Assembly (NCBI RefSeq): GCF_005222845.1
Contig: NZ_STFZ01000014.1
Span: forward strand, 171,784 to 235,783
Source: Rhizobium sp. FY34
Lineage (GTDB): Bacteria > Pseudomonadota > Alphaproteobacteria > Rhizobiales > Rhizobiaceae
Length of the DNA: 64,000 nt
Reading direction: 5' to 3'
The notes beneath the pieces were generated by a model. That model made no database searches and was not told where the DNA came from. It saw only the letters and a program-made list of their open reading frames with translations. Positions 1 to 64,000 of the stretch are shown piece after piece. Both the position numbers and the translations under genes were made by a program. The stretch's first letter is position 1, and each line of letters opens with the position of its first letter.

Positions 1-1
1 C

Positions 2-345
2 CGGGCCTCGCTGCCGCGGCGGGGCGACAAGGGTCGAGATGACCGGCTGTTTTTGGAGGCCCTGCATTATGTCTCCGTTAACAATATCACCTGGCGCGGC
101 CTGCCGGAGCGCTATGGACATTGGAACAGTGTCTGGAAGCGCTGTTCCCGATTGAGCAAGGCGGGTGTTTTTGAGACTTTCTTCGAGCACCTTGCCAACT
201 TGAGCACGTCGGCCGATCTGGTTCAGATGTTCGATAGCACCGTGGTGTGCGCGCATGTTTCGGCAGCAGGAGCAAAAGGGGGCAATATGGCCAAGCGCTT
301 GGACGCTCGCGAGGCGGCTTCTCTACCAAAATCCACCTGAAGACC
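2..345 (+). pseudogene. IS5-family (IS427-like) transposase fragment
   Basis: This is the remnant of an IS5-family transposase, cut at both ends. The first frame (from base 2, running in from outside the window) reads an orfA-type segment that includes LPERYGHWNSVWKR and ends in AGAKGG. The orfB-type continuation, QALGRSRGGFSTKIHLKTD, lies in the -1 frame from about base 283. The shift falls at a run AAAAGGGGG (274-282), the kind of slippery run this group uses for programmed frameshifting, so the shift itself may be natural. Similarity stops at about 345, and only the first catalytic region of the DDE domain is present. The fragment is inactive. Confidence 0.75.
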
Positions 346-445
346 GATCCCATCATCCTCTGTGCACATATTGTCTGTCGTCGAATGATTTGAGACTTTT
401 CCTGCTCTGGAAGATTGGAGTTTCCGGCTCAGTTTACGTGTTGAT

Positions 446-1125
446 TTAAGCCGCTTTGGCCTGGTGGTTCAAGCGGCGCTGTCTGATTGTGTCTCGTTTG
501 ATCCTTTCGCGTTCCAGCAGGATGGTCTGGCCGCGTCCGAAGTAGACGTCGGCCGGAGTGAGATTGTCGAGGCTCTCGTGATGTCGGCGATGATTTGTAA
601 TGCTCGACGAAGGTCGCGATCTGCGCCTCAAGGTCCTCCTGGAAGAAGTCGTTTTCGAGCAAGATGCGGTTCTTGAGCGTCTGGTGCCAGCGTTCGATTT
701 TCCCTTGTGTCTGTGGATGGCCGGGAGCTCCATGGACCTGATCAATCTTATATTTCTCCAGCCATGCGCCGAGATCGGCGGCCACGTAACACGGGCCATT
801 GTCGGATAGCAGACGCGGTCGATGTTCGACCTTGACTTTGTCGCAGCCTGAGGCGGTCAGTGCCAGGTCGAGCGTGTCTGTGACGTCATCGACCTTCATG
901 CTGGTGCAAAGTTTCTAGGCGATGATGTAGCGGGAATAATCGTCGAGGATGGTCGATAGGTAGAACCAGCCCCAGCCGATGACCTTCAGATAGGTGAAAT
1001 CGTTCTGCCACATCTCGTTTGGCCGCGTGGTCTTGTCCTTGAGCTCGTCGTTGGCCTTGATGACAATATAGGCTGGCGAGGTGATCAGGTCATGGGCCTT
1101 GAGCAGACGATAAACCGAAAGCCTC
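446..1125 (-). pseudogene. IS3-family transposase orfB, broken
   Basis: This is the integrase-like catalytic part of an IS3-family OrfB read on the minus strand. It starts abruptly at 1125 with LSVYRLLKAHDLITSPAY. All three DDE regions are visible: the first Asp in WQNDFTYLKVIGWGWFYLS, the second in LLSDNGPCY and the Glu in HPQTQGKIERWHQ. Two lesions kill it. One is an in-frame amber codon just after SRYIIA near 917, where relatives have Trp. The other is a frameshift near 595-600, after which the C-terminus continues in another frame to a stop at 446. The N-terminal part is missing, removed at the border of the IS256-type element. Confidence 0.8.
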
Positions 1126-1151
1126 GGGACTGTCAGGAATTTCGTGTACGG
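1126..1151 (+). repeat. IS256 left terminal inverted repeat
   Basis: The outer end starts GGGACTGTCAGGAATTTCG. All 26 bases are repeated in inverted orientation at 2425-2450. Confidence 0.9.
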
Positions 1152-1160
1152 GAGTGCATA

Positions 1161-2402
1161 ATGGGTATGATGGAGACCACCCATAGCACGACGGAAAGAG
1201 CCGGTTATCCCGGACACGATATTGGACCAATTGCTCGGCGGGGCTGATGCCAAGACGGCCTTTGACGGCGGCGGTCTGCTCGACCAGTTGAAGAAGGCGC
1301 TTGCGGAACGGGCGCTGAACGCGGAGATGGATCACCATCTCTCAAGCGAAAGTTCCAGCGGCAACAGCCGCAATGGCTATGGAAAGAAGACTGTTTTGAC
1401 AGACGGCGGTTCTCTGGAACTGTCGATACCGCGGGATCGGCAATCGAGTTTTGATCCGCAGCTTCTGGCCAAATATCAGCGGCGGTTTCCCGGCTTCAAC
1501 GACAAGATCATTTCGATGTACGCGCGAGGGATGAGCACACGCGAGATCGTCGGCCATGTGCAGGAACTCTATGGTGTGGATGTTTCGCCGGACCTGATCT
1601 CGGCGGTCACTGATGCTGTGCTCGATGAGATTGCGACCTGGCAATCGCGTCCGCTGGAGCCGGTCTATCCGCTGGTGTTCTTCGATGCGCTTCGGGTCAA
1701 GATCCGCGACGAAGGCACGGTGCGCAACAAGGCCGTCCATGTGGCGCTCTGCGTTCGCGGCGATGGAACCAAGGAAATTCTCGGTCTTTGGATCGAGACC
1801 AACGAGGGCGCAAAGTTCTGGCTGCGCGTCATGAACGAGATGAAGAATCGGGGCGTTAGGATATCCTGATCGCCGTCGTCGATGGGCTGAAGGGCTTCCC
1901 CGATGCCATCAACGCGGTCTTTCCGCAAACGACTGTGCAGACCTGCATCGTCCACCTGCTCAGAAACTCGCTGGATTTTGCCTCCTGGAAAGACCGCAAG
2001 GATTTGGCGCGCGCCATGAAGCTGATGTATTCGGCCGTCGATGACACGGCTGCTGAAGCCGCACTAACCTCGTTTGAAGCGGGCTTCTGGGGCCAGAAGT
2101 TCCCGGCTATCGGCCAAATGTGGCAGCGCGCATGGCAGGAGGTCATTCCCTTCTTTGCCTTTCCCAAGGACGTGCGCCGGATCATCTATACGACGAACGC
2201 CATCGAGGCTTTGAATTCCAAGCTACGCCGCGCGGTGCGCGCAAGGGGGCATTTCCCCTCCGATGAGGCGGTGACCAAACTCCTGTATCTGGTCTTGAAC
2301 AGATCGGAGAAAGAGTGGAAAATGCCGCCAAGAGAATGGGCAATGGCGAAATCCCAGTTTGCCGTTCTCTTCGCGGATCGCTTCCAGGCCGCGAGGGCGT
2401 AG
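1161..2402 (+). pseudogene. IS256-family transposase, two frameshifts
   Basis: This is a mutator-type (IS256) transposase in three frame segments. The N-terminus METTHSTTE reads from an ATG at 1161/1167/1170. The protein then continues in another frame near 1195 as KEPVIPDTILDQLLGG and runs to about 1858. There a single-base loss sends the frame into a stop, and the remainder (DILIAVVDGLKGFPDAI onward) continues in a third frame to a stop at 2402. The catalytic acids are present: Asp in FFDALRVKIRD, Asp in VVDGLKGF and Glu in YTTNAIEALNSKLRR. The otherwise full-length, well-conserved sequence points to recent decay. Confidence 0.88.
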
Positions 2403-2424
2403 ACAGAAATGTTCAACCGCACGT

Positions 2425-2450
2425 CCGTACACGAAATTCCTGACAGTCCC
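2425..2450 (-). repeat. IS256 right terminal inverted repeat
   Basis: This is the reverse complement of 1126-1151 over 26 bases with no mismatch. It marks the right end of the IS256-type element. Confidence 0.9.
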
Positions 2451-2527
2451 CGCTGGTTCGGTCTATCGCCACGTATAGATGGAGCTTCGCCTCGGCAGTA
2501 CGCATTTCGACAATGTCGATGTCAACG
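2451..2527 (-). pseudogene. IS481-type transposase scrap
   Basis: Only about 25 residues survive, DIDIVEMRTAEAKLHLYVA followed by IDRTS. They resemble the start of the integrase core of IS481-type transposases (usually HIDIAEVRTAEGKLYLFV). The fragment abuts the right end of the IS256-type element exactly at 2450/2451 and runs out near 2527 into an IS630-type fragment. Confidence 0.55.
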
Positions 2528-2615
2528 GACCGAGGCTGCGCAGCAGCGCCAGAACGACCCGAGAATTGTGGTCGGCAATATCCTCCGGGCTGATACCCGG
2601 TCCCGTGCGGGTGCC

Positions 2616-2759
2616 CTAACCTGTGCGCGCCTTGGTCTTGGCCAACGTCTCGTCCACACAGACGAGACGTGAGGGGCTCTTTTGCAGAGCGGGTTGACGA
2701 TGTTCGCGCCACTCATCGCGCTCCCGGCGCATGTCGGCGGGTTCGCGTTCTGATGTCAG
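2616..2759 (-). pseudogene. IS630-type transposase scrap
   Basis: The minus-strand frame reads RDEWREHRQPALQKSPSR then LVCVDETLAKTKART before a stop at 2616-2618. This resembles the segment of IS630 transposases that carries the first catalytic Asp (RLVFIDETWAKT). It is too short for function and is one of five IS families broken into this 2.8-kb stretch. Confidence 0.55.
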
Positions 2760-2908
2760 CAGTGTTTTTTATATGTCATCCGCAGCACGTCTGCTTTCCC
2801 AGACCATTGCTGTTGCCTGCCCCCGCAGCGCCCAACACTGAACGTTCGTCTCTGATAATCAAATTTCATCAAGAGATTGCAGCTCTTCTCCGACGGCGCA
2901 AGCCTTGC

Positions 2909-4423
2909 TCAAATGAGAGCGCAGACGGTCTTGGTTTCCAGATAATTCTCCAGTCCCAGTGCGCCGTTTTCATAGCCCCAGCCCGACTGGCGGTGGCCGC
3001 CTTTGGGCAGTTCGGGCGAAAAATAGGAATGGCAGTTGATCCAGATCGTGCCGGCTTTCACCTGTGCCGCCAGGCGGTGGGCGCAGGACAGGTCTTTCGT
3101 CCAGATGCTGCCGGCCAGACCGTAAGGGCTGTCATTGGCATAGGTCAGGGCTTCTTCCACATCATCAAAGGGTGTGACCGCAACGACGGGGCCAAAGATC
3201 TCCTCGCGCATCAGGCGCATCTCCGAGCGCACGGCCGTAACCACAGTCGGCGCGTAGAAAGTGCCACACTCGCCGCTCTGGGTACCGCCACTGGCGATGT
3301 TGGCGCCCTCTGCCTGTCCCTCTGCAACATAGGCGGCGACACGATCCGCCTGGCGGCGGTTCACCAATGGGCCAAGATCGGTTGCCGGATCAAGCCCATG
3401 GCCGAGCCGCAGCGCCGACGCCGCCTTGGACAGCCTGTCCACCACCGCGTCGCAGACCGATCTGTGGGCATAGACGCGCGAGGCGGCAACGCAGACCTGG
3501 CCGGAGTTTGAAAAGATACCGCGTGCCACGCCATCGATCGCCAGTGTCATATCGGCATCGGGCAGGATGATAGCAGGTGATTTTCCGCCCAGTTCCAGCG
3601 TCAGTTTTTTCAGGTTTCCGGCCGCAGCCGCAACGATCATCTTGCCCACTTCGGTGGAACCCGTGAAGGCCACCTTGTCGACATCGGGATGGGCGGTGAG
3701 GGCTGCTCCGACAACCTCGCCAAAACCGGTGACGATATTGACCACGCCGTCCGGCAATCCGGCCTCCAGCATCAATTCGCCCAGCCGAAGCGCAGTCAGC
3801 GAGGTTTCCTCGGCCGGCTTCAGCACCACGGTGCAACCGGCCGCCAGTGCGGGCGCAAGCTTCATCGCGGCCATCAGCAGCGGCGAGTTCCACGGCGTGA
3901 TGGCGGCCACCACGCCGACCGGTTCACGCGTCGTATAGGCAAAGATCTGTTTTCCCGCCGGCTGGTAGCTGATCGAGGTAGGAATGGTGGTGCCGAGGAT
4001 TTTCGTGCAGAAGCCGCCGAAATAGCGGAACTGTTCGGCAGAGGCTGGAATTTCAGCAAAGCGGCTGGTCCTGAAGCTCTTGCCCTGATCGAGCGTTTCC
4101 AGTTCGGCCAGTTCGTCTGCATGGGTGTCGATCAGTTCAGCGATTTTCCACAACAGCTTGCCGCGCTGCGACGGCGTCAATCCCTTCCATGCGGTCGAGG
4201 AAAGGGCAGTGCGGGCGCTTGCCACGGCTTCATCGACATCAGCCACCGTGCCTTCGCAAAGTTCGGCAAGGATCTCGCCAGTGGCCGGATCAGCCGTTTC
4301 AAACCAGCTCGCCGATGCGCCGTTCCGCCATGCACCGCCAATCAGTATCTGCTTGCGGCGCTTTGCCAGAAAATCTCTGGCTCCCTGGCTCTTCGGGGCG
4401 ATGGTGGTGAGTGCAAGTGTCAT
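2909..4423 (-). CDS. aldehyde dehydrogenase (NAD(P)-dependent)
   Basis: This is a 504-residue cytosolic aldehyde dehydrogenase that oxidises an aldehyde to the acid with NAD(P). The Rossmann/oxyanion region has TPWNSP (Asn179), the general base lies in LELGGKSP (Glu277) and the nucleophile in SNSGQVCVAASR (Cys311). Length is normal for the superfamily, and the C-terminal oligomerisation segment is intact. It is the last gene of a co-directional run starting at 13021 (perhaps 17539) and follows the molybdenum hydroxylase genes by 12 bases. In this context the aldehyde may come from oxidative N-dealkylation, the upstream GMC oxidoreductase or the ThDP decarboxylase; that link is inference. Betaine-aldehyde or phenylacetaldehyde dehydrogenase are family alternatives I cannot separate. 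Confidence 0.92.
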   Translation of the reverse strand: MTLALTTIAPKSQGARDFLAKRRKQILIGGAWRNGASASWFETADPATGEILAELCEGTVADVDEAVASARTALSSTAWKGLTPSQRGKLLWKIAELIDTHADELAELETLDQGKSFRTSRFAEIPASAEQFRYFGGFCTKILGTTIPTSISYQPAGKQIFAYTTREPVGVVAAITPWNSPLLMAAMKLAPALAAGCTVVLKPAEETSLTALRLGELMLEAGLPDGVVNIVTGFGEVVGAALTAHPDVDKVAFTGSTEVGKMIVAAAAGNLKKLTLELGGKSPAIILPDADMTLAIDGVARGIFSNSGQVCVAASRVYAHRSVCDAVVDRLSKAASALRLGHGLDPATDLGPLVNRRQADRVAAYVAEGQAEGANIASGGTQSGECGTFYAPTVVTAVRSEMRLMREEIFGPVVAVTPFDDVEEALTYANDSPYGLAGSIWTKDLSCAHRLAAQVKAGTIWINCHSYFSPELPKGGHRQSGWGYENGALGLENYLETKTVCALI

Positions 4424-4435
4424 GCCGGTGTTCCT

Positions 4436-4912
4436 TCAGCGCAACTGAGCGGTGCGGATGCGGGAGGCAGCGTTCAGCGCGCCCCTGATGATCGAATGAT
4501 AGCCGGTGCAGCGACAGAGATTGCCTTCAAGTCCGGCGCGGATTTCCCTCTCCCCGGCATCGGGTTGTTCGGCAAACAAGGCAACCAGCGCAAGTGAGAC
4601 GCCAGGTGCGCAGTAGCCGCATTGGAAGGCGTTTTCCTCCGCCAATCCTTCCCGCACCGCCTGTCCCAGCGGATGCGCTAGGAGCCCTTCGACGGTCATG
4701 ATATCTGCGCCCTCAAGCTGGAACGCCATCAGCAGGCAGGCATTGGCCAGCCGGCCGTTGATCAGAACCGAACAGGCGCCGCAGCGGCCGATGCCGCAGG
4801 CAAGCTTGGTGGCCGTTCGCGCCAGATGCTCGCGCAGGATGTCCGTCAGGCGCGTATCGGCCGTGCATTCGAGCAACACTGGTTTGCCATTGAGAGTGAA
4901 ATCGAGGGTCAT
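4436..4912 (-). CDS. molybdenum hydroxylase, [2Fe-2S] small subunit
   Basis: This 158-residue protein is the iron-sulfur subunit of a xanthine-dehydrogenase/CO-dehydrogenase-family enzyme. It passes electrons from the Mo centre to FAD. The plant-ferredoxin-type cluster ligands are Cys39, Cys44, Cys47 and Cys59 (LACGIGRCGAC region). The second cluster ligands are Cys98, Cys101, Cys133 and Cys135 (QCGYC and LCRCTGYH). The start ATG overlaps the stop of the upstream large subunit in an ATGA, so the two are translationally coupled. Partners are the fused FAD/Mo protein next door. Substrate could be a purine, another N-heterocycle or an aldehyde. Confidence 0.92.
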   Translation of the reverse strand: MTLDFTLNGKPVLLECTADTRLTDILREHLARTATKLACGIGRCGACSVLINGRLANACLLMAFQLEGADIMTVEGLLAHPLGQAVREGLAEENAFQCGYCAPGVSLALVALFAEQPDAGEREIRAGLEGNLCRCTGYHSIIRGALNAASRIRTAQLR

Positions 4913-7900
4913 TCGGGCACCGCGAGACGGGACAGAAGGGCTTCCGGGTCAATTGGCGTGACAGCCGGGCAATAGCCGGTGGCGGCAAAAATGGCGTTGG
5001 CGATGGCCGGTGTGATTGCCCCGATACCAAGTTCGCCTGCCCCGCGCGGCCCAAGCTCGTCGCCGGCATCCAGTTCCTCCCGTGCGAAGATGCTGAGGTC
5101 AGCCGGTGCATCCTGGATGCCGGGCAGCATGTAGGTGTCGAGGTTGGTGGCAAGATGGGCACCGTCACGCATCTTGCAGTCTTCGCTGAGCGTAAAGCCC
5201 AACCCCTGCACGGCACCACCCTCAAGCTGGCCGAGATAGGCGGCAAGATCGATGATCGGGCCTGCGGCAGAATGCTGATGCAGATCGAGCACCCGCAACT
5301 GGCCCGTGACGCGGCTGATCGCAACGCGGGCCAGCGCGGCCCCGAAGGCGAAGATATAGCGGGCATTGCTGGCGGGATAATCGGTCTTCGGAAATTCGTA
5401 GGTTACCGTCACAGAGGGAAGATCGGCGTCCGGCAGGTGGTCGGCCAGCTGCCGGTAGGTCACGAGCAGTTTCCCGCTATTGCTGCCTGCCTCCGCCAGC
5501 CCGCCGGGCGCGAACACCAGCCGCTGCGGATCGCATCCCAAAAGGCCTGCGGCCGCGTCACACATCTGCCGGCGGAATTCAGGGGCCGCTTTGCGCGCGG
5601 ATGCCCAAACGACATAGGTGCCGCGTGAGGCCGTGGTGGAGCCTGAATCCGGCGCCAGCCGCGTATCACCCGTGAGCGGCCGAACATCGGAGCGCGCGCA
5701 GCCAAGCTCTGTGGAAACCGCGCCGCAGATCGCAGTGAGCAGCCCCTGCCCCATCTCGTCCAGCCCGTAGGCACCTTCGATGAAGCCATCCTTTGTCAGG
5801 GCAAGCCGACCGGCGCAGGGGTCGGGGATGACCGATCCGAGGCCATTTCCCTGGTAGTTCATCGCCATGCCCGTGCCGATCAGCCATTCTGCGTCATCGC
5901 AAAGCCCCTGCGGCCGCCTCCAGAGCGGGCTCGCTTTGGCTGCCGCCAGCATTTCATCCAGCCGTTCGCTGGGGGCAACCGTCTGACCAAGATAACCGGG
6001 GGTGCCGGGGAGGCGCAGGTTACGCTGCCTGATCTCCACGGGCGACAGATCGCACAGGGCTGCCAGCCGGTCCATCTGGCATTCGATGGCAAAGGTCATC
6101 TGGTTGGCGCCAAAACCGCGAAAGGCGCCGCAGAGCCCGTTATTGGTATAGGCAAGGCGACCGCGCGTGGCGATATGGGAAACGTTATAGGGTCCGGCTG
6201 CATGCTCCATCGCGGTTTCCAGCACGCCGGGACCGAGAGAGGCATAGGCACCCGCATCCGCCAGCAGATCCACCTCCTGGGCGAGAAGAAGGCCGCTTGC
6301 ATCGCAGGCGGTTTTCATGCGGATCGTCATCGGGTGGCGCTTTTGGCCGGCGAGCACGGATTCAGCGCGCGTCAGTTGCAGGCGCACCGGCTGCCCTGCC
6401 TTCAGCGCCAGAAGCGCCAGGGCCGGCTGCACGGAAAGCTCATCCTTGCCGCCGAAGGCTCCGCCTGTCGGGGACGTGACAACGCGGATGTTCTCCTCCG
6501 GCAGGCCGAGAATGCGCGACAACTGCAACCGGTCGCGCCCGCCGTGCTGGCCGCCGGCGCAGATGTTCAGCGTTCCATCCGGATCGACGAAGGCATAGCC
6601 TCCTTCGGTTTCCATAAAACCGTGCATCTGCCGGGGGGTGACATAGGTGTCTTCCACCACATGGAAGGCTTCTGCAAACCCCTGCGCCACATCGCCGCGC
6701 GAAAACAGGATTTCCCGTTGCAGGTTGCCGGTTTCATGCACTGCCACGGCCTGCGGCAGCAGGGCCGCCTCGACATCCGTGACGGGGGCAAGCGGTTCAT
6801 AGACAACTTTGATCAGCGACAGCGCCTTTTGCGCCGTCGCATCATCGACGGCGGCAACGGCTGCGACCGGATCGCCGCGGTGGCGAACCTTGTCGAAGCA
6901 AAGCGCCGGTTGATCCTGCACAACGATGCCGAAGGCATTTTCACCCCTGATGTCGCGGTGCGTGACGACGGCGGCGACGCCGGGCAAGGCTTGCGCCTCT
7001 GTTGTGTCGATGGAGAGGATGCGCGCATGGGCGATGCCTGCCCGCAGGATGCGCCCGACAAGCATGTCGCTCTGGCGATGGTCGGTGAGATAAGTCAGAG
7101 TGCCCCCGATCTTGGCGGGCAAGTCCGGGCGGATATGCCAGCGTTCCGGCGATCTGGTGCGGCCAAGCGCTAACTCGACCTTTCCCGTTTGTGAGCTATG
7201 AGGCTCGATGGCGACCGACATTGCGGGGGCACGGGCCGGCAGGTAACCGCCAAGACCAAAGGTCAGCGCATTGGCCGCAACGGTCCGGCGATAGGCGGCG
7301 GAACGGACATCATCGCCCGGCGCGTCAATGGTCGACAGCAGGACCGCATGAAGTGCTGCCCAGTCGCCATCGCCACAGGCGAGCGCTTCCGCCTCCCGCA
7401 GGCGTGCCGGCGAAACAATGCCGCCACCGACCGCAAGACGGGCAAAGCGGGGGCTATCTCTGCCCGGCAAAATCCGGCCGGCGACATTGATGACGCTTGG
7501 CGTGAAGGCGGCGCGTAGTCCTGTCTTGCGAAACACGAAACGTTCGTCCGGATCTTGGGGCGCGATGTGGATCGCGGTGAGGATTTCCGGCTCTCGGTCG
7601 GTATCTGCAAGCCAGTCCTCCAGCGACAGGCTGACGCTTCCGGCAGCGCCTGCAACGTCGACAACCGCATCAAGCGCCAGAAGGGCTGGCAGAAGACAGC
7701 CGGTTCGCCCGGCAATATTGCCGCCAATCGTTGCCAGATTTCGAACCGACGGGCTTGCCACCACGCGGATGGCTGCGGCCAGAAGCGGCAGGTGCGCGGC
7801 GATTTCTGGCGCGCGCAAAAGCTCTGCAAGCGGCGTCATGACCCCGATACGAACTGCGCTTTGTCCTTGCATAACGCCTGAAAGGCCTGGAATGCGGGCA

Positions 7901-8040
7901 AGGCTCACCATCCGCCGGGGCTGGACACACCCCTTTGCCCACTCAAGCTGAAGTGCCGTGCCCCCAGCAATGAGGCGCGTTTCTGGCTGACTTGCTTCCA
8001 GAAGCGCTTTGTCCAACGTGTCGGGGGCCAGAACCTCCAT
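4909..8040 (-). CDS. fused FAD and molybdopterin subunits of a xanthine-dehydrogenase-family hydroxylase
   Basis: This 1043-residue protein joins two subunits usually encoded separately. Residues 1 to about 280 form the FAD-binding CoxM/XdhB-type domain (LIAGGTALQLEWAKG and TIGGNIAGRTGCLLPALLAL). From about 300 to the end is the CoxL/PaoC-type molybdopterin domain, starting PAKIGGTLTYLTD. It carries GGAFGGKDE, the cofactor segment CGAFRGFGANQ and the C-terminal catalytic Glu region PRGAGELGIGAI. With the small subunit it would hydroxylate a heterocycle or aldehyde using water as oxygen donor. The stop overlaps the small-subunit start (ATGA), and the start lies one base from the upstream oxygenase gene. 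The fusion order FAD then Mo, with the Fe-S gene last, is unusual. The context of adenine and guanine deaminases favours a purine-like substrate, which is inference. Confidence 0.9.
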   Translation of the reverse strand: MEVLAPDTLDKALLEASQPETRLIAGGTALQLEWAKGCVQPRRMVSLARIPGLSGVMQGQSAVRIGVMTPLAELLRAPEIAAHLPLLAAAIRVVASPSVRNLATIGGNIAGRTGCLLPALLALDAVVDVAGAAGSVSLSLEDWLADTDREPEILTAIHIAPQDPDERFVFRKTGLRAAFTPSVINVAGRILPGRDSPRFARLAVGGGIVSPARLREAEALACGDGDWAALHAVLLSTIDAPGDDVRSAAYRRTVAANALTFGLGGYLPARAPAMSVAIEPHSSQTGKVELALGRTRSPERWHIRPDLPAKIGGTLTYLTDHRQSDMLVGRILRAGIAHARILSIDTTEAQALPGVAAVVTHRDIRGENAFGIVVQDQPALCFDKVRHRGDPVAAVAAVDDATAQKALSLIKVVYEPLAPVTDVEAALLPQAVAVHETGNLQREILFSRGDVAQGFAEAFHVVEDTYVTPRQMHGFMETEGGYAFVDPDGTLNICAGGQHGGRDRLQLSRILGLPEENIRVVTSPTGGAFGGKDELSVQPALALLALKAGQPVRLQLTRAESVLAGQKRHPMTIRMKTACDASGLLLAQEVDLLADAGAYASLGPGVLETAMEHAAGPYNVSHIATRGRLAYTNNGLCGAFRGFGANQMTFAIECQMDRLAALCDLSPVEIRQRNLRLPGTPGYLGQTVAPSERLDEMLAAAKASPLWRRPQGLCDDAEWLIGTGMAMNYQGNGLGSVIPDPCAGRLALTKDGFIEGAYGLDEMGQGLLTAICGAVSTELGCARSDVRPLTGDTRLAPDSGSTTASRGTYVVWASARKAAPEFRRQMCDAAAGLLGCDPQRLVFAPGGLAEAGSNSGKLLVTYRQLADHLPDADLPSVTVTYEFPKTDYPASNARYIFAFGAALARVAISRVTGQLRVLDLHQHSAAGPIIDLAAYLGQLEGGAVQGLGFTLSEDCKMRDGAHLATNLDTYMLPGIQDAPADLSIFAREELDAGDELGPRGAGELGIGAITPAIANAIFAATGYCPAVTPIDPEALLSRLAVPE

Positions 8041-8041
8041 C

Positions 8042-8908
8042 TCAGGCGGCCCCGGCCGTGGTGCCGAAACGGATGCCTTTTTCTTTCAGCCAGCGGCGAT
8101 AGGCAATCGAGGAGGAATCGGCGCGTGTCGGAATTTCCGCCCGCGGTTCCAGCGGCAGAAGCAACGGGCGCTGGTTTTCCACGATGATGCGGTCCTGCAG
8201 GAAGATGACCTGTTCGAAGTTGAGGAGCGCCTTGTGCGGCGAAACCGCATCAACCAGATACATCACCGGCTGGGCGCGACAGAGCCCCTCTTCCATCGGC
8301 TGGATGAAGAGCGCAATCGCATCGAGCCGGTTCGGCGACGTTGGACAGACCCGGTAGAGCATCACCACGAAGGGTGATGGCACACGGTAGGTCAGTTGCA
8401 CGAAATCGCCCTCGCTTTCGGTGGCAGCGATGCGCGGCTGGAAGAAGGTGCAGTTGGTTGCCCAGACCTCGTCCACGTCGCGGCGGATCTCGGACAGGTA
8501 ATTCGGCACTTCCGTATACGGCTCGGAGCCGAGGATATCCGTATGGACAAAAGGAAAATGCGCCATATCGAGGAAGTTCTCGACCACCCGAAGGCCGGAG
8601 GCGCGCATGGTCACCCAGCCGCACAGCACAAAGCGTCGATCCGTCTCCAGGGCTTCCTCGATATGGACGATATCCTTTGCCGGCGTGCCGAGCGTGACGA
8701 ATAGACAGCCGTACTTCACCTGAACGGGCAATGCCGGTCCGGGCTGGCCGGCCGGACCGATTTCCCGCACAAGCGGTGCGCCGTCCGAGCCGAGCCGCAT
8801 TTCGATATCCTGGCCGAGCAGCTTTGTGCGCACCGGCTCTGCCGTCAGATCTCCAGCCGTTGCAACGGCATACCAGTCATCCAGCGCAACCCGGTCCGTC
8901 GTCTTCAT
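8042..8908 (-). CDS. Rieske-type oxygenase catalytic subunit lacking the Rieske domain (paralog 1)
   Basis: This 288-residue protein matches the catalytic domain of Rieske non-haem iron oxygenases. No C-x-H / C-x2-H Rieske motif is present anywhere, so the iron-sulfur cluster must come from another protein. The mononuclear iron site is clear: ENFLDMAHFPFVH gives Asn111, Asp114, His117 and His122, and FLQDRIIVENQRP gives the third ligand candidate Asp239. I start at the Met at 8908 rather than the longer frame from 8968. It aligns with the start of the paralog at 22896, and its ATG overlaps the stop of the upstream deaminase as ATGA. Length equals the known Rieske-less N-demethylase NdmC (about 280 residues). 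Likely partners are the Rieske-only protein at 16562 and the GST-like protein at 15930. Reaction inferred: N-dealkylation or hydroxylation of a purine-like compound. Confidence 0.85.
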   Translation of the reverse strand: MKTTDRVALDDWYAVATAGDLTAEPVRTKLLGQDIEMRLGSDGAPLVREIGPAGQPGPALPVQVKYGCLFVTLGTPAKDIVHIEEALETDRRFVLCGWVTMRASGLRVVENFLDMAHFPFVHTDILGSEPYTEVPNYLSEIRRDVDEVWATNCTFFQPRIAATESEGDFVQLTYRVPSPFVVMLYRVCPTSPNRLDAIALFIQPMEEGLCRAQPVMYLVDAVSPHKALLNFEQVIFLQDRIIVENQRPLLLPLEPRAEIPTRADSSSIAYRRWLKEKGIRFGTTAGAA

Positions 8909-10299
8909 GCGACAGATGCCTTTTCGCTGATCCATTGCTTGGTGCCGCCGCCGTTTGCCGCAAGCCATTCGGCACGGCGGGCAAAATGGGCCGGTGCCAT
9001 GGCATGGATATCGGCAATGATCGCCTTGATATCACCGGTCTTCAGAACCCCATCTTCGACGATAATCTGCCCGTCCACCATGGTCATGGCAACATCGCCA
9101 CCGCGCACGGCGTGGACGAGATTGTGCTGAAGGTTGAAATAGGGGCCTTGCCCGAACAGCGGCGTCATGCGCGGCGTATCGGTACGCACCGCAATGATAT
9201 CCGCCCGCTTGCCCACTTCCAGCGAGCCGATCTCGTCTTCAAGACCGATTGCCTTGGCGCCCAGACTGGTTGCCATGCGCAGGCACTGCCAGCTATCCAT
9301 GGCCGAGGCATCGTGGTGGCGCAGCTTGCCCAGAAGCGAGGCCGTCTTCATCTCCTCGAACATGTCGAAATTGTTGTTTTCCTTTTCACCATCGGTTCCG
9401 AGCCCGACGGGAATGCCAGCTGCCAGCATGTCGGCAATCGGGGCGATGCCGGAGGCAAGCTTCATGTTGGACACCGGATTATGGGCGACCGACACATTGT
9501 ATTTGGCAATCAGCTCGATTTCCGCATCATCCAGCCAGACCGCATGGGCAAGCATCGTGCGCGGCGCCTCGAAGAAACCGAGATCCTCCAGCACATGCAT
9601 CGGCCTCTTGCCGTAGGTTTCGAGGAACCCACCAACCTCCACCTCCGCTTCCGAGCAATGGGTGTGAAAGCCGGTGTTGTGGCGCTTGGCCATGGCAATC
9701 GCCCGGCTCTGGCCTGCCGCATCGGCGTAAAACAGATGTTCAAGGCCAACCCAGACATTGATGCGGCCATTGGCCTTGCGGTGCCATGTCTCGATCATCG
9801 CCTCGTTCATGTCGAGCGTGTCAAAATAATTGTAATCGGGATGTTCGCCGACATAGGGCACGGCCACGAGCCGGGTGCCGATCGCCTCGGCGGCCCGCGC
9901 GCTTCCATCCATGTAGCGCCACATGTCGACCACTGTCGTGGTGCCCGACAGCGCCGATTCCGCGTAACAGAGATAGGACGCCGCTTCTGCCTCGTGGGGC
10001 AGCAGTACGCGGTGCATCGGGTTGATGTGGATGGTCAGCCAATCCCAGACCGGCAGGTGTTCGGCCGTGCCGCGCAGGAAGCCGGAATGGGCGTGGGCAT
10101 TGATGAGGCCCGGCATCAGCAGCGCGTTATCGATCCTCTTGACGGGAAGCGTCGGATGGCTGGCCTTGACCACCTCCAGCGTGCCGACCGAGACAATGCG
10201 CCCATCCTCGATGGCGACGGCGCCTTCCGGAATGACGCTGTTTTGCGCATCCATGGTCAGAAGATAATCAGCCGTCAGGATCGTTGCGGTCGAGGTCAT
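8905..10299 (-). CDS. amidohydrolase-family deaminase (SsnA/TrzA type)
   Basis: This 464-residue metal-dependent hydrolase belongs to the AtzC/TrzA/SsnA branch, which deaminates cyclic amidines such as purines, pterins and adenosine derivatives. Metal and catalytic residues are His69 and His71 (NAHAHS), His214 and Glu217 (HTHCSEAE), His252 (LAHAVWL) and Asp303 (GLGTDGEKENNN). The C-terminal GSLEVGKRADIIAV returns to the composite beta domain. It overlaps the downstream oxygenase gene by four bases and follows the GMC oxidoreductase gene by 37 bases. 8-oxoguanine, an oxidised or alkylated purine, or isoxanthopterin are plausible substrates. The sequence alone does not decide. Confidence 0.88.
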   Translation of the reverse strand: MTSTATILTADYLLTMDAQNSVIPEGAVAIEDGRIVSVGTLEVVKASHPTLPVKRIDNALLMPGLINAHAHSGFLRGTAEHLPVWDWLTIHINPMHRVLLPHEAEAASYLCYAESALSGTTTVVDMWRYMDGSARAAEAIGTRLVAVPYVGEHPDYNYFDTLDMNEAMIETWHRKANGRINVWVGLEHLFYADAAGQSRAIAMAKRHNTGFHTHCSEAEVEVGGFLETYGKRPMHVLEDLGFFEAPRTMLAHAVWLDDAEIELIAKYNVSVAHNPVSNMKLASGIAPIADMLAAGIPVGLGTDGEKENNNFDMFEEMKTASLLGKLRHHDASAMDSWQCLRMATSLGAKAIGLEDEIGSLEVGKRADIIAVRTDTPRMTPLFGQGPYFNLQHNLVHAVRGGDVAMTMVDGQIIVEDGVLKTGDIKAIIADIHAMAPAHFARRAEWLAANGGGTKQWISEKASVA

Positions 10300-10336
10300 G
10301 GTCTGCTCCAGGGTTTCAGGACGAAGGACGCAAGTT

Positions 10337-11905
10337 TCACACCGCCTCCAGAAGAAAGGCGGCGGCCCGCTCGCCGATCATCGTGACGGGCGCATGGGTG
10401 TTGCAGGTGGGAATGACGGGGATGACCGAGGCATCGGCAATCATCAATCCGTCGAGCCCGTGCACGGCAAGCCGGCTGTCGACCACGGCCATGTCGTCCC
10501 GACCCATTTTTGCGGTGCCGACCGGATGGAAGAAGGTGGAACAGCCGTTACGGGCAAATTCGCGCAAGGCCGCGCGCGACAACCGGCCTTTGGGGGCGGC
10601 AAACCCGTCAAACAGGGTGGAAAAGGCCGGGGTCTCCGCAAGCGCCATCACCGTCTCGATGGCACCCACAGTCGCCTCAAGATCGGATGGTTCGGCAAAA
10701 TAGTTCGGCTGGATGTCGAGCGGGCCGAATGGATCGGCTGACAGCAGGCGCAGGTCGCCGATGCTTTTCGAATGCATCAGCCCGGCGCCCAGCGAAAACA
10801 CCGTGCCCGACATATCGTGGAGCGCGCGAAGGCCGGGGGCCGCACTGTTTCCCTGCACGGGAAAGCTATGCACGTCCGGCTGCGCAAGGCCGGCTTGCGA
10901 TTTCCAGTTCATCATCGTGCCGCCGCCATTGTCGAGGACCTCGCCCAACGGCAGTTTCGAGCGACAGACGACGGCCTGCACCAGCGGATGATCCTGGAGA
11001 TTGCGCCCGACGCCCTTCAACGCATGGACCAGCGGAATGCCGAGCCGCTTCAGTTCGGCCGGATCGCCAATGCCCGACAGCATGAGGAGGCGCGGCGTAT
11101 CGAAGGTGCCGGCCGACAGCACCACCTGCGTTGTCGCACGGGTCTCGACAACGGTTCCATTCACCAGATGACGAAGACCGGTGCAGCGTCCCCTTTCGAG
11201 CGTCAGGCCGATGGCCTGCGAGCCGGTCAGCACCGTCAAGCGCGGGTGATCGAGGATCGGATAAAGATAGCCATGCGCCGAACTCCAGCGCCTGCCATCG
11301 GCGATGTTGAGATTGGAGGGGCAGGCGCCCTCGTTACTTTCCCCATTCGGATCGGCAATCACAGGAATGCCAAGATCGGCCGCGCCATCCAGCATCGCCT
11401 GCGCCACCGGATGCAGCTTTTTGCTGGTGGTGATTTTCAACGGCCCACCGGCCCCGCGCCAGAAGCTTTCGCCGCCTTCCCAATCCTCCGCCTTTTTGAA
11501 GAAAGGCAGCACATCACGGAAGGACCAGCCGTTACAGCCGGCCGCCTGCCAGGCGTTATAATCGTTCGGATGACCGCGATACCACATCATCGCATTGATC
11601 GCCGATGACCCACCGAGCGCCTTGCCGCGCGGAATGCCGATCGTGTGGCCGTTGACGCGGGGCGTTGGCGTATAATCATAACCCCAGTCCCAGCGGCCGC
11701 GCCCGAGCGGCACCCATTGGCGCGGATCCTCGATCTCTGCGATGCCAAACCCCGGTTCGCCCGCTTCCACCAGAAGCACGGTGGCATCCGTGCCATCGAT
11801 CAGGCGCCGCACCACCGGCAGCCCGCCGGAGCCCGCGCCGATGACGATATAGTCATAGGCTTTTTGCAGCGCGCGGTTCGGCAGGATCGGCGGGATGTCG
11901 GTCAT
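10337..11905 (-). CDS. GMC-family FAD oxidoreductase
   Basis: This 522-residue flavoprotein is of the choline dehydrogenase/alcohol dehydrogenase type. The N-terminal dinucleotide fold is DYIVIGAGSGGLPVVRRL. The GMC signature 1 is GKALGGSSAINAMMWYRG and signature 2 is SAGTFDTPRLLMLSGIG. The C-terminal substrate domain carries the conserved HPVGTAKMG and THAPVTMIGERAA with the catalytic His/His-Asn region. It oxidises a primary alcohol to an aldehyde, passing electrons to oxygen or a quinone/cytochrome. Next to an aldehyde dehydrogenase and an oxygenase it could process an alcohol released from the side chain of the substrate (inference). No signal peptide is seen. Confidence 0.9.
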   Translation of the reverse strand: MTDIPPILPNRALQKAYDYIVIGAGSGGLPVVRRLIDGTDATVLLVEAGEPGFGIAEIEDPRQWVPLGRGRWDWGYDYTPTPRVNGHTIGIPRGKALGGSSAINAMMWYRGHPNDYNAWQAAGCNGWSFRDVLPFFKKAEDWEGGESFWRGAGGPLKITTSKKLHPVAQAMLDGAADLGIPVIADPNGESNEGACPSNLNIADGRRWSSAHGYLYPILDHPRLTVLTGSQAIGLTLERGRCTGLRHLVNGTVVETRATTQVVLSAGTFDTPRLLMLSGIGDPAELKRLGIPLVHALKGVGRNLQDHPLVQAVVCRSKLPLGEVLDNGGGTMMNWKSQAGLAQPDVHSFPVQGNSAAPGLRALHDMSGTVFSLGAGLMHSKSIGDLRLLSADPFGPLDIQPNYFAEPSDLEATVGAIETVMALAETPAFSTLFDGFAAPKGRLSRAALREFARNGCSTFFHPVGTAKMGRDDMAVVDSRLAVHGLDGLMIADASVIPVIPTCNTHAPVTMIGERAAAFLLEAV

Positions 11906-11915
11906 TCCATCGGTC

Positions 11916-12524
11916 TCAATTGTGCTCGCTCGGCCCCATGATCACGATGCCTTCGGTCGCCTCCACATGGCGCACGAAAATATACTTGTCCTCGCGCCCG
12001 TCCGAATGCTTGCGCTTGATATCCGGCTGCACGGTGCCGGCCACCTTGGCCACGACCACGTAAGGAACGTCAGCGACAAGGCCCGCCGCGCAATGGGTCT
12101 CGAACTCTTCAAGCGTGCGCACTGTGTAGGCATGCTCGACGCCGGCACCACGGGCAATGGCGGCAATATCCACGCGCCCAAAGGCGGTATGCGTCGGCGG
12201 CCCGCCGATCGACTGGTAACATTCGTTGTCCCAGACGACGATGAAGAGGTTCTTCGGCTGCTCATTGCCAAGCGTGGCCAGAATGCCGAGGTTGAACATC
12301 ATGCCGCCATCGGTATCGAGCGAGATGATGCGCCGGTGCGGCAGGCCGGTTGCAAGACCAAAGGCCTGCGGCGTGACGCAACCGAGCTGCTGCTGGAAGA
12401 GGCTTGCCGCGCGCATGTGCGGGGCTGCATTGTACCATTCATCGACGGAGGCGCCGAGTGACAGGATCACCAGCTCGTCCTTCAGCCGTTCGGCCAGAAG
12501 TTTCATGCAGTCATAGCGCTTCAT
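11916..12524 (-). CDS. ThDP-dependent decarboxylase, beta (PP-domain) subunit
   Basis: This 202-residue C-terminal half of a two-subunit thiamine-diphosphate decarboxylase resembles sulfopyruvate decarboxylase ComE and the phosphonopyruvate decarboxylase C-half. The ThDP/Mg site follows the pattern DTDGGMMFNLGIL, with the distal Asn-containing part in VVWDNECYQS. The start overlaps the stop of the alpha subunit gene. Substrate is a 2-oxo acid, and the product is the aldehyde one carbon shorter, which could feed the aldehyde dehydrogenase at the end of the operon. The link to sulfonate or phosphonate metabolism is only by family; no other gene for those pathways is seen nearby. Confidence 0.82.
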   Translation of the reverse strand: MKRYDCMKLLAERLKDELVILSLGASVDEWYNAAPHMRAASLFQQQLGCVTPQAFGLATGLPHRRIISLDTDGGMMFNLGILATLGNEQPKNLFIVVWDNECYQSIGGPPTHTAFGRVDIAAIARGAGVEHAYTVRTLEEFETHCAAGLVADVPYVVVAKVAGTVQPDIKRKHSDGREDKYIFVRHVEATEGIVIMGPSEHN

Positions 12525-13021
12525 CGAACGATACTCCCGCCAAGGGCGATGGCCGAATGGTAATAGGCATTGTAGGACCAGTTATAGGCATCGACGATCG
12601 ACTGCTCGATCTCGTCTTCCTCGCGCACCACGCGGTAGGGAATGCGCAGCGCATTCAGCACCGGTTCCATGGTGATGCCGTGCGGAATGGCCCACCAGTT
12701 GTTTTCGCCCAATTCACCGCGATAGCTCATCAGCATGATGACGGGTATGCCTGCCCCCAGCCCCATGCGTGCCAGCGGCTCGACGGAGGCGCGCAGGCCG
12801 GAATTTTCCATGATGAGTGCTGCCCGCTTGCCCGAGAGAAAGATGCCGCCGCAGATGGCAGCACCTTCGCCCTCATTTGTAACGCGGATGGTGCGGATAT
12901 CCGGATCGGCATCGAGCGCCGGGTAAAGCTCCTTGAAGAGCGAGTCCGGCAGATAGCAGACGGTGCTGACGCCGGCTTTCTTCAGCCCGCGGATCACGGC
13001 ATCGACGGATGATGGCTTCAT
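12521..13021 (-). CDS. ThDP-dependent decarboxylase, alpha (PYR-domain) subunit
   Basis: This 166-residue N-terminal half of the split decarboxylase is ComD-like. The pyrimidine-ring-activating Glu lies in TNEGEGAAICGG, and LPDSLFKELYP and GLGAGIPVIMLMSYRGELGE are typical of sulfopyruvate/phosphonopyruvate decarboxylases. The two halves overlap by 4 bases and should form an alpha2beta2-type enzyme. The 93 bases upstream (13022-13114), between this gene and the LysR-type regulator gene, could hold a LysR-controlled promoter for the 13021-2909 operon. Confidence 0.82.
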   Translation of the reverse strand: MKPSSVDAVIRGLKKAGVSTVCYLPDSLFKELYPALDADPDIRTIRVTNEGEGAAICGGIFLSGKRAALIMENSGLRASVEPLARMGLGAGIPVIMLMSYRGELGENNWWAIPHGITMEPVLNALRIPYRVVREEDEIEQSIVDAYNWSYNAYYHSAIALGGSIVR

Positions 13022-13114
13022 GGTTTTCCCTCGTTTCGAGCAAAGGATCGCAAACCTGAAGTGTTCCGAATAGCTGGTATCTTCTGAGGTATTCGTTGCG
13101 CAAAAGGCAACATC

Positions 13115-14077
13115 TCAAGGTGCCTTTCCCAATCCCTGCCCACCCGTCTGCCCCGATGGCTGCGTCAGCTGCTCAACCGATTGTTCCAGCAGCCGGCCGA
13201 GTGCGCTTGCCGCATCCGACATTTCCTTGGTCGAGCGGGACAGCAGCATCAGCTTGCGGTTGGGAAGCCGGGTGTCGGTGAGCGGCACGAAGACAAGAAG
13301 ACCCTGTGCCAGCTCCTGTTCCACGCCGACGCGGGTTTGCAGCACAAGCCCGAGATCTCTCAGCGCGAGTTCAACCATCAGGCCGATGGAATTGGTGCGC
13401 GAGCGGCGCGACAGATCGAGTAGAGAGCGGTTCAGCGCATCTTCCACAGAGGCGCCGAGTGTCAGGCTCTGATCGGAAAGGATGACCCGCCGGTTGGCGA
13501 GATCGAAGAGTTTCAGCTCGGTGCGCGCTGCCAGGTCGCTTCCCGGCAGCGCCAGAACCCCGATCGGCAGCGAGACGCTGGCAATGCGCCGCACGGTGCG
13601 CGGCACGCGCACGTCAAACAGCACGGCGAGATCGCATTCGCCTTCGGCCACCGCATTGGCGGCCTCCTGCGAGGCCATCACCTTGATATCGACGGTGATG
13701 GCCGGATGGCGCGCCCAGAACGCGGCAAGGGCTGCCGGAAGCAGGCCGCGCGCCACGCTCTCCACCACGGCAATAGAGACTGTTCCGCGATGCAGGCCAT
13801 GCAGGTCATTGATCTCCGCGCAGGCGCGGGCAAGCTCCGAAAGCGAGGCCCGCGCGTGATAGAGCAGAAGCTCGCCGGCGCTGGTCAGCTTCAGGCGCTG
13901 GCGCACCCGCTCAAACAGCGGCGTGCCCAGTTCGTCTTCGAGCTGTCGCAGGATCCGGCTGACCGAAGACGGCGCTACATTCAGCGACAGCGCCGCCTGG
14001 CGGATCGATCCCAGCCGCGCCACCAGCTGGAAATAATGGATGCGGGTGGCAACCAGACCCAGCCGGTAGGCGTCCAT
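13115..14077 (-). CDS. LysR-family transcriptional regulator
   Basis: This 320-residue regulator has an N-terminal winged helix-turn-helix (HYFQLVARLGSIRQAALSL then SVSRILRQLEDELGTPLFER) and a C-terminal periplasmic-binding-type effector domain. I start at the ATG at 14077, which overlaps the stop of adenine deaminase as ATGA. A longer frame from 14218 would lie inside ade. It is co-directional with its neighbours rather than divergent, and sits between ade and the decarboxylase genes. It is the only local regulator of this island, so it probably responds to the pathway substrate. The C-terminus is Gly/Gln-rich and of low complexity. Confidence 0.88.
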   Translation of the reverse strand: MDAYRLGLVATRIHYFQLVARLGSIRQAALSLNVAPSSVSRILRQLEDELGTPLFERVRQRLKLTSAGELLLYHARASLSELARACAEINDLHGLHRGTVSIAVVESVARGLLPAALAAFWARHPAITVDIKVMASQEAANAVAEGECDLAVLFDVRVPRTVRRIASVSLPIGVLALPGSDLAARTELKLFDLANRRVILSDQSLTLGASVEDALNRSLLDLSRRSRTNSIGLMVELALRDLGLVLQTRVGVEQELAQGLLVFVPLTDTRLPNRKLMLLSRSTKEMSDAASALGRLLEQSVEQLTQPSGQTGGQGLGKAP

Positions 14078-15876
14078 CAAGCCGCCTCGAACGGCGGGAC
14101 GATGGCCATCTGGGGCACGGTGACAAGGCCCTTGTCGGTGATGCGGATTTCCGGGATGACCGACAGCGGAATGAGGTTGAAGCCCATATAGGGAATGGTG
14201 CAGCCGGCCTTTTCCCACTCCACCTTCAGGGCCTGCACTTCCGCCGAGACCTCATGCACGCGCTTGTCGGACATCAGGCCCGCGACCGGCAGCGGCACCA
14301 TGGCCGTCACCTTGCCATCCTGCACCACGCAGACCCCGCCCTGATGCGCCTCGATGGCGCGCAGCGCCACCTGCATGTCGGCCTCATTGGTGCCAGCGAT
14401 GATGATGTTGTGGCTGTCATGGCCAACGGACGAGGCGACCGCGCCGCTTTTCAGCGCAAAATTCGACAGAAGCGCATGTGCCACATTGCCATCCGATTTC
14501 CCATGGCGCTCGATGACCGTGACGAAGCAAAGCCCGTGACGGGAGAAATGGGTTTCCCAGTCATTGGCCGGCTCCAGCGTGATTTTCTCGTGGCCAAGGA
14601 TGATGCCCGGCAGTTCGGTGCGGATGGTATTGGCAATCACCGTGCCGCCCGGCAGATCCGGGGTCAGCTTTACGTCCTTCGGCAGCTTGACCGTGTGATA
14701 GGCCGCCTCCGGATAACGCCAGCGGTTGGAGAGGGCGGCATCGAGCGCCGGCGTGATGGCCTTCTGGTCCACCACCAGTTCGCCGCCATACCAGGTGCTG
14801 ACCGGGTTCAGATCATCATCGAGCAGCACCAGATCGGCGCGCCGGCCACCGCCCATGCCGCCGATATCGCCTTCCATGCCAAAACGGGTCGCGCCGTGGA
14901 GCGAGCCCATCGCCCAGGCCTGTTCCGGCGTCATGCCGGCGCGGCGGGCTTCGCGCACCACCCAGTCGAGGCCGAAGGCAAGAAGATCTTCGGCGTCGCG
15001 GTCATCGGTGCAGACGGCAATGCGCTTGTGCGAGGCACCAAGCTCGGTGACGGTGCGGATCGCATCCGGCAGCGAATGCCAGGGCGTCGTCGGTGGTCCG
15101 CCGCGCAGGAACAGCCAGATGCCGGCTTCCAGAAGGTCATCGGCAATATCCCGGTCGATGGCCTCGTGCGTATCCGTGACGCCGGACGCGGCATAGGCGG
15201 AAACAAATTCGCGGCCATAGACATGGCCAGAGACCGGCCTGCCGCGTGAAAGCGCTGCGGCCAGTATGGCGTGGGCGCGCTCGTCACCCATGGTGACGGG
15301 CACGAAATCCATCTTTTCCCCCAGCGCCACGGCTTCCGGCCATTTGTCGAACAGAGCGGCGATCTTCTCTGCCGTCAGATCACCGCCTGCCGTTTCAAGA
15401 TCGGGCGATGTTGCCGGCACGGTGGAGGGGACCGTGAGGAAAATCGACAGCGGCGCATGCCGGGCATCCTCCAGCATCGCCTCGACGCCCGCCACATCCA
15501 TGACATTGCCGATCTCGTGGCTATCGCAGAAGATCGTCGTCGTGCCGTTGAGAAGGGCCGCTTCCGCATAGGCGCAGGCCGTGACCATGCTGGATTCGAT
15601 ATGGATATGCGGGTCAACCAGCCCCGGCGCGATAATGCCGCCTCGCGCATCATAACGCTTCGCGCTTGTGCTTTTCGACGTGCCGGACGGTTTGACGGCC
15701 GCAATCCGGCCACCGGCGATCCAGACTTCTCGCTCCGGCAGGATGCGCTCCGAATAGGTGGAGAGCACGCGTGCCCCGGTGATCACCAGATCCGGGCTTG
15801 CACGTCCGGAGGCGACATCGGCCAACCGCCGCGTCATGCTAGCAAGCGGGGCGACGGAAAATCGGGTGAGCGCCAT
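14077..15876 (-). CDS. ade: adenine deaminase
   Basis: This 599-residue amidohydrolase converts adenine to hypoxanthine and ammonia. The family pattern of bacterial Ade is clear: LITGARVL-type N-terminal beta domain, [13 protein letters not shown] (His90, His92), [36 protein letters not shown] and the C-terminal [10 protein letters not shown]. The start at 15876 is preceded by AGGAG nine bases upstream; a longer frame from 15933 lacks that support. It sits between the GST-like gene and the LysR gene on the minus strand. In the island it would deaminate adenine released from imported or dealkylated purines. Confidence 0.93.
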
Positions 15877-15929
15877 GGCAAGATCTCCTCTTGTGACGGG
15901 ATGTGCCGGTTGCGGCTCCCGCCTTGTCT

Positions 15930-16562
15930 TCAATGATAATCTGGAATGCCCGGCATGGTGCGGAACCCGGGCAGGATGCGGAAGCGCCGCAGCCAGCGGC
16001 GAAGGGCGGGAAACTCGTCATGGTCGATGCCATAATCGCGGCTGAGCGCAAAGCTCGGCAGAAGCGACAGATCGGCAATAGTCGGGGTGTCTGCCGCAAA
16101 CCACTCAAAGCCTTCGATATGGCGCAGGACCATGTGATCATCCATGATGCGCAGCGCCTGGCGCGCCTCTCTCGTCAGGGCCTCCAAATCGCCGGCAGTG
16201 CCGAATACCGCCACGCGGCGGGCCTCGATGGCGCAGGCGAGTGCCGTGGCGGAAAAGAACGTCCACTGCATGACGCGTGAAAAGGTGGCGGGTTCAAGCG
16301 GCAGCCAGACGCCGGCCGCATTATGGGCACGCGACAGATGGGCAAGGATCGCCTGCGTACCATAGAGCACAAGGTCTCCATCCTTGAGAATGGGAAGGCT
16401 GCCAAGCGGGTTGAGCGCCCGCATCGCCGGCCCCTTTTCCTCATGACCGGGCACCATGTCGATGGCCACGATCTCATGGGCAATGCCGAGGAAGGAGAGC
16501 ATCAGCCGCACGCGGTAACAGTTCTCGTCGAGATCGTGATTGTAGAGGGTGATTTCAGACAT
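15930..16562 (-). CDS. glutathione S-transferase-like protein
   Basis: This 210-residue GST-fold protein has a thioredoxin-like N-terminal domain ([19 protein letters not shown], cis-Pro region [18 protein letters not shown]) and a helical C-terminal domain ([13 protein letters not shown]). The start ATG sits in a TGATG with the stop of the Rieske gene, so the two are translationally coupled. In the caffeine N7-demethylase of Pseudomonas a GST-like protein, NdmE, is a structural partner of the Rieske-less NdmC. The same pairing of a GST-like gene, a free Rieske protein and Rieske-less catalytic subunits here suggests a similar scaffold role. An ordinary glutathione-conjugating or maleylpyruvate-isomerase-like enzyme is the alternative. 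Confidence 0.85.
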
Positions 16563-17260
16563 CACGCCACCTCCGCAACGGTTACAGGCGCTTCAAGGGC
16601 AAGCCGCAAAGCCTGCGCCCAGCGTGCAAGGGCTGCAATCAGATCCACCGACCCCTCGTCGGCCAGGATATGTAGCCCGATCTTTTGCGGACCGATCACC
16701 TGAACGGCAATCGACAGGCTGAGCGCGCCGGCCTCAAGGGTCCAGGCATGCGGGGTAACGACCTGCAGCCGGGCGGGATACGTCTCGTCTTTCCCGACAG
16801 GCAGTTGCGTCTGTTTCAGGATGGCAAGAGCGTGGGCCGCGGAACAATCTGCATAAAGGCTGCGCACCGGAAGGTTTGTGCCCATAGTGGGAAGCGGATC
16901 GGCAGCCTGCGCAGCGGTTGCGAGCCGCGTCCAGATCACGCCGCCGGCTTCTTCGACGGCATAGGTGGCGATCTTGATCGTCTTTGGGACGTCGAGATCG
17001 GGATGGGCGGGAATATGGCGACATTGTCCGGCCGTATCATAGGACCAGCCGTGATAGAGGCAGGCAATATGGTCGCCGCGCACAAAGCCGAAACTCATGC
17101 GCATGCCGCGATGCGGACAGCGGTCTTCCCACACATGCGCCACGCCCTTGGCATCGCGCCAGACAACCAGTTCAGCCCCCTCGACAACGGCGCCAGCCGA
17201 CGTGCCCGGCTCGATGGAGGCCGAGAGCGCCACCGGCACCCATGCTGCTTCACTCGACAT
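16562..17260 (-). CDS. stand-alone Rieske [2Fe-2S] protein with C-terminal extension
   Basis: This 232-residue protein has a complete Rieske motif near the N-terminus: Cys48-Pro-His50 (RCPHRGMRM) and Cys67-x2-His70 (ACLYHGWSYD), with 16 residues between. The rest of a Rieske domain follows (CRHIPAHPDLDVPKTIK, then AVEEAGGVIWTR). Residues from about 115 lack any mononuclear-iron motif and do not match the oxygenase catalytic domain. This is therefore an electron-transfer subunit, not an oxygenase alpha subunit. It is coupled to the GST-like gene downstream. It is the obvious source of the cluster missing from the two catalytic subunits at 8042 and 22896. No NAD(P)H:flavin reductase is visible in the window to reduce it. 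Confidence 0.88.
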   Translation of the reverse strand: MSSEAAWVPVALSASIEPGTSAGAVVEGAELVVWRDAKGVAHVWEDRCPHRGMRMSFGFVRGDHIACLYHGWSYDTAGQCRHIPAHPDLDVPKTIKIATYAVEEAGGVIWTRLATAAQAADPLPTMGTNLPVRSLYADCSAAHALAILKQTQLPVGKDETYPARLQVVTPHAWTLEAGALSLSIAVQVIGPQKIGLHILADEGSVDLIAALARWAQALRLALEAPVTVAEVA

Positions 17261-17302
17261 AGTTCATTCCCCTTGAATTCTGAAAACTTGCGCCTCTCGA
17301 CA

Positions 17303-17539
17303 TCAGGCATCGCTGCGCGTCACATCCATCACGATGCAGTCTGTTGGGCCAAGGCTGCAGGCCATTTCAAACATGTCGACCAGTGCCTCCTGCCCGCAAA
17401 CCGACAGGCTGACGCGTGTGCCGCTGCAGGCATTGACGTCAAGATCGATATCGAGCCTGTCGGCCCGGTGGCGGGCAAAGCCGAGAAAGCTGTCGCAATC
17501 GAACGCGCCCTCGAACAGGAAATGCACCGGCGGGTTCAT
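17303..17539 (-). CDS. small acylphosphatase-fold protein, probably non-catalytic
   Basis: This 78-residue protein aligns over most of its length with acylphosphatases. Similarities are a first strand FEGAFDCDSFLGFARHRADR in place of the usual VQGVGFR loop and helix, and a second half LSVCGQEALVDMFEMAC, then LGPTDCIVMDV. The catalytic Arg of the VGFR loop is replaced (Leu by my alignment), so phosphatase activity is doubtful. An Asn in the later loop (DVNACSG) may be kept. It is the first gene of the minus-strand run, 42 bases upstream of the Rieske gene, facing the sigma-54 promoter region. A structural or ligand-sensing role for the oxygenase is possible, with no direct evidence. Confidence 0.65.
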   Translation of the reverse strand: MNPPVHFLFEGAFDCDSFLGFARHRADRLDIDLDVNACSGTRVSLSVCGQEALVDMFEMACSLGPTDCIVMDVTRSDA

Positions 17540-17955
17540 GGGGCGACCCCAGGATGGCGCCCGGCAAGCCGTGTTCGATCCGCCCTCTCCTGCCCGTTCA
17601 TGCTGCTGCGGCGCATTTCGTCTCCGATTGTCTGCATCTTGGGCATATGACTAAACTTTGATCATGCCTTAATTTTATTCAGTCTAGCCTCAGCCAGAGC
17701 CCGCTTTCAAGCAAATTCTGTCCGGGCAGATGTTGCCTTTTGCGCATGCTTCCGATCTATTTTTTTCGACTATGCGGAACACTGGCGATTTGAAAAGCTC
17801 GGGCTCGAAGGGTGTTGGCGGGCTTTCCAGCTGGAAGCCGAGGTGTCGCTGCGCATCTTCAGGGCAGTCCGATTGGGCAGGCAGCAGGCTTGAAGGGACG
17901 CGCAAAAGCTGGGCCACGGCCCGCTGTCTTGCCCCAACACTGTCGCTTTGCGGTT
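17540..17955. other. divergent intergenic region between the two arms of the purine island
   Basis: About 510 bases (17540-18053) separate the divergent minus and plus arms. The sigma-54 promoter lies near the right end. An AT-rich patch at 17640-17690 could hold the minus-strand promoter. I found no clear NtrC-type dyad by eye. Short open frames here (for example 17730-18044 on the plus strand) have no recognisable protein features, so I treat the stretch as non-coding. Confidence 0.6.
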
Positions 17956-17971
17956 TGGCACAGGAGTTGCA
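17956..17971 (+). promoter_or_regulatory. sigma-54 (RpoN) -24/-12 promoter
   Basis: TGGCACAGGAGTTGCA matches the RpoN consensus TGGCAC-R-N4-TTGCW at every conserved base, with GG and GC exactly 10 bases apart. Transcription should start near 17981-17982, giving a leader of about 72 bases before the binding-protein gene at 18054. In rhizobia this promoter type needs an activator such as NtrC, so the importer, oxygenase and guanine deaminase are probably induced under nitrogen limitation (inference). Confidence 0.8.
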
Positions 17972-17975
17972 GCAG

Positions 17976-17988
17976 ATTGGCTGCCAAT
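17976..17988. promoter_or_regulatory. palindrome at the predicted transcription start
   Basis: ATTGGC-T-GCCAAT is a perfect 6-bp dyad around one base, centred on the expected +1 of the sigma-54 promoter. It could be an operator or a chance hairpin at the 5' end of the message. Confidence 0.35.
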
Positions 17989-18053
17989 TTCAGGCCGACG
18001 GGGGAATGCCGCTTCCCATCGCATATTCGAAACAGAAACAATAAGGGGTTCCA

Positions 18054-19166
18054 ATGATCGACCTGCGTAGTCTTTCCCGTCGCGGCTTCCTGAACATGGC
18101 GGCGGCCGGCAGTGCCTCGCTTGCGCTGCCCGGCCTTGTGCGCTCTGCCTCTGCCGCAACAGCACTTCCTGCCGTCAACGAGAAGAATGCCGTGATCGGC
18201 TTTGGCCATGTCGGCCCGGTCACCGACGAGGGCTGGACCTGGTCGCACCATCAGGGCGTTCTGGCGGTCAAGGAAAAATTCCCCAACCTCAAGAAGGTGC
18301 TTGAGGTGGAAAACGTGCCCTATTCGGCCGATGCCACGCGCACCTATCGCCAGTTCGTGTCAGAAGGCGCGAACATGATTTTTGACACGTCCTCTACCGG
18401 TGACTTCCTGCACGAAGTGGTGCGCCGGGCCAAGGATACGGCCTTCATGGAATGCAACGGCCATGTGCTGATGGACAATCTCGGCTGGTATTACCTGGCG
18501 CACTGGTATCCGACCTATGTGCTGGGCGTTGCCGCCGGCCATCTGTCAAAGAGCGGCAAGCTCGGTTATGTCGCCTCCTTCCCGGTTGCCTCCGTCTATA
18601 CTTCCACCAATGCCTTCCTGATGGGCGCGCGCACAGTAAACCCCAGCGCCACCTGCCAGACCATCACGATCAATTCCTGGTTCGATCCGCAGGCGGCGGC
18701 CCAGGCCGGCACGGCGCTGATCGACAATGGCTGCGATTTCCTGTTCGGCATCATGGATGAGGCGGCCTATCTGCAGGTGGCCGAAAAACGCGGTGTCTGG
18801 GCCGCCATGTGGAATACCGACATTCGCCGCTATGGCCCCAGTTCCTATGTCTCGTCGATTATCATCGACTTCAAGGAATATTACGTCGAACAGGTGCGCA
18901 AGCGGCTCGCCGGCGAATGGACACCAACCGAAAGCCTGTTTGCCATGGGTGCCGGCGTCGACCGTGATGCCTGGGGCGAAAAGGTTCCGGCAGATGTCGG
19001 CAAGGCTGCTGACGCGGTGCGCACAAAAATCCTCGGCGGCTGGTCGCCCTTCGTCGGCGAACTGAAGGATTCCAAGGGGGCGGTGCGTTTGGCAAAGGGC
19101 CAGAAGATGTCGGAAATGGATCTTTACAACTGGGATTGGTCCGTCGAAGGCGTCACCGGCCTCTGA
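18054..19166 (+). CDS. BMP-family ABC transporter substrate-binding protein
   Basis: This 370-residue periplasmic binding protein is of the Bmp/PnrA/Med family, which usually binds nucleosides or purine-type ligands. The N-terminus carries a Tat-type signal, SRRGFLNMAAAG with the twin Arg at 9-10, a hydrophobic stretch and an AxA-like site near SASAA. The mature part has GFGHVGPVTDEGW and GKLGYVASFPVASVYTSTNAF typical of the family. It is the first gene behind the sigma-54 promoter; an AAGGGG stands before the ATG. Folding before export (Tat) is somewhat unusual for this family. Ligand is inferred to be a purine or substituted purine from the neighbours. Confidence 0.9.
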   Translation: MIDLRSLSRRGFLNMAAAGSASLALPGLVRSASAATALPAVNEKNAVIGFGHVGPVTDEGWTWSHHQGVLAVKEKFPNLKKVLEVENVPYSADATRTYRQFVSEGANMIFDTSSTGDFLHEVVRRAKDTAFMECNGHVLMDNLGWYYLAHWYPTYVLGVAAGHLSKSGKLGYVASFPVASVYTSTNAFLMGARTVNPSATCQTITINSWFDPQAAAQAGTALIDNGCDFLFGIMDEAAYLQVAEKRGVWAAMWNTDIRRYGPSSYVSSIIIDFKEYYVEQVRKRLAGEWTPTESLFAMGAGVDRDAWGEKVPADVGKAADAVRTKILGGWSPFVGELKDSKGAVRLAKGQKMSEMDLYNWDWSVEGVTGL

Positions 19167-19192
19167 CCGCACCGGGATAACCGACGACATGC

Positions 19193-19220
19193 GGTATCGG
19201 GCGCTGACGTGCCCGATACC
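19193..19220 (+). terminator. intra-operon hairpin after the binding-protein gene
   Basis: GGTATCGGGC and GCCCGATACC form a perfect 10-bp stem around an 8-base loop, 27 bases after the binding-protein stop and 33 before the ATPase start. There is no T-run after it. Such hairpins in ABC transporter operons usually protect or attenuate the message so that the binding protein is made in excess. Confidence 0.6.
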
Positions 19221-19252
19221 TTCCGCCAGCCTCTCATGCCGGTAGCGCCCGA

Positions 19253-20836
19253 ATGACTGAACCAAGCCATCGATACGTGGTGCCGACAGGTGCAGCACCG
19301 CTCGTGCAGCTGAAGGGCATCGCCAAGTATTTCCCCGGCGTGATTGCCAACCAGGATGTCGACCTGGAGGTGATGCCGGGCGAGATCCACGCACTGCTTG
19401 GTGAAAACGGCGCGGGCAAATCCACGCTGATGAATATTCTGACCGGCATCTACCAGCCTGATGCCGGCGAAATCATCATTGATGGCTACGCATGCCAGTT
19501 TGCCTCGCCGGTTCAGGCCATCGCGGCCGGCATTGGCATGGTCCACCAGCACTTCAAGCTGGTCAACGCCTTCACCGTTGCCGAAAACATTCATCTCGGC
19601 TGGAGCGAGACGCCAAGGCGTGCCTCTGCCCCTGCCCTGGAAGAACGCACGGCGGCACTTGCGCAGAAGTTCAATCTCCAGGTCAAGCCATCGGCGCGCA
19701 TCACCGAGCTTTCGACCGGTGAACAGCAGCGGGTGGAAATCCTGCGGGTTCTGGCGCGCAAGGCTCGCGTGCTCATCCTCGACGAACCAACCGCCGTTCT
19801 GACGCCGGCCGAAGCACGCGAACTGTTCAAGGCATTGCGCGATTTCGTGTCTACCGGCAATGCCGTGATCTTCATCTCGCACAAGCTGGACGAGGTGCTT
19901 GAAATCTCAGACCGCATCACGATCCTACGCGGCGGCAGGAAGGCGGGCACGGAACTTGCGGCCGATTGCACGCCGGCAAAACTTGCCCGCCTCATGGTCG
20001 GTCGCGATATCGTTCTGGCAGACATGCGCGCCCGCCCCCCAGGGGCGGCTGCCGTGTCGTCCTCGCCGGTGCTGCGTCTGCGCGACGTCAGCGTGTTGAA
20101 CGATAATGGACATACGGCTCTGCATGGCATCTCACTCGATGTCCGCGCCGGCGAAATTCTGGGCATTGCAGGTGTTGCCGGAAATGGGCAACGCGAACTG
20201 TCGCAAGTGCTGACTGGAACGCGGCCGGCCGCAACCGGCGTGATCGAAATCGATGGACACGCCATTGCCCATGCCAACGCTGCCGATTTCGTGCGCCGCG
20301 GCATCGGCCATATCCCGGAAGACCGGCTGCACAGCGGGCTGGCGCCGGGCCTGTCGATTACCGCCAATGCCGTGATGCGCGAATACGCCAAGCCGCCCGT
20401 CACCATTGCCGGCATTTTTCGCCCGCGTGCCGCAAAGGCTCTGGCCCGCCAGATCGCAAGCGTTGCGGACGTGGCGATCCCCGATTTTGCCATGCCGATC
20501 CGCAACCTGTCGGGCGGCAACCAGCAGAGGCTGGTCGCGCGGCGCGAAATGCGCATCGCCTCCAAAATTCTCGTTGCCGCCTATCCAAGCCGCGGGCTCG
20601 ACGTCGGCGCGATCAACACCATGCTGCGATACATCGTGGACCTGCGCAATGCAGGCGCCGGTATCGTGCTGATTTCGGAGGAACTGGAGGAATTGCTCAA
20701 CCTGTCAGACCGCATCGCCGTGCTTTACGAGGGCCGCATCATGGGCGTGCTTGACAATGACCGGGTGGATATCGACGAGATTGGCCTGATGATGGGCGGG
20801 CGCCTGCGGGGCGAAAAGGGTGCAGCCCATGGCTGA
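19253..20836 (+). CDS. ABC transporter ATPase, double domain (BMP/nucleoside type)
   Basis: This 527-residue protein holds two tandem ABC domains, as in NupO/YufO and sugar CUT2 systems. The first is canonical: GENGAGKST Walker A, STGEQQRVEIL signature, VLILDEPTA Walker B. The second is degenerate in the usual way for the family: GVAGNGQREL in place of Walker A, LSGGNQQR signature, ILVAAYPSRGLDVG in place of Walker B. It energises import with the two permeases that follow. Its stop lies 8 bases inside the first permease gene. Confidence 0.93.
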   Translation: MTEPSHRYVVPTGAAPLVQLKGIAKYFPGVIANQDVDLEVMPGEIHALLGENGAGKSTLMNILTGIYQPDAGEIIIDGYACQFASPVQAIAAGIGMVHQHFKLVNAFTVAENIHLGWSETPRRASAPALEERTAALAQKFNLQVKPSARITELSTGEQQRVEILRVLARKARVLILDEPTAVLTPAEARELFKALRDFVSTGNAVIFISHKLDEVLEISDRITILRGGRKAGTELAADCTPAKLARLMVGRDIVLADMRARPPGAAAVSSSPVLRLRDVSVLNDNGHTALHGISLDVRAGEILGIAGVAGNGQRELSQVLTGTRPAATGVIEIDGHAIAHANAADFVRRGIGHIPEDRLHSGLAPGLSITANAVMREYAKPPVTIAGIFRPRAAKALARQIASVADVAIPDFAMPIRNLSGGNQQRLVARREMRIASKILVAAYPSRGLDVGAINTMLRYIVDLRNAGAGIVLISEELEELLNLSDRIAVLYEGRIMGVLDNDRVDIDEIGLMMGGRLRGEKGAAHG

Positions 20837-21875
20837 TTTTCGTCTGCAACGCCTGCCCTCCACAACGCCAGCCGCAGCGCTTGGCGCGCGCATCCTGGCA
20901 ATCGCTCTTGCGCTTGTCATTGCCGGTGTCATCCTGGCCTTCGTCGGAAAAAACCCGCTGGCGCTTGGCCTGCAGGTCGTCACCTCCTCACTCGGATCAA
21001 GCTTCGGCCTGGAAGATCTCGGGCTTCTGGTCATTCCGCTGATCCTCACCGGACTTTCGGTGACGGTTGCCCAGCAGATCGGCGCGTGGAATATCGGCGC
21101 GGAGGGGCAGTTTTATGCAGGCGCCTTTGCCGCCAGCGCCGTCGGCCTTTTTGCGCCGCTGTCGGGAGGCTGGAGCCTTGTTGGCATGGGTGTCGCAGGC
21201 GCATTCGGCGGGCTCGTCTGGATCCTCATTCCCGCCCTTGCGCGTGCCTATGCCAATGTCAACGAGCTGATCACCACGCTGCTGCTCAATTTCGTCGCCA
21301 TCCTGCTCGTCTATTATGTCTCGACCGACGCCTGGCGCGAACGCGGCGGTGTTGCCAATTCCGCCACACCGCGCATCAAAGCCGAAATACCTGAATTCTG
21401 GGGACTGGTACATTGGGGCCTGCCGATTGCCGTCCTGCTTGCCCTGGCGATGGCCGGCCTCCTTGCCTTTACCCGCTGGGGCTATGAGGTACGGCTCATC
21501 GGTTCCAATCCGGCTGCGGGCAAATATCTGGGCATTGCGGCGCGCCGCCACCTGATCACCGTCATGCTGATATCGGGCGCTATTGCCGGCCTAGCTGGCA
21601 TGCTGGAAATTGCCGGCACGGTGCATCGCCTGCAAGGCGGCATTTCCAACAATTACGGCTATCTTGGCATCATGGTTGCGGTTCTGGCGCGCGGCTCCTC
21701 GATCGGTGTCATCTTTGCCGCAGCCCTGATGGCCTTCATCCTCAATTCGGGCATCATCCTGCAGACGCAGGGACTGACCACCTCCACCGTGCTGGCGATT
21801 ACCGGTCTCATCCTCTTCCTGACGGCCATTGGCGACGAGCTGTCGCATTACCGTGTCGTGCGCGACAAAAGCTGA
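20829..21875 (+). CDS. ABC transporter permease (BMP/nucleoside type) 1
   Basis: This inner-membrane permease of about 348 residues is of the YufP/NupP class, with roughly eight to ten hydrophobic segments and the family pattern IGAWNIGAEGQFYAGAFAA and TRWGYEVRLIGSNPAAGKYLGI. I prefer the ATG at 20829 (MADFRLQ), which overlaps the ATPase stop; a GTG at 20820 is possible. It pairs with the permease at 21890. Confidence 0.92.
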   Translation: MADFRLQRLPSTTPAAALGARILAIALALVIAGVILAFVGKNPLALGLQVVTSSLGSSFGLEDLGLLVIPLILTGLSVTVAQQIGAWNIGAEGQFYAGAFAASAVGLFAPLSGGWSLVGMGVAGAFGGLVWILIPALARAYANVNELITTLLLNFVAILLVYYVSTDAWRERGGVANSATPRIKAEIPEFWGLVHWGLPIAVLLALAMAGLLAFTRWGYEVRLIGSNPAAGKYLGIAARRHLITVMLISGAIAGLAGMLEIAGTVHRLQGGISNNYGYLGIMVAVLARGSSIGVIFAAALMAFILNSGIILQTQGLTTSTVLAITGLILFLTAIGDELSHYRVVRDKS

Positions 21876-21889
21876 AAGGAACCCGTGCG

Positions 21890-22825
21890 ATGGATCTCTT
21901 GACCGGACTTCTGACGACAGCCTTTCTTGCCGGCGGCGTGCTGGCGCTGGCGGCCATGGGCGAGGTGCTGGCCGAACGGGTTGGTGTCGTCAATCTGGGT
22001 GCCGAAGGGCTGATTGCCATGGGCGCCATCACGGCGGTTGCCACCGTCAGCGCTTACCCCTCGCCGCTGGTCGGTTTTTTGGCGGCCCTGTGCGTCGGCG
22101 CCCTGTTCGGCGCGCTGTTTGCCCTTGCTACCGTCACCATCCGGGCAAACCAGGTGCTGTGTGGCCTTGCCCTGACGCTGATCGGCACGGGCCTTGCCCA
22201 GACGATCGGCAAATCCTATTCCGGCATGCCGGTTGCAGCGACATTTCAGGGTGTGGAAATGCCGCTCCTGTCAAAACTGCCGGTCATCGGCCCGGCCTTC
22301 TTCAGCCAGAACATTCTGGTCTATCTCATCTACATCATCCTGCCGTTCGGCCTTTCCTACCTGATGTTTCGCACCCGCCACGGCATGAACATGCGTGCGG
22401 TGGGCGAAAACCCGGCGGCGGCCGATGCTGCGGGCATTCCGGTTACCCTCTTTCGCTTCGGTTATGTCTGCGCAGGTGCCGCCCTTGCCGCCGGTGCCGG
22501 CGCCTATCTGGTGCTTGCCTTCGTGCCGGCCTGGTCGGATGGGGTTGTGGCCGGGCGCGGATGGATTGCCGTGGCTCTCGTCATCTTTGCCGGGTACCGG
22601 CCCATTCCGGCCGCCCTTTCCGGCCTGCTCTTCGGTTTCATCACGGCGCTCGGTTTTGTCGGGCAGGCGCGCGGCTGGCCGATTGCGCCGGCCTTCCTGT
22701 CCATGCTGCCCTATGCCGGAACCATCGCCTTCATCATCGTGCCCGTCATCGCCTGGCAGCGCATGCGCCGGCTGATGGCGGCACCGGCAGCCCTTGGGCA
22801 ACCCTATTTCCGCAGCGTCCGGTGA
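21890..22825 (+). CDS. ABC transporter permease (BMP/nucleoside type) 2
   Basis: This 311-residue second permease, YufQ/NupQ class, has about eight membrane segments and the family pattern RVGVVNLGAEGLIAMGA and TRHGMNMRAVGENPAAADAAGI. It starts 14 bases after the first permease. The complete importer is therefore binding protein, double ATPase and two permeases in one operon. Confidence 0.92.
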   Translation: MDLLTGLLTTAFLAGGVLALAAMGEVLAERVGVVNLGAEGLIAMGAITAVATVSAYPSPLVGFLAALCVGALFGALFALATVTIRANQVLCGLALTLIGTGLAQTIGKSYSGMPVAATFQGVEMPLLSKLPVIGPAFFSQNILVYLIYIILPFGLSYLMFRTRHGMNMRAVGENPAAADAAGIPVTLFRFGYVCAGAALAAGAGAYLVLAFVPAWSDGVVAGRGWIAVALVIFAGYRPIPAALSGLLFGFITALGFVGQARGWPIAPAFLSMLPYAGTIAFIIVPVIAWQRMRRLMAAPAALGQPYFRSVR

Positions 22826-22895
22826 TGGACAGCATGGGCAAACGGCGTAAAACTTATCCGAAGGCTGGAAACGACAGGCACGAGAGGGTTTTTCC

Positions 22896-23750
22896 ATGAA
22901 GGCGACAGACCGGGCGTCACTCGATCAGTGGTATCCAATCGAGACGGAGGCCGAAATCCCCTACGGCACCTCGGCCAACCGGCTGCTCGGCACCGATCTC
23001 GTGGTGACCCGCACCGCGCAAGGCGAAGTGACCGTTCTTGCCGAAGGACAAGGCCTGCCGCTTCCGATCAAGCGCCGTTATGGCTATGTCTGGACCACGC
23101 TCGGCACGCCGGAAAAGGACATCTTTCCTATTGTGGAAGCAGACGAGCCGGATCGACGTTATGTGCCCTGCGGTGCCGTGTCGGTAAAGGCATCCGGCCT
23201 GCGCATCATCGAGAACTTTCTCGACATGGCGCATTTCCCCTTCGTCCACACCGATATTCTCGGCTCCGAACCGCATACGCAGGTGGAGCAGTACAATGTC
23301 GAAATCCGCCGCGATGTGGATGAAGTCTGGGCAACCAATTGCCAGTTCTTCCAGCCGCAGGCTGCCCTTTCGGCAAAAGACGGCCTGATGACCCAATATA
23401 TCTACCGGGTGATGACGCCGTTCTCGACGCTGCTTTACAAGACCTGCCCGAATTCCGCCAACCGCTGGGATGTAATCTGCCTCTTCGTACAGCCGCTCGA
23501 TCCGGGTCGTTGCCGCGCCCATCCGGTGATGTACCTGATCGACGACCAGTCGACCACGGCCTCGTTGATCCAGTTCCAGCAGCTGATCTTTCTGCAGGAC
23601 CGCATTATTCTGGAAAACCAGCGCCCGGTTCTCCTGCCGATGGAAGCGCGATCCGAAATTCCGACGCGGGCAGATGCAAGCTCGATTGCCTATCGTCGCT
23701 GGCTGAAGGAAAAGGGCGTGACCTACGGCACATCGCTGCAGGCGGCCTGA
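22896..23750 (+). CDS. Rieske-type oxygenase catalytic subunit lacking the Rieske domain (paralog 2)
   Basis: This 284-residue paralog of the protein at 8042 shares an identical 21-residue stretch over the metal site and a second 14-residue identical block (EIRRDVDEVWATNC). It lacks any Rieske motif. Iron ligands are in ENFLDMAHFPFVH (Asn107, Asp110, His113, His118) and FLQDRIILENQRP (Asp235). The N-terminal about 60 residues differ most between the two and may set substrate choice. It follows the importer genes by 70 bases, sits before guanine deaminase, and is under the sigma-54 promoter rather than in the minus arm. Like paralog 1 it needs an external Rieske donor. By analogy to NdmA/B/C, two paralogs could act on different N-positions or different purines. 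Confidence 0.85.
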   Translation: MKATDRASLDQWYPIETEAEIPYGTSANRLLGTDLVVTRTAQGEVTVLAEGQGLPLPIKRRYGYVWTTLGTPEKDIFPIVEADEPDRRYVPCGAVSVKASGLRIIENFLDMAHFPFVHTDILGSEPHTQVEQYNVEIRRDVDEVWATNCQFFQPQAALSAKDGLMTQYIYRVMTPFSTLLYKTCPNSANRWDVICLFVQPLDPGRCRAHPVMYLIDDQSTTASLIQFQQLIFLQDRIILENQRPVLLPMEARSEIPTRADASSIAYRRWLKEKGVTYGTSLQAA

Positions 23751-23817
23751 TGTTTCTCCACGATGATTGCGCCAGCGCTTGCGTTCTGAGGGCCGCAGAT
23801 TTGACGGGAAGATCTGC

Positions 23818-25182
23818 ATGCGCGATCTGAGGAACAAGGTGCTGCTGGCGAGCGGCTTTCACGCGCCGGTGCCGGGCGAGATCGAGGTTTTGAAGGACAG
23901 CCTCATTGTGCTCGATGGCGAAGGCATCATCCAATCTGTTCTTCGTCCGGGTGATGAGGCCTATGGGCTGCAAAAATCCGATGCCGAGCGGCAGGAACGC
24001 CTGTGCCGGCTGCCAGCGGAACATAGTCTGCTGCCGGGATTTGTCGATTGCCATGTACATGCGCCACAATATCCGCAGCTAGGCACGGCACTCGACGTGC
24101 CGCTCGAAACCTGGCTGCACACCTACACCTTTCCGCTCGAGGCACGTTACACCGATCTTGCCTTTGCGCGACGCGCCTATCGCCTGCTGGTCGAGGATCT
24201 CCTGGCAAACGGCACAACGACGGCGCTTTATTTCGCCACCATCCATCAGGATGCGACGCGGCTGCTGGTCGATATCTGCCTGGAGAAAGGCCAGCGCGCC
24301 CTGATCGGCAAGGTCGCGATGGACAACCCGGACGAATGCCCGGACTATTACCGCGATGCTTCGCCCGATGCGGCGATCAAGGGCACAAAGGCGCTGATCG
24401 ATTATGTGCGCGCGCATCCGGACAATACCGCCGGCACCGTTTTGCCGGTGGTAACACCGCGTTTCATCCCGGCCTGCACGGATGCAACGCTTCAAGGTCT
24501 GGGTGAGCTTGCAACCGACTGCGGCTGCCATGTGCAGACCCATTGCTCGGAAAGTGACTGGGAGCATGGTTATGTGCTGTCCCGCCACGGCATGACCGAT
24601 ACGATGAGCCTCGATCGTTTCGGGCTTCTGACCCGGCGCAGCATGCTGGCCCATTCAAACCTTTTGACGCCTGACGACATGGAGCAGATCAAGGTGCGCC
24701 AAGCGGCGGTTGCCCATTGCCCGCTGTCAAATGCCTATTTTGCCGGCGCGGTGTTTCCGCTGCGGGCCGCACTCGAAAAGGGTCTGCATGTCGGGCTTGG
24801 CAGCGATATTTCCGGGGGGCCGAGCGCTTCGCTGCTGGAAAATATGCGAGCGGCCATCCTTGTCTCGCGAATGCTGGAAAGCGGCGTTGATGGCAATCTT
24901 CCACCCCATCTGAGGGCAAGCGGGGCAAAGGCCCGCATCGATTTTCGCCATGCTTTCCACGTGGCAACGGCTGGCGGCGGCAAGGCGCTGGATCTGCCGG
25001 TCGGCCAGTTCACGCCGGGCTATCGGTTCGACGCGATCACCATCGATCCGCAAGCGAATGGCGGCACGTTGCGCCTGTTCGACGGCGACGAGGGCAGCGA
25101 AGCGGCCTTGCAGAAAATCATTTTCACAGCCTCCCGCGCCAATATTGCCGCAGTTTACGTGGATGGCCGCAAGGTGGCGTAA
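23818..25182 (+). CDS. guaD: guanine deaminase
   Basis: This 454-residue amidohydrolase converts guanine to xanthine and ammonia. The diagnostic motif PGFVDCHVHAPQYPQLG carries His79 and His81. Further metal ligands are in QTHCSES and LAHSNLL, and the catalytic Asp in GLGSDISGGPS. I start at the ATG at 23818, preceded by GGGAAG; a longer frame from 23767 lacks a good ribosome site. It is the last gene of the plus arm. Its product xanthine could go to the molybdenum hydroxylase of the minus arm or to a xanthine dehydrogenase elsewhere. Confidence 0.93.
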   Translation: MRDLRNKVLLASGFHAPVPGEIEVLKDSLIVLDGEGIIQSVLRPGDEAYGLQKSDAERQERLCRLPAEHSLLPGFVDCHVHAPQYPQLGTALDVPLETWLHTYTFPLEARYTDLAFARRAYRLLVEDLLANGTTTALYFATIHQDATRLLVDICLEKGQRALIGKVAMDNPDECPDYYRDASPDAAIKGTKALIDYVRAHPDNTAGTVLPVVTPRFIPACTDATLQGLGELATDCGCHVQTHCSESDWEHGYVLSRHGMTDTMSLDRFGLLTRRSMLAHSNLLTPDDMEQIKVRQAAVAHCPLSNAYFAGAVFPLRAALEKGLHVGLGSDISGGPSASLLENMRAAILVSRMLESGVDGNLPPHLRASGAKARIDFRHAFHVATAGGGKALDLPVGQFTPGYRFDAITIDPQANGGTLRLFDGDEGSEAALQKIIFTASRANIAAVYVDGRKVA

Positions 25183-25441
25183 GCGGCGGGCATCTGACTT
25201 GGCATGCTCTGCGAGGTTTCAGCCATGATGCATCGACATTTTCGAGCACGACGTCTTGACCTCGGTGTTCATCTTTTCGGTGCTCCCCATAAAAGGCGAC
25301 GCGGTCAGTCGCCGACATGCCTGCTGACAGCATCGTAAACTTAACACGACGAAGACAAGATCTTGGATTGGCGCTTTGCCTCAGGCTCAACAAAGGCACG
25401 CGATTTGTCACCACGCTTTCATGGCCGTTGCTCTTTTTACG

Positions 25442-26395
25442 CTACGCCTTGCTGGTGGTTGCGCTCGCGTTTTCCGCCAGTTGCGCGGCCTCGACCGCCA
25501 GCTCGGCCAGAGCAAGGGCTGCTTCGCGGGTCTTTGCCGCCGCAATGAAGCGTCCATTGTGGCAGAAGATTGCCCCCGTCACGCCGCTTGCCGCTTCCAG
25601 ATCCGCATTCGTGAGACCCGCCCAAGATGCGGGAAGATCTGCCCGCAGCGCAAAGCCGTCCTCGTCGCGCCGGATACCGGTGACACACCAGTCCGTGTCA
25701 CGCGGATGCACGACAAAAAGCAGATGATCGGCGCCAGCCTTGATGATGGCCGGGCGAAAGGGCATGCCCATCGGCAACTCCAGAACGCGCCTGTCACCGG
25801 TGGCAGCAATCGCATCCAGCACAAGCGATTGCGCCCTGAGCTTGGCCGCGTGACGCCCAATGGCCGCCTCGACAAAATGACGGGCAATCGCCAGCGCCTG
25901 GTGAAATGCCCGGTCGTCCGCTTCCGGTTCACGGTCATCAAAGACCGGCTTCAGCGTTTCCAGCAGGGAGGGCAGCGTGAGACCGGCCAATAGTCCGGCA
26001 CTGGAGGGGCTGAGCACACCATTGTCCACGAGATCGATCGGGAGGACAAAGCCCGCGTCAAATGCTGCGTGAACCTGATCGACATGACCATTCGGAACGC
26101 CGAAGGCCAGCAGGTATTCTCGACCGTAATGTTTCCAGATCAGGCCGAACGAGCTGTAGGGCTGTCCATCTTCGCGCAGCGGCGCGCCACGCTGGTGATG
26201 GTCGAAGATCGCTGCATCCGCATCATAGGCGCCACCGACATCATAGATGATCCGGTCCTTGGCTGACGTGATCCATTCGGGCGCGCGGCTGCGCACAAGG
26301 CGTGCTTGCGGGAAAAGCCGGGTGAGGATGACGCTGGACAACAGCTCATCGGCATGGAAGCCACCGGAATGCGTGACGAGGAAAGCCGGGATCAT
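25442..26395 (-). CDS. MYG1-family (UPF0160) metal-dependent phosphohydrolase
   Basis: This 317-residue DHH-like protein is of the MYG1 family, known in eukaryotes as a nuclease and widespread but uncharacterised in bacteria. The family motifs are LVTHSGGFHADELLSSV near the start and IFDHHQRG (the DHH element). I start at the ATG at 26395 because the family begins just before THSGGFHAD; a frame from 26494 adds 33 residues of low complexity. The gene is convergent with guanine deaminase and unrelated in function to its neighbours. Confidence 0.85.
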   Translation of the reverse strand: MIPAFLVTHSGGFHADELLSSVILTRLFPQARLVRSRAPEWITSAKDRIIYDVGGAYDADAAIFDHHQRGAPLREDGQPYSSFGLIWKHYGREYLLAFGVPNGHVDQVHAAFDAGFVLPIDLVDNGVLSPSSAGLLAGLTLPSLLETLKPVFDDREPEADDRAFHQALAIARHFVEAAIGRHAAKLRAQSLVLDAIAATGDRRVLELPMGMPFRPAIIKAGADHLLFVVHPRDTDWCVTGIRRDEDGFALRADLPASWAGLTNADLEAASGVTGAIFCHNGRFIAAAKTREAALALAELAVEAAQLAENASATTSKA

Positions 26396-26508
26396 GAGCG
26401 GATGGACCTTGCTGGTTCGGGGCTGGTTGCGGGGCTGATTGCGCGCGCCGTTCTTGGCGACCAAGCCCATAGCCTGACACGGCAACAAGCTCAACCCGCA
26501 CTGTTGGC

Positions 26509-26514
26509 ATTATA
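26509..26514 (-). promoter_or_regulatory. candidate -10 box upstream of the MYG1-like gene
   Basis: TATAAT on the minus strand lies about 115 bases upstream of the chosen start of the MYG1-like gene. The -35 partner is weak (TTCGAT about 18 bases upstream). Confidence 0.35.
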
Positions 26515-26588
26515 CCATCGGCCCTAGGAGCGATCGAAATTTGCTCGCGAGGGCGCTGCCAAGGGATGCAAATGTCGGAATCGAACCA

Positions 26589-27689
26589 CTAGCGGCTGGC
26601 CATGCGCTGGGAGACGGTTGCCGTCGTCCAGTGATGCCATTGTTCCTCGGTGCCGGCAAACACGTTGAGATCGATCTTCTCGTTGACGCCCTGCGACAGT
26701 CCGGAGCCGGAATACTGCCAGAACACCCATTTGCGGCCCGGATAGATCTTCGACGGATGGGCCGCCACCGAACGTAGCCAGAAGGGATAATCGAGGAAGG
26801 CGTTCTGCAGATTGTCCTTGTAGAAATCCGGTGCCGTGTAGATCACCGGACGCTTGCCATAGTGGCGCTCCAGGATATCCATGAACACCTGCATCTTTTC
26901 GCGGATCTTCTCCGGCGACAGGCGACGCTTGCAATCGGACAGATGATTGTATTCCACATCGATAACCGGGGGCAGCGCATCGGGATCGTTCGGCACGTTA
27001 CGGATGAACCATTCCGCCTGCTCACTGGCAACGCGGCACCAGTAGAAGAAGTGATAGGCGCCGCGCTTGACGCCGGCTTCCTTGGCGCGGTTCCAATTGG
27101 TCTTGAACATCGGGTCCAGATGGTCACCGCCATCTGTGGATTTGATATAGGCGAAGTTGGCGCCCTGCGAGCGCAGCTTCGGCCAGTCGATTTCGCCCTG
27201 CCAGCGCGAGACATCCACACCATGAACCGGGTGATGCTGCGGCGTGACGCGGCCGAAATTCATCGGCTTTGCATCGCGAAAGCGCTGGCTGTAGACGCGG
27301 CCACGCTTGATGTTCGGATTATAGGCTTCCGGTGCCGCCGGCATGGTGAGCGCAACGGGCCGGACGGCGGGGCTTGGCAGTCCCGCCTGCGGCGCATTGG
27401 TCGGGACGCCATGCGCCTGTGGCGTATTGCCGGCCCAGGCCAGTTCATGTGGTGCGGGAGCGGGCATTGCAACGGGCATGGGAGCGGGCGCGGCGACCGG
27501 CGCAGACAGGGGCGCACGTGCGGCTGCAACATCGCCAACCGGTGCCGGCGGCGCCATCGGCGATACGGCATTGGTGATCTCGCGCGACGGCGCCAGATTA
27601 AGGACCTCTTCCGGGTCGCTCGACCGGCAGCCGCCAAGAACGAGGCAGCCGATGACGATGGTGGATAGAGCCTTGATACGCATGAACAC
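26589..27689 (-). CDS. GH25 muramidase-type lipoprotein
   Basis: This 366-residue protein has a lipoprotein signal (IVIGCLVLGGC, lipidated Cys21). A Pro/Ala-rich disordered linker of about 100 residues follows, then a glycoside hydrolase family 25 domain from about 155. Catalytic elements are HGVDVSRWQGEIDW (Asp159) and PVIDVEYNH (Asp244, Glu246). GH25 enzymes cleave the MurNAc-GlcNAc bond of peptidoglycan. The lipid anchor and long spacer would let it reach the cell wall from a membrane. It is flanked by unrelated genes and could serve wall turnover or release of envelope structures. Confidence 0.9.
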   Translation of the reverse strand: MFMRIKALSTIVIGCLVLGGCRSSDPEEVLNLAPSREITNAVSPMAPPAPVGDVAAARAPLSAPVAAPAPMPVAMPAPAPHELAWAGNTPQAHGVPTNAPQAGLPSPAVRPVALTMPAAPEAYNPNIKRGRVYSQRFRDAKPMNFGRVTPQHHPVHGVDVSRWQGEIDWPKLRSQGANFAYIKSTDGGDHLDPMFKTNWNRAKEAGVKRGAYHFFYWCRVASEQAEWFIRNVPNDPDALPPVIDVEYNHLSDCKRRLSPEKIREKMQVFMDILERHYGKRPVIYTAPDFYKDNLQNAFLDYPFWLRSVAAHPSKIYPGRKWVFWQYSGSGLSQGVNEKIDLNVFAGTEEQWHHWTTATVSQRMASR

Positions 27690-27856
27690 GGATACTCTGT
27701 ACGCTTGGGACCGGACGAGGAGACTGTCTCGACCGTGACCACGGGTGGAGTTGCTAACAGAGGATTACCGGAAAAACCTAAATGCAAACTTTACCGGAAG
27801 GCGTGTTTCGTGTTTTTTAGCGATAGCTGATGATAAAATTCGCGTGTTCGTTGCGT

Positions 27857-29131
27857 CTATTGCAGCCGGTCGAGCGCTTTGTAATACAGGCCCACAAGCG
27901 GCAGGAACCAGGGCTTGCCGAAATGCCCGGGGACGGCTGGCCAGGAAAGACCGTTCAGCGGGTTGCGATCCGGCCGTCCGAGAATGGCATCGGCCAGCAT
28001 TGTTCCCAGATGCGTGGAAAGCTGCGCACCATGGCCGGAATAGCCCATGCCAAACCAGATACCATCCTGGTAGCCGGCGCGCGGATAGCGGTCCTTCGTC
28101 ATATCGACGAGGCCGCCCCAGCAATAATCAATCTCGACCTTTGCCAGTTGCGGAAAGATCGCCGCTAAGCTTGCGCGCAGGATCTCGCCGCTTTTGGCGT
28201 CCGATCGCTGGTCTGATGTGGCGGAAAACCGGGCTCGCCCGCCGAAGATCAACCGATTGTCCGGCGCAAGGCGCCAGTAATTGCCAATGTTCATGGAATT
28301 CACGCAGGTGCGGTTGCCGGGCATCACGTCTGCCACTTCCGCATCGCTCAGCGGTCGCGTGGCAATGATGAAACTGCCGACCGGAATGATGCGGCGGCGG
28401 AAATAGGCGAAATTCTTCGTCGTATAGCCACCCGTGGCGACAATGACATTGCCGGCGGTCAGGCGCCCGCGACTGGTTTCTATACCATGTTTGCCATTTG
28501 CCTGCGTATGGGCGGTCACAGTAGCGCCTTCGAAAATCGTCGCGCCATACCGGCTGGCGGCCTCTGCCAGTCCCACCACATAGCGCCCCATATGCATCAT
28601 GGCGCTTTTCTTCGACAACATGGCGCCATGGAAGGGCGAGCCGAGTTCGCTTTCCAGGTCCCTGGTCGATAGAAGCGCGGTATCGGGATCGACCTCGGCA
28701 TGGATTGCCTCGAAATTGCGGGCAATCGCGTCGAAATGCTGCGGTTTGGAGGCAAGTTTCAGCTTGCCGGCACGGCGGAAATTGCAGTCGATCTTTTCCT
28801 CGGCAATCAGATTTTCCAGCGTATCGATGGAATCATCGAGCGCCTGGTAGAGCGCAATGGCCCGTTCCTTGCCAAGCTCTGCCTTGGCGCCCAGATAGGA
28901 ATGCGCCAAGCCATTGTTCAAATGTCCGCCATTGCGGCCGGATGCTCCAGAACCGATATGCTGCGCCTCCACGACGGCCACGCGCGCACCGGCTTTTGCC
29001 AGTTGCAGTGCAGCCCCAAGACCGGTGAAGCCGCCGCCGATCACGACGACATCATAATGGCCTTCGAGCGGGCTTGTGGCGGCGCCGGCAAAGCGGGGCG
29101 CCGTGTCGTGCCAGTAGGAGAGGAACTTCAT
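27857..29131 (-). CDS. FAD-dependent amine/amino-acid oxidoreductase (PuuB/DadA type)
   Basis: This 424-residue flavoprotein of the D-amino-acid oxidase family has the FAD fold YDVVVIGGGFTGLGAALQL, the flavin-contacting SGRNGGHLNNGLAHSY and a C-terminal GMGYSGHGAQLSTHLG. The pattern is closest to gamma-glutamylputrescine oxidase PuuB and similar secondary-amine oxidases. It precedes a HAD hydrolase in the upstream direction (minus strand, 15 bases apart) and stands near a putrescine-type aminotransferase. It probably oxidises an amine or N-substituted amino acid to an aldehyde or oxo acid. Confidence 0.88.
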   Translation of the reverse strand: MKFLSYWHDTAPRFAGAATSPLEGHYDVVVIGGGFTGLGAALQLAKAGARVAVVEAQHIGSGASGRNGGHLNNGLAHSYLGAKAELGKERAIALYQALDDSIDTLENLIAEEKIDCNFRRAGKLKLASKPQHFDAIARNFEAIHAEVDPDTALLSTRDLESELGSPFHGAMLSKKSAMMHMGRYVVGLAEAASRYGATIFEGATVTAHTQANGKHGIETSRGRLTAGNVIVATGGYTTKNFAYFRRRIIPVGSFIIATRPLSDAEVADVMPGNRTCVNSMNIGNYWRLAPDNRLIFGGRARFSATSDQRSDAKSGEILRASLAAIFPQLAKVEIDYCWGGLVDMTKDRYPRAGYQDGIWFGMGYSGHGAQLSTHLGTMLADAILGRPDRNPLNGLSWPAVPGHFGKPWFLPLVGLYYKALDRLQ

Positions 29132-29146
29132 CGGTTCATGCTTTCT

Positions 29147-29815
29147 TCAAAGACCGACAACGCCGGCAAGGCCCGAGATATCGGCAATCTCGACATAGCC
29201 ATAATAGGGATTGGCCGGCTCATGGCCACGATTGACCCAGACCTTGTTCTTGACGCCGAGATCATGTGCCGACATCAGGTCATAGCGGAAGGAGGAGGAG
29301 ACATGCAGCATGTCCTCCGGACCGCAGCCCAGCATGTCGAACATATATTCGAACGCCTTGAAGCGCGGCTTGTAGGCCTGTGCCTGTTCGGCGGTATAGA
29401 CGGCATGGAAGGGAGCGCCAAGCTTGTCCACGTTCGACATGATCTGCGAATTCATGGCGTTTGACAGGATGACCAGCGGGATTTCGCGCGCAACCTTGGC
29501 AAGGCCGGCCGGTACATCGGCATGTGGACCCCAGGTCGGCACGCGTTCATAGACCATCAGGGCATCTTCCGGCTTGAAGGCGACATTATTGCGGGCGCAG
29601 GTGCGCTGAATGGCATTGTGCACCACTTCGGCATAGGGCTTCCAGTCGCCCATGATCTCGTCTAGCCGGTAGGCAGCAAAATTCTTGATGAACTGCGTCA
29701 TCTCTTCCTCAGACAGACGCTCGCTATAGAGATCGCGTGCGGCTTCCGCCATCTGGAAGTTGATTAGCGTGCCGTAGCAATCGAAGCTGATGTATTTCGG
29801 GCGAAATGTCGTCAT
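29147..29815 (-). CDS. HAD hydrolase, haloacid dehalogenase type II-like (1)
   Basis: This 222-residue HAD-superfamily protein has the nucleophile in ISFDCYGTLINF (Asp), motif II in VILSNAM and motifs III/IV around KPRFKAFEYM then VSSSFRYDLMSAHDLG. The Tyr after the nucleophile matches L-2-haloacid dehalogenases, but most such genes in rhizobial catabolic clusters have no proven dehalogenase role. I start at the ATG at 29815 with GAAGGA upstream; a longer frame from 29887 is unlikely. It is coupled to the flavin oxidoreductase downstream and is paralogous to the HAD protein at 32630. Confidence 0.85.
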   Translation of the reverse strand: MTTFRPKYISFDCYGTLINFQMAEAARDLYSERLSEEEMTQFIKNFAAYRLDEIMGDWKPYAEVVHNAIQRTCARNNVAFKPEDALMVYERVPTWGPHADVPAGLAKVAREIPLVILSNAMNSQIMSNVDKLGAPFHAVYTAEQAQAYKPRFKAFEYMFDMLGCGPEDMLHVSSSFRYDLMSAHDLGVKNKVWVNRGHEPANPYYGYVEIADISGLAGVVGL

Positions 29816-30155
29816 CGGGCGTGTCCTTCGAAAATGGAGACGTTGGAAGAGGCGTCTGATCGTGCTGCCGAGCATAGGCGCAGGCAACGCGCGCTTCGCA
29901 CCCTATTTTCGTGCCCATAAAGCAGATTGTTGCGTATCTGGAGCCCGCAAAAGCAGAGAGTTGCGCCGCAAGCCGGGGCTCTCTGCCATTTCTCACGCAA
30001 TTTCCTGCTTTGAGCCGGGCAAGGCATGTGGTGTGCGGCATAAGATGCGGTGATGGCAGCAGTGGACGGCGAAAGATGCCGTTGGTCCGCAAAGCTCGGG
30101 ACGATCTTCTTGGGCTGCCCGTTTACACATGATGGGACAGACAAGGGAGACTAAG
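29816..30155. other. divergent intergenic region, amine cluster
   Basis: About 340 bases lie between the minus-strand HAD/oxidase pair and the plus-strand GNAT/aminotransferase pair. This must contain promoters for both directions. I see no tRNA, clear palindrome or recognisable peptide in it. Several short AGCAGATTG / GCAGAGAGTTG-like blocks near 29930-29960 could be binding half-sites, but this is weak. Confidence 0.5.
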
Positions 30156-31004
30156 GTGCAGGCCGCAGTGATCGATCTTCAAGCCATGGAACCGCAGCAT
30201 CTGGAAGGCGCGCTGATGCTGTCGCGCCAGGCCAAGTGGCCGCATCGCCTGGAAGACTGGCACATGCTGCTGACGCTCAGCCGCGGTCTTGTGCTGGTGG
30301 ATGTCGGCCGGGTGATGGCGACGATATTTCTCACGCCCTTTGGCGAGGATGTCGCGACGATCAACATGGTCATCGTCGATGAGAGCCTGCGCGGTCGCGG
30401 CATCGGCAAGGCGCTGATGCAGGAGGCGCTGGCACTGGCTGGCGATCGCGAATGCCGGCTGGTGGCAACGACGGACGGCCTGCCGCTCTATCGAAAGCTT
30501 GGCTTCGTCGAGACCGGGAACATCCTGCAGCAGCAGGGGCCGCTCTCAACGGTGCCGCCAGCACCCGCCGATGTGATCTGGGCGCAGGATGCCGACCGGG
30601 CCGAGATCCTTGCGCTTGACCGTCACGCGCTGGGGGCGGATCGCTGCAATCTCATCGATTATCTGGCAGTCCATGGACGGATCGCAGTTCTGCGCCGTCA
30701 TGGAGAGCTTGTCGGCTACGGTGTCATTCGCGATTTCGGCCGCGGCGAGGTGGTCGGTCCCGTGATTGCGCACGACAATGAAGACGCCCGTTCGCTGATT
30801 TCATTCCTGTTTTCGACGCGCCAGGCCGGAAGCTTCCTGCGTGTCGATACGACATCGGATGCCGGGCTTGCCGACTGGCTGTCCACCCACTGGCTGGTCA
30901 ATGCCGGTGGCGGCATTGCCATGACCCGCGCCGGCAAACGATCGGCCTTGCCTTCTGATCCGACCATTCACCGTTTTGCCCTGGCAAGTCAGGCCCTGGG
31001 CTGA
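30156..31004 (+). CDS. GNAT-family N-acetyltransferase, double domain
   Basis: This 282-residue protein has an N-terminal GNAT fold. The acetyl-CoA pyrophosphate loop is ESLRGRGIGKALMQEAL, and LPLYRKLGFVETG follows. The second half resembles the C-terminal acetyltransferase-like domain (DUF1835/GNAT_acetyltr type). I choose the GTG at 30156, which has AAGGGAG eight bases upstream; the ATG at 30129 has no ribosome site. It is probably an N-acetyltransferase for an amine or amino acid. It is 12 bases upstream of the aminotransferase gene and should be co-transcribed. Confidence 0.82.
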   Translation: MQAAVIDLQAMEPQHLEGALMLSRQAKWPHRLEDWHMLLTLSRGLVLVDVGRVMATIFLTPFGEDVATINMVIVDESLRGRGIGKALMQEALALAGDRECRLVATTDGLPLYRKLGFVETGNILQQQGPLSTVPPAPADVIWAQDADRAEILALDRHALGADRCNLIDYLAVHGRIAVLRRHGELVGYGVIRDFGRGEVVGPVIAHDNEDARSLISFLFSTRQAGSFLRVDTTSDAGLADWLSTHWLVNAGGGIAMTRAGKRSALPSDPTIHRFALASQALG

Positions 31005-31016
31005 AGAGAGAAGACC

Positions 31017-32390
31017 ATGTTCAGCAATTCACTCATCGAACTTGACCGTGCCCACCTGATCCATCCCGTCGCCTCCTATCGCGGGCACGAGGCTGCCGGT
31101 GTGCGGGTGATCGCCTCGGCCAGGGGCGCGACCGTGACGGATGCGCAGGGCCATCAGATGATCGACGGTTTTGCCGGTCTTTGGTGCGTCAATGCCGGCT
31201 ATGGCCATGAAAGCATCGTGGAAGCTGCCGCCAAGCAGATGCGCGAACTGCCCTATGCCACCGGATATTTCGGGCTGGGCAGCGAAGCCGCCATCCGCTT
31301 TGCCGCAGAACTTGCCGAGCGCACGCCGGGCGACCTCAATCACGTCTATTTCACGCTGGGCGGATCGGATGCCGTTGATAGTACCGTGCGCTTCATCCGC
31401 TATTTCTACCATTCCCAGGGCCGGCCACAGAAAGACCAGTTCATTTCGATGATGCAGGGCTATCACGGCTCCTCGACCGTCGGCGCTGGCCTCACCGCCC
31501 TTCCCGCTTTCCATGCCGGCTTCGGCCTTCCCTTCGACTGGCAGCACAAGATCCCCTCCCCCTATCCCTATCGCAATCCCGTCGGCACGGATGGCGCAGC
31601 CATTATCGAGGCGTCCAAGGCCGCCCTTCGCCAGAAGGTGGAAGAGCTTGGCCAGGAGCGGGTTGCGGCCTTCTATGCCGAGCCGATCCAGGGTTCCGGT
31701 GGCGTGATCGTTCCGCCGGATGGCTGGCTGAAGGCCATGCGCGATCTTTGCCGCGAACTCGATATCCTGTTCGTTGCCGATGAGGTGATTACAGGATTTG
31801 GCCGGACGGGCCCGCTGTTTGGCTGCGCGCATGAAGATGTGGTGCCTGACCTGATGACGACGGCCAAGGGCCTCACCTCCGGCTATGTGCCGATGGGTGC
31901 GGTCTTCATGTCCGAGCATGTCTACAACACGATTGCCGATGGCGCCGGTGCGGCAGCCGTCGGTCACGGCTATACCTATTCGGCACATCCCGTCAGTGCG
32001 GCCGTCGGTCTTGAGGTGCTGAAGCTTTACGAGGGCGGGATCCTTGAAAATGGCCTGAAGGCTGGCGCACGCCTGATGGCGGGTCTCAACAGCCTTGCCG
32101 ATCATCCGCTGGTGGGGGATGTGCGCGGTCGCGGCATGCTGGCCGCTATCGAACTGGTGACCGACAAGGACAAGAAGACGCCGCTGCCGGCATCCGCCGA
32201 GCCGGCCAAGCGGATCTTCGACCGAGCCTGGAACAATGGGCTGATTATCCGCGCCTTCGCCAATGGTGCGCTGGGCTATGCGCCGCCGCTCTGCTGCACC
32301 GATGACGAGATTGACGCCATCATTGCGCGCACCCGAAAGACACTGGACCAGACGCTGGAGGATCCGGACATTCGCGCCGTGATGGCCTGA
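31017..32390 (+). CDS. class III PLP aminotransferase (omega-amine:pyruvate type)
   Basis: This 457-residue PLP enzyme transfers the amino group of a terminal amine (putrescine, beta-alanine, taurine or similar) to pyruvate or 2-oxoglutarate. The PLP Lys is in TTAKGLTSGYVPMGAV (Lys284). Asp255 contacts the pyridine nitrogen (FVADEVITGFGRTG), and LWCVNAGYGHESIVEAA and GYHGSS are family blocks. It sits between the GNAT gene and a HAD gene. The product aldehyde could be handled by dehydrogenases elsewhere. Confidence 0.92.
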   Translation: MFSNSLIELDRAHLIHPVASYRGHEAAGVRVIASARGATVTDAQGHQMIDGFAGLWCVNAGYGHESIVEAAAKQMRELPYATGYFGLGSEAAIRFAAELAERTPGDLNHVYFTLGGSDAVDSTVRFIRYFYHSQGRPQKDQFISMMQGYHGSSTVGAGLTALPAFHAGFGLPFDWQHKIPSPYPYRNPVGTDGAAIIEASKAALRQKVEELGQERVAAFYAEPIQGSGGVIVPPDGWLKAMRDLCRELDILFVADEVITGFGRTGPLFGCAHEDVVPDLMTTAKGLTSGYVPMGAVFMSEHVYNTIADGAGAAAVGHGYTYSAHPVSAAVGLEVLKLYEGGILENGLKAGARLMAGLNSLADHPLVGDVRGRGMLAAIELVTDKDKKTPLPASAEPAKRIFDRAWNNGLIIRAFANGALGYAPPLCCTDDEIDAIIARTRKTLDQTLEDPDIRAVMA

Positions 32391-32448
32391 GACGACAAGG
32401 GCCTTGCCGCGAAATACCGCGAAGCGCCCGGATTCGGAATTTTCTGCC

Positions 32449-32483
32449 GCCGCAGCTTGCCCATTCAGCGCACAAGCTGCGGC
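32449..32483 (+). terminator. candidate hairpin downstream of the aminotransferase
   Basis: GCCGCAGCTTG pairs perfectly with CAAGCTGCGGC over 11 bp around a 13-base loop, 58 bases after the aminotransferase stop. No T-run follows, so it may be an attenuator or mRNA-stabilising stem rather than a terminator. Confidence 0.45.
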
Positions 32484-32629
32484 CTTCCTGCCAAACTGCT
32501 CTTCAACAATAGACGGAAAGCCCGGAAAACATGGGCATCCGCAAGGGAACGCGGAAGATCCCGGAACGGGTGCCGCAATATAAAATTCTGCAGGCGGGGT
32601 TTTGCCACGCCGGCGTTGAGGGTGATGAC

Positions 32630-33334
32630 ATGACAAGGCCTCTTGCCGATTTCAAATATCTGAGCTTCGATGTCGTCGGCACGCTGATCGATTTCGAAGG
32701 TGGCATCAAGGAATGCCTGGCGCAGATCGCTGCCGAATCTGGTGTCAGCATCGATGGCGAGGCAGCGCTCACATTTTACCGTTCAGCGCGCTATGCCGAT
32801 GATGCCGGTCTGTTTCCCGATGATCTGGTGCGCGTCTACCTGGCGATTGCGCCGGAACTCGGCCTGCCGGCTGAAAAGATCCTCGGCGAGCGCCTGCGTG
32901 ATTCCGCCAAAACCTGGAAGGCCTTTCCCGATAGCGCCGAAGCGCTGGCCACGCTTTCCGCACGCTACAGGCTGATCGCCATGACCAATGCGCGGCGCTG
33001 GGCCTTTGAGCATTTTTCGCAAGCGCTGGGCAATCCCTTCTATCGCGGCTTTACCGCCGATGATACCGGCACGGAAAAGCCCGACCCGGCCTTCTTCCAT
33101 CAGGTCTTTGCCTTCGTGCAATCTGAAGGGTCAAGCAAGGACGATATCCTGCATGTGGCGCAGAGCCAGTACCACGATATCGGCATATCGCGGACACTCG
33201 GGATGACCAATTGCTGGATCGAGCGCCGTCACGCCCAAAAGGGTTATGGCGGCACAATCGAGCCGGAAAGCTTCACGACGCCCGATTACCACTTCACCTC
33301 CATGGCCGGCCTTGCCGAGGCAAGTGCTGCCTGA
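32630..33334 (+). CDS. HAD hydrolase, haloacid dehalogenase type II-like (2)
   Basis: This 234-residue HAD protein is paralogous to the one at 29147. The nucleophile is in LSFDVVGTLIDF, where the Tyr after it in true haloacid dehalogenases is Val. Motif II is in LIAMTNARRW, motif III near GTEKPDPAFF and motif IV in AQSQYHDIGISRTLG. I start at 32630 with GAGGGTG upstream; the frame is open further back to 32531. It leads into the peptide-type ABC transporter genes. Substrate unknown; a phosphatase role is as likely as dehalogenation. Confidence 0.83.
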   Translation: MTRPLADFKYLSFDVVGTLIDFEGGIKECLAQIAAESGVSIDGEAALTFYRSARYADDAGLFPDDLVRVYLAIAPELGLPAEKILGERLRDSAKTWKAFPDSAEALATLSARYRLIAMTNARRWAFEHFSQALGNPFYRGFTADDTGTEKPDPAFFHQVFAFVQSEGSSKDDILHVAQSQYHDIGISRTLGMTNCWIERRHAQKGYGGTIEPESFTTPDYHFTSMAGLAEASAA

Positions 33335-33404
33335 AGGCCCGCGCCAATTCATTACCGCAGTCAAAAGCGGCAGGCATGCACCATCAACAAAAAGGGGAAT
33401 GCAC

Positions 33405-35015
33405 ATGACTGATAAGGTTACCAACTGGACCGGCGCAGACGATGCCATGGTCGAAAATGCCATTCGTCGGGGCGCCACGCGCCGCGAACTTCTGCAACTG
33501 ATGCTGGCCGGTGGTGTTGCGGCCTCGGCAAGCGGACTGATCCTCGGTCGCGCCGGTTCTGCCATGGCGGCAACGCCCGTCAAGGGCGGATCGCTCAAGG
33601 CTGCCGGCTGGTCTTCCTCCACGGCTGACACGCTCGACCCGGCCAAGGCATCGCTTTCGACCGATTATGTCCGCTGCTGCGCCTTCTACAACCGACTGAC
33701 CTATCTCGACAAGACCGGCGTTCCGCAGATGGAACTGGCCGAAAGCATCGACAGCAAGGATGCCAAGGTCTGGATCGTCAAGCTGCGCAAGGGCGTGACC
33801 TTCCACAATGGCAAGACGCTGTCTTCGGCCGACGTCGTCTATTCGATGAACCGTCACCTCGACAAGGCGACCGGTTCCAAGGTCAATTCCATCGCCAAGC
33901 AGATGACCGAGATCAAGGCGATCGATGATCTGACCGTACAGATCACACTGGCCAATCCGAATGCCGACCTGCCGACGATTCTGGCCATGCATCACTTCAT
34001 GATCATTGCCGACGGCACGACGGACTTCACCAAGGCCAACGGCACCGGCGCGTTTACCTGCGAAGTGTTCGAGCCGGGTGCACGCTCGGTCGGCCTGCGC
34101 AATGCCAACTATTTCAAGTCCGGCGGCGCACATCTCGACTCTTTCGAATTCTTCGGCATCCCGGATGATTCCGCCCGCGTCAATGCGCTTCTCTCTGGCG
34201 ATATCCAGCTGGCAGCGGCGATCAACCCGCGCTCGATCCGTCTCGTCGAAAGCCAGCCGGGCGTGGTTCTGTCCAAGACAACGTCAGGTAACTACACCAA
34301 TCTCAACATGCGCCTCGACATGACGCCCGGCGACAAGGCTGGCTTTATCGAAGGCGTCAAGCATCTGCTGAACCGCGAGCAGATCCAGAAGTCGGCCCTG
34401 CGCGGTCTTGCCGAGGTTGCCAATGACCAGCCGGTTTCGCCGGCCAGCATCTACCACAACAAGGATCTGAAGCCGAAGGCCTTCGATCCAGACAAGGCAA
34501 AGGCGCTGTTCCAGAAGGCAGGGCTGATCGGCCAGAGCATTCCGGTCGTGGCCTCCGAAGCTGCCGGTTCCTCCATCGACATGGCGATGATCCTGCAGCA
34601 GGCCGGCACCGAGATCGGCATGAAATTCGATGTCCAGCGCGTGCCCTCCGATGGCTACTGGTCGAATTACTGGCTGAAGGCGCCGATGCATTTCGGCAAT
34701 ATCAACCCGCGTCCGACCCCGGATATCCTGTTCTCGCTGCTCTACGCTTCGGATGCGCCGTGGAACGAAAGCCAGTTCAAGTCGCCGAAATTCGACAGCA
34801 TGCTGATCGAGGCCCGCGGCCTTCTGGATATCGCCAAGCGCAAGGAAATCTATAACGAGATGCAGGTGATGATTGCCGACCAGGCCGGCACTGCCATCCC
34901 GGTCTACCTGTCGAACGTCGATGCCATCTCGGCCAAGCTGAAGGGTCTGGAAGCCAATCCGCTCGGCGGCATGATGGGTTACTCCTTTGCGGAGTATGTC
35001 TGGCTCGAAGCCTGA
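33405..35015 (+). CDS. ABC transporter substrate-binding protein, peptide/opine type (family 5)
   Basis: This 536-residue extracellular solute-binding protein of the DppA/OppA family has a Tat-like signal (ATRRELLQLMLAGGVAASASG, cut near AMAA). Family blocks include TLDPAKASLSTDYVRCCAFYNRL and KLRKGVTFHNGKTLSSADVVYSM. The ATG at 33405 has AAGGGGAA upstream; the frame runs back to 33246 without support. It works with the permeases at 35113 and 36066 and the fused ATPase at 36908. Ligands of the family include di- and oligopeptides, opines and amine conjugates. Confidence 0.92.
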   Translation: MTDKVTNWTGADDAMVENAIRRGATRRELLQLMLAGGVAASASGLILGRAGSAMAATPVKGGSLKAAGWSSSTADTLDPAKASLSTDYVRCCAFYNRLTYLDKTGVPQMELAESIDSKDAKVWIVKLRKGVTFHNGKTLSSADVVYSMNRHLDKATGSKVNSIAKQMTEIKAIDDLTVQITLANPNADLPTILAMHHFMIIADGTTDFTKANGTGAFTCEVFEPGARSVGLRNANYFKSGGAHLDSFEFFGIPDDSARVNALLSGDIQLAAAINPRSIRLVESQPGVVLSKTTSGNYTNLNMRLDMTPGDKAGFIEGVKHLLNREQIQKSALRGLAEVANDQPVSPASIYHNKDLKPKAFDPDKAKALFQKAGLIGQSIPVVASEAAGSSIDMAMILQQAGTEIGMKFDVQRVPSDGYWSNYWLKAPMHFGNINPRPTPDILFSLLYASDAPWNESQFKSPKFDSMLIEARGLLDIAKRKEIYNEMQVMIADQAGTAIPVYLSNVDAISAKLKGLEANPLGGMMGYSFAEYVWLEA

Positions 35016-35112
35016 TCCTCACCGTGTACGGTATGCGTGAGGGCGACTGCTTCGCCCTTGCGCATGCTATCATTGATCTCGTCGAGGTCAGGTCACAGGA
35101 ATGGGGTCATCG

Positions 35113-36063
35113 ATGAACAGGCATGTTCTCAATCTCGTGCTCGCACGTCTGATGATCGCGGTCATCACATTGCTCATCGTGTCGTTCACGGTGTTTGCCG
35201 CCACCGTGCTTTTGCCCGGCGATGTTGTGGAAGTTCTGCTGGGCCAAGCGGCAACGCCGGAAGCGGTGGCCGGTCTGCGGGCCGCCATGCATCTGGACGA
35301 TCCGGCCATCTGGCGTTTCATCCAGTGGCTTGGCGGCATATTCACCGGCGATTTCGGCATTTCCTATGCCAATAACATGCCGGTGGCGGACCTGATCGGC
35401 CCGCGGCTTGCCAATTCCCTGAAGCTTGCAGGCATTACCACGCTCGTCTCCGTTCCGGTGGCGCTGACGCTTGGCATCACGGCTGCTATGTGGCGCGGTT
35501 CCTGGTTTGACCGCAGCGTGACGATCCTCTCCATCGGCATCGTATCCGTGCCGGAATTCATGGTGGCAACCTCTGCCGTTCTGGTCTTTGCCGTCTATCT
35601 GAAGTGGTTGCCGGCACTGTCCTTCGCCAATGAGATCCACACCTTCGGCCAGTTGCTGCGGGTCTATGCCATGCCGGTGATCACGCTCTCCTTCGTCATC
35701 TCCGCTCAGATGATCCGCATGACGCGGGCCGCCGTCATCGATACGCTGAACACACCCTATGTCGAAATGGCACTGCTGAAGGGCGCATCGCGCAAGCGAC
35801 TGGTGCTGAAACATGCGCTTCCCAATGCGCTTGGCCCCATCGTCAATGCGGTTGCCCTCTCCCTCTCCTATCTGCTTGGCGGCGTCATCATCGTTGAGAC
35901 GATCTTCAACTATCCAGGCGTTGCCAAGCTGATGGTCGATGCAGTCTCCACCCGCGACCTGCCGCTCATCCAGACCTGCGCCATGCTGTTTTGCATCGTC
36001 TATCTGTTCCTGATCACCACGGCAGACATCATCGCGATCCTGTCCAATCCGAGGCTGAGATAG
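35113..36063 (+). CDS. ABC transporter permease, DppB type
   Basis: This 316-residue inner-membrane permease of the DppB/OppB class has an N-terminal membrane helix, the ARLMIAVITLLIVSF start region, and the EAA-type loop DTLNTPYVEMALLKGASRKRLVLKHALPNA. The start could be the ATG at 35101 or 35113; I take 35113 (MNRHVLN). It is three bases from the next permease gene. Confidence 0.92.
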   Translation: MNRHVLNLVLARLMIAVITLLIVSFTVFAATVLLPGDVVEVLLGQAATPEAVAGLRAAMHLDDPAIWRFIQWLGGIFTGDFGISYANNMPVADLIGPRLANSLKLAGITTLVSVPVALTLGITAAMWRGSWFDRSVTILSIGIVSVPEFMVATSAVLVFAVYLKWLPALSFANEIHTFGQLLRVYAMPVITLSFVISAQMIRMTRAAVIDTLNTPYVEMALLKGASRKRLVLKHALPNALGPIVNAVALSLSYLLGGVIIVETIFNYPGVAKLMVDAVSTRDLPLIQTCAMLFCIVYLFLITTADIIAILSNPRLR

Positions 36064-36065
36064 TC

Positions 36066-36908
36066 ATGGTGCGATCATTTTTCTCTCTGCGCGCCGCCGG
36101 CTATCGTTTCAATCTCGTTGGTCTCATCGGTTTCTGCCTTGTGGCGGGCTGGGCGATCGTTGCGCTTTCGGCACCGCTCATCATCCCCTACCCGATCGGT
36201 GAAATCGTCGATTACGATTATTTCGGCCCGATCAGCGGACAGTTCTGGCTCGGATCCGATTATCTTGGCCGCGATATCCTGTCGCGCATCCTGATGGGCG
36301 CCCGCTATACAGTCGGCATTTCGCTGCTTGCCGTGATGATCTCCTGCAGTGTCGGCGTCACGCTCGGCATGACGGCGGCCGTCATCGGCGGCTGGCTGGA
36401 TACGCTGCTCAGCCGCTTCCTCGATGCGCTGAACTCCATTCCGAGCAAGCTCTTCGGCCTTGTCGTCGTCGCCGGTATCGGCTCGTCCATCCCGGTCCTG
36501 GTCTGCACGCTGGCTGTGATTTACACGCCCGGCGCCTATCGCTTTGCCCGTGCGCTTTCCGTCAATATCAACACGATGGATTTCGTCACTGTATCGCGGG
36601 CACGCGGCGAGGGCACGTTCTTCCTTATCCGTTCGGAAATCCTGCCCAATATTATCGGGCCGGTTCTCGCCGATCTTGGTCTGCGTTTCGTGTTCATCGT
36701 GCTGCTCCTATCGGGTCTCTCCTTCCTCGGGCTCGGCGTCCAGCCACCGAATGCCGATTGGGGAGCACTGGTGCGCGAGAATATCGGCGGCCTGCCGTTT
36801 GGCGCGCCAGCCGTGATGTTTCCCAGCATCGCGATTGCCAGCCTCACCATCGGCGTCAATCTGCTGATCGACAACCTTCCCCAGAAAATCCGCGATCGGA
36901 GCCAGTGA
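36066..36908 (+). CDS. ABC transporter permease, DppC type
   Basis: This 280-residue partner permease has the OppC-type N-terminal extracytoplasmic segment (GQFWLGSDYLGRDILSRILMG) and the C-terminal GLSFLGLGVQPPNADWG. The start ATG at 36066 is two bases after the stop of the DppB-type gene, and its own stop overlaps the ATPase start as ATGA. Confidence 0.92.
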   Translation: MVRSFFSLRAAGYRFNLVGLIGFCLVAGWAIVALSAPLIIPYPIGEIVDYDYFGPISGQFWLGSDYLGRDILSRILMGARYTVGISLLAVMISCSVGVTLGMTAAVIGGWLDTLLSRFLDALNSIPSKLFGLVVVAGIGSSIPVLVCTLAVIYTPGAYRFARALSVNINTMDFVTVSRARGEGTFFLIRSEILPNIIGPVLADLGLRFVFIVLLLSGLSFLGLGVQPPNADWGALVRENIGGLPFGAPAVMFPSIAIASLTIGVNLLIDNLPQKIRDRSQ

Positions 36909-38569
36909 TGACCAATCTCGTGGAAATTCGGGATCTGAAGATCGAAGCCAAGAGCGATGCCGGACGCATCATCGAGATCATCCGCGGCGTGAGCTTCGAT
37001 ATTGCCGAGGGCGAAATCGTCGCGCTGATCGGCGAAAGCGGCTCGGGCAAGACGACGATTGCGCTGAGCCTCATGGGCTATGCCCGCAGCGGCTGCCGTA
37101 TCAGCGGCGGTTCCGTAACATTGGCCGGCAAGGACATGGTCACGCTGTCTGAGCGCGCCCGCGCCAAGGTGCGCGGCACGGAGGTTTCCTATGTGCCGCA
37201 AAGTGCGGCCGCCGCCTTCAATCCGGCACAGACCATCATGGAGCAGGTGATCGAGATCACCCGCATTCACGATCTGATGCCGCCGGCGCAAGCAGAAGCG
37301 CGGGCTGTTGATCTGTTCAAGGCCTTGAGCCTTCCCAATGCAGAAACCATCGGCAGCCGCTATCCGCATCAGGTCTCCGGCGGCCAGTTGCAGCGGCTTT
37401 CTGCCGCGATGGCGCTGATTGCTGATCCGAAGCTCGTCATCTTCGATGAACCGACGACGGCGCTGGATGTAACGACGCAGATCGAGGTTTTGCGCGCCTT
37501 CAAATCCGTGATGAAAAAGAGCGCCATCGCCGGCATCTATGTCTCACATGACCTTGCCGTCGTTGCCCAGATTGCTGACCGCATCGTTGTGCTGAAGGGT
37601 GGCGAGATCCAAGAGATCGGCACGACCGAACAGATCCTCAAAGCGCCGGCCCATGCCTATACGCGTGAGCTTCTGGCCGCCTTTGAGCCGAAACATTATG
37701 CCAGGCCGCTTGCCGAGACGGTTGCTTCACCCAAGCCGCCGCTTCTCGAAGTCCTGGATATCACAGCGGGCTATGGCCCGATCCAGGTCGATGGCCTGCC
37801 GCTGATGAAGGCCTTGAAATCGGTCAGTTTCCGGCTGGAGGCCGGGCGTAATCTCGGCGTGATCGGTGAATCCGGTTGCGGAAAATCGACGCTTGCGCGG
37901 GTGATTGCCGGCATCCTGCCGCAGGCGAAAGGCGATATCATTTTTGACGGACGGCAGATGGCGCAGACGGCTGCCGCACGCCAGAAGGAAGAGTTACGCA
38001 AGCTGCAAATGGTTTTCCAGTTTGCCGATACGGCGCTCAACCCGTCGAAATCGATCGGCGATATTCTTGGGCGGCCGCTCAGCTTCTATCACGGCATGAA
38101 TGCGCGGGCGCGCGAAGCGCGCATCGGCCAGTTGCTGGATATGGTGCGCCTGCCCAGCACCGTGCGGCACCGGCGGGCAGCCGAACTGTCCGGCGGCCAG
38201 AAACAGCGCGTCAACCTGGCGCGGGCGCTTGCCGCCGATCCGAAACTCATCCTCTGCGACGAGATCACGTCTGCGCTCGATACGGTGGTGGCCGCCGCCA
38301 TTCTCGATCTTCTGAAGGAATTGCAGCGCGAGCTTGGCCTATCCTACATGTTCATCAGCCATGATCTTTCGACGGTGCGGGCGATCTGCGACGAAGTGAT
38401 CGTCATGTACCAGGGCGAAAAGGTCGAGGACATGCCGACCGGTCTCGATCAGGGGCCGCAACATCCCTATTCCAAGCTGCTCTTTTCATCCGTGCCGAAG
38501 CTCGATCCGGGCTGGCTCGACGGTCTGGAACAGGACCCGGAACTGGTGCGCGCCTTCGCCAAACGCTGA
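36908..38569 (+). CDS. ABC transporter ATPase, fused DppD-DppF type
   Basis: This 553-residue protein carries both ATPases of a peptide-type importer in one chain. Domain 1 has GESGSGKTT, VSGGQLQRLSAAMAL and LVIFDEPTTALD. Domain 2 (from about residue 280) has GESGCGKST, LSGGQKQRVNLARAL and LILCDEITSALD. Note Ile in place of Pro after DE in the second Walker B. The short Cys-containing tail of OppD/F is reduced. It is the last gene of the transporter operon. Confidence 0.92.
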   Translation: MTNLVEIRDLKIEAKSDAGRIIEIIRGVSFDIAEGEIVALIGESGSGKTTIALSLMGYARSGCRISGGSVTLAGKDMVTLSERARAKVRGTEVSYVPQSAAAAFNPAQTIMEQVIEITRIHDLMPPAQAEARAVDLFKALSLPNAETIGSRYPHQVSGGQLQRLSAAMALIADPKLVIFDEPTTALDVTTQIEVLRAFKSVMKKSAIAGIYVSHDLAVVAQIADRIVVLKGGEIQEIGTTEQILKAPAHAYTRELLAAFEPKHYARPLAETVASPKPPLLEVLDITAGYGPIQVDGLPLMKALKSVSFRLEAGRNLGVIGESGCGKSTLARVIAGILPQAKGDIIFDGRQMAQTAAARQKEELRKLQMVFQFADTALNPSKSIGDILGRPLSFYHGMNARAREARIGQLLDMVRLPSTVRHRRAAELSGGQKQRVNLARALAADPKLILCDEITSALDTVVAAAILDLLKELQRELGLSYMFISHDLSTVRAICDEVIVMYQGEKVEDMPTGLDQGPQHPYSKLLFSSVPKLDPGWLDGLEQDPELVRAFAKR

Positions 38570-38580
38570 GCGCCAAGGCT

Positions 38581-39060
38581 TCAAGGGGCGGAGAACAGGG
38601 TCGTCAGCGGCATATGCGCCTTGGTGATCGGTGATTTCAGCACGACGAAGCTGAAATATTTGTCGATGCCGATTTCCATGTCGATCAGTCGTTCCATGAT
38701 CGTCTGATATTCGACGATGCCGGCGGTGACGAATTTCAAGAGGTAGTCGTAGCCGCCCGACACAAGATGGCATTCGATGACCGAATCCACTTTTTCGACG
38801 GCGGCGAGAAAGCGGGCAAAATCGATCTGGCGATGGTTCTTCAACGTCACTTCGGTAAACACGGTCAAGGTCTGGCCAAGCTTTGCCACGTTGATCTGCG
38901 CCGAATAGCCGATGATATAGCCTTCGCTCTGCAGCTTTTTCACCCGCATCAGGCAGGGGCTTGGGGACAGGTTTACAAGGTCGGCCAGTTCGACATTGGT
39001 GATGCGCCCGTTCTTCTGCAGTTCGGAGAGGATCTTGATGTCGATACGGTCCAGTTTCAT
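38581..39060 (-). CDS. Lrp/AsnC-family transcriptional regulator
   Basis: This 159-residue regulator has an N-terminal helix-turn-helix (LDRIDIKILSELQKNGRIT then SPSPCLMRVKKLQSEG) and a C-terminal ligand-binding RAM domain. I start at the ATG at 39060 with GGAG upstream; an upstream in-frame start at 39156 is unlikely. It is divergent from the flavin oxidase at 39296 and convergent with the ABC operon, and probably senses the amino acid or amine used by this region. Confidence 0.9.
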   Translation of the reverse strand: MKLDRIDIKILSELQKNGRITNVELADLVNLSPSPCLMRVKKLQSEGYIIGYSAQINVAKLGQTLTVFTEVTLKNHRQIDFARFLAAVEKVDSVIECHLVSGGYDYLLKFVTAGIVEYQTIMERLIDMEIGIDKYFSFVVLKSPITKAHMPLTTLFSAP

Positions 39061-39295
39061 CGGTCTCTCCGGAGTGCACGGCAAGGGCCGGGCTTGAAAC
39101 AGCATTTTATGCGCCACGCCATTCCAAGCAAGCACCCAAGGCATGTTCTTTTCCATTTAAACCTATGAAATTTCAGTGTGCAATTATACACCGGCATGCC
39201 GATGTTCTGCGGCATCAAATGCTGTGAACAGGCCTTTTGCAGCATGCGCGGATGTCGTTTGCCGTTAATATCGGACTGCTATTCGGAGAAAGATC
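39061..39295. promoter_or_regulatory. divergent control region of the Lrp-type gene and the oxidase gene
   Basis: This 235-base AT-richer stretch contains ATGCCG-N8-CGGCAT (about 39196-39215) and an AT-rich block near 39155-39190, suitable for an Lrp-type multisite operator. Only the dyad is directly visible; its use is inference. Confidence 0.4.
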
Positions 39296-40621
39296 ATGCC
39301 CGCGCCGCTTCTACACATCGAGACGTCCCAGCCGCTGCCAGCTCAAGCGGATGCGGTGGTGATCGGCGCCGGCATTGTCGGCGTGTTTTCCGCCTATTAC
39401 CTGGCCAGACGCGGCCTGAAAGTGGTGCTGCTGGAAAAGGGCCGTATCGGCGCCGAGCAATCCAGCCGCAACTGGGGTTGGTGCCGCCAGCAGAACCGCG
39501 ATGCGCGCGAACTGCCGATTTCCACCAAGAGCCTGGCCCTATGGGACGAATTTGCCGCCGAAAGCGGCGAGGATACCGGTTTTCGCCGCTGTGGGCTTGT
39601 CTATCTCAGCAATGACGATGCCGAACTTGCCGGCTGGGCAAAGTGGGGCGAGTTTGCCAAAAGCGTTGGCGTCACCACGCATATGCTGTCGGCCGCGCAG
39701 GCGTCAGCACGCGCCGCCGCAACCGGCCAAAGCTGGAAGGGCGGCGTATTTTCTCCGACAGATGGCACGGCAAATCCTGAGCGGGCGGCGCCCGTCGTTG
39801 CTCGTGCGATTATCAAGCTCGGTGGTTCCGTACACCAGATGTGCGCGGCCCGTGGGCTTGAGACGGAGGGCGGCAAGGTGTCCGGCGTTGTGACCGAATC
39901 TGGCACCATTCGCACACCGCTTGTGGTTCTGTCGGGTGGCGCCTGGGCATCGTCCTTCTGCCGGCAGCTTGGCATCCGTTTTCCGCAGGCCTCCATCCGC
40001 TCATCCATTCTGGAAGTGCGGATCGGAAAGGGCAGCCTGCCGGATGCGCTGCACACCAAACAGGTCTCAGTGACCCGCCGCGGCGAGGATCATCTGCGGC
40101 TGGCCATCAGCGGCAAGGCGCGCGTCGATCCAACGGCCCAGCAATTGCTGTTTGCCCAGTATTTTCTGCCGATGTTTGCCAAGCGCTGGCGATCGCTCGC
40201 CCCCGGCGGGCTACAGGGTCTGTTGTCTGGGCATGAGAGCCTGTCGCGCTGGGCGCTGGATCAGGCAACGCCCATGGAGCGCAACCGCATTCTTGATCCC
40301 AAACTCGACCGGGCGCAGATCGAGCTGACGCTTTCCCGCGCGCGCGCTCTTCTGCCGGAACTTCAGACTGCACCGGTTGCCGCCGCCTGGGCCGGCTATA
40401 TCGACAGCACGCCGGATGGTGTGCCGGTGATTGCCGATGTGCCGAGCCTTCCGGGCTTCGTGCTGGCAGCCGGCTTTAGCGGCCATGGCTTCGGCATCGG
40501 GCCAGGCGCTGGCCATCTGGTTGCCGATATCGTCACAGGCGGTGCGCCGATCGTCGATCCCCGTCCCTATCGCCTGGAACGGTTGAACGACGCTGCCTGG
40601 GGCAAGGTCGCGGAATTCTGA
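39296..40621 (+). CDS. FAD-dependent amino-acid oxidoreductase (DadA type)
   Basis: This 441-residue flavoprotein has the N-terminal FAD fold DAVVIGAGIVGVFSAYYLARRG, the flavin loop SSRNWGWCRQQNRD and a C-terminal LAAGFSGHGFGIGPGAGHLVAD. The family includes D-amino-acid dehydrogenases and sarcosine-type oxidases. It faces the Lrp-type regulator, the classic arrangement for amino-acid dehydrogenation genes. A GGAG-type ribosome site precedes the ATG. Confidence 0.88.
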   Translation: MPAPLLHIETSQPLPAQADAVVIGAGIVGVFSAYYLARRGLKVVLLEKGRIGAEQSSRNWGWCRQQNRDARELPISTKSLALWDEFAAESGEDTGFRRCGLVYLSNDDAELAGWAKWGEFAKSVGVTTHMLSAAQASARAAATGQSWKGGVFSPTDGTANPERAAPVVARAIIKLGGSVHQMCAARGLETEGGKVSGVVTESGTIRTPLVVLSGGAWASSFCRQLGIRFPQASIRSSILEVRIGKGSLPDALHTKQVSVTRRGEDHLRLAISGKARVDPTAQQLLFAQYFLPMFAKRWRSLAPGGLQGLLSGHESLSRWALDQATPMERNRILDPKLDRAQIELTLSRARALLPELQTAPVAAAWAGYIDSTPDGVPVIADVPSLPGFVLAAGFSGHGFGIGPGAGHLVADIVTGGAPIVDPRPYRLERLNDAAWGKVAEF

Positions 40622-40779
40622 TCAAGGGTATGGTTTCTCCAGGTTTTTCCCGGCTAATCCTAACCACTGATTAATCATGTCCCATTTTGGGTTTCATCAG
40701 AATTGGTGAATGTAACGCGAAACTGACCGGAAACGCTGAGATATAGCGGGCTTATCCTTTTGTTTTCATGACTTAATAT

Positions 40780-40800
40780 TGAATTTTTTTGCAAAATTCA
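40780..40800. repeat. AT-rich palindrome upstream of the cellulose operon
   Basis: TGAATTTT and AAAATTCA form a perfect 8-bp inverted repeat around TTTGC in the otherwise AT-rich 289-base gap before bcsA (40622-40910). It may be a regulator site or part of the promoter region; the gap holds no gene. Confidence 0.4.
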
Positions 40801-40910
40801 GCCGTATTTATGCGTCTCCCAAGCATTAGCAATTTGATAACGCATACTTCCTAGTTTGCCCCTGTCTCCATGCGGGGGACCCAAGGCAATGATGGCCCTG
40901 GTGATGAAAC

Positions 40911-43181
40911 ATGGGGTTTGGCGACATGCAGTTCGTCTCTATGCCGGCAATCATTGCGGGCGCACTTGGTATATTTCTGTTGTGGCTGCCAATGAGCCTT
41001 CAGGCTCAACTTGTGCTGAGCCTGACTGTGCTGGGCCTGATGCTGCTCTTCATGACGCGGCCAGACAGCAAGACCTTCCGGCAACTTTCCTTCGTCTTTG
41101 CGGCCATCATTGCGCTGCGCTATGCTTACTGGCGCACGACAGAGACGCTTCCCGACATTGCCGAACCCATCAACTTCATTCCCGGCCTCATTCTCTATCT
41201 GGCCGAGATGTATTGCCTGGTGATGCTCGCCATCAATTTCTTCATCGTCGCAGATCCCTTGAAGCGGGAGCGTCCCGACATGCCGGATGTGGCAGACCTG
41301 CCGACGGTCGATGTTTTTGTTCCCTCCTATAACGAGGCGCCGGACCTTCTGGCGCTGACGCTGGCCGCCGCCAAGGCACTGGACTATCCGCGCGAAAAAC
41401 TGAAAGTCTACCTGCTGGACGATGGCGGCACCGATGCCAAATGCGCTCACAGCGATCCGCGCGTGGCGCATGCCGCCCGCCGCCGTCGCATGGAATTGCA
41501 ATCACTCTGTCAGGCGCTTGGCGTGCATTATCATGCAAGAGCCCAGAACGACCACGCCAAGGCCGGCAATCTGAATGCAGGTTTGAAGGTCTCCACCGGT
41601 GACCTGGTCGTGGTGTTTGACGCCGACCACGCACCGGTTCGTGAGTTCCTGCGCGAAACGGTCGGCTATTTTGCCAAGGACGATCGGCTCTTCCTGGTGC
41701 AGACGCCGCATTTCTTCCTTAATGCCGATCCGCTGGAAAAGAACCTCGATACCTTTGCGCGCATGCCATCGGAGAACGAGATGTTTTATTCCATCGTCCA
41801 GCGTGGTCTGGACAAATGGAACGCCTCCTTCTTCTGCGGCTCTGCAGCCGTCCTTCGGCGTGCCGCACTCAATGAGACGGACGGGTTTTCCGGCCAGTCG
41901 ATCACCGAGGATTGTGAAAGTGCGCTGGCGCTCCATTGCCGCGGCTGGCACAGCGTCTATGTTGACAAGCCGCTGATTGCCGGCCTGCAGCCGGAAACGC
42001 TGGTGTCCTTTATCGGCCAGCGCGTTCGCTGGGCGCAGGGCATGTTGCAGATCCTGACGCTGAACCGGCCCTTCCTGCAACGGGGCCTCACCGTTGCGCA
42101 GCGCATCTGCTACGCGGGTACGAACCTTTTCTGGCTCTTCCCCATGACGCGGCTGACTTTCATGTTCGCGCCGCTTCTCTACATCTTCTTTTCCCTGCAG
42201 ATCTTCCAGGCCAATATCGTCGAGTTCATCTGCTATACGCTGACCTATCTCGTCTCGTCCTTTGCCATGCAGAGCTATCTCTTCGGTCGTGTGCGCTGGC
42301 CCTGGGTGTCCGAGCTTTACGAATATGTGCAGTCGGTCATGCTGTTCGGCGCCATTATCAGCGTCGTGCGCAATCCGCGAAAGCCGACCTTCAATGTCAC
42401 GGCCAAGGGCCAGACGCTGGAAACGAGCAAGCTTTCGCCGCTCGCAGGCTCTTACTTCGCCATTTTCATCCTGCTGTTTGGCGCAACCGTCTATGCCATC
42501 TGGCGCTACCTGACCGAAGCCATGCCATCCGAACTGCTGCTGATCGTCATCGGCTGGAACCTCATCAATACGGGGCTTGCCGGGGCGGCACTTGGCGTGG
42601 TTGCCGAACGGCGGGAGCGGCGGCGCAACCAGCGGCTTACCGTGCAACGCCATGCACTGGTGCATGTCGATGAGAAATCCTATGCGGCAATCGTCAACGA
42701 TGTGTCCAGCGGCGGCATCCAGATCGAGTTCTTCGAAGGCGTCCCGGACGGGATGGCTCAGGGCAAGACAGCGACGCTGGAACTGCGCCGGCAGGGCCGG
42801 GCGCTCAAGACGGAAATCGTCTGCCGCAGCGCGCATTCCGGCCAAGCGCACCCAAATTTCGGCTTTGCCTATAGCGAGCGCACGCCCGACACTTTCGTGA
42901 TGATTGCCGAGATGATGTATTGCGACCAATCCCGCCTGCAGGAGCGCCTGACCCGACGCCAGAAGCCGGCCGGGTTCTTTCTTGGCACGGCCCGCTTTGC
43001 CTTCTGGACTGTGCGCGAAACGCTGCGTGCCTTTGTCTATGCCTTCGGTCTGGTCCGCGAAACGACGCAAACATCCCATCCGGATGCGGAATTGCAGCTT
43101 CAACCTGCACGGCTGAGCGGGCAGGACGGCCTGGGTGATACGAATGGCGTACCGGTGCTGAAGGAGCTCAGCTATGCGTAA
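40911..43181 (+). CDS. bcsA: cellulose synthase catalytic subunit (UDP-forming)
   Basis: This 756-residue inner-membrane family 2 glycosyltransferase polymerises glucose from UDP-glucose and extrudes the chain. It has N-terminal membrane helices, then the glycosyltransferase motifs: LLDDGG (Asp170/171), FDADHAP (Asp237/239), TEDCES (Asp334) and QRVRWAQGM (370-374). More membrane helices follow, then a cyclic-di-GMP-binding PilZ domain from about 570 (RRNQRLTVQR and NDVSSGGIQIEF). It equals Agrobacterium celA. The start may be 40911 or 40926. It overlaps bcsB by 8 bases. Activity is expected to depend on cyclic di-GMP. Confidence 0.96.
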   Translation: MGFGDMQFVSMPAIIAGALGIFLLWLPMSLQAQLVLSLTVLGLMLLFMTRPDSKTFRQLSFVFAAIIALRYAYWRTTETLPDIAEPINFIPGLILYLAEMYCLVMLAINFFIVADPLKRERPDMPDVADLPTVDVFVPSYNEAPDLLALTLAAAKALDYPREKLKVYLLDDGGTDAKCAHSDPRVAHAARRRRMELQSLCQALGVHYHARAQNDHAKAGNLNAGLKVSTGDLVVVFDADHAPVREFLRETVGYFAKDDRLFLVQTPHFFLNADPLEKNLDTFARMPSENEMFYSIVQRGLDKWNASFFCGSAAVLRRAALNETDGFSGQSITEDCESALALHCRGWHSVYVDKPLIAGLQPETLVSFIGQRVRWAQGMLQILTLNRPFLQRGLTVAQRICYAGTNLFWLFPMTRLTFMFAPLLYIFFSLQIFQANIVEFICYTLTYLVSSFAMQSYLFGRVRWPWVSELYEYVQSVMLFGAIISVVRNPRKPTFNVTAKGQTLETSKLSPLAGSYFAIFILLFGATVYAIWRYLTEAMPSELLLIVIGWNLINTGLAGAALGVVAERRERRRNQRLTVQRHALVHVDEKSYAAIVNDVSSGGIQIEFFEGVPDGMAQGKTATLELRRQGRALKTEIVCRSAHSGQAHPNFGFAYSERTPDTFVMIAEMMYCDQSRLQERLTRRQKPAGFFLGTARFAFWTVRETLRAFVYAFGLVRETTQTSHPDAELQLQPARLSGQDGLGDTNGVPVLKELSYA

Positions 43182-45483
43182 TCTCGCAGTTCTGACTGCC
43201 GTTCTTTTGGGTGGCGTGGTGCATGCTGCACTGGCTGATGCCGATACCTCTCTTTTGACCGGTCAGGCGGATGCGGCGCCTGAGCTGGCTCAATCCACCC
43301 AGCCGGGGGACAGCAGTTCGTCCCAAAAGATCTTGCCGTTTGTGCAATCCGCCTCGCAAATGCGCCTGACCGGCGAGGATGACACGCGCCGCCTGCACGT
43401 CTATCTGGCGGCTGATCAGGCGAAGGCTGCGGGCTTTGTCCGCATCGCCTATACCAATGCGGTTTCCGTTCTGCCGGATGGTGCAACGCTCTCTGTCAGC
43501 GTCAATGACACGGCGGTTTCATCGCTGCCGATCCGTTCGCCGCAAGGATTGACGACGCATGATGTGAAGATTGATGCGAAGCTGCTGCATGCGGGATGGA
43601 ACACGATCACGCTAAGGGCGCGCCAGCACCACCGCGTCGATTGCTCCATGGAGGCGGTCTACGAGCTCTGGACCCAGATCGATCCGGTTCAAAGCGGTTT
43701 CGTGACGCAGGCCAAGGTGTCCAGCGCCGATCCGTCCATCCTGATGTCTGCCGGAAGAACCGACACTGGCCTGACGGAATTGCGGGTCATCGGCCCGACA
43801 GGTGCGACGGAGGCCATGGCGCGGCAATCGCTACCGGTTATCCAGTCGCTGGCACTTCTTTTGGGGCGGGACGATATCAAGGTCGTCTTTGCCGAAGCGG
43901 CAAGCGGCAAGCCCGGCATCGAGCTCTATATGGGCGATCCGGCGGGCAAGCTGCAATCGCCGGAGGCCCGCAGTATACTGAGCACAGCGCCTGCCGGCCT
44001 TTCCCAGCAGGATCTCGGCAATGGGCGCATTCGCGTCGTGTTGCGCGGCGCCTCGGAACAAGCCATGGCAACGGCCCTTGTGCAGGCCATCAATGGTCCC
44101 TTCCAGCCAGTGATGATCGGTGCCAAGGCGCTGGCGCAGACCTCGCACATCATGGCGGACAAACCCGGTCGCACGAGCCTGGGAGCGCTCGGTCACTCGG
44201 CTGATGCCTTTGCCGGACGGCTGTTTCGTACGAGCGTCGAGATTGTCATGCCGGAAGATTTTTATCCGGGCGATTATGCGGCGGTCAACATGCGGCTGAG
44301 TGCAGCTACGGCACCAAAACTGCTGCCCGGCGCGCAGCTTGTGGTGCGCGTCAACGAAAAGGCCGTGACGAGCCATTCGCTATATGCGGCAGATGGCGTA
44401 ACTCTGCGCGACAAATCCATCGATCTACCGCTGCGGGCCTTCCATCCCGGTATCAACAAGGTGGATGTGCTGGCCGAATTGCCGCGCGAAGATGACAAAG
44501 CCTGCGACCTTGCCGCGCGCGACGAGGAGCGGCCGCGCTTCCTGCTCCTGTCCGAGACGAGCTTCGACATCCCCTCGCTTGCCCGTGCGGGACGTCTGCC
44601 GGATCTTGCAGCCTTTGCCGGGCGTGGCTACCCGTTCAACCGGCAGGACAAGGTTCAGCTCTTTGTGGAGCGCGCGAGCCCCGCGCAGCTGAGCGTGGCC
44701 GCGACGCTTCTGGTGCGGCTGGCGCTTGGCGCCCAACATCCCGTTTCCACGAACCTGCGCATCGGTGCGCCCGGCGCAGATCTGGCCGGCACGGCGCTTG
44801 TGGTTGGAACCGACGATCCGTCCATGGCGGAACTGGATGGCAAGAGCCTGCGAGCAGCCCGCTTTGCCTCTGCCGGGTTCGACAGCGTGACGACAGGATC
44901 GGTTGCCAGTACGCAAGCCATTCCGGGTTCGAATGCGGGCGCCGACATGCAGATGCTGCTGCAGGCCTTCCAGGATAAGACAGCTGACGAGCGCGGTGAT
45001 CCTTCCGTTGTGGCTCGTGTCATGGACGGGCTGCAACGCGCATCCGACATGGTCAACAGCTGGCTTGAATACCGGGATGTTGCCGATCAGCCGCCGCATT
45101 TGAAGGCGTCCGAGGCTCTGGCGACGATCGTGCAGACCGGCAACGGTGCTCTCTCCTCGACTGTGACCACAGTCAGCGCAGCCAATGAAGATGACCTTCA
45201 GCAGGGTGTCGATGCCCTGACGGAGCCATCGGCCTGGAACACGTTGCGGGGTGGTTCCGCGCTGGTGCGACGCTCGGATCTTGCCGTCGTCAGCATTCAG
45301 CCATCCGCCTACAGCTTCTACCCTCTGACGGATACCAGCCTTGGCAATCTGCGTCGGCTGGCGGCTGCCTGGTTGTCCGATCATTTCATCGTCTATGTCG
45401 GCCTCATCCTCCTGCTGATCGGCAGCTTCGGCCTCTGGCTCGGCTATATCGTTCCCCGCAAAGGTGTGAGGACTGTTCCATGA
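43174..45483 (+). CDS. bcsB: cellulose synthase periplasmic subunit BcsB
   Basis: This 769-residue protein has a signal peptide (AVLTAVLLGGVVHAALAD), a large periplasmic region with two carbohydrate-binding/flavodoxin-like repeats, and one C-terminal anchor helix (FIVYVGLILLLIGSFGLWLG). It guides the nascent glucan through the periplasm and completes the catalytic BcsA-BcsB complex. It overlaps bcsA and the next gene (ATGA), indicating tight coupling. Confidence 0.93.
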   Translation: MRNLAVLTAVLLGGVVHAALADADTSLLTGQADAAPELAQSTQPGDSSSSQKILPFVQSASQMRLTGEDDTRRLHVYLAADQAKAAGFVRIAYTNAVSVLPDGATLSVSVNDTAVSSLPIRSPQGLTTHDVKIDAKLLHAGWNTITLRARQHHRVDCSMEAVYELWTQIDPVQSGFVTQAKVSSADPSILMSAGRTDTGLTELRVIGPTGATEAMARQSLPVIQSLALLLGRDDIKVVFAEAASGKPGIELYMGDPAGKLQSPEARSILSTAPAGLSQQDLGNGRIRVVLRGASEQAMATALVQAINGPFQPVMIGAKALAQTSHIMADKPGRTSLGALGHSADAFAGRLFRTSVEIVMPEDFYPGDYAAVNMRLSAATAPKLLPGAQLVVRVNEKAVTSHSLYAADGVTLRDKSIDLPLRAFHPGINKVDVLAELPREDDKACDLAARDEERPRFLLLSETSFDIPSLARAGRLPDLAAFAGRGYPFNRQDKVQLFVERASPAQLSVAATLLVRLALGAQHPVSTNLRIGAPGADLAGTALVVGTDDPSMAELDGKSLRAARFASAGFDSVTTGSVASTQAIPGSNAGADMQMLLQAFQDKTADERGDPSVVARVMDGLQRASDMVNSWLEYRDVADQPPHLKASEALATIVQTGNGALSSTVTTVSAANEDDLQQGVDALTEPSAWNTLRGGSALVRRSDLAVVSIQPSAYSFYPLTDTSLGNLRRLAAAWLSDHFIVYVGLILLLIGSFGLWLGYIVPRKGVRTVP

Positions 45484-47516
45484 TATCGCCCAAGATGATC
45501 CTGTCGCGTCAGCTGTCGATGACGCTGGTGCTGACCCTGCTGGCGCAAGGGGCTTGCGCCGAAACCCTGCTGCCGTTGCAAAGCATGCCGCCCCAGCAAC
45601 CGGCAGCCGGCGAGAGCAAGGCAGTTTCGGATGGGCCGGATGCGGTGGAACTGGCCGCCCTTTATTATTATGTGCGGCAGGGCGAGAAGCAGCGCGTCGA
45701 GCGGGAGATCCAGCGGATCGGTCTGAAGTTTCCGCAGTTTGTCGTGCCGGATGATCTCTATCAGCCGGCAGACGAGAAGAAGGTCGACGAAAGCTCGCTT
45801 TGGCGCGCCTACGAAAACGACGATTATGACGCAATCGAGCGGGAGATCACGAGGCTTGCCACGGCCAATCCGGGCTGGGAGCCTTCTGTCGATTTTCGCG
45901 AGAAGCTGGAGCGTCGCAAACTGCGCTACGACATGACAACGGCAAGCGAGGCGAAGAACTGGTCCGATGTGATTGCAGCCGGCAAGGATCTCGATCCGAA
46001 GACGGAGACGGAGGTCGATCTTCTCTGGATGCTGATCGATGCCTATAAAGGCAGCGACATGGCAACCGCGGCAGCGCCGATCTATCGCGGCATCCTGTTT
46101 CGGCCGGCAGAACAGCGGCTGAGCGATGATGTGATCCTGACGACGCTGCAAAAGGCGGTGGAAGATTTCCCGGCATCCGAATTGCGCCAGGTCATGCGGC
46201 TTGTCGCCCCCTCCCCTGAACTCAGCAGCCGCATGCAGGGTCTATCGCTTGATCTCATGCGGCGCGACATTGCCGATTATGCGGCGGGACGTGCGGACGC
46301 CACGGAACCAGCACCCGTCACGCTGCTGACCATTCGCCGGTCAGCCGATGCGACCGGCGGCGAAAAGGACCAGCTTCTGCTCGGTTGGTACTATCTGAAG
46401 GCCAAGCAGAACAAGGAGGCCGAAGCCTGGTTCAGCCGGTCATTGCAAGCGGCTCCATCCACCGAAGCCCTGAAAGGGCTGGTTCTGGCGCTGACCGCCG
46501 AAGGGCGCAATGAGGATGCCTTCCGCAGCGTGGTCTCTCATCTGGAGCTTGCGGCGGCAGATTGGGAGAGTTTTCTGCCCAGTCTCTCCTTCGCCTTCCA
46601 GGCGGGTGAACGCTCCGCCGTGGAGCCGGAGGTCGCCAAGGCCTATGCGCAGGCGATCCAGTCGGCCCAGTCGCCGGAAAACGCCGAGATTCTCGGTTGG
46701 TATGCTTATAATTCCCGCCAGTTCGAGGGGGCCGCCGCCTGGTTCGGCAAATCCTTCGAATGGAAACCTTCAGCTGGCAGCCTGAAGGGGCTGGCGCTGA
46801 CGCTGATCCAGCAGAAGGATCGCAGCGGGCTCGATCAGCTGAAAATCCGTCATGAAAGCGCCTATCCGCAGGTTTTCGCAGAGCTGAAAACGGCTGCGGC
46901 TCCCTCGGGCGTCAAGGGGCAGGCCGTCGGCGAGCCGTCGCATCAGGCGCCGCCGCGCTATCTGGCCAGTTTCCTCGCCAAGCGCTACGGCGATTGCGTC
47001 ACTGATCTGGCACGTCTGGAGGCCCGCAAGAGCCTGAGCCCTGATGAACAGTTGACGCGTGGCTGGTGCATGCTGGGGCTTGAACGTCTTGCCGAAGCGC
47101 GCAAGGCCTTCGAGGCAGCCCTGCCCGCCAGTGGCGGCAAGGGGGATGACGCAGCATATGGGCTGGGGCTTACTCTGCTTGCGGCAAAGCTGACGGATGA
47201 CGCGGATGCACTTCTGTCGCGCCACAACCTGACGCCGGCCCGCGAACGCGAACTGCGCTCGGAAATCCTCTGGCAACGCGCCCGCACGGCCTTTGACCAG
47301 AAGCAGTATCCGCAGGTTCTATCTGCCTTGAACCAGCGTCTGCAGATTGCGCCGGAAACGGTCGGCATGAGCCAGATGCGGGCCTGGACACATTACCATC
47401 TCGGCAATCTTGGCCAGTCGAAGGCCATCTTCACCGAGCTGAACAAGGTGGTGCAGGACCCGGCCAATCAGCGCGGATTGACCTCCATCAACGAAAGAGC
47501 GGGAATTTACCGGTGA
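45480..47516 (+). CDS. TPR-repeat cellulose biosynthesis protein (BcsK-like)
   Basis: This 678-residue exported protein has a signal peptide (LSMTLVLTLLAQGACAE) and many helical tetratricopeptide-like repeats, for example LLLGWYYLKAKQNKEAEAW and EILGWYAYNSRQFEGAAAWF. There is no C-terminal beta-barrel like that of BcsC, so it cannot form the outer-membrane pore by itself. In rhizobial operons that lack bcsC a TPR protein, called BcsK in some schemes, takes this place. It overlaps bcsB and the next gene by four bases each. Confidence 0.8.
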   Translation: MISPKMILSRQLSMTLVLTLLAQGACAETLLPLQSMPPQQPAAGESKAVSDGPDAVELAALYYYVRQGEKQRVEREIQRIGLKFPQFVVPDDLYQPADEKKVDESSLWRAYENDDYDAIEREITRLATANPGWEPSVDFREKLERRKLRYDMTTASEAKNWSDVIAAGKDLDPKTETEVDLLWMLIDAYKGSDMATAAAPIYRGILFRPAEQRLSDDVILTTLQKAVEDFPASELRQVMRLVAPSPELSSRMQGLSLDLMRRDIADYAAGRADATEPAPVTLLTIRRSADATGGEKDQLLLGWYYLKAKQNKEAEAWFSRSLQAAPSTEALKGLVLALTAEGRNEDAFRSVVSHLELAAADWESFLPSLSFAFQAGERSAVEPEVAKAYAQAIQSAQSPENAEILGWYAYNSRQFEGAAAWFGKSFEWKPSAGSLKGLALTLIQQKDRSGLDQLKIRHESAYPQVFAELKTAAAPSGVKGQAVGEPSHQAPPRYLASFLAKRYGDCVTDLARLEARKSLSPDEQLTRGWCMLGLERLAEARKAFEAALPASGGKGDDAAYGLGLTLLAAKLTDDADALLSRHNLTPARERELRSEILWQRARTAFDQKQYPQVLSALNQRLQIAPETVGMSQMRAWTHYHLGNLGQSKAIFTELNKVVQDPANQRGLTSINERAGIYR

Positions 47517-48319
47517 AGATCTGGCCCTTGGTTCTTGTCCTCCTTGCCCCATTAACGGGCTGTGTCACCGAAAACGATCCCTGGCTGACAAAGAGCGCCG
47601 GCGGGCTGCCCATGACTGGAGCAGAAGGCGGCGCCAACCGCTCACTTGCGCCCGATCTTGCCTCTGTACGGCTATCCGGCATCGGCGACAGGCCGATCTC
47701 GGTCCGCCGTCTGACGGGTGAAAGCACGGTGACGCAGCAGGTGATCTACCCCAATCACACGGCCTCTTCCGGCGAAAACATGCTGACCATCGAGACGGGA
47801 CCGGCAGGTCTTGACCGCTTGCGCCGAGCTCCGACAAAGGCGGAACTTGCACAACAGATGCACAGCGCCTTTGCCAATGTGCCGATGCGCATCGATGAGA
47901 CCTTGCGGCAGAACGCCTTTGGCCCCTATGGCGTGGCAACCGGCGCACTTCCAGGCGGCGGAGCTTGCGTCTACGCCTGGCAGGCGATTGCCGAATGGCG
48001 CGATCTCGACGGCAAGAGCGGCCAGGCGGCCAGCATTCGCCTGCGCCACTGCGATCCGCATGCCTCGCGCGAAAGCCTGGCCAACCTTCTATCGACACTG
48101 ACGCGGAATGGCGGTGCCTATGGTTATTCCGCCGGTGAAGCCAGCGACGTGTCGCAGACTGTGCGGCAAGATGCGGCAAGCCCAGCTGTGGCCGCATCTT
48201 CAACATCCCCCGTGCGGCGCAGTGTTTCAGCATCGCACCGTGTGACCAAACAGCAGGCCGCGCCGGTTGCGGATGTGGTGGGCGCAAAGCCGGTCAGCAT
48301 TCCACTACCCGACAATTGA
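47513..48319 (+). CDS. bcsN: cellulose biosynthesis lipoprotein, BcsN-like
   Basis: This 268-residue lipoprotein has the lipobox LVLLAPLTGC near residue 17. The body carries SLAPDLASVRLSGIGDRPISV and a Cys-containing centre (GGACVYAWQAI, RLRHCDP). It fits the BcsN family found only in alphaproteobacterial cellulose operons; its function is unclear. The start is a GTG at 47513 that overlaps the stop of the TPR gene (GTGA). The low-complexity C-terminus is Ala/Ser/Val-rich. Confidence 0.78.
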   Translation: MKIWPLVLVLLAPLTGCVTENDPWLTKSAGGLPMTGAEGGANRSLAPDLASVRLSGIGDRPISVRRLTGESTVTQQVIYPNHTASSGENMLTIETGPAGLDRLRRAPTKAELAQQMHSAFANVPMRIDETLRQNAFGPYGVATGALPGGGACVYAWQAIAEWRDLDGKSGQAASIRLRHCDPHASRESLANLLSTLTRNGGAYGYSAGEASDVSQTVRQDAASPAVAASSTSPVRRSVSASHRVTKQQAAPVADVVGAKPVSIPLPDN

Positions 48320-48323
48320 TTGG

Positions 48324-49367
48324 TTAATTCTGAAGCGCCTTGCAGGCCTTGGCATTCTGCGGTCGGTCCAGCGAGGCGCGCAGGCCGGCAAGCTGCGGCC
48401 GGTCGCCAGTGGCGGTCGGCTGGATGTTGAGCGCCTCCTCGGCTGGCCAGAAATCGCCGCCTGCCCAATAGGCCCAGCCGATCCATACATCGCTGTTCTT
48501 GTCGATGCTCTGCGTCATCTGCTGGGCGGTCTGGATGCAGGCGGGCGCTCGGGTCACGCCGAATTCACCCATATAGGCCTGCCGGCCCTGTTGTCTTAAC
48601 CAGGTCGACAGTTTGTCGATGGCTGCAAGGGCATCAGCCGCCCGGCTGCAATTGTCTTTCTTGCCGGAGAAATCCTCGTCGAAATACTGGTGCAGCTCAT
48701 AGGCGAAGTGATCGGCCGGGTCCTTGACGTTCAGCATCACGGAGGCGTTCGATCCGCCATACCAGTCATCGAACCAGCTATGCGCACCGGTCCATGCCGT
48801 GCCCGGCACAAGGATGAGGTTTTGCCGGGAGACGCGCCGAATGGCGGAAATCGCGCCATTGGCGGCGGTCAGCCAATCGGATGCCGGCATGTCATGTGGT
48901 TCGTTCATCAGGCCGAAGATGACGCCCTGATCCTGCCCGAACTGTTTTGCCAGCCGCTCCCACAGATCCTCGAAACTTTTCACCGGCACGGCGGTCGAGC
49001 CGATCAACTGGCCATTGTAGCGCGCATAGTTATGCGGATCGAGGATGACCTTCAGGCCGAGCACGCGCATGCGACGCACGCTTTCCGTGAGAAGCGCCAG
49101 TTCTTCCACGTCGAAGGGCTGTGACAATTTTGGTTGCAGCCGTTCCCACAGAAACGGCAGGCGCACGCTGTTGAACCCCTGCTGCGCGAAATAGGCAATG
49201 GTCTTTTCAGTCGGATAGAGATGGCTCTCGCCATGCTTGCCGGGCGGCGTGCCGAATTCCGCGCCGGCAAGGTTGATGCCTCGCAGACATGAGGCGGTGC
49301 CCTCTGCAAGAACCGGCGATGCCGTGGAGAGCATCAAAACGCCCGTGACCAGATGCCTGAAACTCAT
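48324..49367 (-). CDS. GH5 endoglucanase of the cellulose locus
   Basis: This 347-residue secreted enzyme has a signal peptide (LVTGVLMLSTASPVLAE) and a glycoside hydrolase family 5 barrel: the acid in FGLMNEPHD (Glu156) and the nucleophile in YMGEFGV (Glu268), with FNSVRLPFLWERLQP near the start. It faces bcsN with 4 bases between the stops. Cellulose operons usually carry a GH8 endoglucanase (BcsZ); a GH5 enzyme takes that role here, as in Agrobacterium celC-like loci. It likely trims glucan chains during secretion. Confidence 0.92.
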   Translation of the reverse strand: MSFRHLVTGVLMLSTASPVLAEGTASCLRGINLAGAEFGTPPGKHGESHLYPTEKTIAYFAQQGFNSVRLPFLWERLQPKLSQPFDVEELALLTESVRRMRVLGLKVILDPHNYARYNGQLIGSTAVPVKSFEDLWERLAKQFGQDQGVIFGLMNEPHDMPASDWLTAANGAISAIRRVSRQNLILVPGTAWTGAHSWFDDWYGGSNASVMLNVKDPADHFAYELHQYFDEDFSGKKDNCSRAADALAAIDKLSTWLRQQGRQAYMGEFGVTRAPACIQTAQQMTQSIDKNSDVWIGWAYWAGGDFWPAEEALNIQPTATGDRPQLAGLRASLDRPQNAKACKALQN

Positions 49368-49475
49368 CGCCGCCTCGTTTTATGCCGCTTGCCTGCCGGT
49401 TTGGATCCGGCGATCGACAATCATCTTTAGGGTCAGGCAGGAAGGCTCGCAAGGGAGCGGCGAGCCTTGTGAACT

Positions 49476-50633
49476 TCAGGCGCCGACATCCAGCGACACC
49501 AGAAGATTGGCCAAGAGCGCCGTGCGTGGCGCAATGCTGCTGACGAGAATATGCTCCTCGAACGTATGGGCGCCTGCCCCATCGGCGCCCAGCCCGTCCA
49601 GTGTCGGCACGCCAAGTGCTGCGGTAAAATTGCCGTCCGATCCTCCGCCTGTCGCCATGCCTTCCAGCGTGATGCCGAGTTTAGCGGCGATGGCGGCTGT
49701 TCGGTCAAACAGCGCCCGACCTTCACCGCTCTGGGCAAAGGGCGGGCGGTTCAGCCCACCGCTCATCTCGAAACGGATGTCGGGGTCTTCAGGCTGCATG
49801 GCTTCGATCTTGCCGATCACTTCGGCAGCCGTTGCCGCATCCGGCAGGCGAAGATCAAGCTGCAGGCGGCATTCGGCCGGCACGGTATTGCGCCCGGTGC
49901 CGCCTTCGATCGTGCCGGTCGTCACCGTGATCCCGCGCGCCGGGTCATTGAGGGCTTCCAGTTGAAGTACCAGTTGTGCTGCGGCGCGGATGGCCGAGCG
50001 TCCATCCAGAGGCCGCACGCCGGCATGGGCTGCGCGTCCACGCACCGTGATATCGAACATGCCGACGCCCTTGCGGGCCGTGACGATCTTGCCACCATCG
50101 CGCGCCGGTTCCACCACCAGCGCATAGGCCGCGTCGGCGGCCAGGCGCTCGATGGCGGGTCGCGAGCTTGGCGATCCCACTTCTTCATCCGAGACGATCA
50201 GCAGATCGACGGGCAGATGCGTGCCCGCCTGCGCGGCAAGCCGCATGGCCTCTACGGCCATCAGTACCCCGGCTTTCATATCGTAAATCCCCGGCCCATA
50301 GAGCCGGTCGCCATCCTGGCGTAGCGGCAGTTTCTCATTGATCGTGCCATGGGCATGCACCGTATCGAGATGCGCAAGGATCAGGATGCTTTTGGTATTG
50401 GCGCCCTCTGCGCGCGGCGTGCGCACAATCAGCAGGTCGCCATAGGAAAGCGTGCCGGCAAGTCGCTCCGTTGCGAGCCCTGCAGCACCGGCATAGGCTT
50501 CCACATGGTCCACCAGCCGTGTCACGGCCGCTGCATCCTGACTTGGCGTTTCCATCTCGACCCAGAGGCGAAGTTCGGCCAGCATGGCGTGAAGATCGAT
50601 ATGGTCGGGCGTGATGGGCAGTGTCATCGGCAT
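49476..50633 (-). CDS. M20-family metallopeptidase (glutamate carboxypeptidase type)
   Basis: This 385-residue zinc hydrolase has metal-binding motifs ILAHLDTVHAHG and YDMKAGVLMAVEAM, catalytic Glu-Glu in VSDEEVGS, and the later GGGSDGNFTAAL and GAGAHTFEEH. A dimerisation domain lies between. I start at the ATG at 50633 (MPMTLP); an in-frame TTG at 50654 is the alternative. It resembles carboxypeptidase G2 and other N-acyl amino acid hydrolases. It lies just downstream of pcaB, but the 94-base gap and its function suggest an independent gene. Confidence 0.88.
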   Translation of the reverse strand: MPMTLPITPDHIDLHAMLAELRLWVEMETPSQDAAAVTRLVDHVEAYAGAAGLATERLAGTLSYGDLLIVRTPRAEGANTKSILILAHLDTVHAHGTINEKLPLRQDGDRLYGPGIYDMKAGVLMAVEAMRLAAQAGTHLPVDLLIVSDEEVGSPSSRPAIERLAADAAYALVVEPARDGGKIVTARKGVGMFDITVRGRAAHAGVRPLDGRSAIRAAAQLVLQLEALNDPARGITVTTGTIEGGTGRNTVPAECRLQLDLRLPDAATAAEVIGKIEAMQPEDPDIRFEMSGGLNRPPFAQSGEGRALFDRTAAIAAKLGITLEGMATGGGSDGNFTAALGVPTLDGLGADGAGAHTFEEHILVSSIAPRTALLANLLVSLDVGA

Positions 50634-50727
50634 GCGGTCTTTCGGTGCGAGCAAATCGGATACTCCGTCCTAGCACCTTCCGCGTGGCGACTGTAGAGCC
50701 ACGTATTGCCCGTCAGCCAAAGTCTTT

Positions 50728-51789
50728 TCAGCCCTCTTGCCGGCCAAGCGACTGGATCTTGGACACGAGATCGAGCGCCAGCCGCAGCGAAACGCCGGTT
50801 GCCATGGCCATGGAAGGCAGCAGCATCCATTCCAGCGTCCAGGCAGCGCCCGAGCGTTCCTGTTCATGCACCATGGACTGGTGCATGCCCGAGACTTGGA
50901 CTGCATTGTAGCGGGCAAGCGAAACCAGCGCTTCAGCGGCCACCGGGTTCTGCTTGTGCGCCATGGCCGATGAACCGCCGCCGCCCGACAGGGTGATCTC
51001 GCCACCCATCTGGGCCAGCAGTGCGACATCCTGGCCCATTTTTCCAAGGCTGCCGCTTATCAGCGAAAACAGATCGGCGATTTCCACCATGATATCGCGC
51101 TGGCTCTGCCATTGCGGCTGGTCGACGAGGCCGAGATGGGTGGCAAGCCTCTGCCGGACTTCGGACGCCTTGTCGCCCAATCTATCAAGTGTGCCGGCCG
51201 CGCCGCCAAATTGGACGGGAAGCCCTGCGGCCAGAAGGGCATCAAGCCGTGCCCTATGCCTTGAAATCGGCAGCGACCAGGACTGGATACGGTCTGCAAC
51301 GGTGATGGGAATGGCGGCCTGCATGCGCGTATGGCCCATCAGACTGTGCGCACCAAAGCGCGCGTCGAGTTCATGAAGCTGCTGCTCCAGCTCGCTCAGG
51401 CGATTGGAAAAGAGAGACAGGACACCTTTCAGGCGCAGGATCAGGCTCGTATCGATGACATCCTGGCTGGTTGCGCCCAGATGGACGTGCTGGGCGTCGT
51501 CACCGCCGACGGCACCCCTCAATTGCTTGACCAGTTCGACCACGACGACGCCATCCTTGGCAACGCCATGGCGAAGGCCGGACATGTCCGGCCGGAAACT
51601 GCCGCAGGTCTTGTCGATCTGCCGCGCAGCCTCCGCCGGGATAAGGCCCGCTTCGCCCTCGGCCAGCGCAAGTGCTCTCTCGAATGCCAGCATGGCTGCG
51701 ATATCGGCCTGGGCTGCAAAGAGCGCGCCGGTCTCCTCGTCACCGAGGAGGCCGGACAGAAACGGATGGTCGAAGGCAAAGATGCTCAT
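50728..51789 (-). CDS. pcaB: 3-carboxy-cis,cis-muconate cycloisomerase
   Basis: This 353-residue fumarase/aspartase-superfamily enzyme converts 3-carboxy-cis,cis-muconate, the ring-cleavage product, to 4-carboxymuconolactone. The signature GGGGSSAMAHKQNPVAAE is clear, and the N-terminal region has VELVKQLRGAVGG and HLGATSQDVIDT. It is slightly shorter than some PcaB proteins (about 350-450). It is the last gene of pcaDCHGB, 8 bases after pcaG. Confidence 0.93.
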   Translation of the reverse strand: MSIFAFDHPFLSGLLGDEETGALFAAQADIAAMLAFERALALAEGEAGLIPAEAARQIDKTCGSFRPDMSGLRHGVAKDGVVVVELVKQLRGAVGGDDAQHVHLGATSQDVIDTSLILRLKGVLSLFSNRLSELEQQLHELDARFGAHSLMGHTRMQAAIPITVADRIQSWSLPISRHRARLDALLAAGLPVQFGGAAGTLDRLGDKASEVRQRLATHLGLVDQPQWQSQRDIMVEIADLFSLISGSLGKMGQDVALLAQMGGEITLSGGGGSSAMAHKQNPVAAEALVSLARYNAVQVSGMHQSMVHEQERSGAAWTLEWMLLPSMAMATGVSLRLALDLVSKIQSLGRQEG

Positions 51790-51797
51790 GTCGTCTT

Positions 51798-52415
51798 TCA
51801 GATGTCGAAGAATACGGTTTCGTGTTCGCCCTGAAGGTGGATGTCAAAGGTGACGACGTCACCCTCGCGCTTGCCGATCAGGGTTGGAACACGCACCCGG
51901 TGCTCGATCCGGCCAAGGATCGGATCTTGCGCGTTTGCAGCTTCCTCGTCGGAAAAATACATGCGCGTGTGCAGGCCGATATTGATGCCACGGGCCACCA
52001 CCCAGAGCGTCACATGCGGTGCCATCGGGCGACCGTCGTTGAAGGGCACGCTGCCGGGCTTGATCGTCTCGAAGACGAATTCGCCGGTGACCATGTCTGC
52101 CGGGCAACGGCCCCAGCCGAAGAAGTTCGGATCGGCGGCCCCGCGGGTTTCAGACGGGCTGTTGTAGAAGCCGTTGGCATCCGCCTGCCAGATTTCGACC
52201 ATCGCATCCTTCAGCGGCGTGCCCGAGCCATCGATGACCCGGCCCTTGATCGTCACGCGTTCGCCGCGCGTCTTGTCGTTGGCCATCGGGCCGGAGCCGA
52301 GATCGGTCTCATAGACGCCGTGGATGCCGGTGAAATTCGGCGTGCAACCGATATGCACATAGGGGCCTGCCGTCTGCGAGGCCGATTCTTTCAGGTAGTT
52401 GAGCGGCTGTACCAT
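51798..52415 (-). CDS. pcaG: protocatechuate 3,4-dioxygenase alpha subunit
   Basis: This 205-residue subunit of the intradiol ring-cleaving dioxygenase contributes to the active site but lacks the iron ligands of PcaH. Family patterns are SASQTAGPYVHIG and GVPLKDAMVEIWQADANG-like GTPLKDAMVEIWQADANGF. I start at the ATG at 52415, preceded by AAGGAGG and one base after the pcaH stop; the frame back to 52463 is inside pcaH. Confidence 0.94.
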   Translation of the reverse strand: MVQPLNYLKESASQTAGPYVHIGCTPNFTGIHGVYETDLGSGPMANDKTRGERVTIKGRVIDGSGTPLKDAMVEIWQADANGFYNSPSETRGAADPNFFGWGRCPADMVTGEFVFETIKPGSVPFNDGRPMAPHVTLWVVARGINIGLHTRMYFSDEEAANAQDPILGRIEHRVRVPTLIGKREGDVVTFDIHLQGEHETVFFDI

Positions 52416-52416
52416 G

Positions 52417-53573
<1,157 letters not shown>

Positions 53574-53574
53574 G

Positions 53575-54372
53575 TTATTCTCCCGGCAGGTCGGCGATGA
53601 AGCGGCGAAGATGGGTGAGGAAGGCCTCCGGCGTTTCAACGCACGGAATATGGGCGGCTCCCTCGATGATGTCGAATCGGCTGCCGGGCACGAGATCGGC
53701 CAGCGAGCGCACCAGATCCGGCGGCGTCGAGCCATCTTCGGCACCGACGAGGCAGAGCGTCGGAACGGCGAGATTGCGTGCTGCTTGTGTAAAATCGGCA
53801 TCGCGGATGGCCGCGCATGTGCCTGCATAGCCCTCAAGCGGCTGGCGCACCAGCATGGTGCAATAGCCCTGGTAATCGGCGTTTTCCGGCACCCGGTACG
53901 GCGCTGTGAACCAGCGCGACATGATGGGTTCCAGAATGCTGTCAATGCCGTTCTGCAGAACCGCGTCGATGCGGGCCTTCCAGAATTCCGGCGTGCCGAT
54001 CTTGTGCGCCGTATCGGAAAACAGGATGGCGCGCACCAGGTCCGGGCGCTTTTCAGACAGAGACAGCGCAATCAGCCCACCGACCGACAGGCCGCAGACG
54101 ATGACATTGCTCAGCCCGTAATGATCGAGAAGGCCGGCGAGATCGCTGGAGAAATCCTCGATGCGATAGGGCGGCTGGCCGAGATCGGAAAGCCCATGGC
54201 CGCGCTTGTCGAAGGTCAGCAGGGTGAACTCTCCGGCAAGCGACGAAATCACTGCATCCCAGATGCGCCGATCGGTTCCCAGCGAATTGATGAAGACGAT
54301 CGCGGGTTTTCCCGAGCCCTGACCATGAATGTCATGGCTCAGGACGACGTCGCCGATACGAACAAATCTCAT
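53575..54372 (-). CDS. pcaD: 3-oxoadipate enol-lactonase
   Basis: This 265-residue alpha/beta hydrolase opens 3-oxoadipate enol-lactone to 3-oxoadipate. The nucleophile elbow is VCGLSVGGLIA (Ser), with the acid later in LVGAEDGSTPPD and the His in GAAHIPCVE. It is the first gene of pcaDCHGB; the ATG at 54372 has GGAG upstream. The open frame extends back to 54678, but that part runs opposite pcaQ. Here PcaD and PcaC are separate proteins, not the PcaL fusion. Confidence 0.94.
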   Translation of the reverse strand: MRFVRIGDVVLSHDIHGQGSGKPAIVFINSLGTDRRIWDAVISSLAGEFTLLTFDKRGHGLSDLGQPPYRIEDFSSDLAGLLDHYGLSNVIVCGLSVGGLIALSLSEKRPDLVRAILFSDTAHKIGTPEFWKARIDAVLQNGIDSILEPIMSRWFTAPYRVPENADYQGYCTMLVRQPLEGYAGTCAAIRDADFTQAARNLAVPTLCLVGAEDGSTPPDLVRSLADLVPGSRFDIIEGAAHIPCVETPEAFLTHLRRFIADLPGE

Positions 54373-54443
54373 GATATTCTCCTCCCCAACATTTATTGCA
54401 TCCGTAAAATGGTTAGGTAAAATGACATTTGAGACCCTCAACA

Positions 54444-54459
54444 TTAACCGCAGAGTTAT
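54444..54459 (-). promoter_or_regulatory. PcaQ operator in the pcaD-pcaQ gap
   Basis: On the minus strand ATAACT-CTGC-GGTTAA matches the PcaQ site known from Sinorhizobium, which as I recall is ATAACC-N4-GGTTAA, with one mismatch. It lies about 72 bases upstream of the pcaD start and 3 bases from the pcaQ start. That suits activation of pcaD and repression or autoregulation of pcaQ. Confidence 0.7.
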
Positions 54460-54462
54460 GAT

Positions 54463-55386
54463 TTGATAGGATCGCGCGTCAAGTATCGTCACCTGCACAC
54501 CTTCGTTGAGGTGGCACGGCAAAAAAGTGTGGTGAAGGCGGCCGACAGCCTCAACATCAGCCAGCCGGCGGTGACCAAGACCATACGGGAACTGGAGGAG
54601 ACGCTGGGCGTTGCGCTGTTTGAGCGTGATGGGCGTGGCATCCGCATCACCCGACCGGGTGAAGTGTTCTTGCGCCATGCGGCGGCATCGCTGACGGCGC
54701 TTCGCCAGGGCATCGATTCCGTATCACAGGAGCTTCTGGACAATGTGCCGCCGGTGCGCATCGGCGCTTTGCCGACGGTATCGACGCGCATCATGCCGCG
54801 GGCCATGGGGCTTTTCCTGCAGGAGCAGACACGCAGCCGCATCAAGATCGTCACAGGCGAAAACTCCGTGCTGCTGGAACAGTTGCGGGTGGGGGATCTC
54901 GATCTTGTCGTCGGGCGTCTGGCCGCGCCGGAAAAGATGGCCGGCTTTTCCTTCGAGCATCTTTATTCGGAACAGGTGCTGTTCATCGTGCGGGCCGGTC
55001 ATCCGCTTCTGGCGGGCGGTTCCGTCTTTGACGGGCTGGCCGATTATCCGGTGCTGATGCCGACACGCGGTTCTGTCATCCGGCCCTTCGTCGAGCAGTT
55101 TCTCATCGCCAATGGCGTGGCAAGCCTGCCGACCCAGGTGGAGACGGTCTCGGATGCGTTTGGCCGCGCCTTCGTTCGCGAAAGCGACGCGATCTGGATC
55201 ATCTCGAGCGGGGTTGTGGCCGGCGATATTGCCGATGGCATGCTGGCGGCCTTGCCGATCGATACCAGCGAAACCCGTGGGCCGGTTGGCCTGACGCTGC
55301 GCACCGATGCGCCGCCATCCCTGCCGCTGTCGATCCTGATGCAGACGATCCGCCAGGCGGCGAGCGAAGTGCTGCCCTATACGTAG
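54463..55386 (+). CDS. pcaQ: LysR-type activator of the pca operon
   Basis: This 307-residue LysR regulator has an N-terminal winged helix-turn-helix YRHLHTFVEVARQKSVVKAA, then SQPAVTKTIRELEETLG, almost diagnostic of PcaQ. The effector domain follows. The start is a TTG at 54463, the only start codon in this frame before the conserved helix; the frame is closed by a stop at 54445. It is divergent from pcaD and responds to 3-carboxymuconate-type intermediates in known species. Confidence 0.92.
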   Translation: MIGSRVKYRHLHTFVEVARQKSVVKAADSLNISQPAVTKTIRELEETLGVALFERDGRGIRITRPGEVFLRHAAASLTALRQGIDSVSQELLDNVPPVRIGALPTVSTRIMPRAMGLFLQEQTRSRIKIVTGENSVLLEQLRVGDLDLVVGRLAAPEKMAGFSFEHLYSEQVLFIVRAGHPLLAGGSVFDGLADYPVLMPTRGSVIRPFVEQFLIANGVASLPTQVETVSDAFGRAFVRESDAIWIISSGVVAGDIADGMLAALPIDTSETRGPVGLTLRTDAPPSLPLSILMQTIRQAASEVLPYT

Positions 55387-55426
55387 TGATGGTTTGAAGC
55401 CGTTGACGCGCGCTTCCGCCAAATGC

Positions 55427-55466
55427 AACGGGCCGTGGTGATAGCACCACGGCCCGTTCTGGTTTT
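55427..55466 (+). terminator. Rho-independent terminator of pcaQ
   Basis: AACGGGCCGTGGTG and CACCACGGCCCGTT form a perfect 14-bp stem around ATAG, followed by CTGGTTTT. It lies 40 bases after the pcaQ stop and also separates the convergent alcohol dehydrogenase gene. Confidence 0.88.
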
Positions 55467-55485
55467 CAGCCGCAAAGGCGGGTGA

Positions 55486-56535
55486 TCAATCCTTCGGCAG
55501 CGTCGCCATGTCGATCACGAAGCGATAGCGCACGTCGCTCTTGATGACGCGCTCATAGGCTTCGTTGATATCCTTGATGTCGATCAGTTCGATTTCCGGC
55601 AGGATGTCATGCTTGCCGCAGAAATCCAGCATGTCCTGGGTTTCCTTGATCGAGCCGATCATCGAGCCGGCCAGCGTGCGGCGTCCGCCGATCAGCGAGA
55701 AGGCATGCACTGGAACCGGGTTTTCCGGAACGCCGAGCAGAACCATCGTGCCATCGACCTTCAGCATCGACAGATAGGCGTTCCAGTCGATCTCGGCACT
55801 GACGGTGCACAAGATGAGATCGAATGTGCCGGCCAGCGTCTTGAAGGTTTCAGCGTCCGACGTTGCATAATAGGCCTTGGCGCCAAAGGCCAGGCCATCA
55901 TCCTTCTTCGACAGGCTCTGCGACAGAACGGTGATCTCGGCTCCCATCGCCGCCCCGATCTTGACGCCCATATGGCCAAGGCCACCCATGCCGACCACGG
56001 CCACCTTCTTGCCGGGACCGGCCTTCCAATGGGCGAGCGGCGAATAGAGTGTGATGCCGGCGCAGAGCAGCGGGGCTGCGCGGTCGAGCGGCAGGTTGTC
56101 TGGAATGGAAAGGACATAACCTTCCTTGACGACCATGCTGTCGGAATAGCCGCCATAGGTCGGCGTCGTGCCGTCGGCTTCATAGGCGTTGTAGGTGCCG
56201 ACAAGGCCCGGCTGGTATTGTTCGGTATCTACGTCACGGCTGGCGCAATGGACGCAGGAATCGACGAAGCAGCCGACGCCGACATGATCGCCGATCTTGA
56301 AGCGGGTAACGTTGGGGCCGATCGCGGTGACGATGCCGGCCACTTCATGGCCCGGTACCATTGGGTAGATGGAACCGCCCCATTCGTTGCGGGCCTGGTG
56401 GATATCCGAGTGGCAGACGCCGCAAAATTTGATGCTGATGACGACATCGTCCTCGCGCGGTTCCCTCCGTTCGAATGTGAAGGGTGCGAGCGGCTTGGAC
56501 GCATCTGTTGCCGCATAGCCTCGTGCAATAGCCAT
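55486..56535 (-). CDS. zinc-type alcohol/aldehyde dehydrogenase (cinnamyl-alcohol-dehydrogenase-like)
   Basis: This 349-residue medium-chain dehydrogenase/reductase resembles YahK/AdhC aldehyde reductases. Catalytic zinc ligands are in CGVCHSDIH and PGHEVAG, and the nucleotide fold is [16 protein letters not shown]. The structural zinc loop is abnormal: where relatives have four Cys, this protein has [16 protein letters not shown], with Arg and Gln at the third and fourth positions. It probably reduces aromatic or aliphatic aldehydes with NADPH, and lies between the pca and pob genes. Confidence 0.9.
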
Positions 56536-56701
56536 GATGATGACCTTTCAATGGGATCGATGGGTCGATGTGGTTGAGCATAAAACGAAAACTGCTCCAC
56601 GGTGGGAGCAGTCGTCCTTCATAACGCATAAGCTTGCCAACTAGTTTGCTTAGCGCGTCAGAATTTTTCCGCACCTTCGAGATAGGCGCGGTAACGTCCG
56701 A

Positions 56702-57962
<1,261 letters not shown>

Positions 57963-57984
57963 AACATCTGGATCCGGAGCAGTC

Positions 57985-58896
57985 ATGGCAGCATCAGCCC
58001 CTACCTATAACCTTTATGGTGAAGATTCCGCAGCGCAGCGGCAATTTTGGGTGCATTGCGAAACAATTGCGGCGCGCAGCAGCGGCTATCGCTGGGAAAT
58101 CGGTTTGCACCGCCATGAGAGTTTTCTTCAATTCCTGTACATTCGAAACGGATCGGGTGATGCGCTTCTGCCGGCCGGCACGCAGGTTCTGCATCCGCCC
58201 TGTGTGATTGCTGTTCCGCCCGGCCCTGTGCACGGGTTCCGGTTCTCGCCGGATATTGACGGCCTCGTGGTGACGCTGGTGCCGGAGCGCATGGAGCTTG
58301 GCGGCGATCCGGCAGCGGGCATGGCATCGCTGACAGAGCCGCTGGTTCTGGCGCTGGACCGGGCCGATCCCGACACGACCTATCTGGAAGCAACATTTTT
58401 CCGTATCGCCCAGGAGCATGAGCAGGCGCGCCCGGCCCGCGAGGAATTGCTGGAGACGCATGTGGCGACCATTATCCTGATGCTCGGCCGGTTGTTGGCG
58501 CCGGGGCCGCAGGATCCTTTGGTGGATCTCAACATGCGCCGCGTCCGCACGCTGCGCGAGCTGATCATGCGCCACCATCGACAACAGCTGACGGTGGAGG
58601 CCTATGCGGCAATGCTCGGCCTGTCGGCGACCCATCTTAACCGTACGGTTCGCCAGGTGACCGGTTCTACCACTCACGACCTCATCATGGAACGGTCGAT
58701 CGACGAGGCCAAGCGCGCCCTGGTCTTTACCGATTACAGCATCCAGCACATTGCCGAGATGCTGGGCTTTGCCGATCCAGCTTATTTCTCGCGCTGCTTC
58801 CGGCTGCGCGCCGGTCTGACGCCGCGCGGCTACCGCGACGGCGAGCGGTCCAAGCTGCGGAACAATGAGGGCGATGCAGTGCGCTTGAAGGTGTGA
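57985..58896 (+). CDS. pobR: AraC-family activator of pobA
   Basis: This 303-residue regulator has an N-terminal cupin-like ligand domain (EIGLHRHESFLQFLYIRNGSG) and a C-terminal AraC double helix-turn-helix (LTVEAYAAMLGLSATHLNRTVRQVTG, then IQHIAEMLGFADPAYFSRCF). It is divergent from pobA and matches rhizobial PobR, which is AraC-type, not the IclR-type of Acinetobacter. Effector: 4-hydroxybenzoate, by family. Confidence 0.9.
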   Translation: MAASAPTYNLYGEDSAAQRQFWVHCETIAARSSGYRWEIGLHRHESFLQFLYIRNGSGDALLPAGTQVLHPPCVIAVPPGPVHGFRFSPDIDGLVVTLVPERMELGGDPAAGMASLTEPLVLALDRADPDTTYLEATFFRIAQEHEQARPAREELLETHVATIILMLGRLLAPGPQDPLVDLNMRRVRTLRELIMRHHRQQLTVEAYAAMLGLSATHLNRTVRQVTGSTTHDLIMERSIDEAKRALVFTDYSIQHIAEMLGFADPAYFSRCFRLRAGLTPRGYRDGERSKLRNNEGDAVRLKV

Positions 58897-58958
58897 GCGG
58901 TTTTATTGATAAATTCGACAGATACCGCACGGCCTGTCGCATCCCCGCAGGGCCTCAG

Positions 58959-58988
58959 AAAAGCCGGATGCGCCGGTTTTCGTGTTTT
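58959..58988 (+). terminator. candidate terminator of pobR
   Basis: AAAA-G-CCGG pairs with CCGGTTTT across ATGCG, with one bulged G, followed by CGTGTTTT, about 60 bases after the pobR stop. Confidence 0.55.
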
Positions 58989-59076
58989 GCATGAGCGGCT
59001 GTGAATACCCAAATGAACCAATACCGGTGAGCTGCGTTGTTGCTGCTCTCGATCTGGTCCTAACAAGGGGTGTTCC

Positions 59077-59235
59077 GTGGACGTCATCCGTATTCTTATC
59101 GCCATTTTGCTGCCGCCGGTCGGCGTGTTTCTCCAGGTCGGCATCGGTCTGCATTTCTGGCTCAATATCCTGCTGACGCTCTGCGGCTATGTGCCGGGCG
59201 TGATCCATGCGATCTGGGTCATCGTCAAGAAATAG
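59077..59235 (+). CDS. YqaE/Pmp3-family small membrane protein
   Basis: This 52-residue hydrophobic peptide starts at a GTG with AAGGGG six bases upstream. Two membrane helices (VIRILIAILLPPVGVFLQVG and WLNILLTLCGYVPGVIHAIW) match the UPF0057/Pmp3 family, which affects membrane potential and salt tolerance in yeast and plants. It is a free-standing gene between pobR and the TauE/SafE permease gene, easily missed because of its size and GTG start. Confidence 0.85.
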   Translation: MDVIRILIAILLPPVGVFLQVGIGLHFWLNILLTLCGYVPGVIHAIWVIVKK

Positions 59236-59376
59236 ACGCCAGTTTACCCAATTGTCGGCCTTTGCCGCACGGATGTGCTGAAGGTCGGGCTTGGCAGGTG
59301 AGCAAGGCTCCTCTAGGCAGCAGAGCAGAAAGCCGGTGATCCGGCACCCCTGCCGCTGCCTGTGTGAGAAAAGCGC

Positions 59377-60228
59377 ATGATCCTGTCTGGAATGTCCCTC
59401 TCCGATCTTTTCCTGCTCGTGACAGCCCTTGCCGGCGCCGGCGCCTTGACCGGAGTGCTTGCCGGGCTGTTTGGCGTCGGTGGCGGCACGGTCATCGTGC
59501 CGGTTCTCTACGAACTGTTTCGCATTCTTGACGTGCCGGAAGATCTGCGCATGCCGCTCTGCGTCGGCACCTCGCTGGCAATCATTGTCCCAACCTCCCT
59601 GCGCTCCTTTTTTGCCCATCGGGTGAAGGGCGCAGTTGACCTGTCTGTTCTGAAAATCTGGGCGCTGCCCATCGTCATCGGCGTCGTCGGCGGCAGCGTG
59701 ATCGCCCGCTATGCACCGCCGGAAGTCTTCAAACTTGTGTTCATTCTCGTGGCCGGCTTTTCCGCCATTCGCCTGCTCTTTGGTCGCGACAGCTGGCGGT
59801 TGGGAACCGAATTGCCCGGCCGGATCGCCCTCAGGATCTATGGCGTGGTGATTGGTGTTCTGGCTTCGCTGATGGGCATTGGCGGCGGTCAACTCTCGAC
59901 GCTGCTTCTCACCTTTTATGGCCGGCCGATCCACCAGGCGGTGGCGACATCGTCTGGGGTTGGCCTGCTGGTCTCAATCCCTGGTGCGCTTGGCTATATC
60001 TATGCCGGCTGGGGGCGGGCCGCCGAACACCCGGACGTGGCGGCCATCCAGTTTCCGCTTGCCATCGGCTTCGTGTCGCTGATCGGCGCCGTGCTCTTCA
60101 TCCCGACCAGCGTGCTCTGCGCATCCTTTGGCGCAAACCTTGCCCACAAGCTTTCGCGCCGCAAGCTTGAACTTGCCTTCGGCATCTTCCTCTCGTTGAT
60201 TTGCTTGCGTTTTCTGCTCTCGCTTTGA
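59377..60228 (+). CDS. TauE/SafE-family membrane permease
   Basis: This 283-residue integral membrane protein has about eight helices in two repeats. The first repeat has LTGVLAGLFGVGGGTVIVPVL, and the second has LASLMGIGGGQLSTLLLTFYG. The family exports or imports organic anions such as sulfite, sulfoacetate and others. Substrate here is unknown; next to aromatic genes it could move an organic acid, which is weak inference. Confidence 0.9.
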   Translation: MILSGMSLSDLFLLVTALAGAGALTGVLAGLFGVGGGTVIVPVLYELFRILDVPEDLRMPLCVGTSLAIIVPTSLRSFFAHRVKGAVDLSVLKIWALPIVIGVVGGSVIARYAPPEVFKLVFILVAGFSAIRLLFGRDSWRLGTELPGRIALRIYGVVIGVLASLMGIGGGQLSTLLLTFYGRPIHQAVATSSGVGLLVSIPGALGYIYAGWGRAAEHPDVAAIQFPLAIGFVSLIGAVLFIPTSVLCASFGANLAHKLSRRKLELAFGIFLSLICLRFLLSL

Positions 60229-60313
60229 ACATTGCGCCGCCGATCAAGCCAAGTTGAGTTTCCCTGTTGAGCGCCTGCCCTAGATTGGCAGCTTGACACC
60301 GGGAGGAAGACTG

Positions 60314-61831
60314 ATGCGTGTGATCTACCTGTTTCCATTGCTGGTTCTTGGGCTGCAAGGGGCCCCTGCCCTGTCGCAGGATGCCGCGAAAGCACCGGCG
60401 CCGGCCAGCGACAGCCGGCAATCGGGTTCGATCCTTGATCTGTTGCCGGGCGATAGCGTGACCGAGCATGTGCTGCAGACAGCCGGCGGCCCCCTCGCCT
60501 ATACGGCAACCGCCGGAACGCTTTTCCTTCGTGGTCCCGATGGCCAGGTGACGGCAAAACTGTTCTACACCGGCTACCGCGCCAAGGATCGCGCGGCTGA
60601 GCGGCCAGTGACCTTTGCCTTCAATGGCGGGCCAGGGGCAGCGTCGGCCTATCTGCATCTGGGGCTGGTCGGCCCGCGAATGCTGCCGTTTGAAGGCGCC
60701 AATGCCGATGGTACGCGGCCTGTGCTTCAGGATAACCCGGAAAGCTGGCTCGCCTTTACCGATCTTGTGATGATCGATCCGGTGGGCACCGGCTGGAGCC
60801 GCGCCGTGAGCGACGAGGCCACAGGCCGTTTCTACAATGTCCGCCAGGATGCCGAGAGCCTTGCCAAGGTGATTGCGCTTTACGTGCAGCAGAACACTCT
60901 GTTGTCCGCACCCAAATATCTTCTGGGCGAAAGCTATGGCGGATTTCGCGCCGCAAAAGTGGCGCTTGCCATGAAAAACAGCCAGAACATGCTGCCATCC
61001 GGCATCATCATGCTGTCGCCGCTCACCGAAGGCCGCTTCGTCTTCGGTGCCGATGGTGATCCACTGGCTGCAGCCCTGCAGTTTCCGGCACTTGCCGCTG
61101 CGGAACTGGAAAGACAGGGGCGGTTTGATCTGCAGTTGGTAAGTGAAGCTGAACGTTTCGCGATGACGGATTATCTGACGTCGCTTGCCGTTCCCCCCTC
61201 CCCCGGAGCCGAGGCCGATGCCTTTCATGCACGCGTCGCGGCGCTGACTGGCCTATCAAAGGAGGTTGTTGCGCAAACCCGTGGCTTTGTTGGCGATGTC
61301 TATGCCAAGCAGGCGGCAGGGGCCGGGCGGATCGTCAGCCCCTATGATGCAGGCATTTCCCATGCGGATGCCTATCCGGAAGGGCCCGAGACCCGCAATG
61401 ATGATCCGGTGCTGGAAGGTTATACGCGGGCATATGGATCAGCGACGGCGGGTTACCTTTCCAGCGAACTCGGCTTCAAGACCGAGATGACCTATTCCTT
61501 GCTCAACACCGATGTAAACCGTCGTTGGGAATGGAATGGCGGTCGTGGCGGCGATAACCGGGTCTCAGCCAGTATTGCCACGGATCTGCGGGATCTTCTG
61601 TCCGTCATTCCCTCGTTCCGTCTGATGATTGCCCATGGCTATAGCGATATCCTGACGCCCTATGGGGTCAGCCGCTATGTGCTGGATCATCTGCCGCCGG
61701 ATCTGGCGCGTGGGCGCACAGAGCTGAAGGTCTATCGTGGCGGGCATATGTTCTACACGCGCGACGAGGATCGCAGGGCCATGTTCGAGGACGCCAGGAA
61801 TTTTTACCGTGGCCGGGACGCGCAGGATTGA
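60314..61831 (+). CDS. S10 serine carboxypeptidase-like protein, secreted
   Basis: This 505-residue alpha/beta hydrolase has a signal peptide (VIYLFPLLVLGLQGAPALSQ). The S10 elements are FAFNGGPGAASAYLH (oxyanion hole), LLGESYGGFRAAK (Ser207), GYSDILTPY (Asp) and GGHMFYTRDE (His). I start at 60314 with GGGAGGAA upstream. Its role could be peptide trimming in the periplasm or hydrolysis of an acylated compound; bacterial members are poorly known. Confidence 0.87.
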   Translation: MRVIYLFPLLVLGLQGAPALSQDAAKAPAPASDSRQSGSILDLLPGDSVTEHVLQTAGGPLAYTATAGTLFLRGPDGQVTAKLFYTGYRAKDRAAERPVTFAFNGGPGAASAYLHLGLVGPRMLPFEGANADGTRPVLQDNPESWLAFTDLVMIDPVGTGWSRAVSDEATGRFYNVRQDAESLAKVIALYVQQNTLLSAPKYLLGESYGGFRAAKVALAMKNSQNMLPSGIIMLSPLTEGRFVFGADGDPLAAALQFPALAAAELERQGRFDLQLVSEAERFAMTDYLTSLAVPPSPGAEADAFHARVAALTGLSKEVVAQTRGFVGDVYAKQAAGAGRIVSPYDAGISHADAYPEGPETRNDDPVLEGYTRAYGSATAGYLSSELGFKTEMTYSLLNTDVNRRWEWNGGRGGDNRVSASIATDLRDLLSVIPSFRLMIAHGYSDILTPYGVSRYVLDHLPPDLARGRTELKVYRGGHMFYTRDEDRRAMFEDARNFYRGRDAQD

Positions 61832-61837
61832 ATGGTT

Positions 61838-61870
61838 GGGAAGGGGGCTACTGCCCCCTCCCCGCGTTTT
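61838..61870 (+). terminator. terminator between S10 gene and pcaF
   Basis: AGGGGGC and GCCCCCT pair perfectly around TACT, extended by GGG/CCC after one mismatch, and followed by GCGTTTT. It lies in the 43-base gap between convergent stops. Confidence 0.75.
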
Positions 61871-61874
61871 GAAC

Positions 61875-63080
61875 CTAGACGCGTTCCAGCGCAATCGAGA
61901 TGCCCTGACCGACGCCGATGCACATGGTGGCCAGCGCATAACGGCCACCGGTTTCCTTGAGCTCCAGGGCGGCCGTGCCTGAAATACGGGCGCCTGACAT
62001 GCCCAGCGGATGGCCAAGGGCAATCGCGCCGCCATTGCGGTTGACGCGGGCATCATCATCGGCAATGCCCAGATCGCGCAAGGTCGCAAGGCCCTGGCTG
62101 GCGAAGGCTTCGTTGAGTTCGATCACGTCCATCTGCTGCTGGGTCAAGCCAAGCCGTGCCAACAGCGCCTTGGAGGCTGGTGCCGGACCAAAGCCCATGA
62201 TGCGCGGTGCAACGCCAGCCGTTGCGCCACCCAGAATGCGGGCAATGGGGTTCAGGCCGTATTTCTTCGCCGCTGCTTCCGAAGCAATGATCAGCGCTGC
62301 TGCGCCGTCATTGACGCCGGATGCATTGCCCGCCGTGACTGTGCCGCCTTCCTTCTTGAAGGGCGTGCCAAGCTTTGCCAGGATCTCGATTGTCGTGGCG
62401 CGAGGATGCTCATCCTTGGCAACGACAATCGGGTCGCCCTTGCGCTGGGGAATGGTGACCGGGGTGATTTCGCGTGCGAGGCGACCGTTGGCCTGCGCTT
62501 CGGCAGCCTTGTTCTGGCTGCGCACGGCAAAGGCATCCTGGTCTTCACGGCTGATGTGGAAATCTTCCGCCACGTTCTCGCCGGTCTCCGGCATGGAATC
62601 CACGCCATACTGCTTTTTCATCAGCGGATTGACGAAGCGCCAGCCGATGGTCGTGTCATAGATTTCGGCATTGCGCGAGAACGCGCTGTCGGCCTTGGGC
62701 ATGACGAAGGGCGCACGGCTCATGCTTTCCACGCCGCCGGCAATCATCAGGTCGGCCTCGCCGGACTTAATGGCGCGGGCGGCCGTGATGACAGCATCCA
62801 TGCCAGAGCCGCAGAGGCGGTTCATGGTCGTGCCCGTGACACTGACCGGCAGGCCGGCAAGCAGCAATGACATGCGCGCAACGTTGCGATTGTCTTCGCC
62901 CGCCTGGTTGGCGCAGCCATAGATGACGTCTGCCACGGCTTCCCAATCGACGGAGGCATTTCGCTCCATCAGGGCTTTCAGCGGCACGGCGCCGAGATCA
63001 TCGGCGCGCACGGAAGCGAGAGAGCCGCCGAAACGGCCGATAGGGGTGCGGATATAGTCGCAGATATAGGCTTCGGTCAT
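61875..63080 (-). CDS. pcaF: 3-oxoadipyl-CoA thiolase
   Basis: This 401-residue thiolase cleaves 3-oxoadipyl-CoA to succinyl-CoA and acetyl-CoA. The nucleophile is in NRLCGSGMDAV (Cys90), His357 in ALGHPLGMSGAR and Cys387 in TMCIGVGQGI. The N-terminus EAYICDYIRTPIGRFGGSL and proximity to pcaJ/pcaI favour PcaF over other thiolases. It starts 10 bases after pcaJ. Confidence 0.95.
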   Translation of the reverse strand: MTEAYICDYIRTPIGRFGGSLASVRADDLGAVPLKALMERNASVDWEAVADVIYGCANQAGEDNRNVARMSLLLAGLPVSVTGTTMNRLCGSGMDAVITAARAIKSGEADLMIAGGVESMSRAPFVMPKADSAFSRNAEIYDTTIGWRFVNPLMKKQYGVDSMPETGENVAEDFHISREDQDAFAVRSQNKAAEAQANGRLAREITPVTIPQRKGDPIVVAKDEHPRATTIEILAKLGTPFKKEGGTVTAGNASGVNDGAAALIIASEAAAKKYGLNPIARILGGATAGVAPRIMGFGPAPASKALLARLGLTQQQMDVIELNEAFASQGLATLRDLGIADDDARVNRNGGAIALGHPLGMSGARISGTAALELKETGGRYALATMCIGVGQGISIALERV

Positions 63081-63090
63081 TGTCTTTTCC

Positions 63091-63780
63091 TCACAGCGCC
63101 GGCACGACGAGATCAGCCACGGGACCGTCCAGATGCAGCGGCGCGCCTGTCATGGCCTGCAATTCGTCCATGGTCATGGTGCTCAGCTTTTCGCGCACGA
63201 CGAAATGCTTGTCCTTGATATCCACGACGGCATGGCTCGTATAGATGCGGGTAATGCAGCCAACGCCGGTGAGCGGGAAGCTGCAGGCCTCGACGAGCTT
63301 CGGCTTGCCATCCTTGGTGCAATGCTCGGTGATAACGAAGACCTGCTTTGCCCCATGCACCAGATCCATGGCGCCGCCGACGGCGGGAACGCCCTTGGAG
63401 CCAACGCGCCAATTGGCAAGATCGCCGTTCTGCGCCACCTGATAGGCGCCGAGGATTGCCACATCCAGATGGCCGCCGCGCACCATGGCAAAGCTATCGG
63501 CGTGATGGAAGAAGGAGGCGCCCGGCTTCAGGGTCACGGCCTTCTTGCCTGCATTGATGAGGTTCCAATCCTCCTCGCCTTCGGCTGGCGGTTCACCGAA
63601 ATTGAGGATGCCGTTTTCCGTGTGGAAGATCGCTTCGCGGCCCGGCGGCTGATAGCGCGCCACCATTTCGGGAAAGCCGATGCCGAGGTTCACATAGGCG
63701 CCATCCTCGATATCCTGGGCGGCACGCCAGGCGATCTGGGCATTGGAGAGCTTGATGTCGTCGCGCGTGTCGATGGTCAT
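63091..63780 (-). CDS. pcaJ: 3-oxoadipate CoA-transferase beta subunit
   Basis: This 229-residue subunit of succinyl-CoA:3-oxoadipate CoA-transferase carries the catalytic Glu in HTENGILNFGE (Glu55), the usual SENG-type motif. GIGFPEMVARY and GGAMDLVHGAKQVFV are family blocks. The start overlaps the pcaI stop as ATGA; a frame extending to 63945 is inside pcaI. Confidence 0.95.
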   Translation of the reverse strand: MTIDTRDDIKLSNAQIAWRAAQDIEDGAYVNLGIGFPEMVARYQPPGREAIFHTENGILNFGEPPAEGEEDWNLINAGKKAVTLKPGASFFHHADSFAMVRGGHLDVAILGAYQVAQNGDLANWRVGSKGVPAVGGAMDLVHGAKQVFVITEHCTKDGKPKLVEACSFPLTGVGCITRIYTSHAVVDIKDKHFVVREKLSTMTMDELQAMTGAPLHLDGPVADLVVPAL

Positions 63781-64000
63781 GCGTAGGCCACTCCTGCCCG
63801 GATGAGAACTTCTTCCTGCTGCGGATCGGCGACTTCGACGAGGCCATTGACGAAAATGCCGGGTGTGATCACGTGTTCCGGATCGATCTCGCCAGCTGCG
63901 ACAATCCGCGAGACCTGGGCGATCGTGGTGGCAGCTGCCATGCACATCAGCGGATTGAAGTTTCGTCCGGCCTTATTGTAGGTGAGGTTGCCATGCGTAT
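63777..64000 (-). CDS. pcaI: 3-oxoadipate CoA-transferase alpha subunit (partial, runs off the window)
   Basis: This is the C-terminal 74 residues of the alpha subunit, entering from beyond the right edge. It contains NLTYNKAGRNFNPLMCMAA and ITPGIFVNGLVEV, typical of the CoA-transferase alpha subunit C-terminus. It ends in an ATGA overlap with pcaJ. The start and N-terminal two thirds are outside the window. Confidence 0.93.
   Translation of the reverse strand, partial: THGNLTYNKAGRNFNPLMCMAAATTIAQVSRIVAAGEIDPEHVITPGIFVNGLVEVADPQQEEVLIRAGVAYA

Follow-up and report, generated by a model that had tools for sequence, protein, structure and literature searches.

The locus described here likely encodes a split Rieske oxygenase, in which a stand-alone Rieske protein (RIE) and Rieske-less oxygenases (RO1 and RO2) would complement each other in trans, with a GST-like protein and an acylphosphatase-like protein (ACP) as partners and a purine as substrate. 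It is found in a stretch of 64,000 nucleotides from Rhizobium sp. FY34, which we refer to as the window. The RIE module is real and conserved, and is more than a coupled gene pair. Its genes and their neighbors are located as follows, with the basis of each assignment in parentheses.

4436..8040, minus strand: XDHs and XDHL, xanthine-dehydrogenase-family proteins (2Fe-2S; fused FAD and molybdopterin) (Pfam for XDHL, NCBIfam below cut-off, R. tumorigenes neighbors)
8042..8908, minus strand: RO1, second Rieske-less oxygenase, sharing the motifs of RO2 (PF19112, alignment, motif scan)
8905..10299, minus strand: AH1, TRZ/ATZ / deaminase-type amidohydrolase adjoining RO1 (PF01979; NCBIfam relatives, none above the NCBIfam cut-off)
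10337..13021, minus strand: GMC oxidoreductase and two-part TPP decarboxylase-like pair, between AH1 and LysR/ADE (Pfam, NCBIfam below cut-off)
14077..15876, minus strand: ADE, adenine-deaminase-like amidohydrolase downstream of GST (match to 3nqb)
15930..16562, minus strand: GST-like protein (210 aa), its start overlapping the RIE stop (Pfam GST_N/GST_C, alignment A3, co-conservation)
16560..16574, minus strand: GGAGG at 16574-16570 and TGATG stop/start overlap at 16564-16560 (sequence)
16562..17260, minus strand: RIE, stand-alone Rieske protein (232 aa) (Pfam PF00355, alignment, AlphaFold2 model, fold matches)
17303..17539, minus strand: ACP, acylphosphatase-like protein (78 aa), 42 bases upstream of RIE (family Pfam matches, profile alignment, alignment columns)
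18054..22825, plus strand: BMP-family binding protein, ATPase and two permeases, divergent from ACP-RIE-GST (R. tumorigenes annotation, conserved neighbors)
22896..23750, plus strand: RO2, Rieske-less oxygenase (284 aa) (PF19112, alignment, hhalign to RIE, AlphaFold2, SxtT fold match, motif scan)
23767..25182, plus strand: GUD, guanine-deaminase-like amidohydrolase downstream of RO2 (R. tumorigenes guaD at the equal position)

On the minus strand the genes run in the order ACP, RIE, GST. The earlier note on this DNA had reported that the Rieske stop and the GST-like start share bases, and this is what the sequence contains: the TGA of RIE occupies 16564-16562 and the ATG of GST occupies 16562-16560, with one base (in TGATG) common to both genes. 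The GGAGG lies just upstream of this ATG, and an alternative GTG start is present one codon upstream of it. We examined 120 loci for this feature and scored 119 (no start was found in one); in 112 of these the Rieske stop overlaps the next start, whether of GST or of an oxygenase, the overlap being 1 or 4 bases. By our own count, overlaps of 1-4 bases also occur in 5 of 23 adjacent same-strand pairs in an annotated stretch of R. tumorigenes, the Rieske-GST pair among them, and therefore overlap alone is weak evidence. Its conservation is stronger evidence, though the loci are related. The earlier note had argued from the coupling for a stoichiometric complex; coupling by itself is no proof of one.

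Complementary metal motifs in RIE and the RO proteins

Residues 7-90 of RIE match the Rieske family PF00355 with 80.7 bits (cut-off 20.3). The Rieske domain extends over residues ~7-116, which match residues 12-123 of SxtT by sequence, and carries the ligands C48-x-H50 ... C67-x2-H70; the motif C-x-H...C-x2-H was found in all 30 RIE family members scanned. The remainder of the protein, from about residue 117 to residue 232, matches no Pfam family at E 0.1, and the strict iron motif [DE]xxHxxxxH occurs in none of the 30 members (a looser pattern matches one). This agrees with the description in the earlier note of an extra C-terminal region without metal motifs. The suggestion made there that the region is a docking module needs to be recast: on its predicted fold it is a degenerate oxygenase catalytic domain, which may still dock.

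The fold was examined on an AlphaFold2 model of RIE built with 30 aligned sequences (mean pLDDT 92.3; 90 or above in the ten-residue blocks from 121 to 220, lower in 221-232). The C-terminal part is predicted to form a strand, a helix, further strands and a long helix. Foldseek aligned the model, over residues 1-232, to the whole Rieske oxygenases SxtT, GxtA, NdmA and dicamba monooxygenase. With VIA-align, 227 of 232 residues aligned to dicamba monooxygenase (Z 21.1, rmsd 3.0) and 228 to NdmA (Z 20.2, rmsd 3.6), and the Rieske ferredoxin 2qpz aligned over 102 residues only (Z 16.4, rmsd 1.8). Because the whole model aligns to whole oxygenases, the C-terminal region is placed on their catalytic domain. 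The predicted model thus has the alpha-subunit fold, a Rieske sandwich plus a helix-grip domain, and by predicted fold only we regard residues ~120-232 as a helix-grip-like, shrunken catalytic domain without iron ligands. Comparing profiles of the C-terminal parts gave no significant match (probability 4.9), and second-domain HMM matches of the region to full-length oxygenases were noise, with E far above 1. A sequence-based proof of descent was therefore abandoned, and since the C-terminal sequence profiles alone miss the relation, we infer homology of this region from the fold. Within the C-terminal domain H197 and R219 are invariant (30/30) and E223 is present in 29 of 30 sequences.

Shorter variants of RIE were also observed. 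In two loci (L016 in G067 and L021 in G021) the C-terminal domain is ~45 residues shorter, giving RIE lengths of 189 and 187 aa, and it looks like a domain that has not finished shrinking; the best-matching oxygenase within 10 kb in these genomes is RO1 rather than RO2 (L045, L050). On a plasmid of Lichenihabitans psoromatis (L205, 10001-10980), the annotated Rieske gene codes for only 136 aa, and a GST-like gene and short frames come after it. An IS3 transposase is nearby, and the locus is possibly a decaying copy.

RO1 and RO2 are 58% identical, and both score above the cut-off of PF19112, the vanillate O-demethylase C-terminal family. RO2 retains D110-x2-H113-x4-H118 and D235, the latter being the putative third iron ligand, and the loops of the Rieske cluster are deleted. 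In the motif scan, DxxHxxxxH was present in all 23 RO sequences and C-x-H in none of them; seven contain C-x2-H without C-x-H. The RO N-terminus aligns in hhalign with the base of the RIE Rieske domain, the cluster part being gapped out (E 4.6e-8), and the N-terminal halves of the RO and RIE profiles alone align with E 5.8e-9. The AlphaFold2 model of RO2 (pLDDT 85.0) has the Rieske-oxygenase alpha-subunit fold: 271 of its 284 residues align to SxtT (Z 30.4, rmsd 2.1) and 259 to NdmA (Z 24.2, rmsd 2.8). By sequence, residues 49-279 of RO2 match residues 100-333 of SxtT.

The Rieske and iron motifs are thus found on separate chains, RIE and RO, and in control full-length oxygenases both lie in one frame (20/20). 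On the basis of the motifs, the profile alignment and the model folds, RIE and RO resemble two halves of a single kind of enzyme that complement each other, and the pair looks like a Rieske oxygenase that has been split into two reciprocally degenerate subunits. In Rieske oxygenases, as described in PMC12445004, electrons pass from the Rieske cluster to the iron of the neighboring subunit over about 12 A. As RIE and RO divide the two metal sites between them, we expect this interface to lie between the two unlike subunits.

GST-like and acylphosphatase-like partners across genomes

When 397 genomes of the order were searched with RIE, 40 of them, in addition to the genome of the window, had matches with E up to 3.0e-33, the next match being at 1.1e-25. 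The 40 order loci were taken with up to about 10 kb of flank on each side where the contig allowed. Additionally, we used a named set comprising the best 80 of at least 559 relatives, mostly Rhizobiaceae but including Celeribacter, Pacificibacter, Gemmobacter, Kaistia and others; its loci are not independent. Profile construction drew on the window together with at most 29 of the 40 order loci, so that these match by construction; the 80 named loci, 21 loci with fused Rieske-reductases and 20 control loci contributed nothing to the profiles. Since order loci contributed to the profiles, the named genomes and the controls are the fairer test of co-conservation.

A gene of the GST family lies near RIE in 40/40 order loci and 80/80 named loci (the best 80 of at least 559), and a Rieske-less RO in 40/40 and 79/80, the sole named locus without one being a 7.3-kb contig (L105). 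The earlier note had proposed a gene-neighbor search, in which consistent pairing of this Rieske family with a GST-like gene and Rieske-less oxygenases would support its idea; both pairings were found, and none of the 20 control loci, which carry full-length Rieske oxygenases from the order genome set, has a GST or ACP of these families. ACP, a third partner gene overlooked in the earlier note, is near RIE in 38/40 order loci and in all of the best 80 named loci. The two unfused loci without it are L069 and L072, the latter with a separate reductase beside RIE.

Two gene orders occur: ACP-RIE-GST with RO elsewhere, which is the window type, and ACP-RIE-RO-GST. Adjacency of RIE and RO is not constant, and in the window RO1 and RO2 lie about 8 and 6 kb from RIE. 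Two or more RO genes accompany one strong RIE match in 46 of 120 loci, and therefore RO1 and RO2 probably share RIE as their electron donor. In one locus (L046 in G336, 11396-12076) the RO frame beside RIE begins at the catalytic part and is 226 aa long, without the vestigial Rieske base present in the others and with no usual in-frame start codon ahead; this is either a further deletion or a broken frame.

The GST-like protein scores above the cut-offs of five Pfam GST_N/GST_C models and has both the N- and C-terminal GST domains. In the numbering of alignment A3, the window copy has D11 and G67-T68 at the positions that we take to be the catalytic residue and the gamma-glutamyl-binding pair, respectively. 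A3 holds 24 of 30 GSTs: the six cut shortest at locus ends were omitted, and several of those retained are also cut. A catalytic Ser, Cys or Tyr together with a glutathione-binding Ser or Thr is found in 8 of these 24 family members, and Ser at the catalytic position in 10. Because the glutathione-site residues are not conserved in the family, the GST-like protein is probably non-catalytic, although catalysis may persist in those members with Ser at the catalytic position.

The frame upstream of RIE had been considered as a ferredoxin, a candidate that was dropped, its family being acylphosphatase-like. PF00708 is matched by 20 of 28 ACP family members (the window copy itself gives no match at E 0.1), and the ACP profile aligns to solved acylphosphatases over nearly its whole length, 1v3z among them. 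The family differs from acylphosphatases in the lack of a conserved Arg in column 19 and Asn in column 36, presumably the catalytic residues: each is kept in 1/28, the Asn in the window copy. ACP is therefore probably non-catalytic as well.

Fused relatives and known systems

The closest known system is NdmC-NdmD-NdmE, the 7-methylxanthine N7-demethylase complex of Pseudomonas putida CBB5. As reviewed in PMC4408171, it consists of NdmC, an oxygenase without a Rieske cluster; NdmD, a reductase that carries an additional Rieske cluster; and NdmE, a GST-like protein that is required. PMC4408171, PMC13237722 and PMC8055839 describe NdmE as a structural protein without catalytic activity; in PMC13237722 the structural role is a proposal, and the structure of the NdmCDE complex is given as unsolved. 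The likeness to NdmE drawn in the earlier note is therefore apt. Both systems combine a Rieske-less non-heme-iron oxygenase, a Rieske centre on another polypeptide, a GST-like partner and a purine pathway. They differ in that the Rieske unit here is a separate 232-aa protein with no reductase domain, whereas that of NdmD is fused to the flavin/NAD/2Fe-2S reductase.

Weaker RIE matches with long frames in the order search are NdmD-like. The fused and control loci were chosen by open-frame size among the matches listed, and their class was confirmed afterwards; L171, taken with the fused loci, proved to be a full-length oxygenase and was omitted from both sets. In all 21 NdmD-like frames the RIE profile matches near its full length, C-terminal domain included, and is followed in the same frame by a reductase. 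NdmD-like proteins of the order thus carry the two-domain RIE unit (21/21; the P. putida protein was outside this comparison). An RO was found in all 21 fused loci and a GST in 20 (none in L167). The ACP gene, by contrast, accompanies the unfused form (38/40 order loci and 80/80 of the best 80 of at least 559 named relatives) and none of the 21 fused loci. Of the 80 named loci, 20 entered the trees; the 150-residue minimum length probably accounts for the loss of two RIE rows. A single branch (100/100) separates unfused from fused RIE. The unfused RO group together (96), and the fused RO do not form one group in the visible part of the tree. Based on this grouping, the two architectures look old and stable, and ACP appears to go with the unfused one.

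The RIE module is therefore new as an unfused variant of the NdmCDE kind with ACP as a fourth partner. Earlier work may already have noticed some of these loci, since the review (PMC4408171) reports that the 2013 study of NdmCDE noted homologous clusters mainly in Sinorhizobium and Mesorhizobium. In searches of open-licence papers, none of the matches listed describes the unfused module in its title or abstract, which is weak evidence of absence, and in the plasmid records examined it is annotated only generically.

Other known proteins also resemble its parts. The predicted folds of RIE and RO match NdmA/NdmB, SxtT/GxtA and dicamba monooxygenase from end to end, but those enzymes hold both metal sites in one chain, with one per polypeptide here. 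Rieske ferredoxins such as 2qpz and BphA3 are, like RIE, small Rieske electron carriers and match its N-terminal domain, but are without a C-terminal domain of the RIE type. Stand-alone Rieske ferredoxins serve oxygenases that have their own Rieske cluster.

Purine genes, electron supply and a working model

The genes around the module point to purine metabolism. Residues 16-359 of ADE match 3nqb, 'Adenine deaminase 2' (E 1.3e-69), and an aldehyde dehydrogenase is also part of the purine cluster of the window. Several cluster genes were named from matching gene order in R. tumorigenes, in which BMP family ABC transporter genes are annotated in the same order. Among the named loci (best 80 of at least 559) ADE is a neighbor in 49/80 and GUD, by tblastn, in 53/80; each is a neighbor in 8/40 order loci. 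An amidohydrolase of the GUD, AH1 or ADE type is near in 63/80 and 27/40 loci (tblastn), and a BMP gene in 62/80 and 27/40. Judged from this context, the substrate of the module is probably a substituted (N-alkylated) purine. In some loci, for example L117, L121 and L149, the purine-gene probes of the window found nothing within 10 kb, and so the assignment may not hold for all members.

A plasmid of Qingshengfaniella alkalisoli (L206, 10901-24329) carries a set of ACP, RIE, RO, GST, amidohydrolase and BMP/ABC genes beside genes for a YcaQ-family DNA glycosylase and allantoinase, the allantoinase lying about 10 kb from the module. The plasmid is typed as mobilizable; the module could therefore travel, and it sits there with purine breakdown genes. 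Other frames of the window were assigned by eye. Transposase-like frames lie at the edge of the purine cluster (429-2402), two of which (1222-1869 and 1935-2402) are perhaps one transposase split in two, a broken insertion element. Frames resembling a cellulose synthase operon (40911-49367) and protocatechuate/4-hydroxybenzoate catabolism (51798-57937) are unrelated to the Rieske module.

PF00175, the reductase family, has six matches in the genome and none in the window. A separate reductase adjoins the module in 3/40 order loci and in 0/80 named loci (best 80 of at least 559). Inspection by eye of the PF00175 matches outside the window showed a C-terminal 2Fe-2S motif in two, L078 (314 aa) and L075 (360 aa), which are no more than candidates for the reductase partner of RIE. 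Taken together, these observations suggest that the reductase is probably unlinked.

Alternative readings concern each part of the module. RIE could be no more than a soluble ferredoxin of the Rieske type, carrying electrons from a reductase to RO1 and RO2, with its C-terminal part a decoration and no shared oxygenase-like oligomer. The good match of 2qpz to its N-terminal domain would suit such a carrier, as would a C-terminal sequence that is poorly conserved and, in L016 and L021, truncated. We consider this unlikely, however, since the RIE model aligns to whole oxygenases with its C-terminal domain included, the fusions retain the two-domain profile, and H197 and R219 do not vary. Moreover, RO is without Rieske ligands, so the RIE cluster would have to replace the Rieske centre of the oxygenase rather than feed it. 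It is very unlikely that the GST-like protein is simply a glutathione transferase for detoxification, for example of formaldehyde or another reactive product, whose gene happens to share the operon. Its scores above the Pfam GST cut-offs and the Ser found in 10/24 relatives would allow for such an enzyme, but the window copy has Asp at the catalytic position and Gly-Thr at the pair, both criteria hold in only 8/24 members, and occurrence beside RIE/RO in 120/120 loci (80 of them the best of at least 559), against 0/20 for full-length oxygenases, is unexpected for a general detoxifier.

The substrate is a separate question. The module might act on a non-purine such as some other N-heterocycle, in which case the purine genes around it in the window would be a neighborhood specific to that lineage. 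Several loci consist only of RO2-ACP-RIE-GST with no probed purine genes within 10 kb, and the nearest solved relatives of RO include the saxitoxin-binding SxtT and GxtA. This reading seems rather doubtful to us in view of how often the amidohydrolase and BMP genes recur near the module, and of the purine N-demethylases NdmA and NdmB, which are also close structural relatives of RO.

We therefore return to the split oxygenase acting on a purine and propose how it might work. RIE would contribute the [2Fe-2S] Rieske domain, its shrunken catalytic domain being free of iron; RO1 and RO2 would contribute the mononuclear iron site, their Rieske base having no cluster. The two kinds of chain would complement each other in trans across the Rieske-to-iron subunit interface of ordinary oxygenases. 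Electrons would pass from NADH through an unlinked reductase of the phthalate-dioxygenase-reductase type to RIE, and from there to RO1 or RO2, which would oxidise a substituted purine base, most likely by N-dealkylation. What is formed would then pass to the deaminases and xanthine-dehydrogenase-type enzymes of the linked genes. Similarly to NdmE, the GST-like protein may be a non-catalytic assembly partner. ACP, occurring only with the unfused form among the sampled loci, would be a fourth, pseudo-enzymatic partner, possibly an adaptor for docking of the reductase. A bolder and speculative extension, which we regard as possible rather than likely, is a mixed ring (e.g. alpha3-alpha'3) in which all electrons cross between unlike chains, one RIE serves interchangeable RO, and the dead ACP replaces the tether between reductase and Rieske unit in NdmD.

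In ordinary Rieske oxygenases both metal sites lie in one chain, so that a strictly inter-subunit electron path is hard to isolate. The split system, with one site per polypeptide, makes this path and the role of NdmE-like proteins testable by mixing parts. The module is widespread in alphaproteobacteria, being present in 40 other genomes of the 397 in the order sample and in at least 80 named ones. It suggests that purine oxygenases can be modular, with one electron donor and several catalytic subunits, and the locus offers a natural test of Rieske-oxygenase assembly in which complementary halves are encoded separately.
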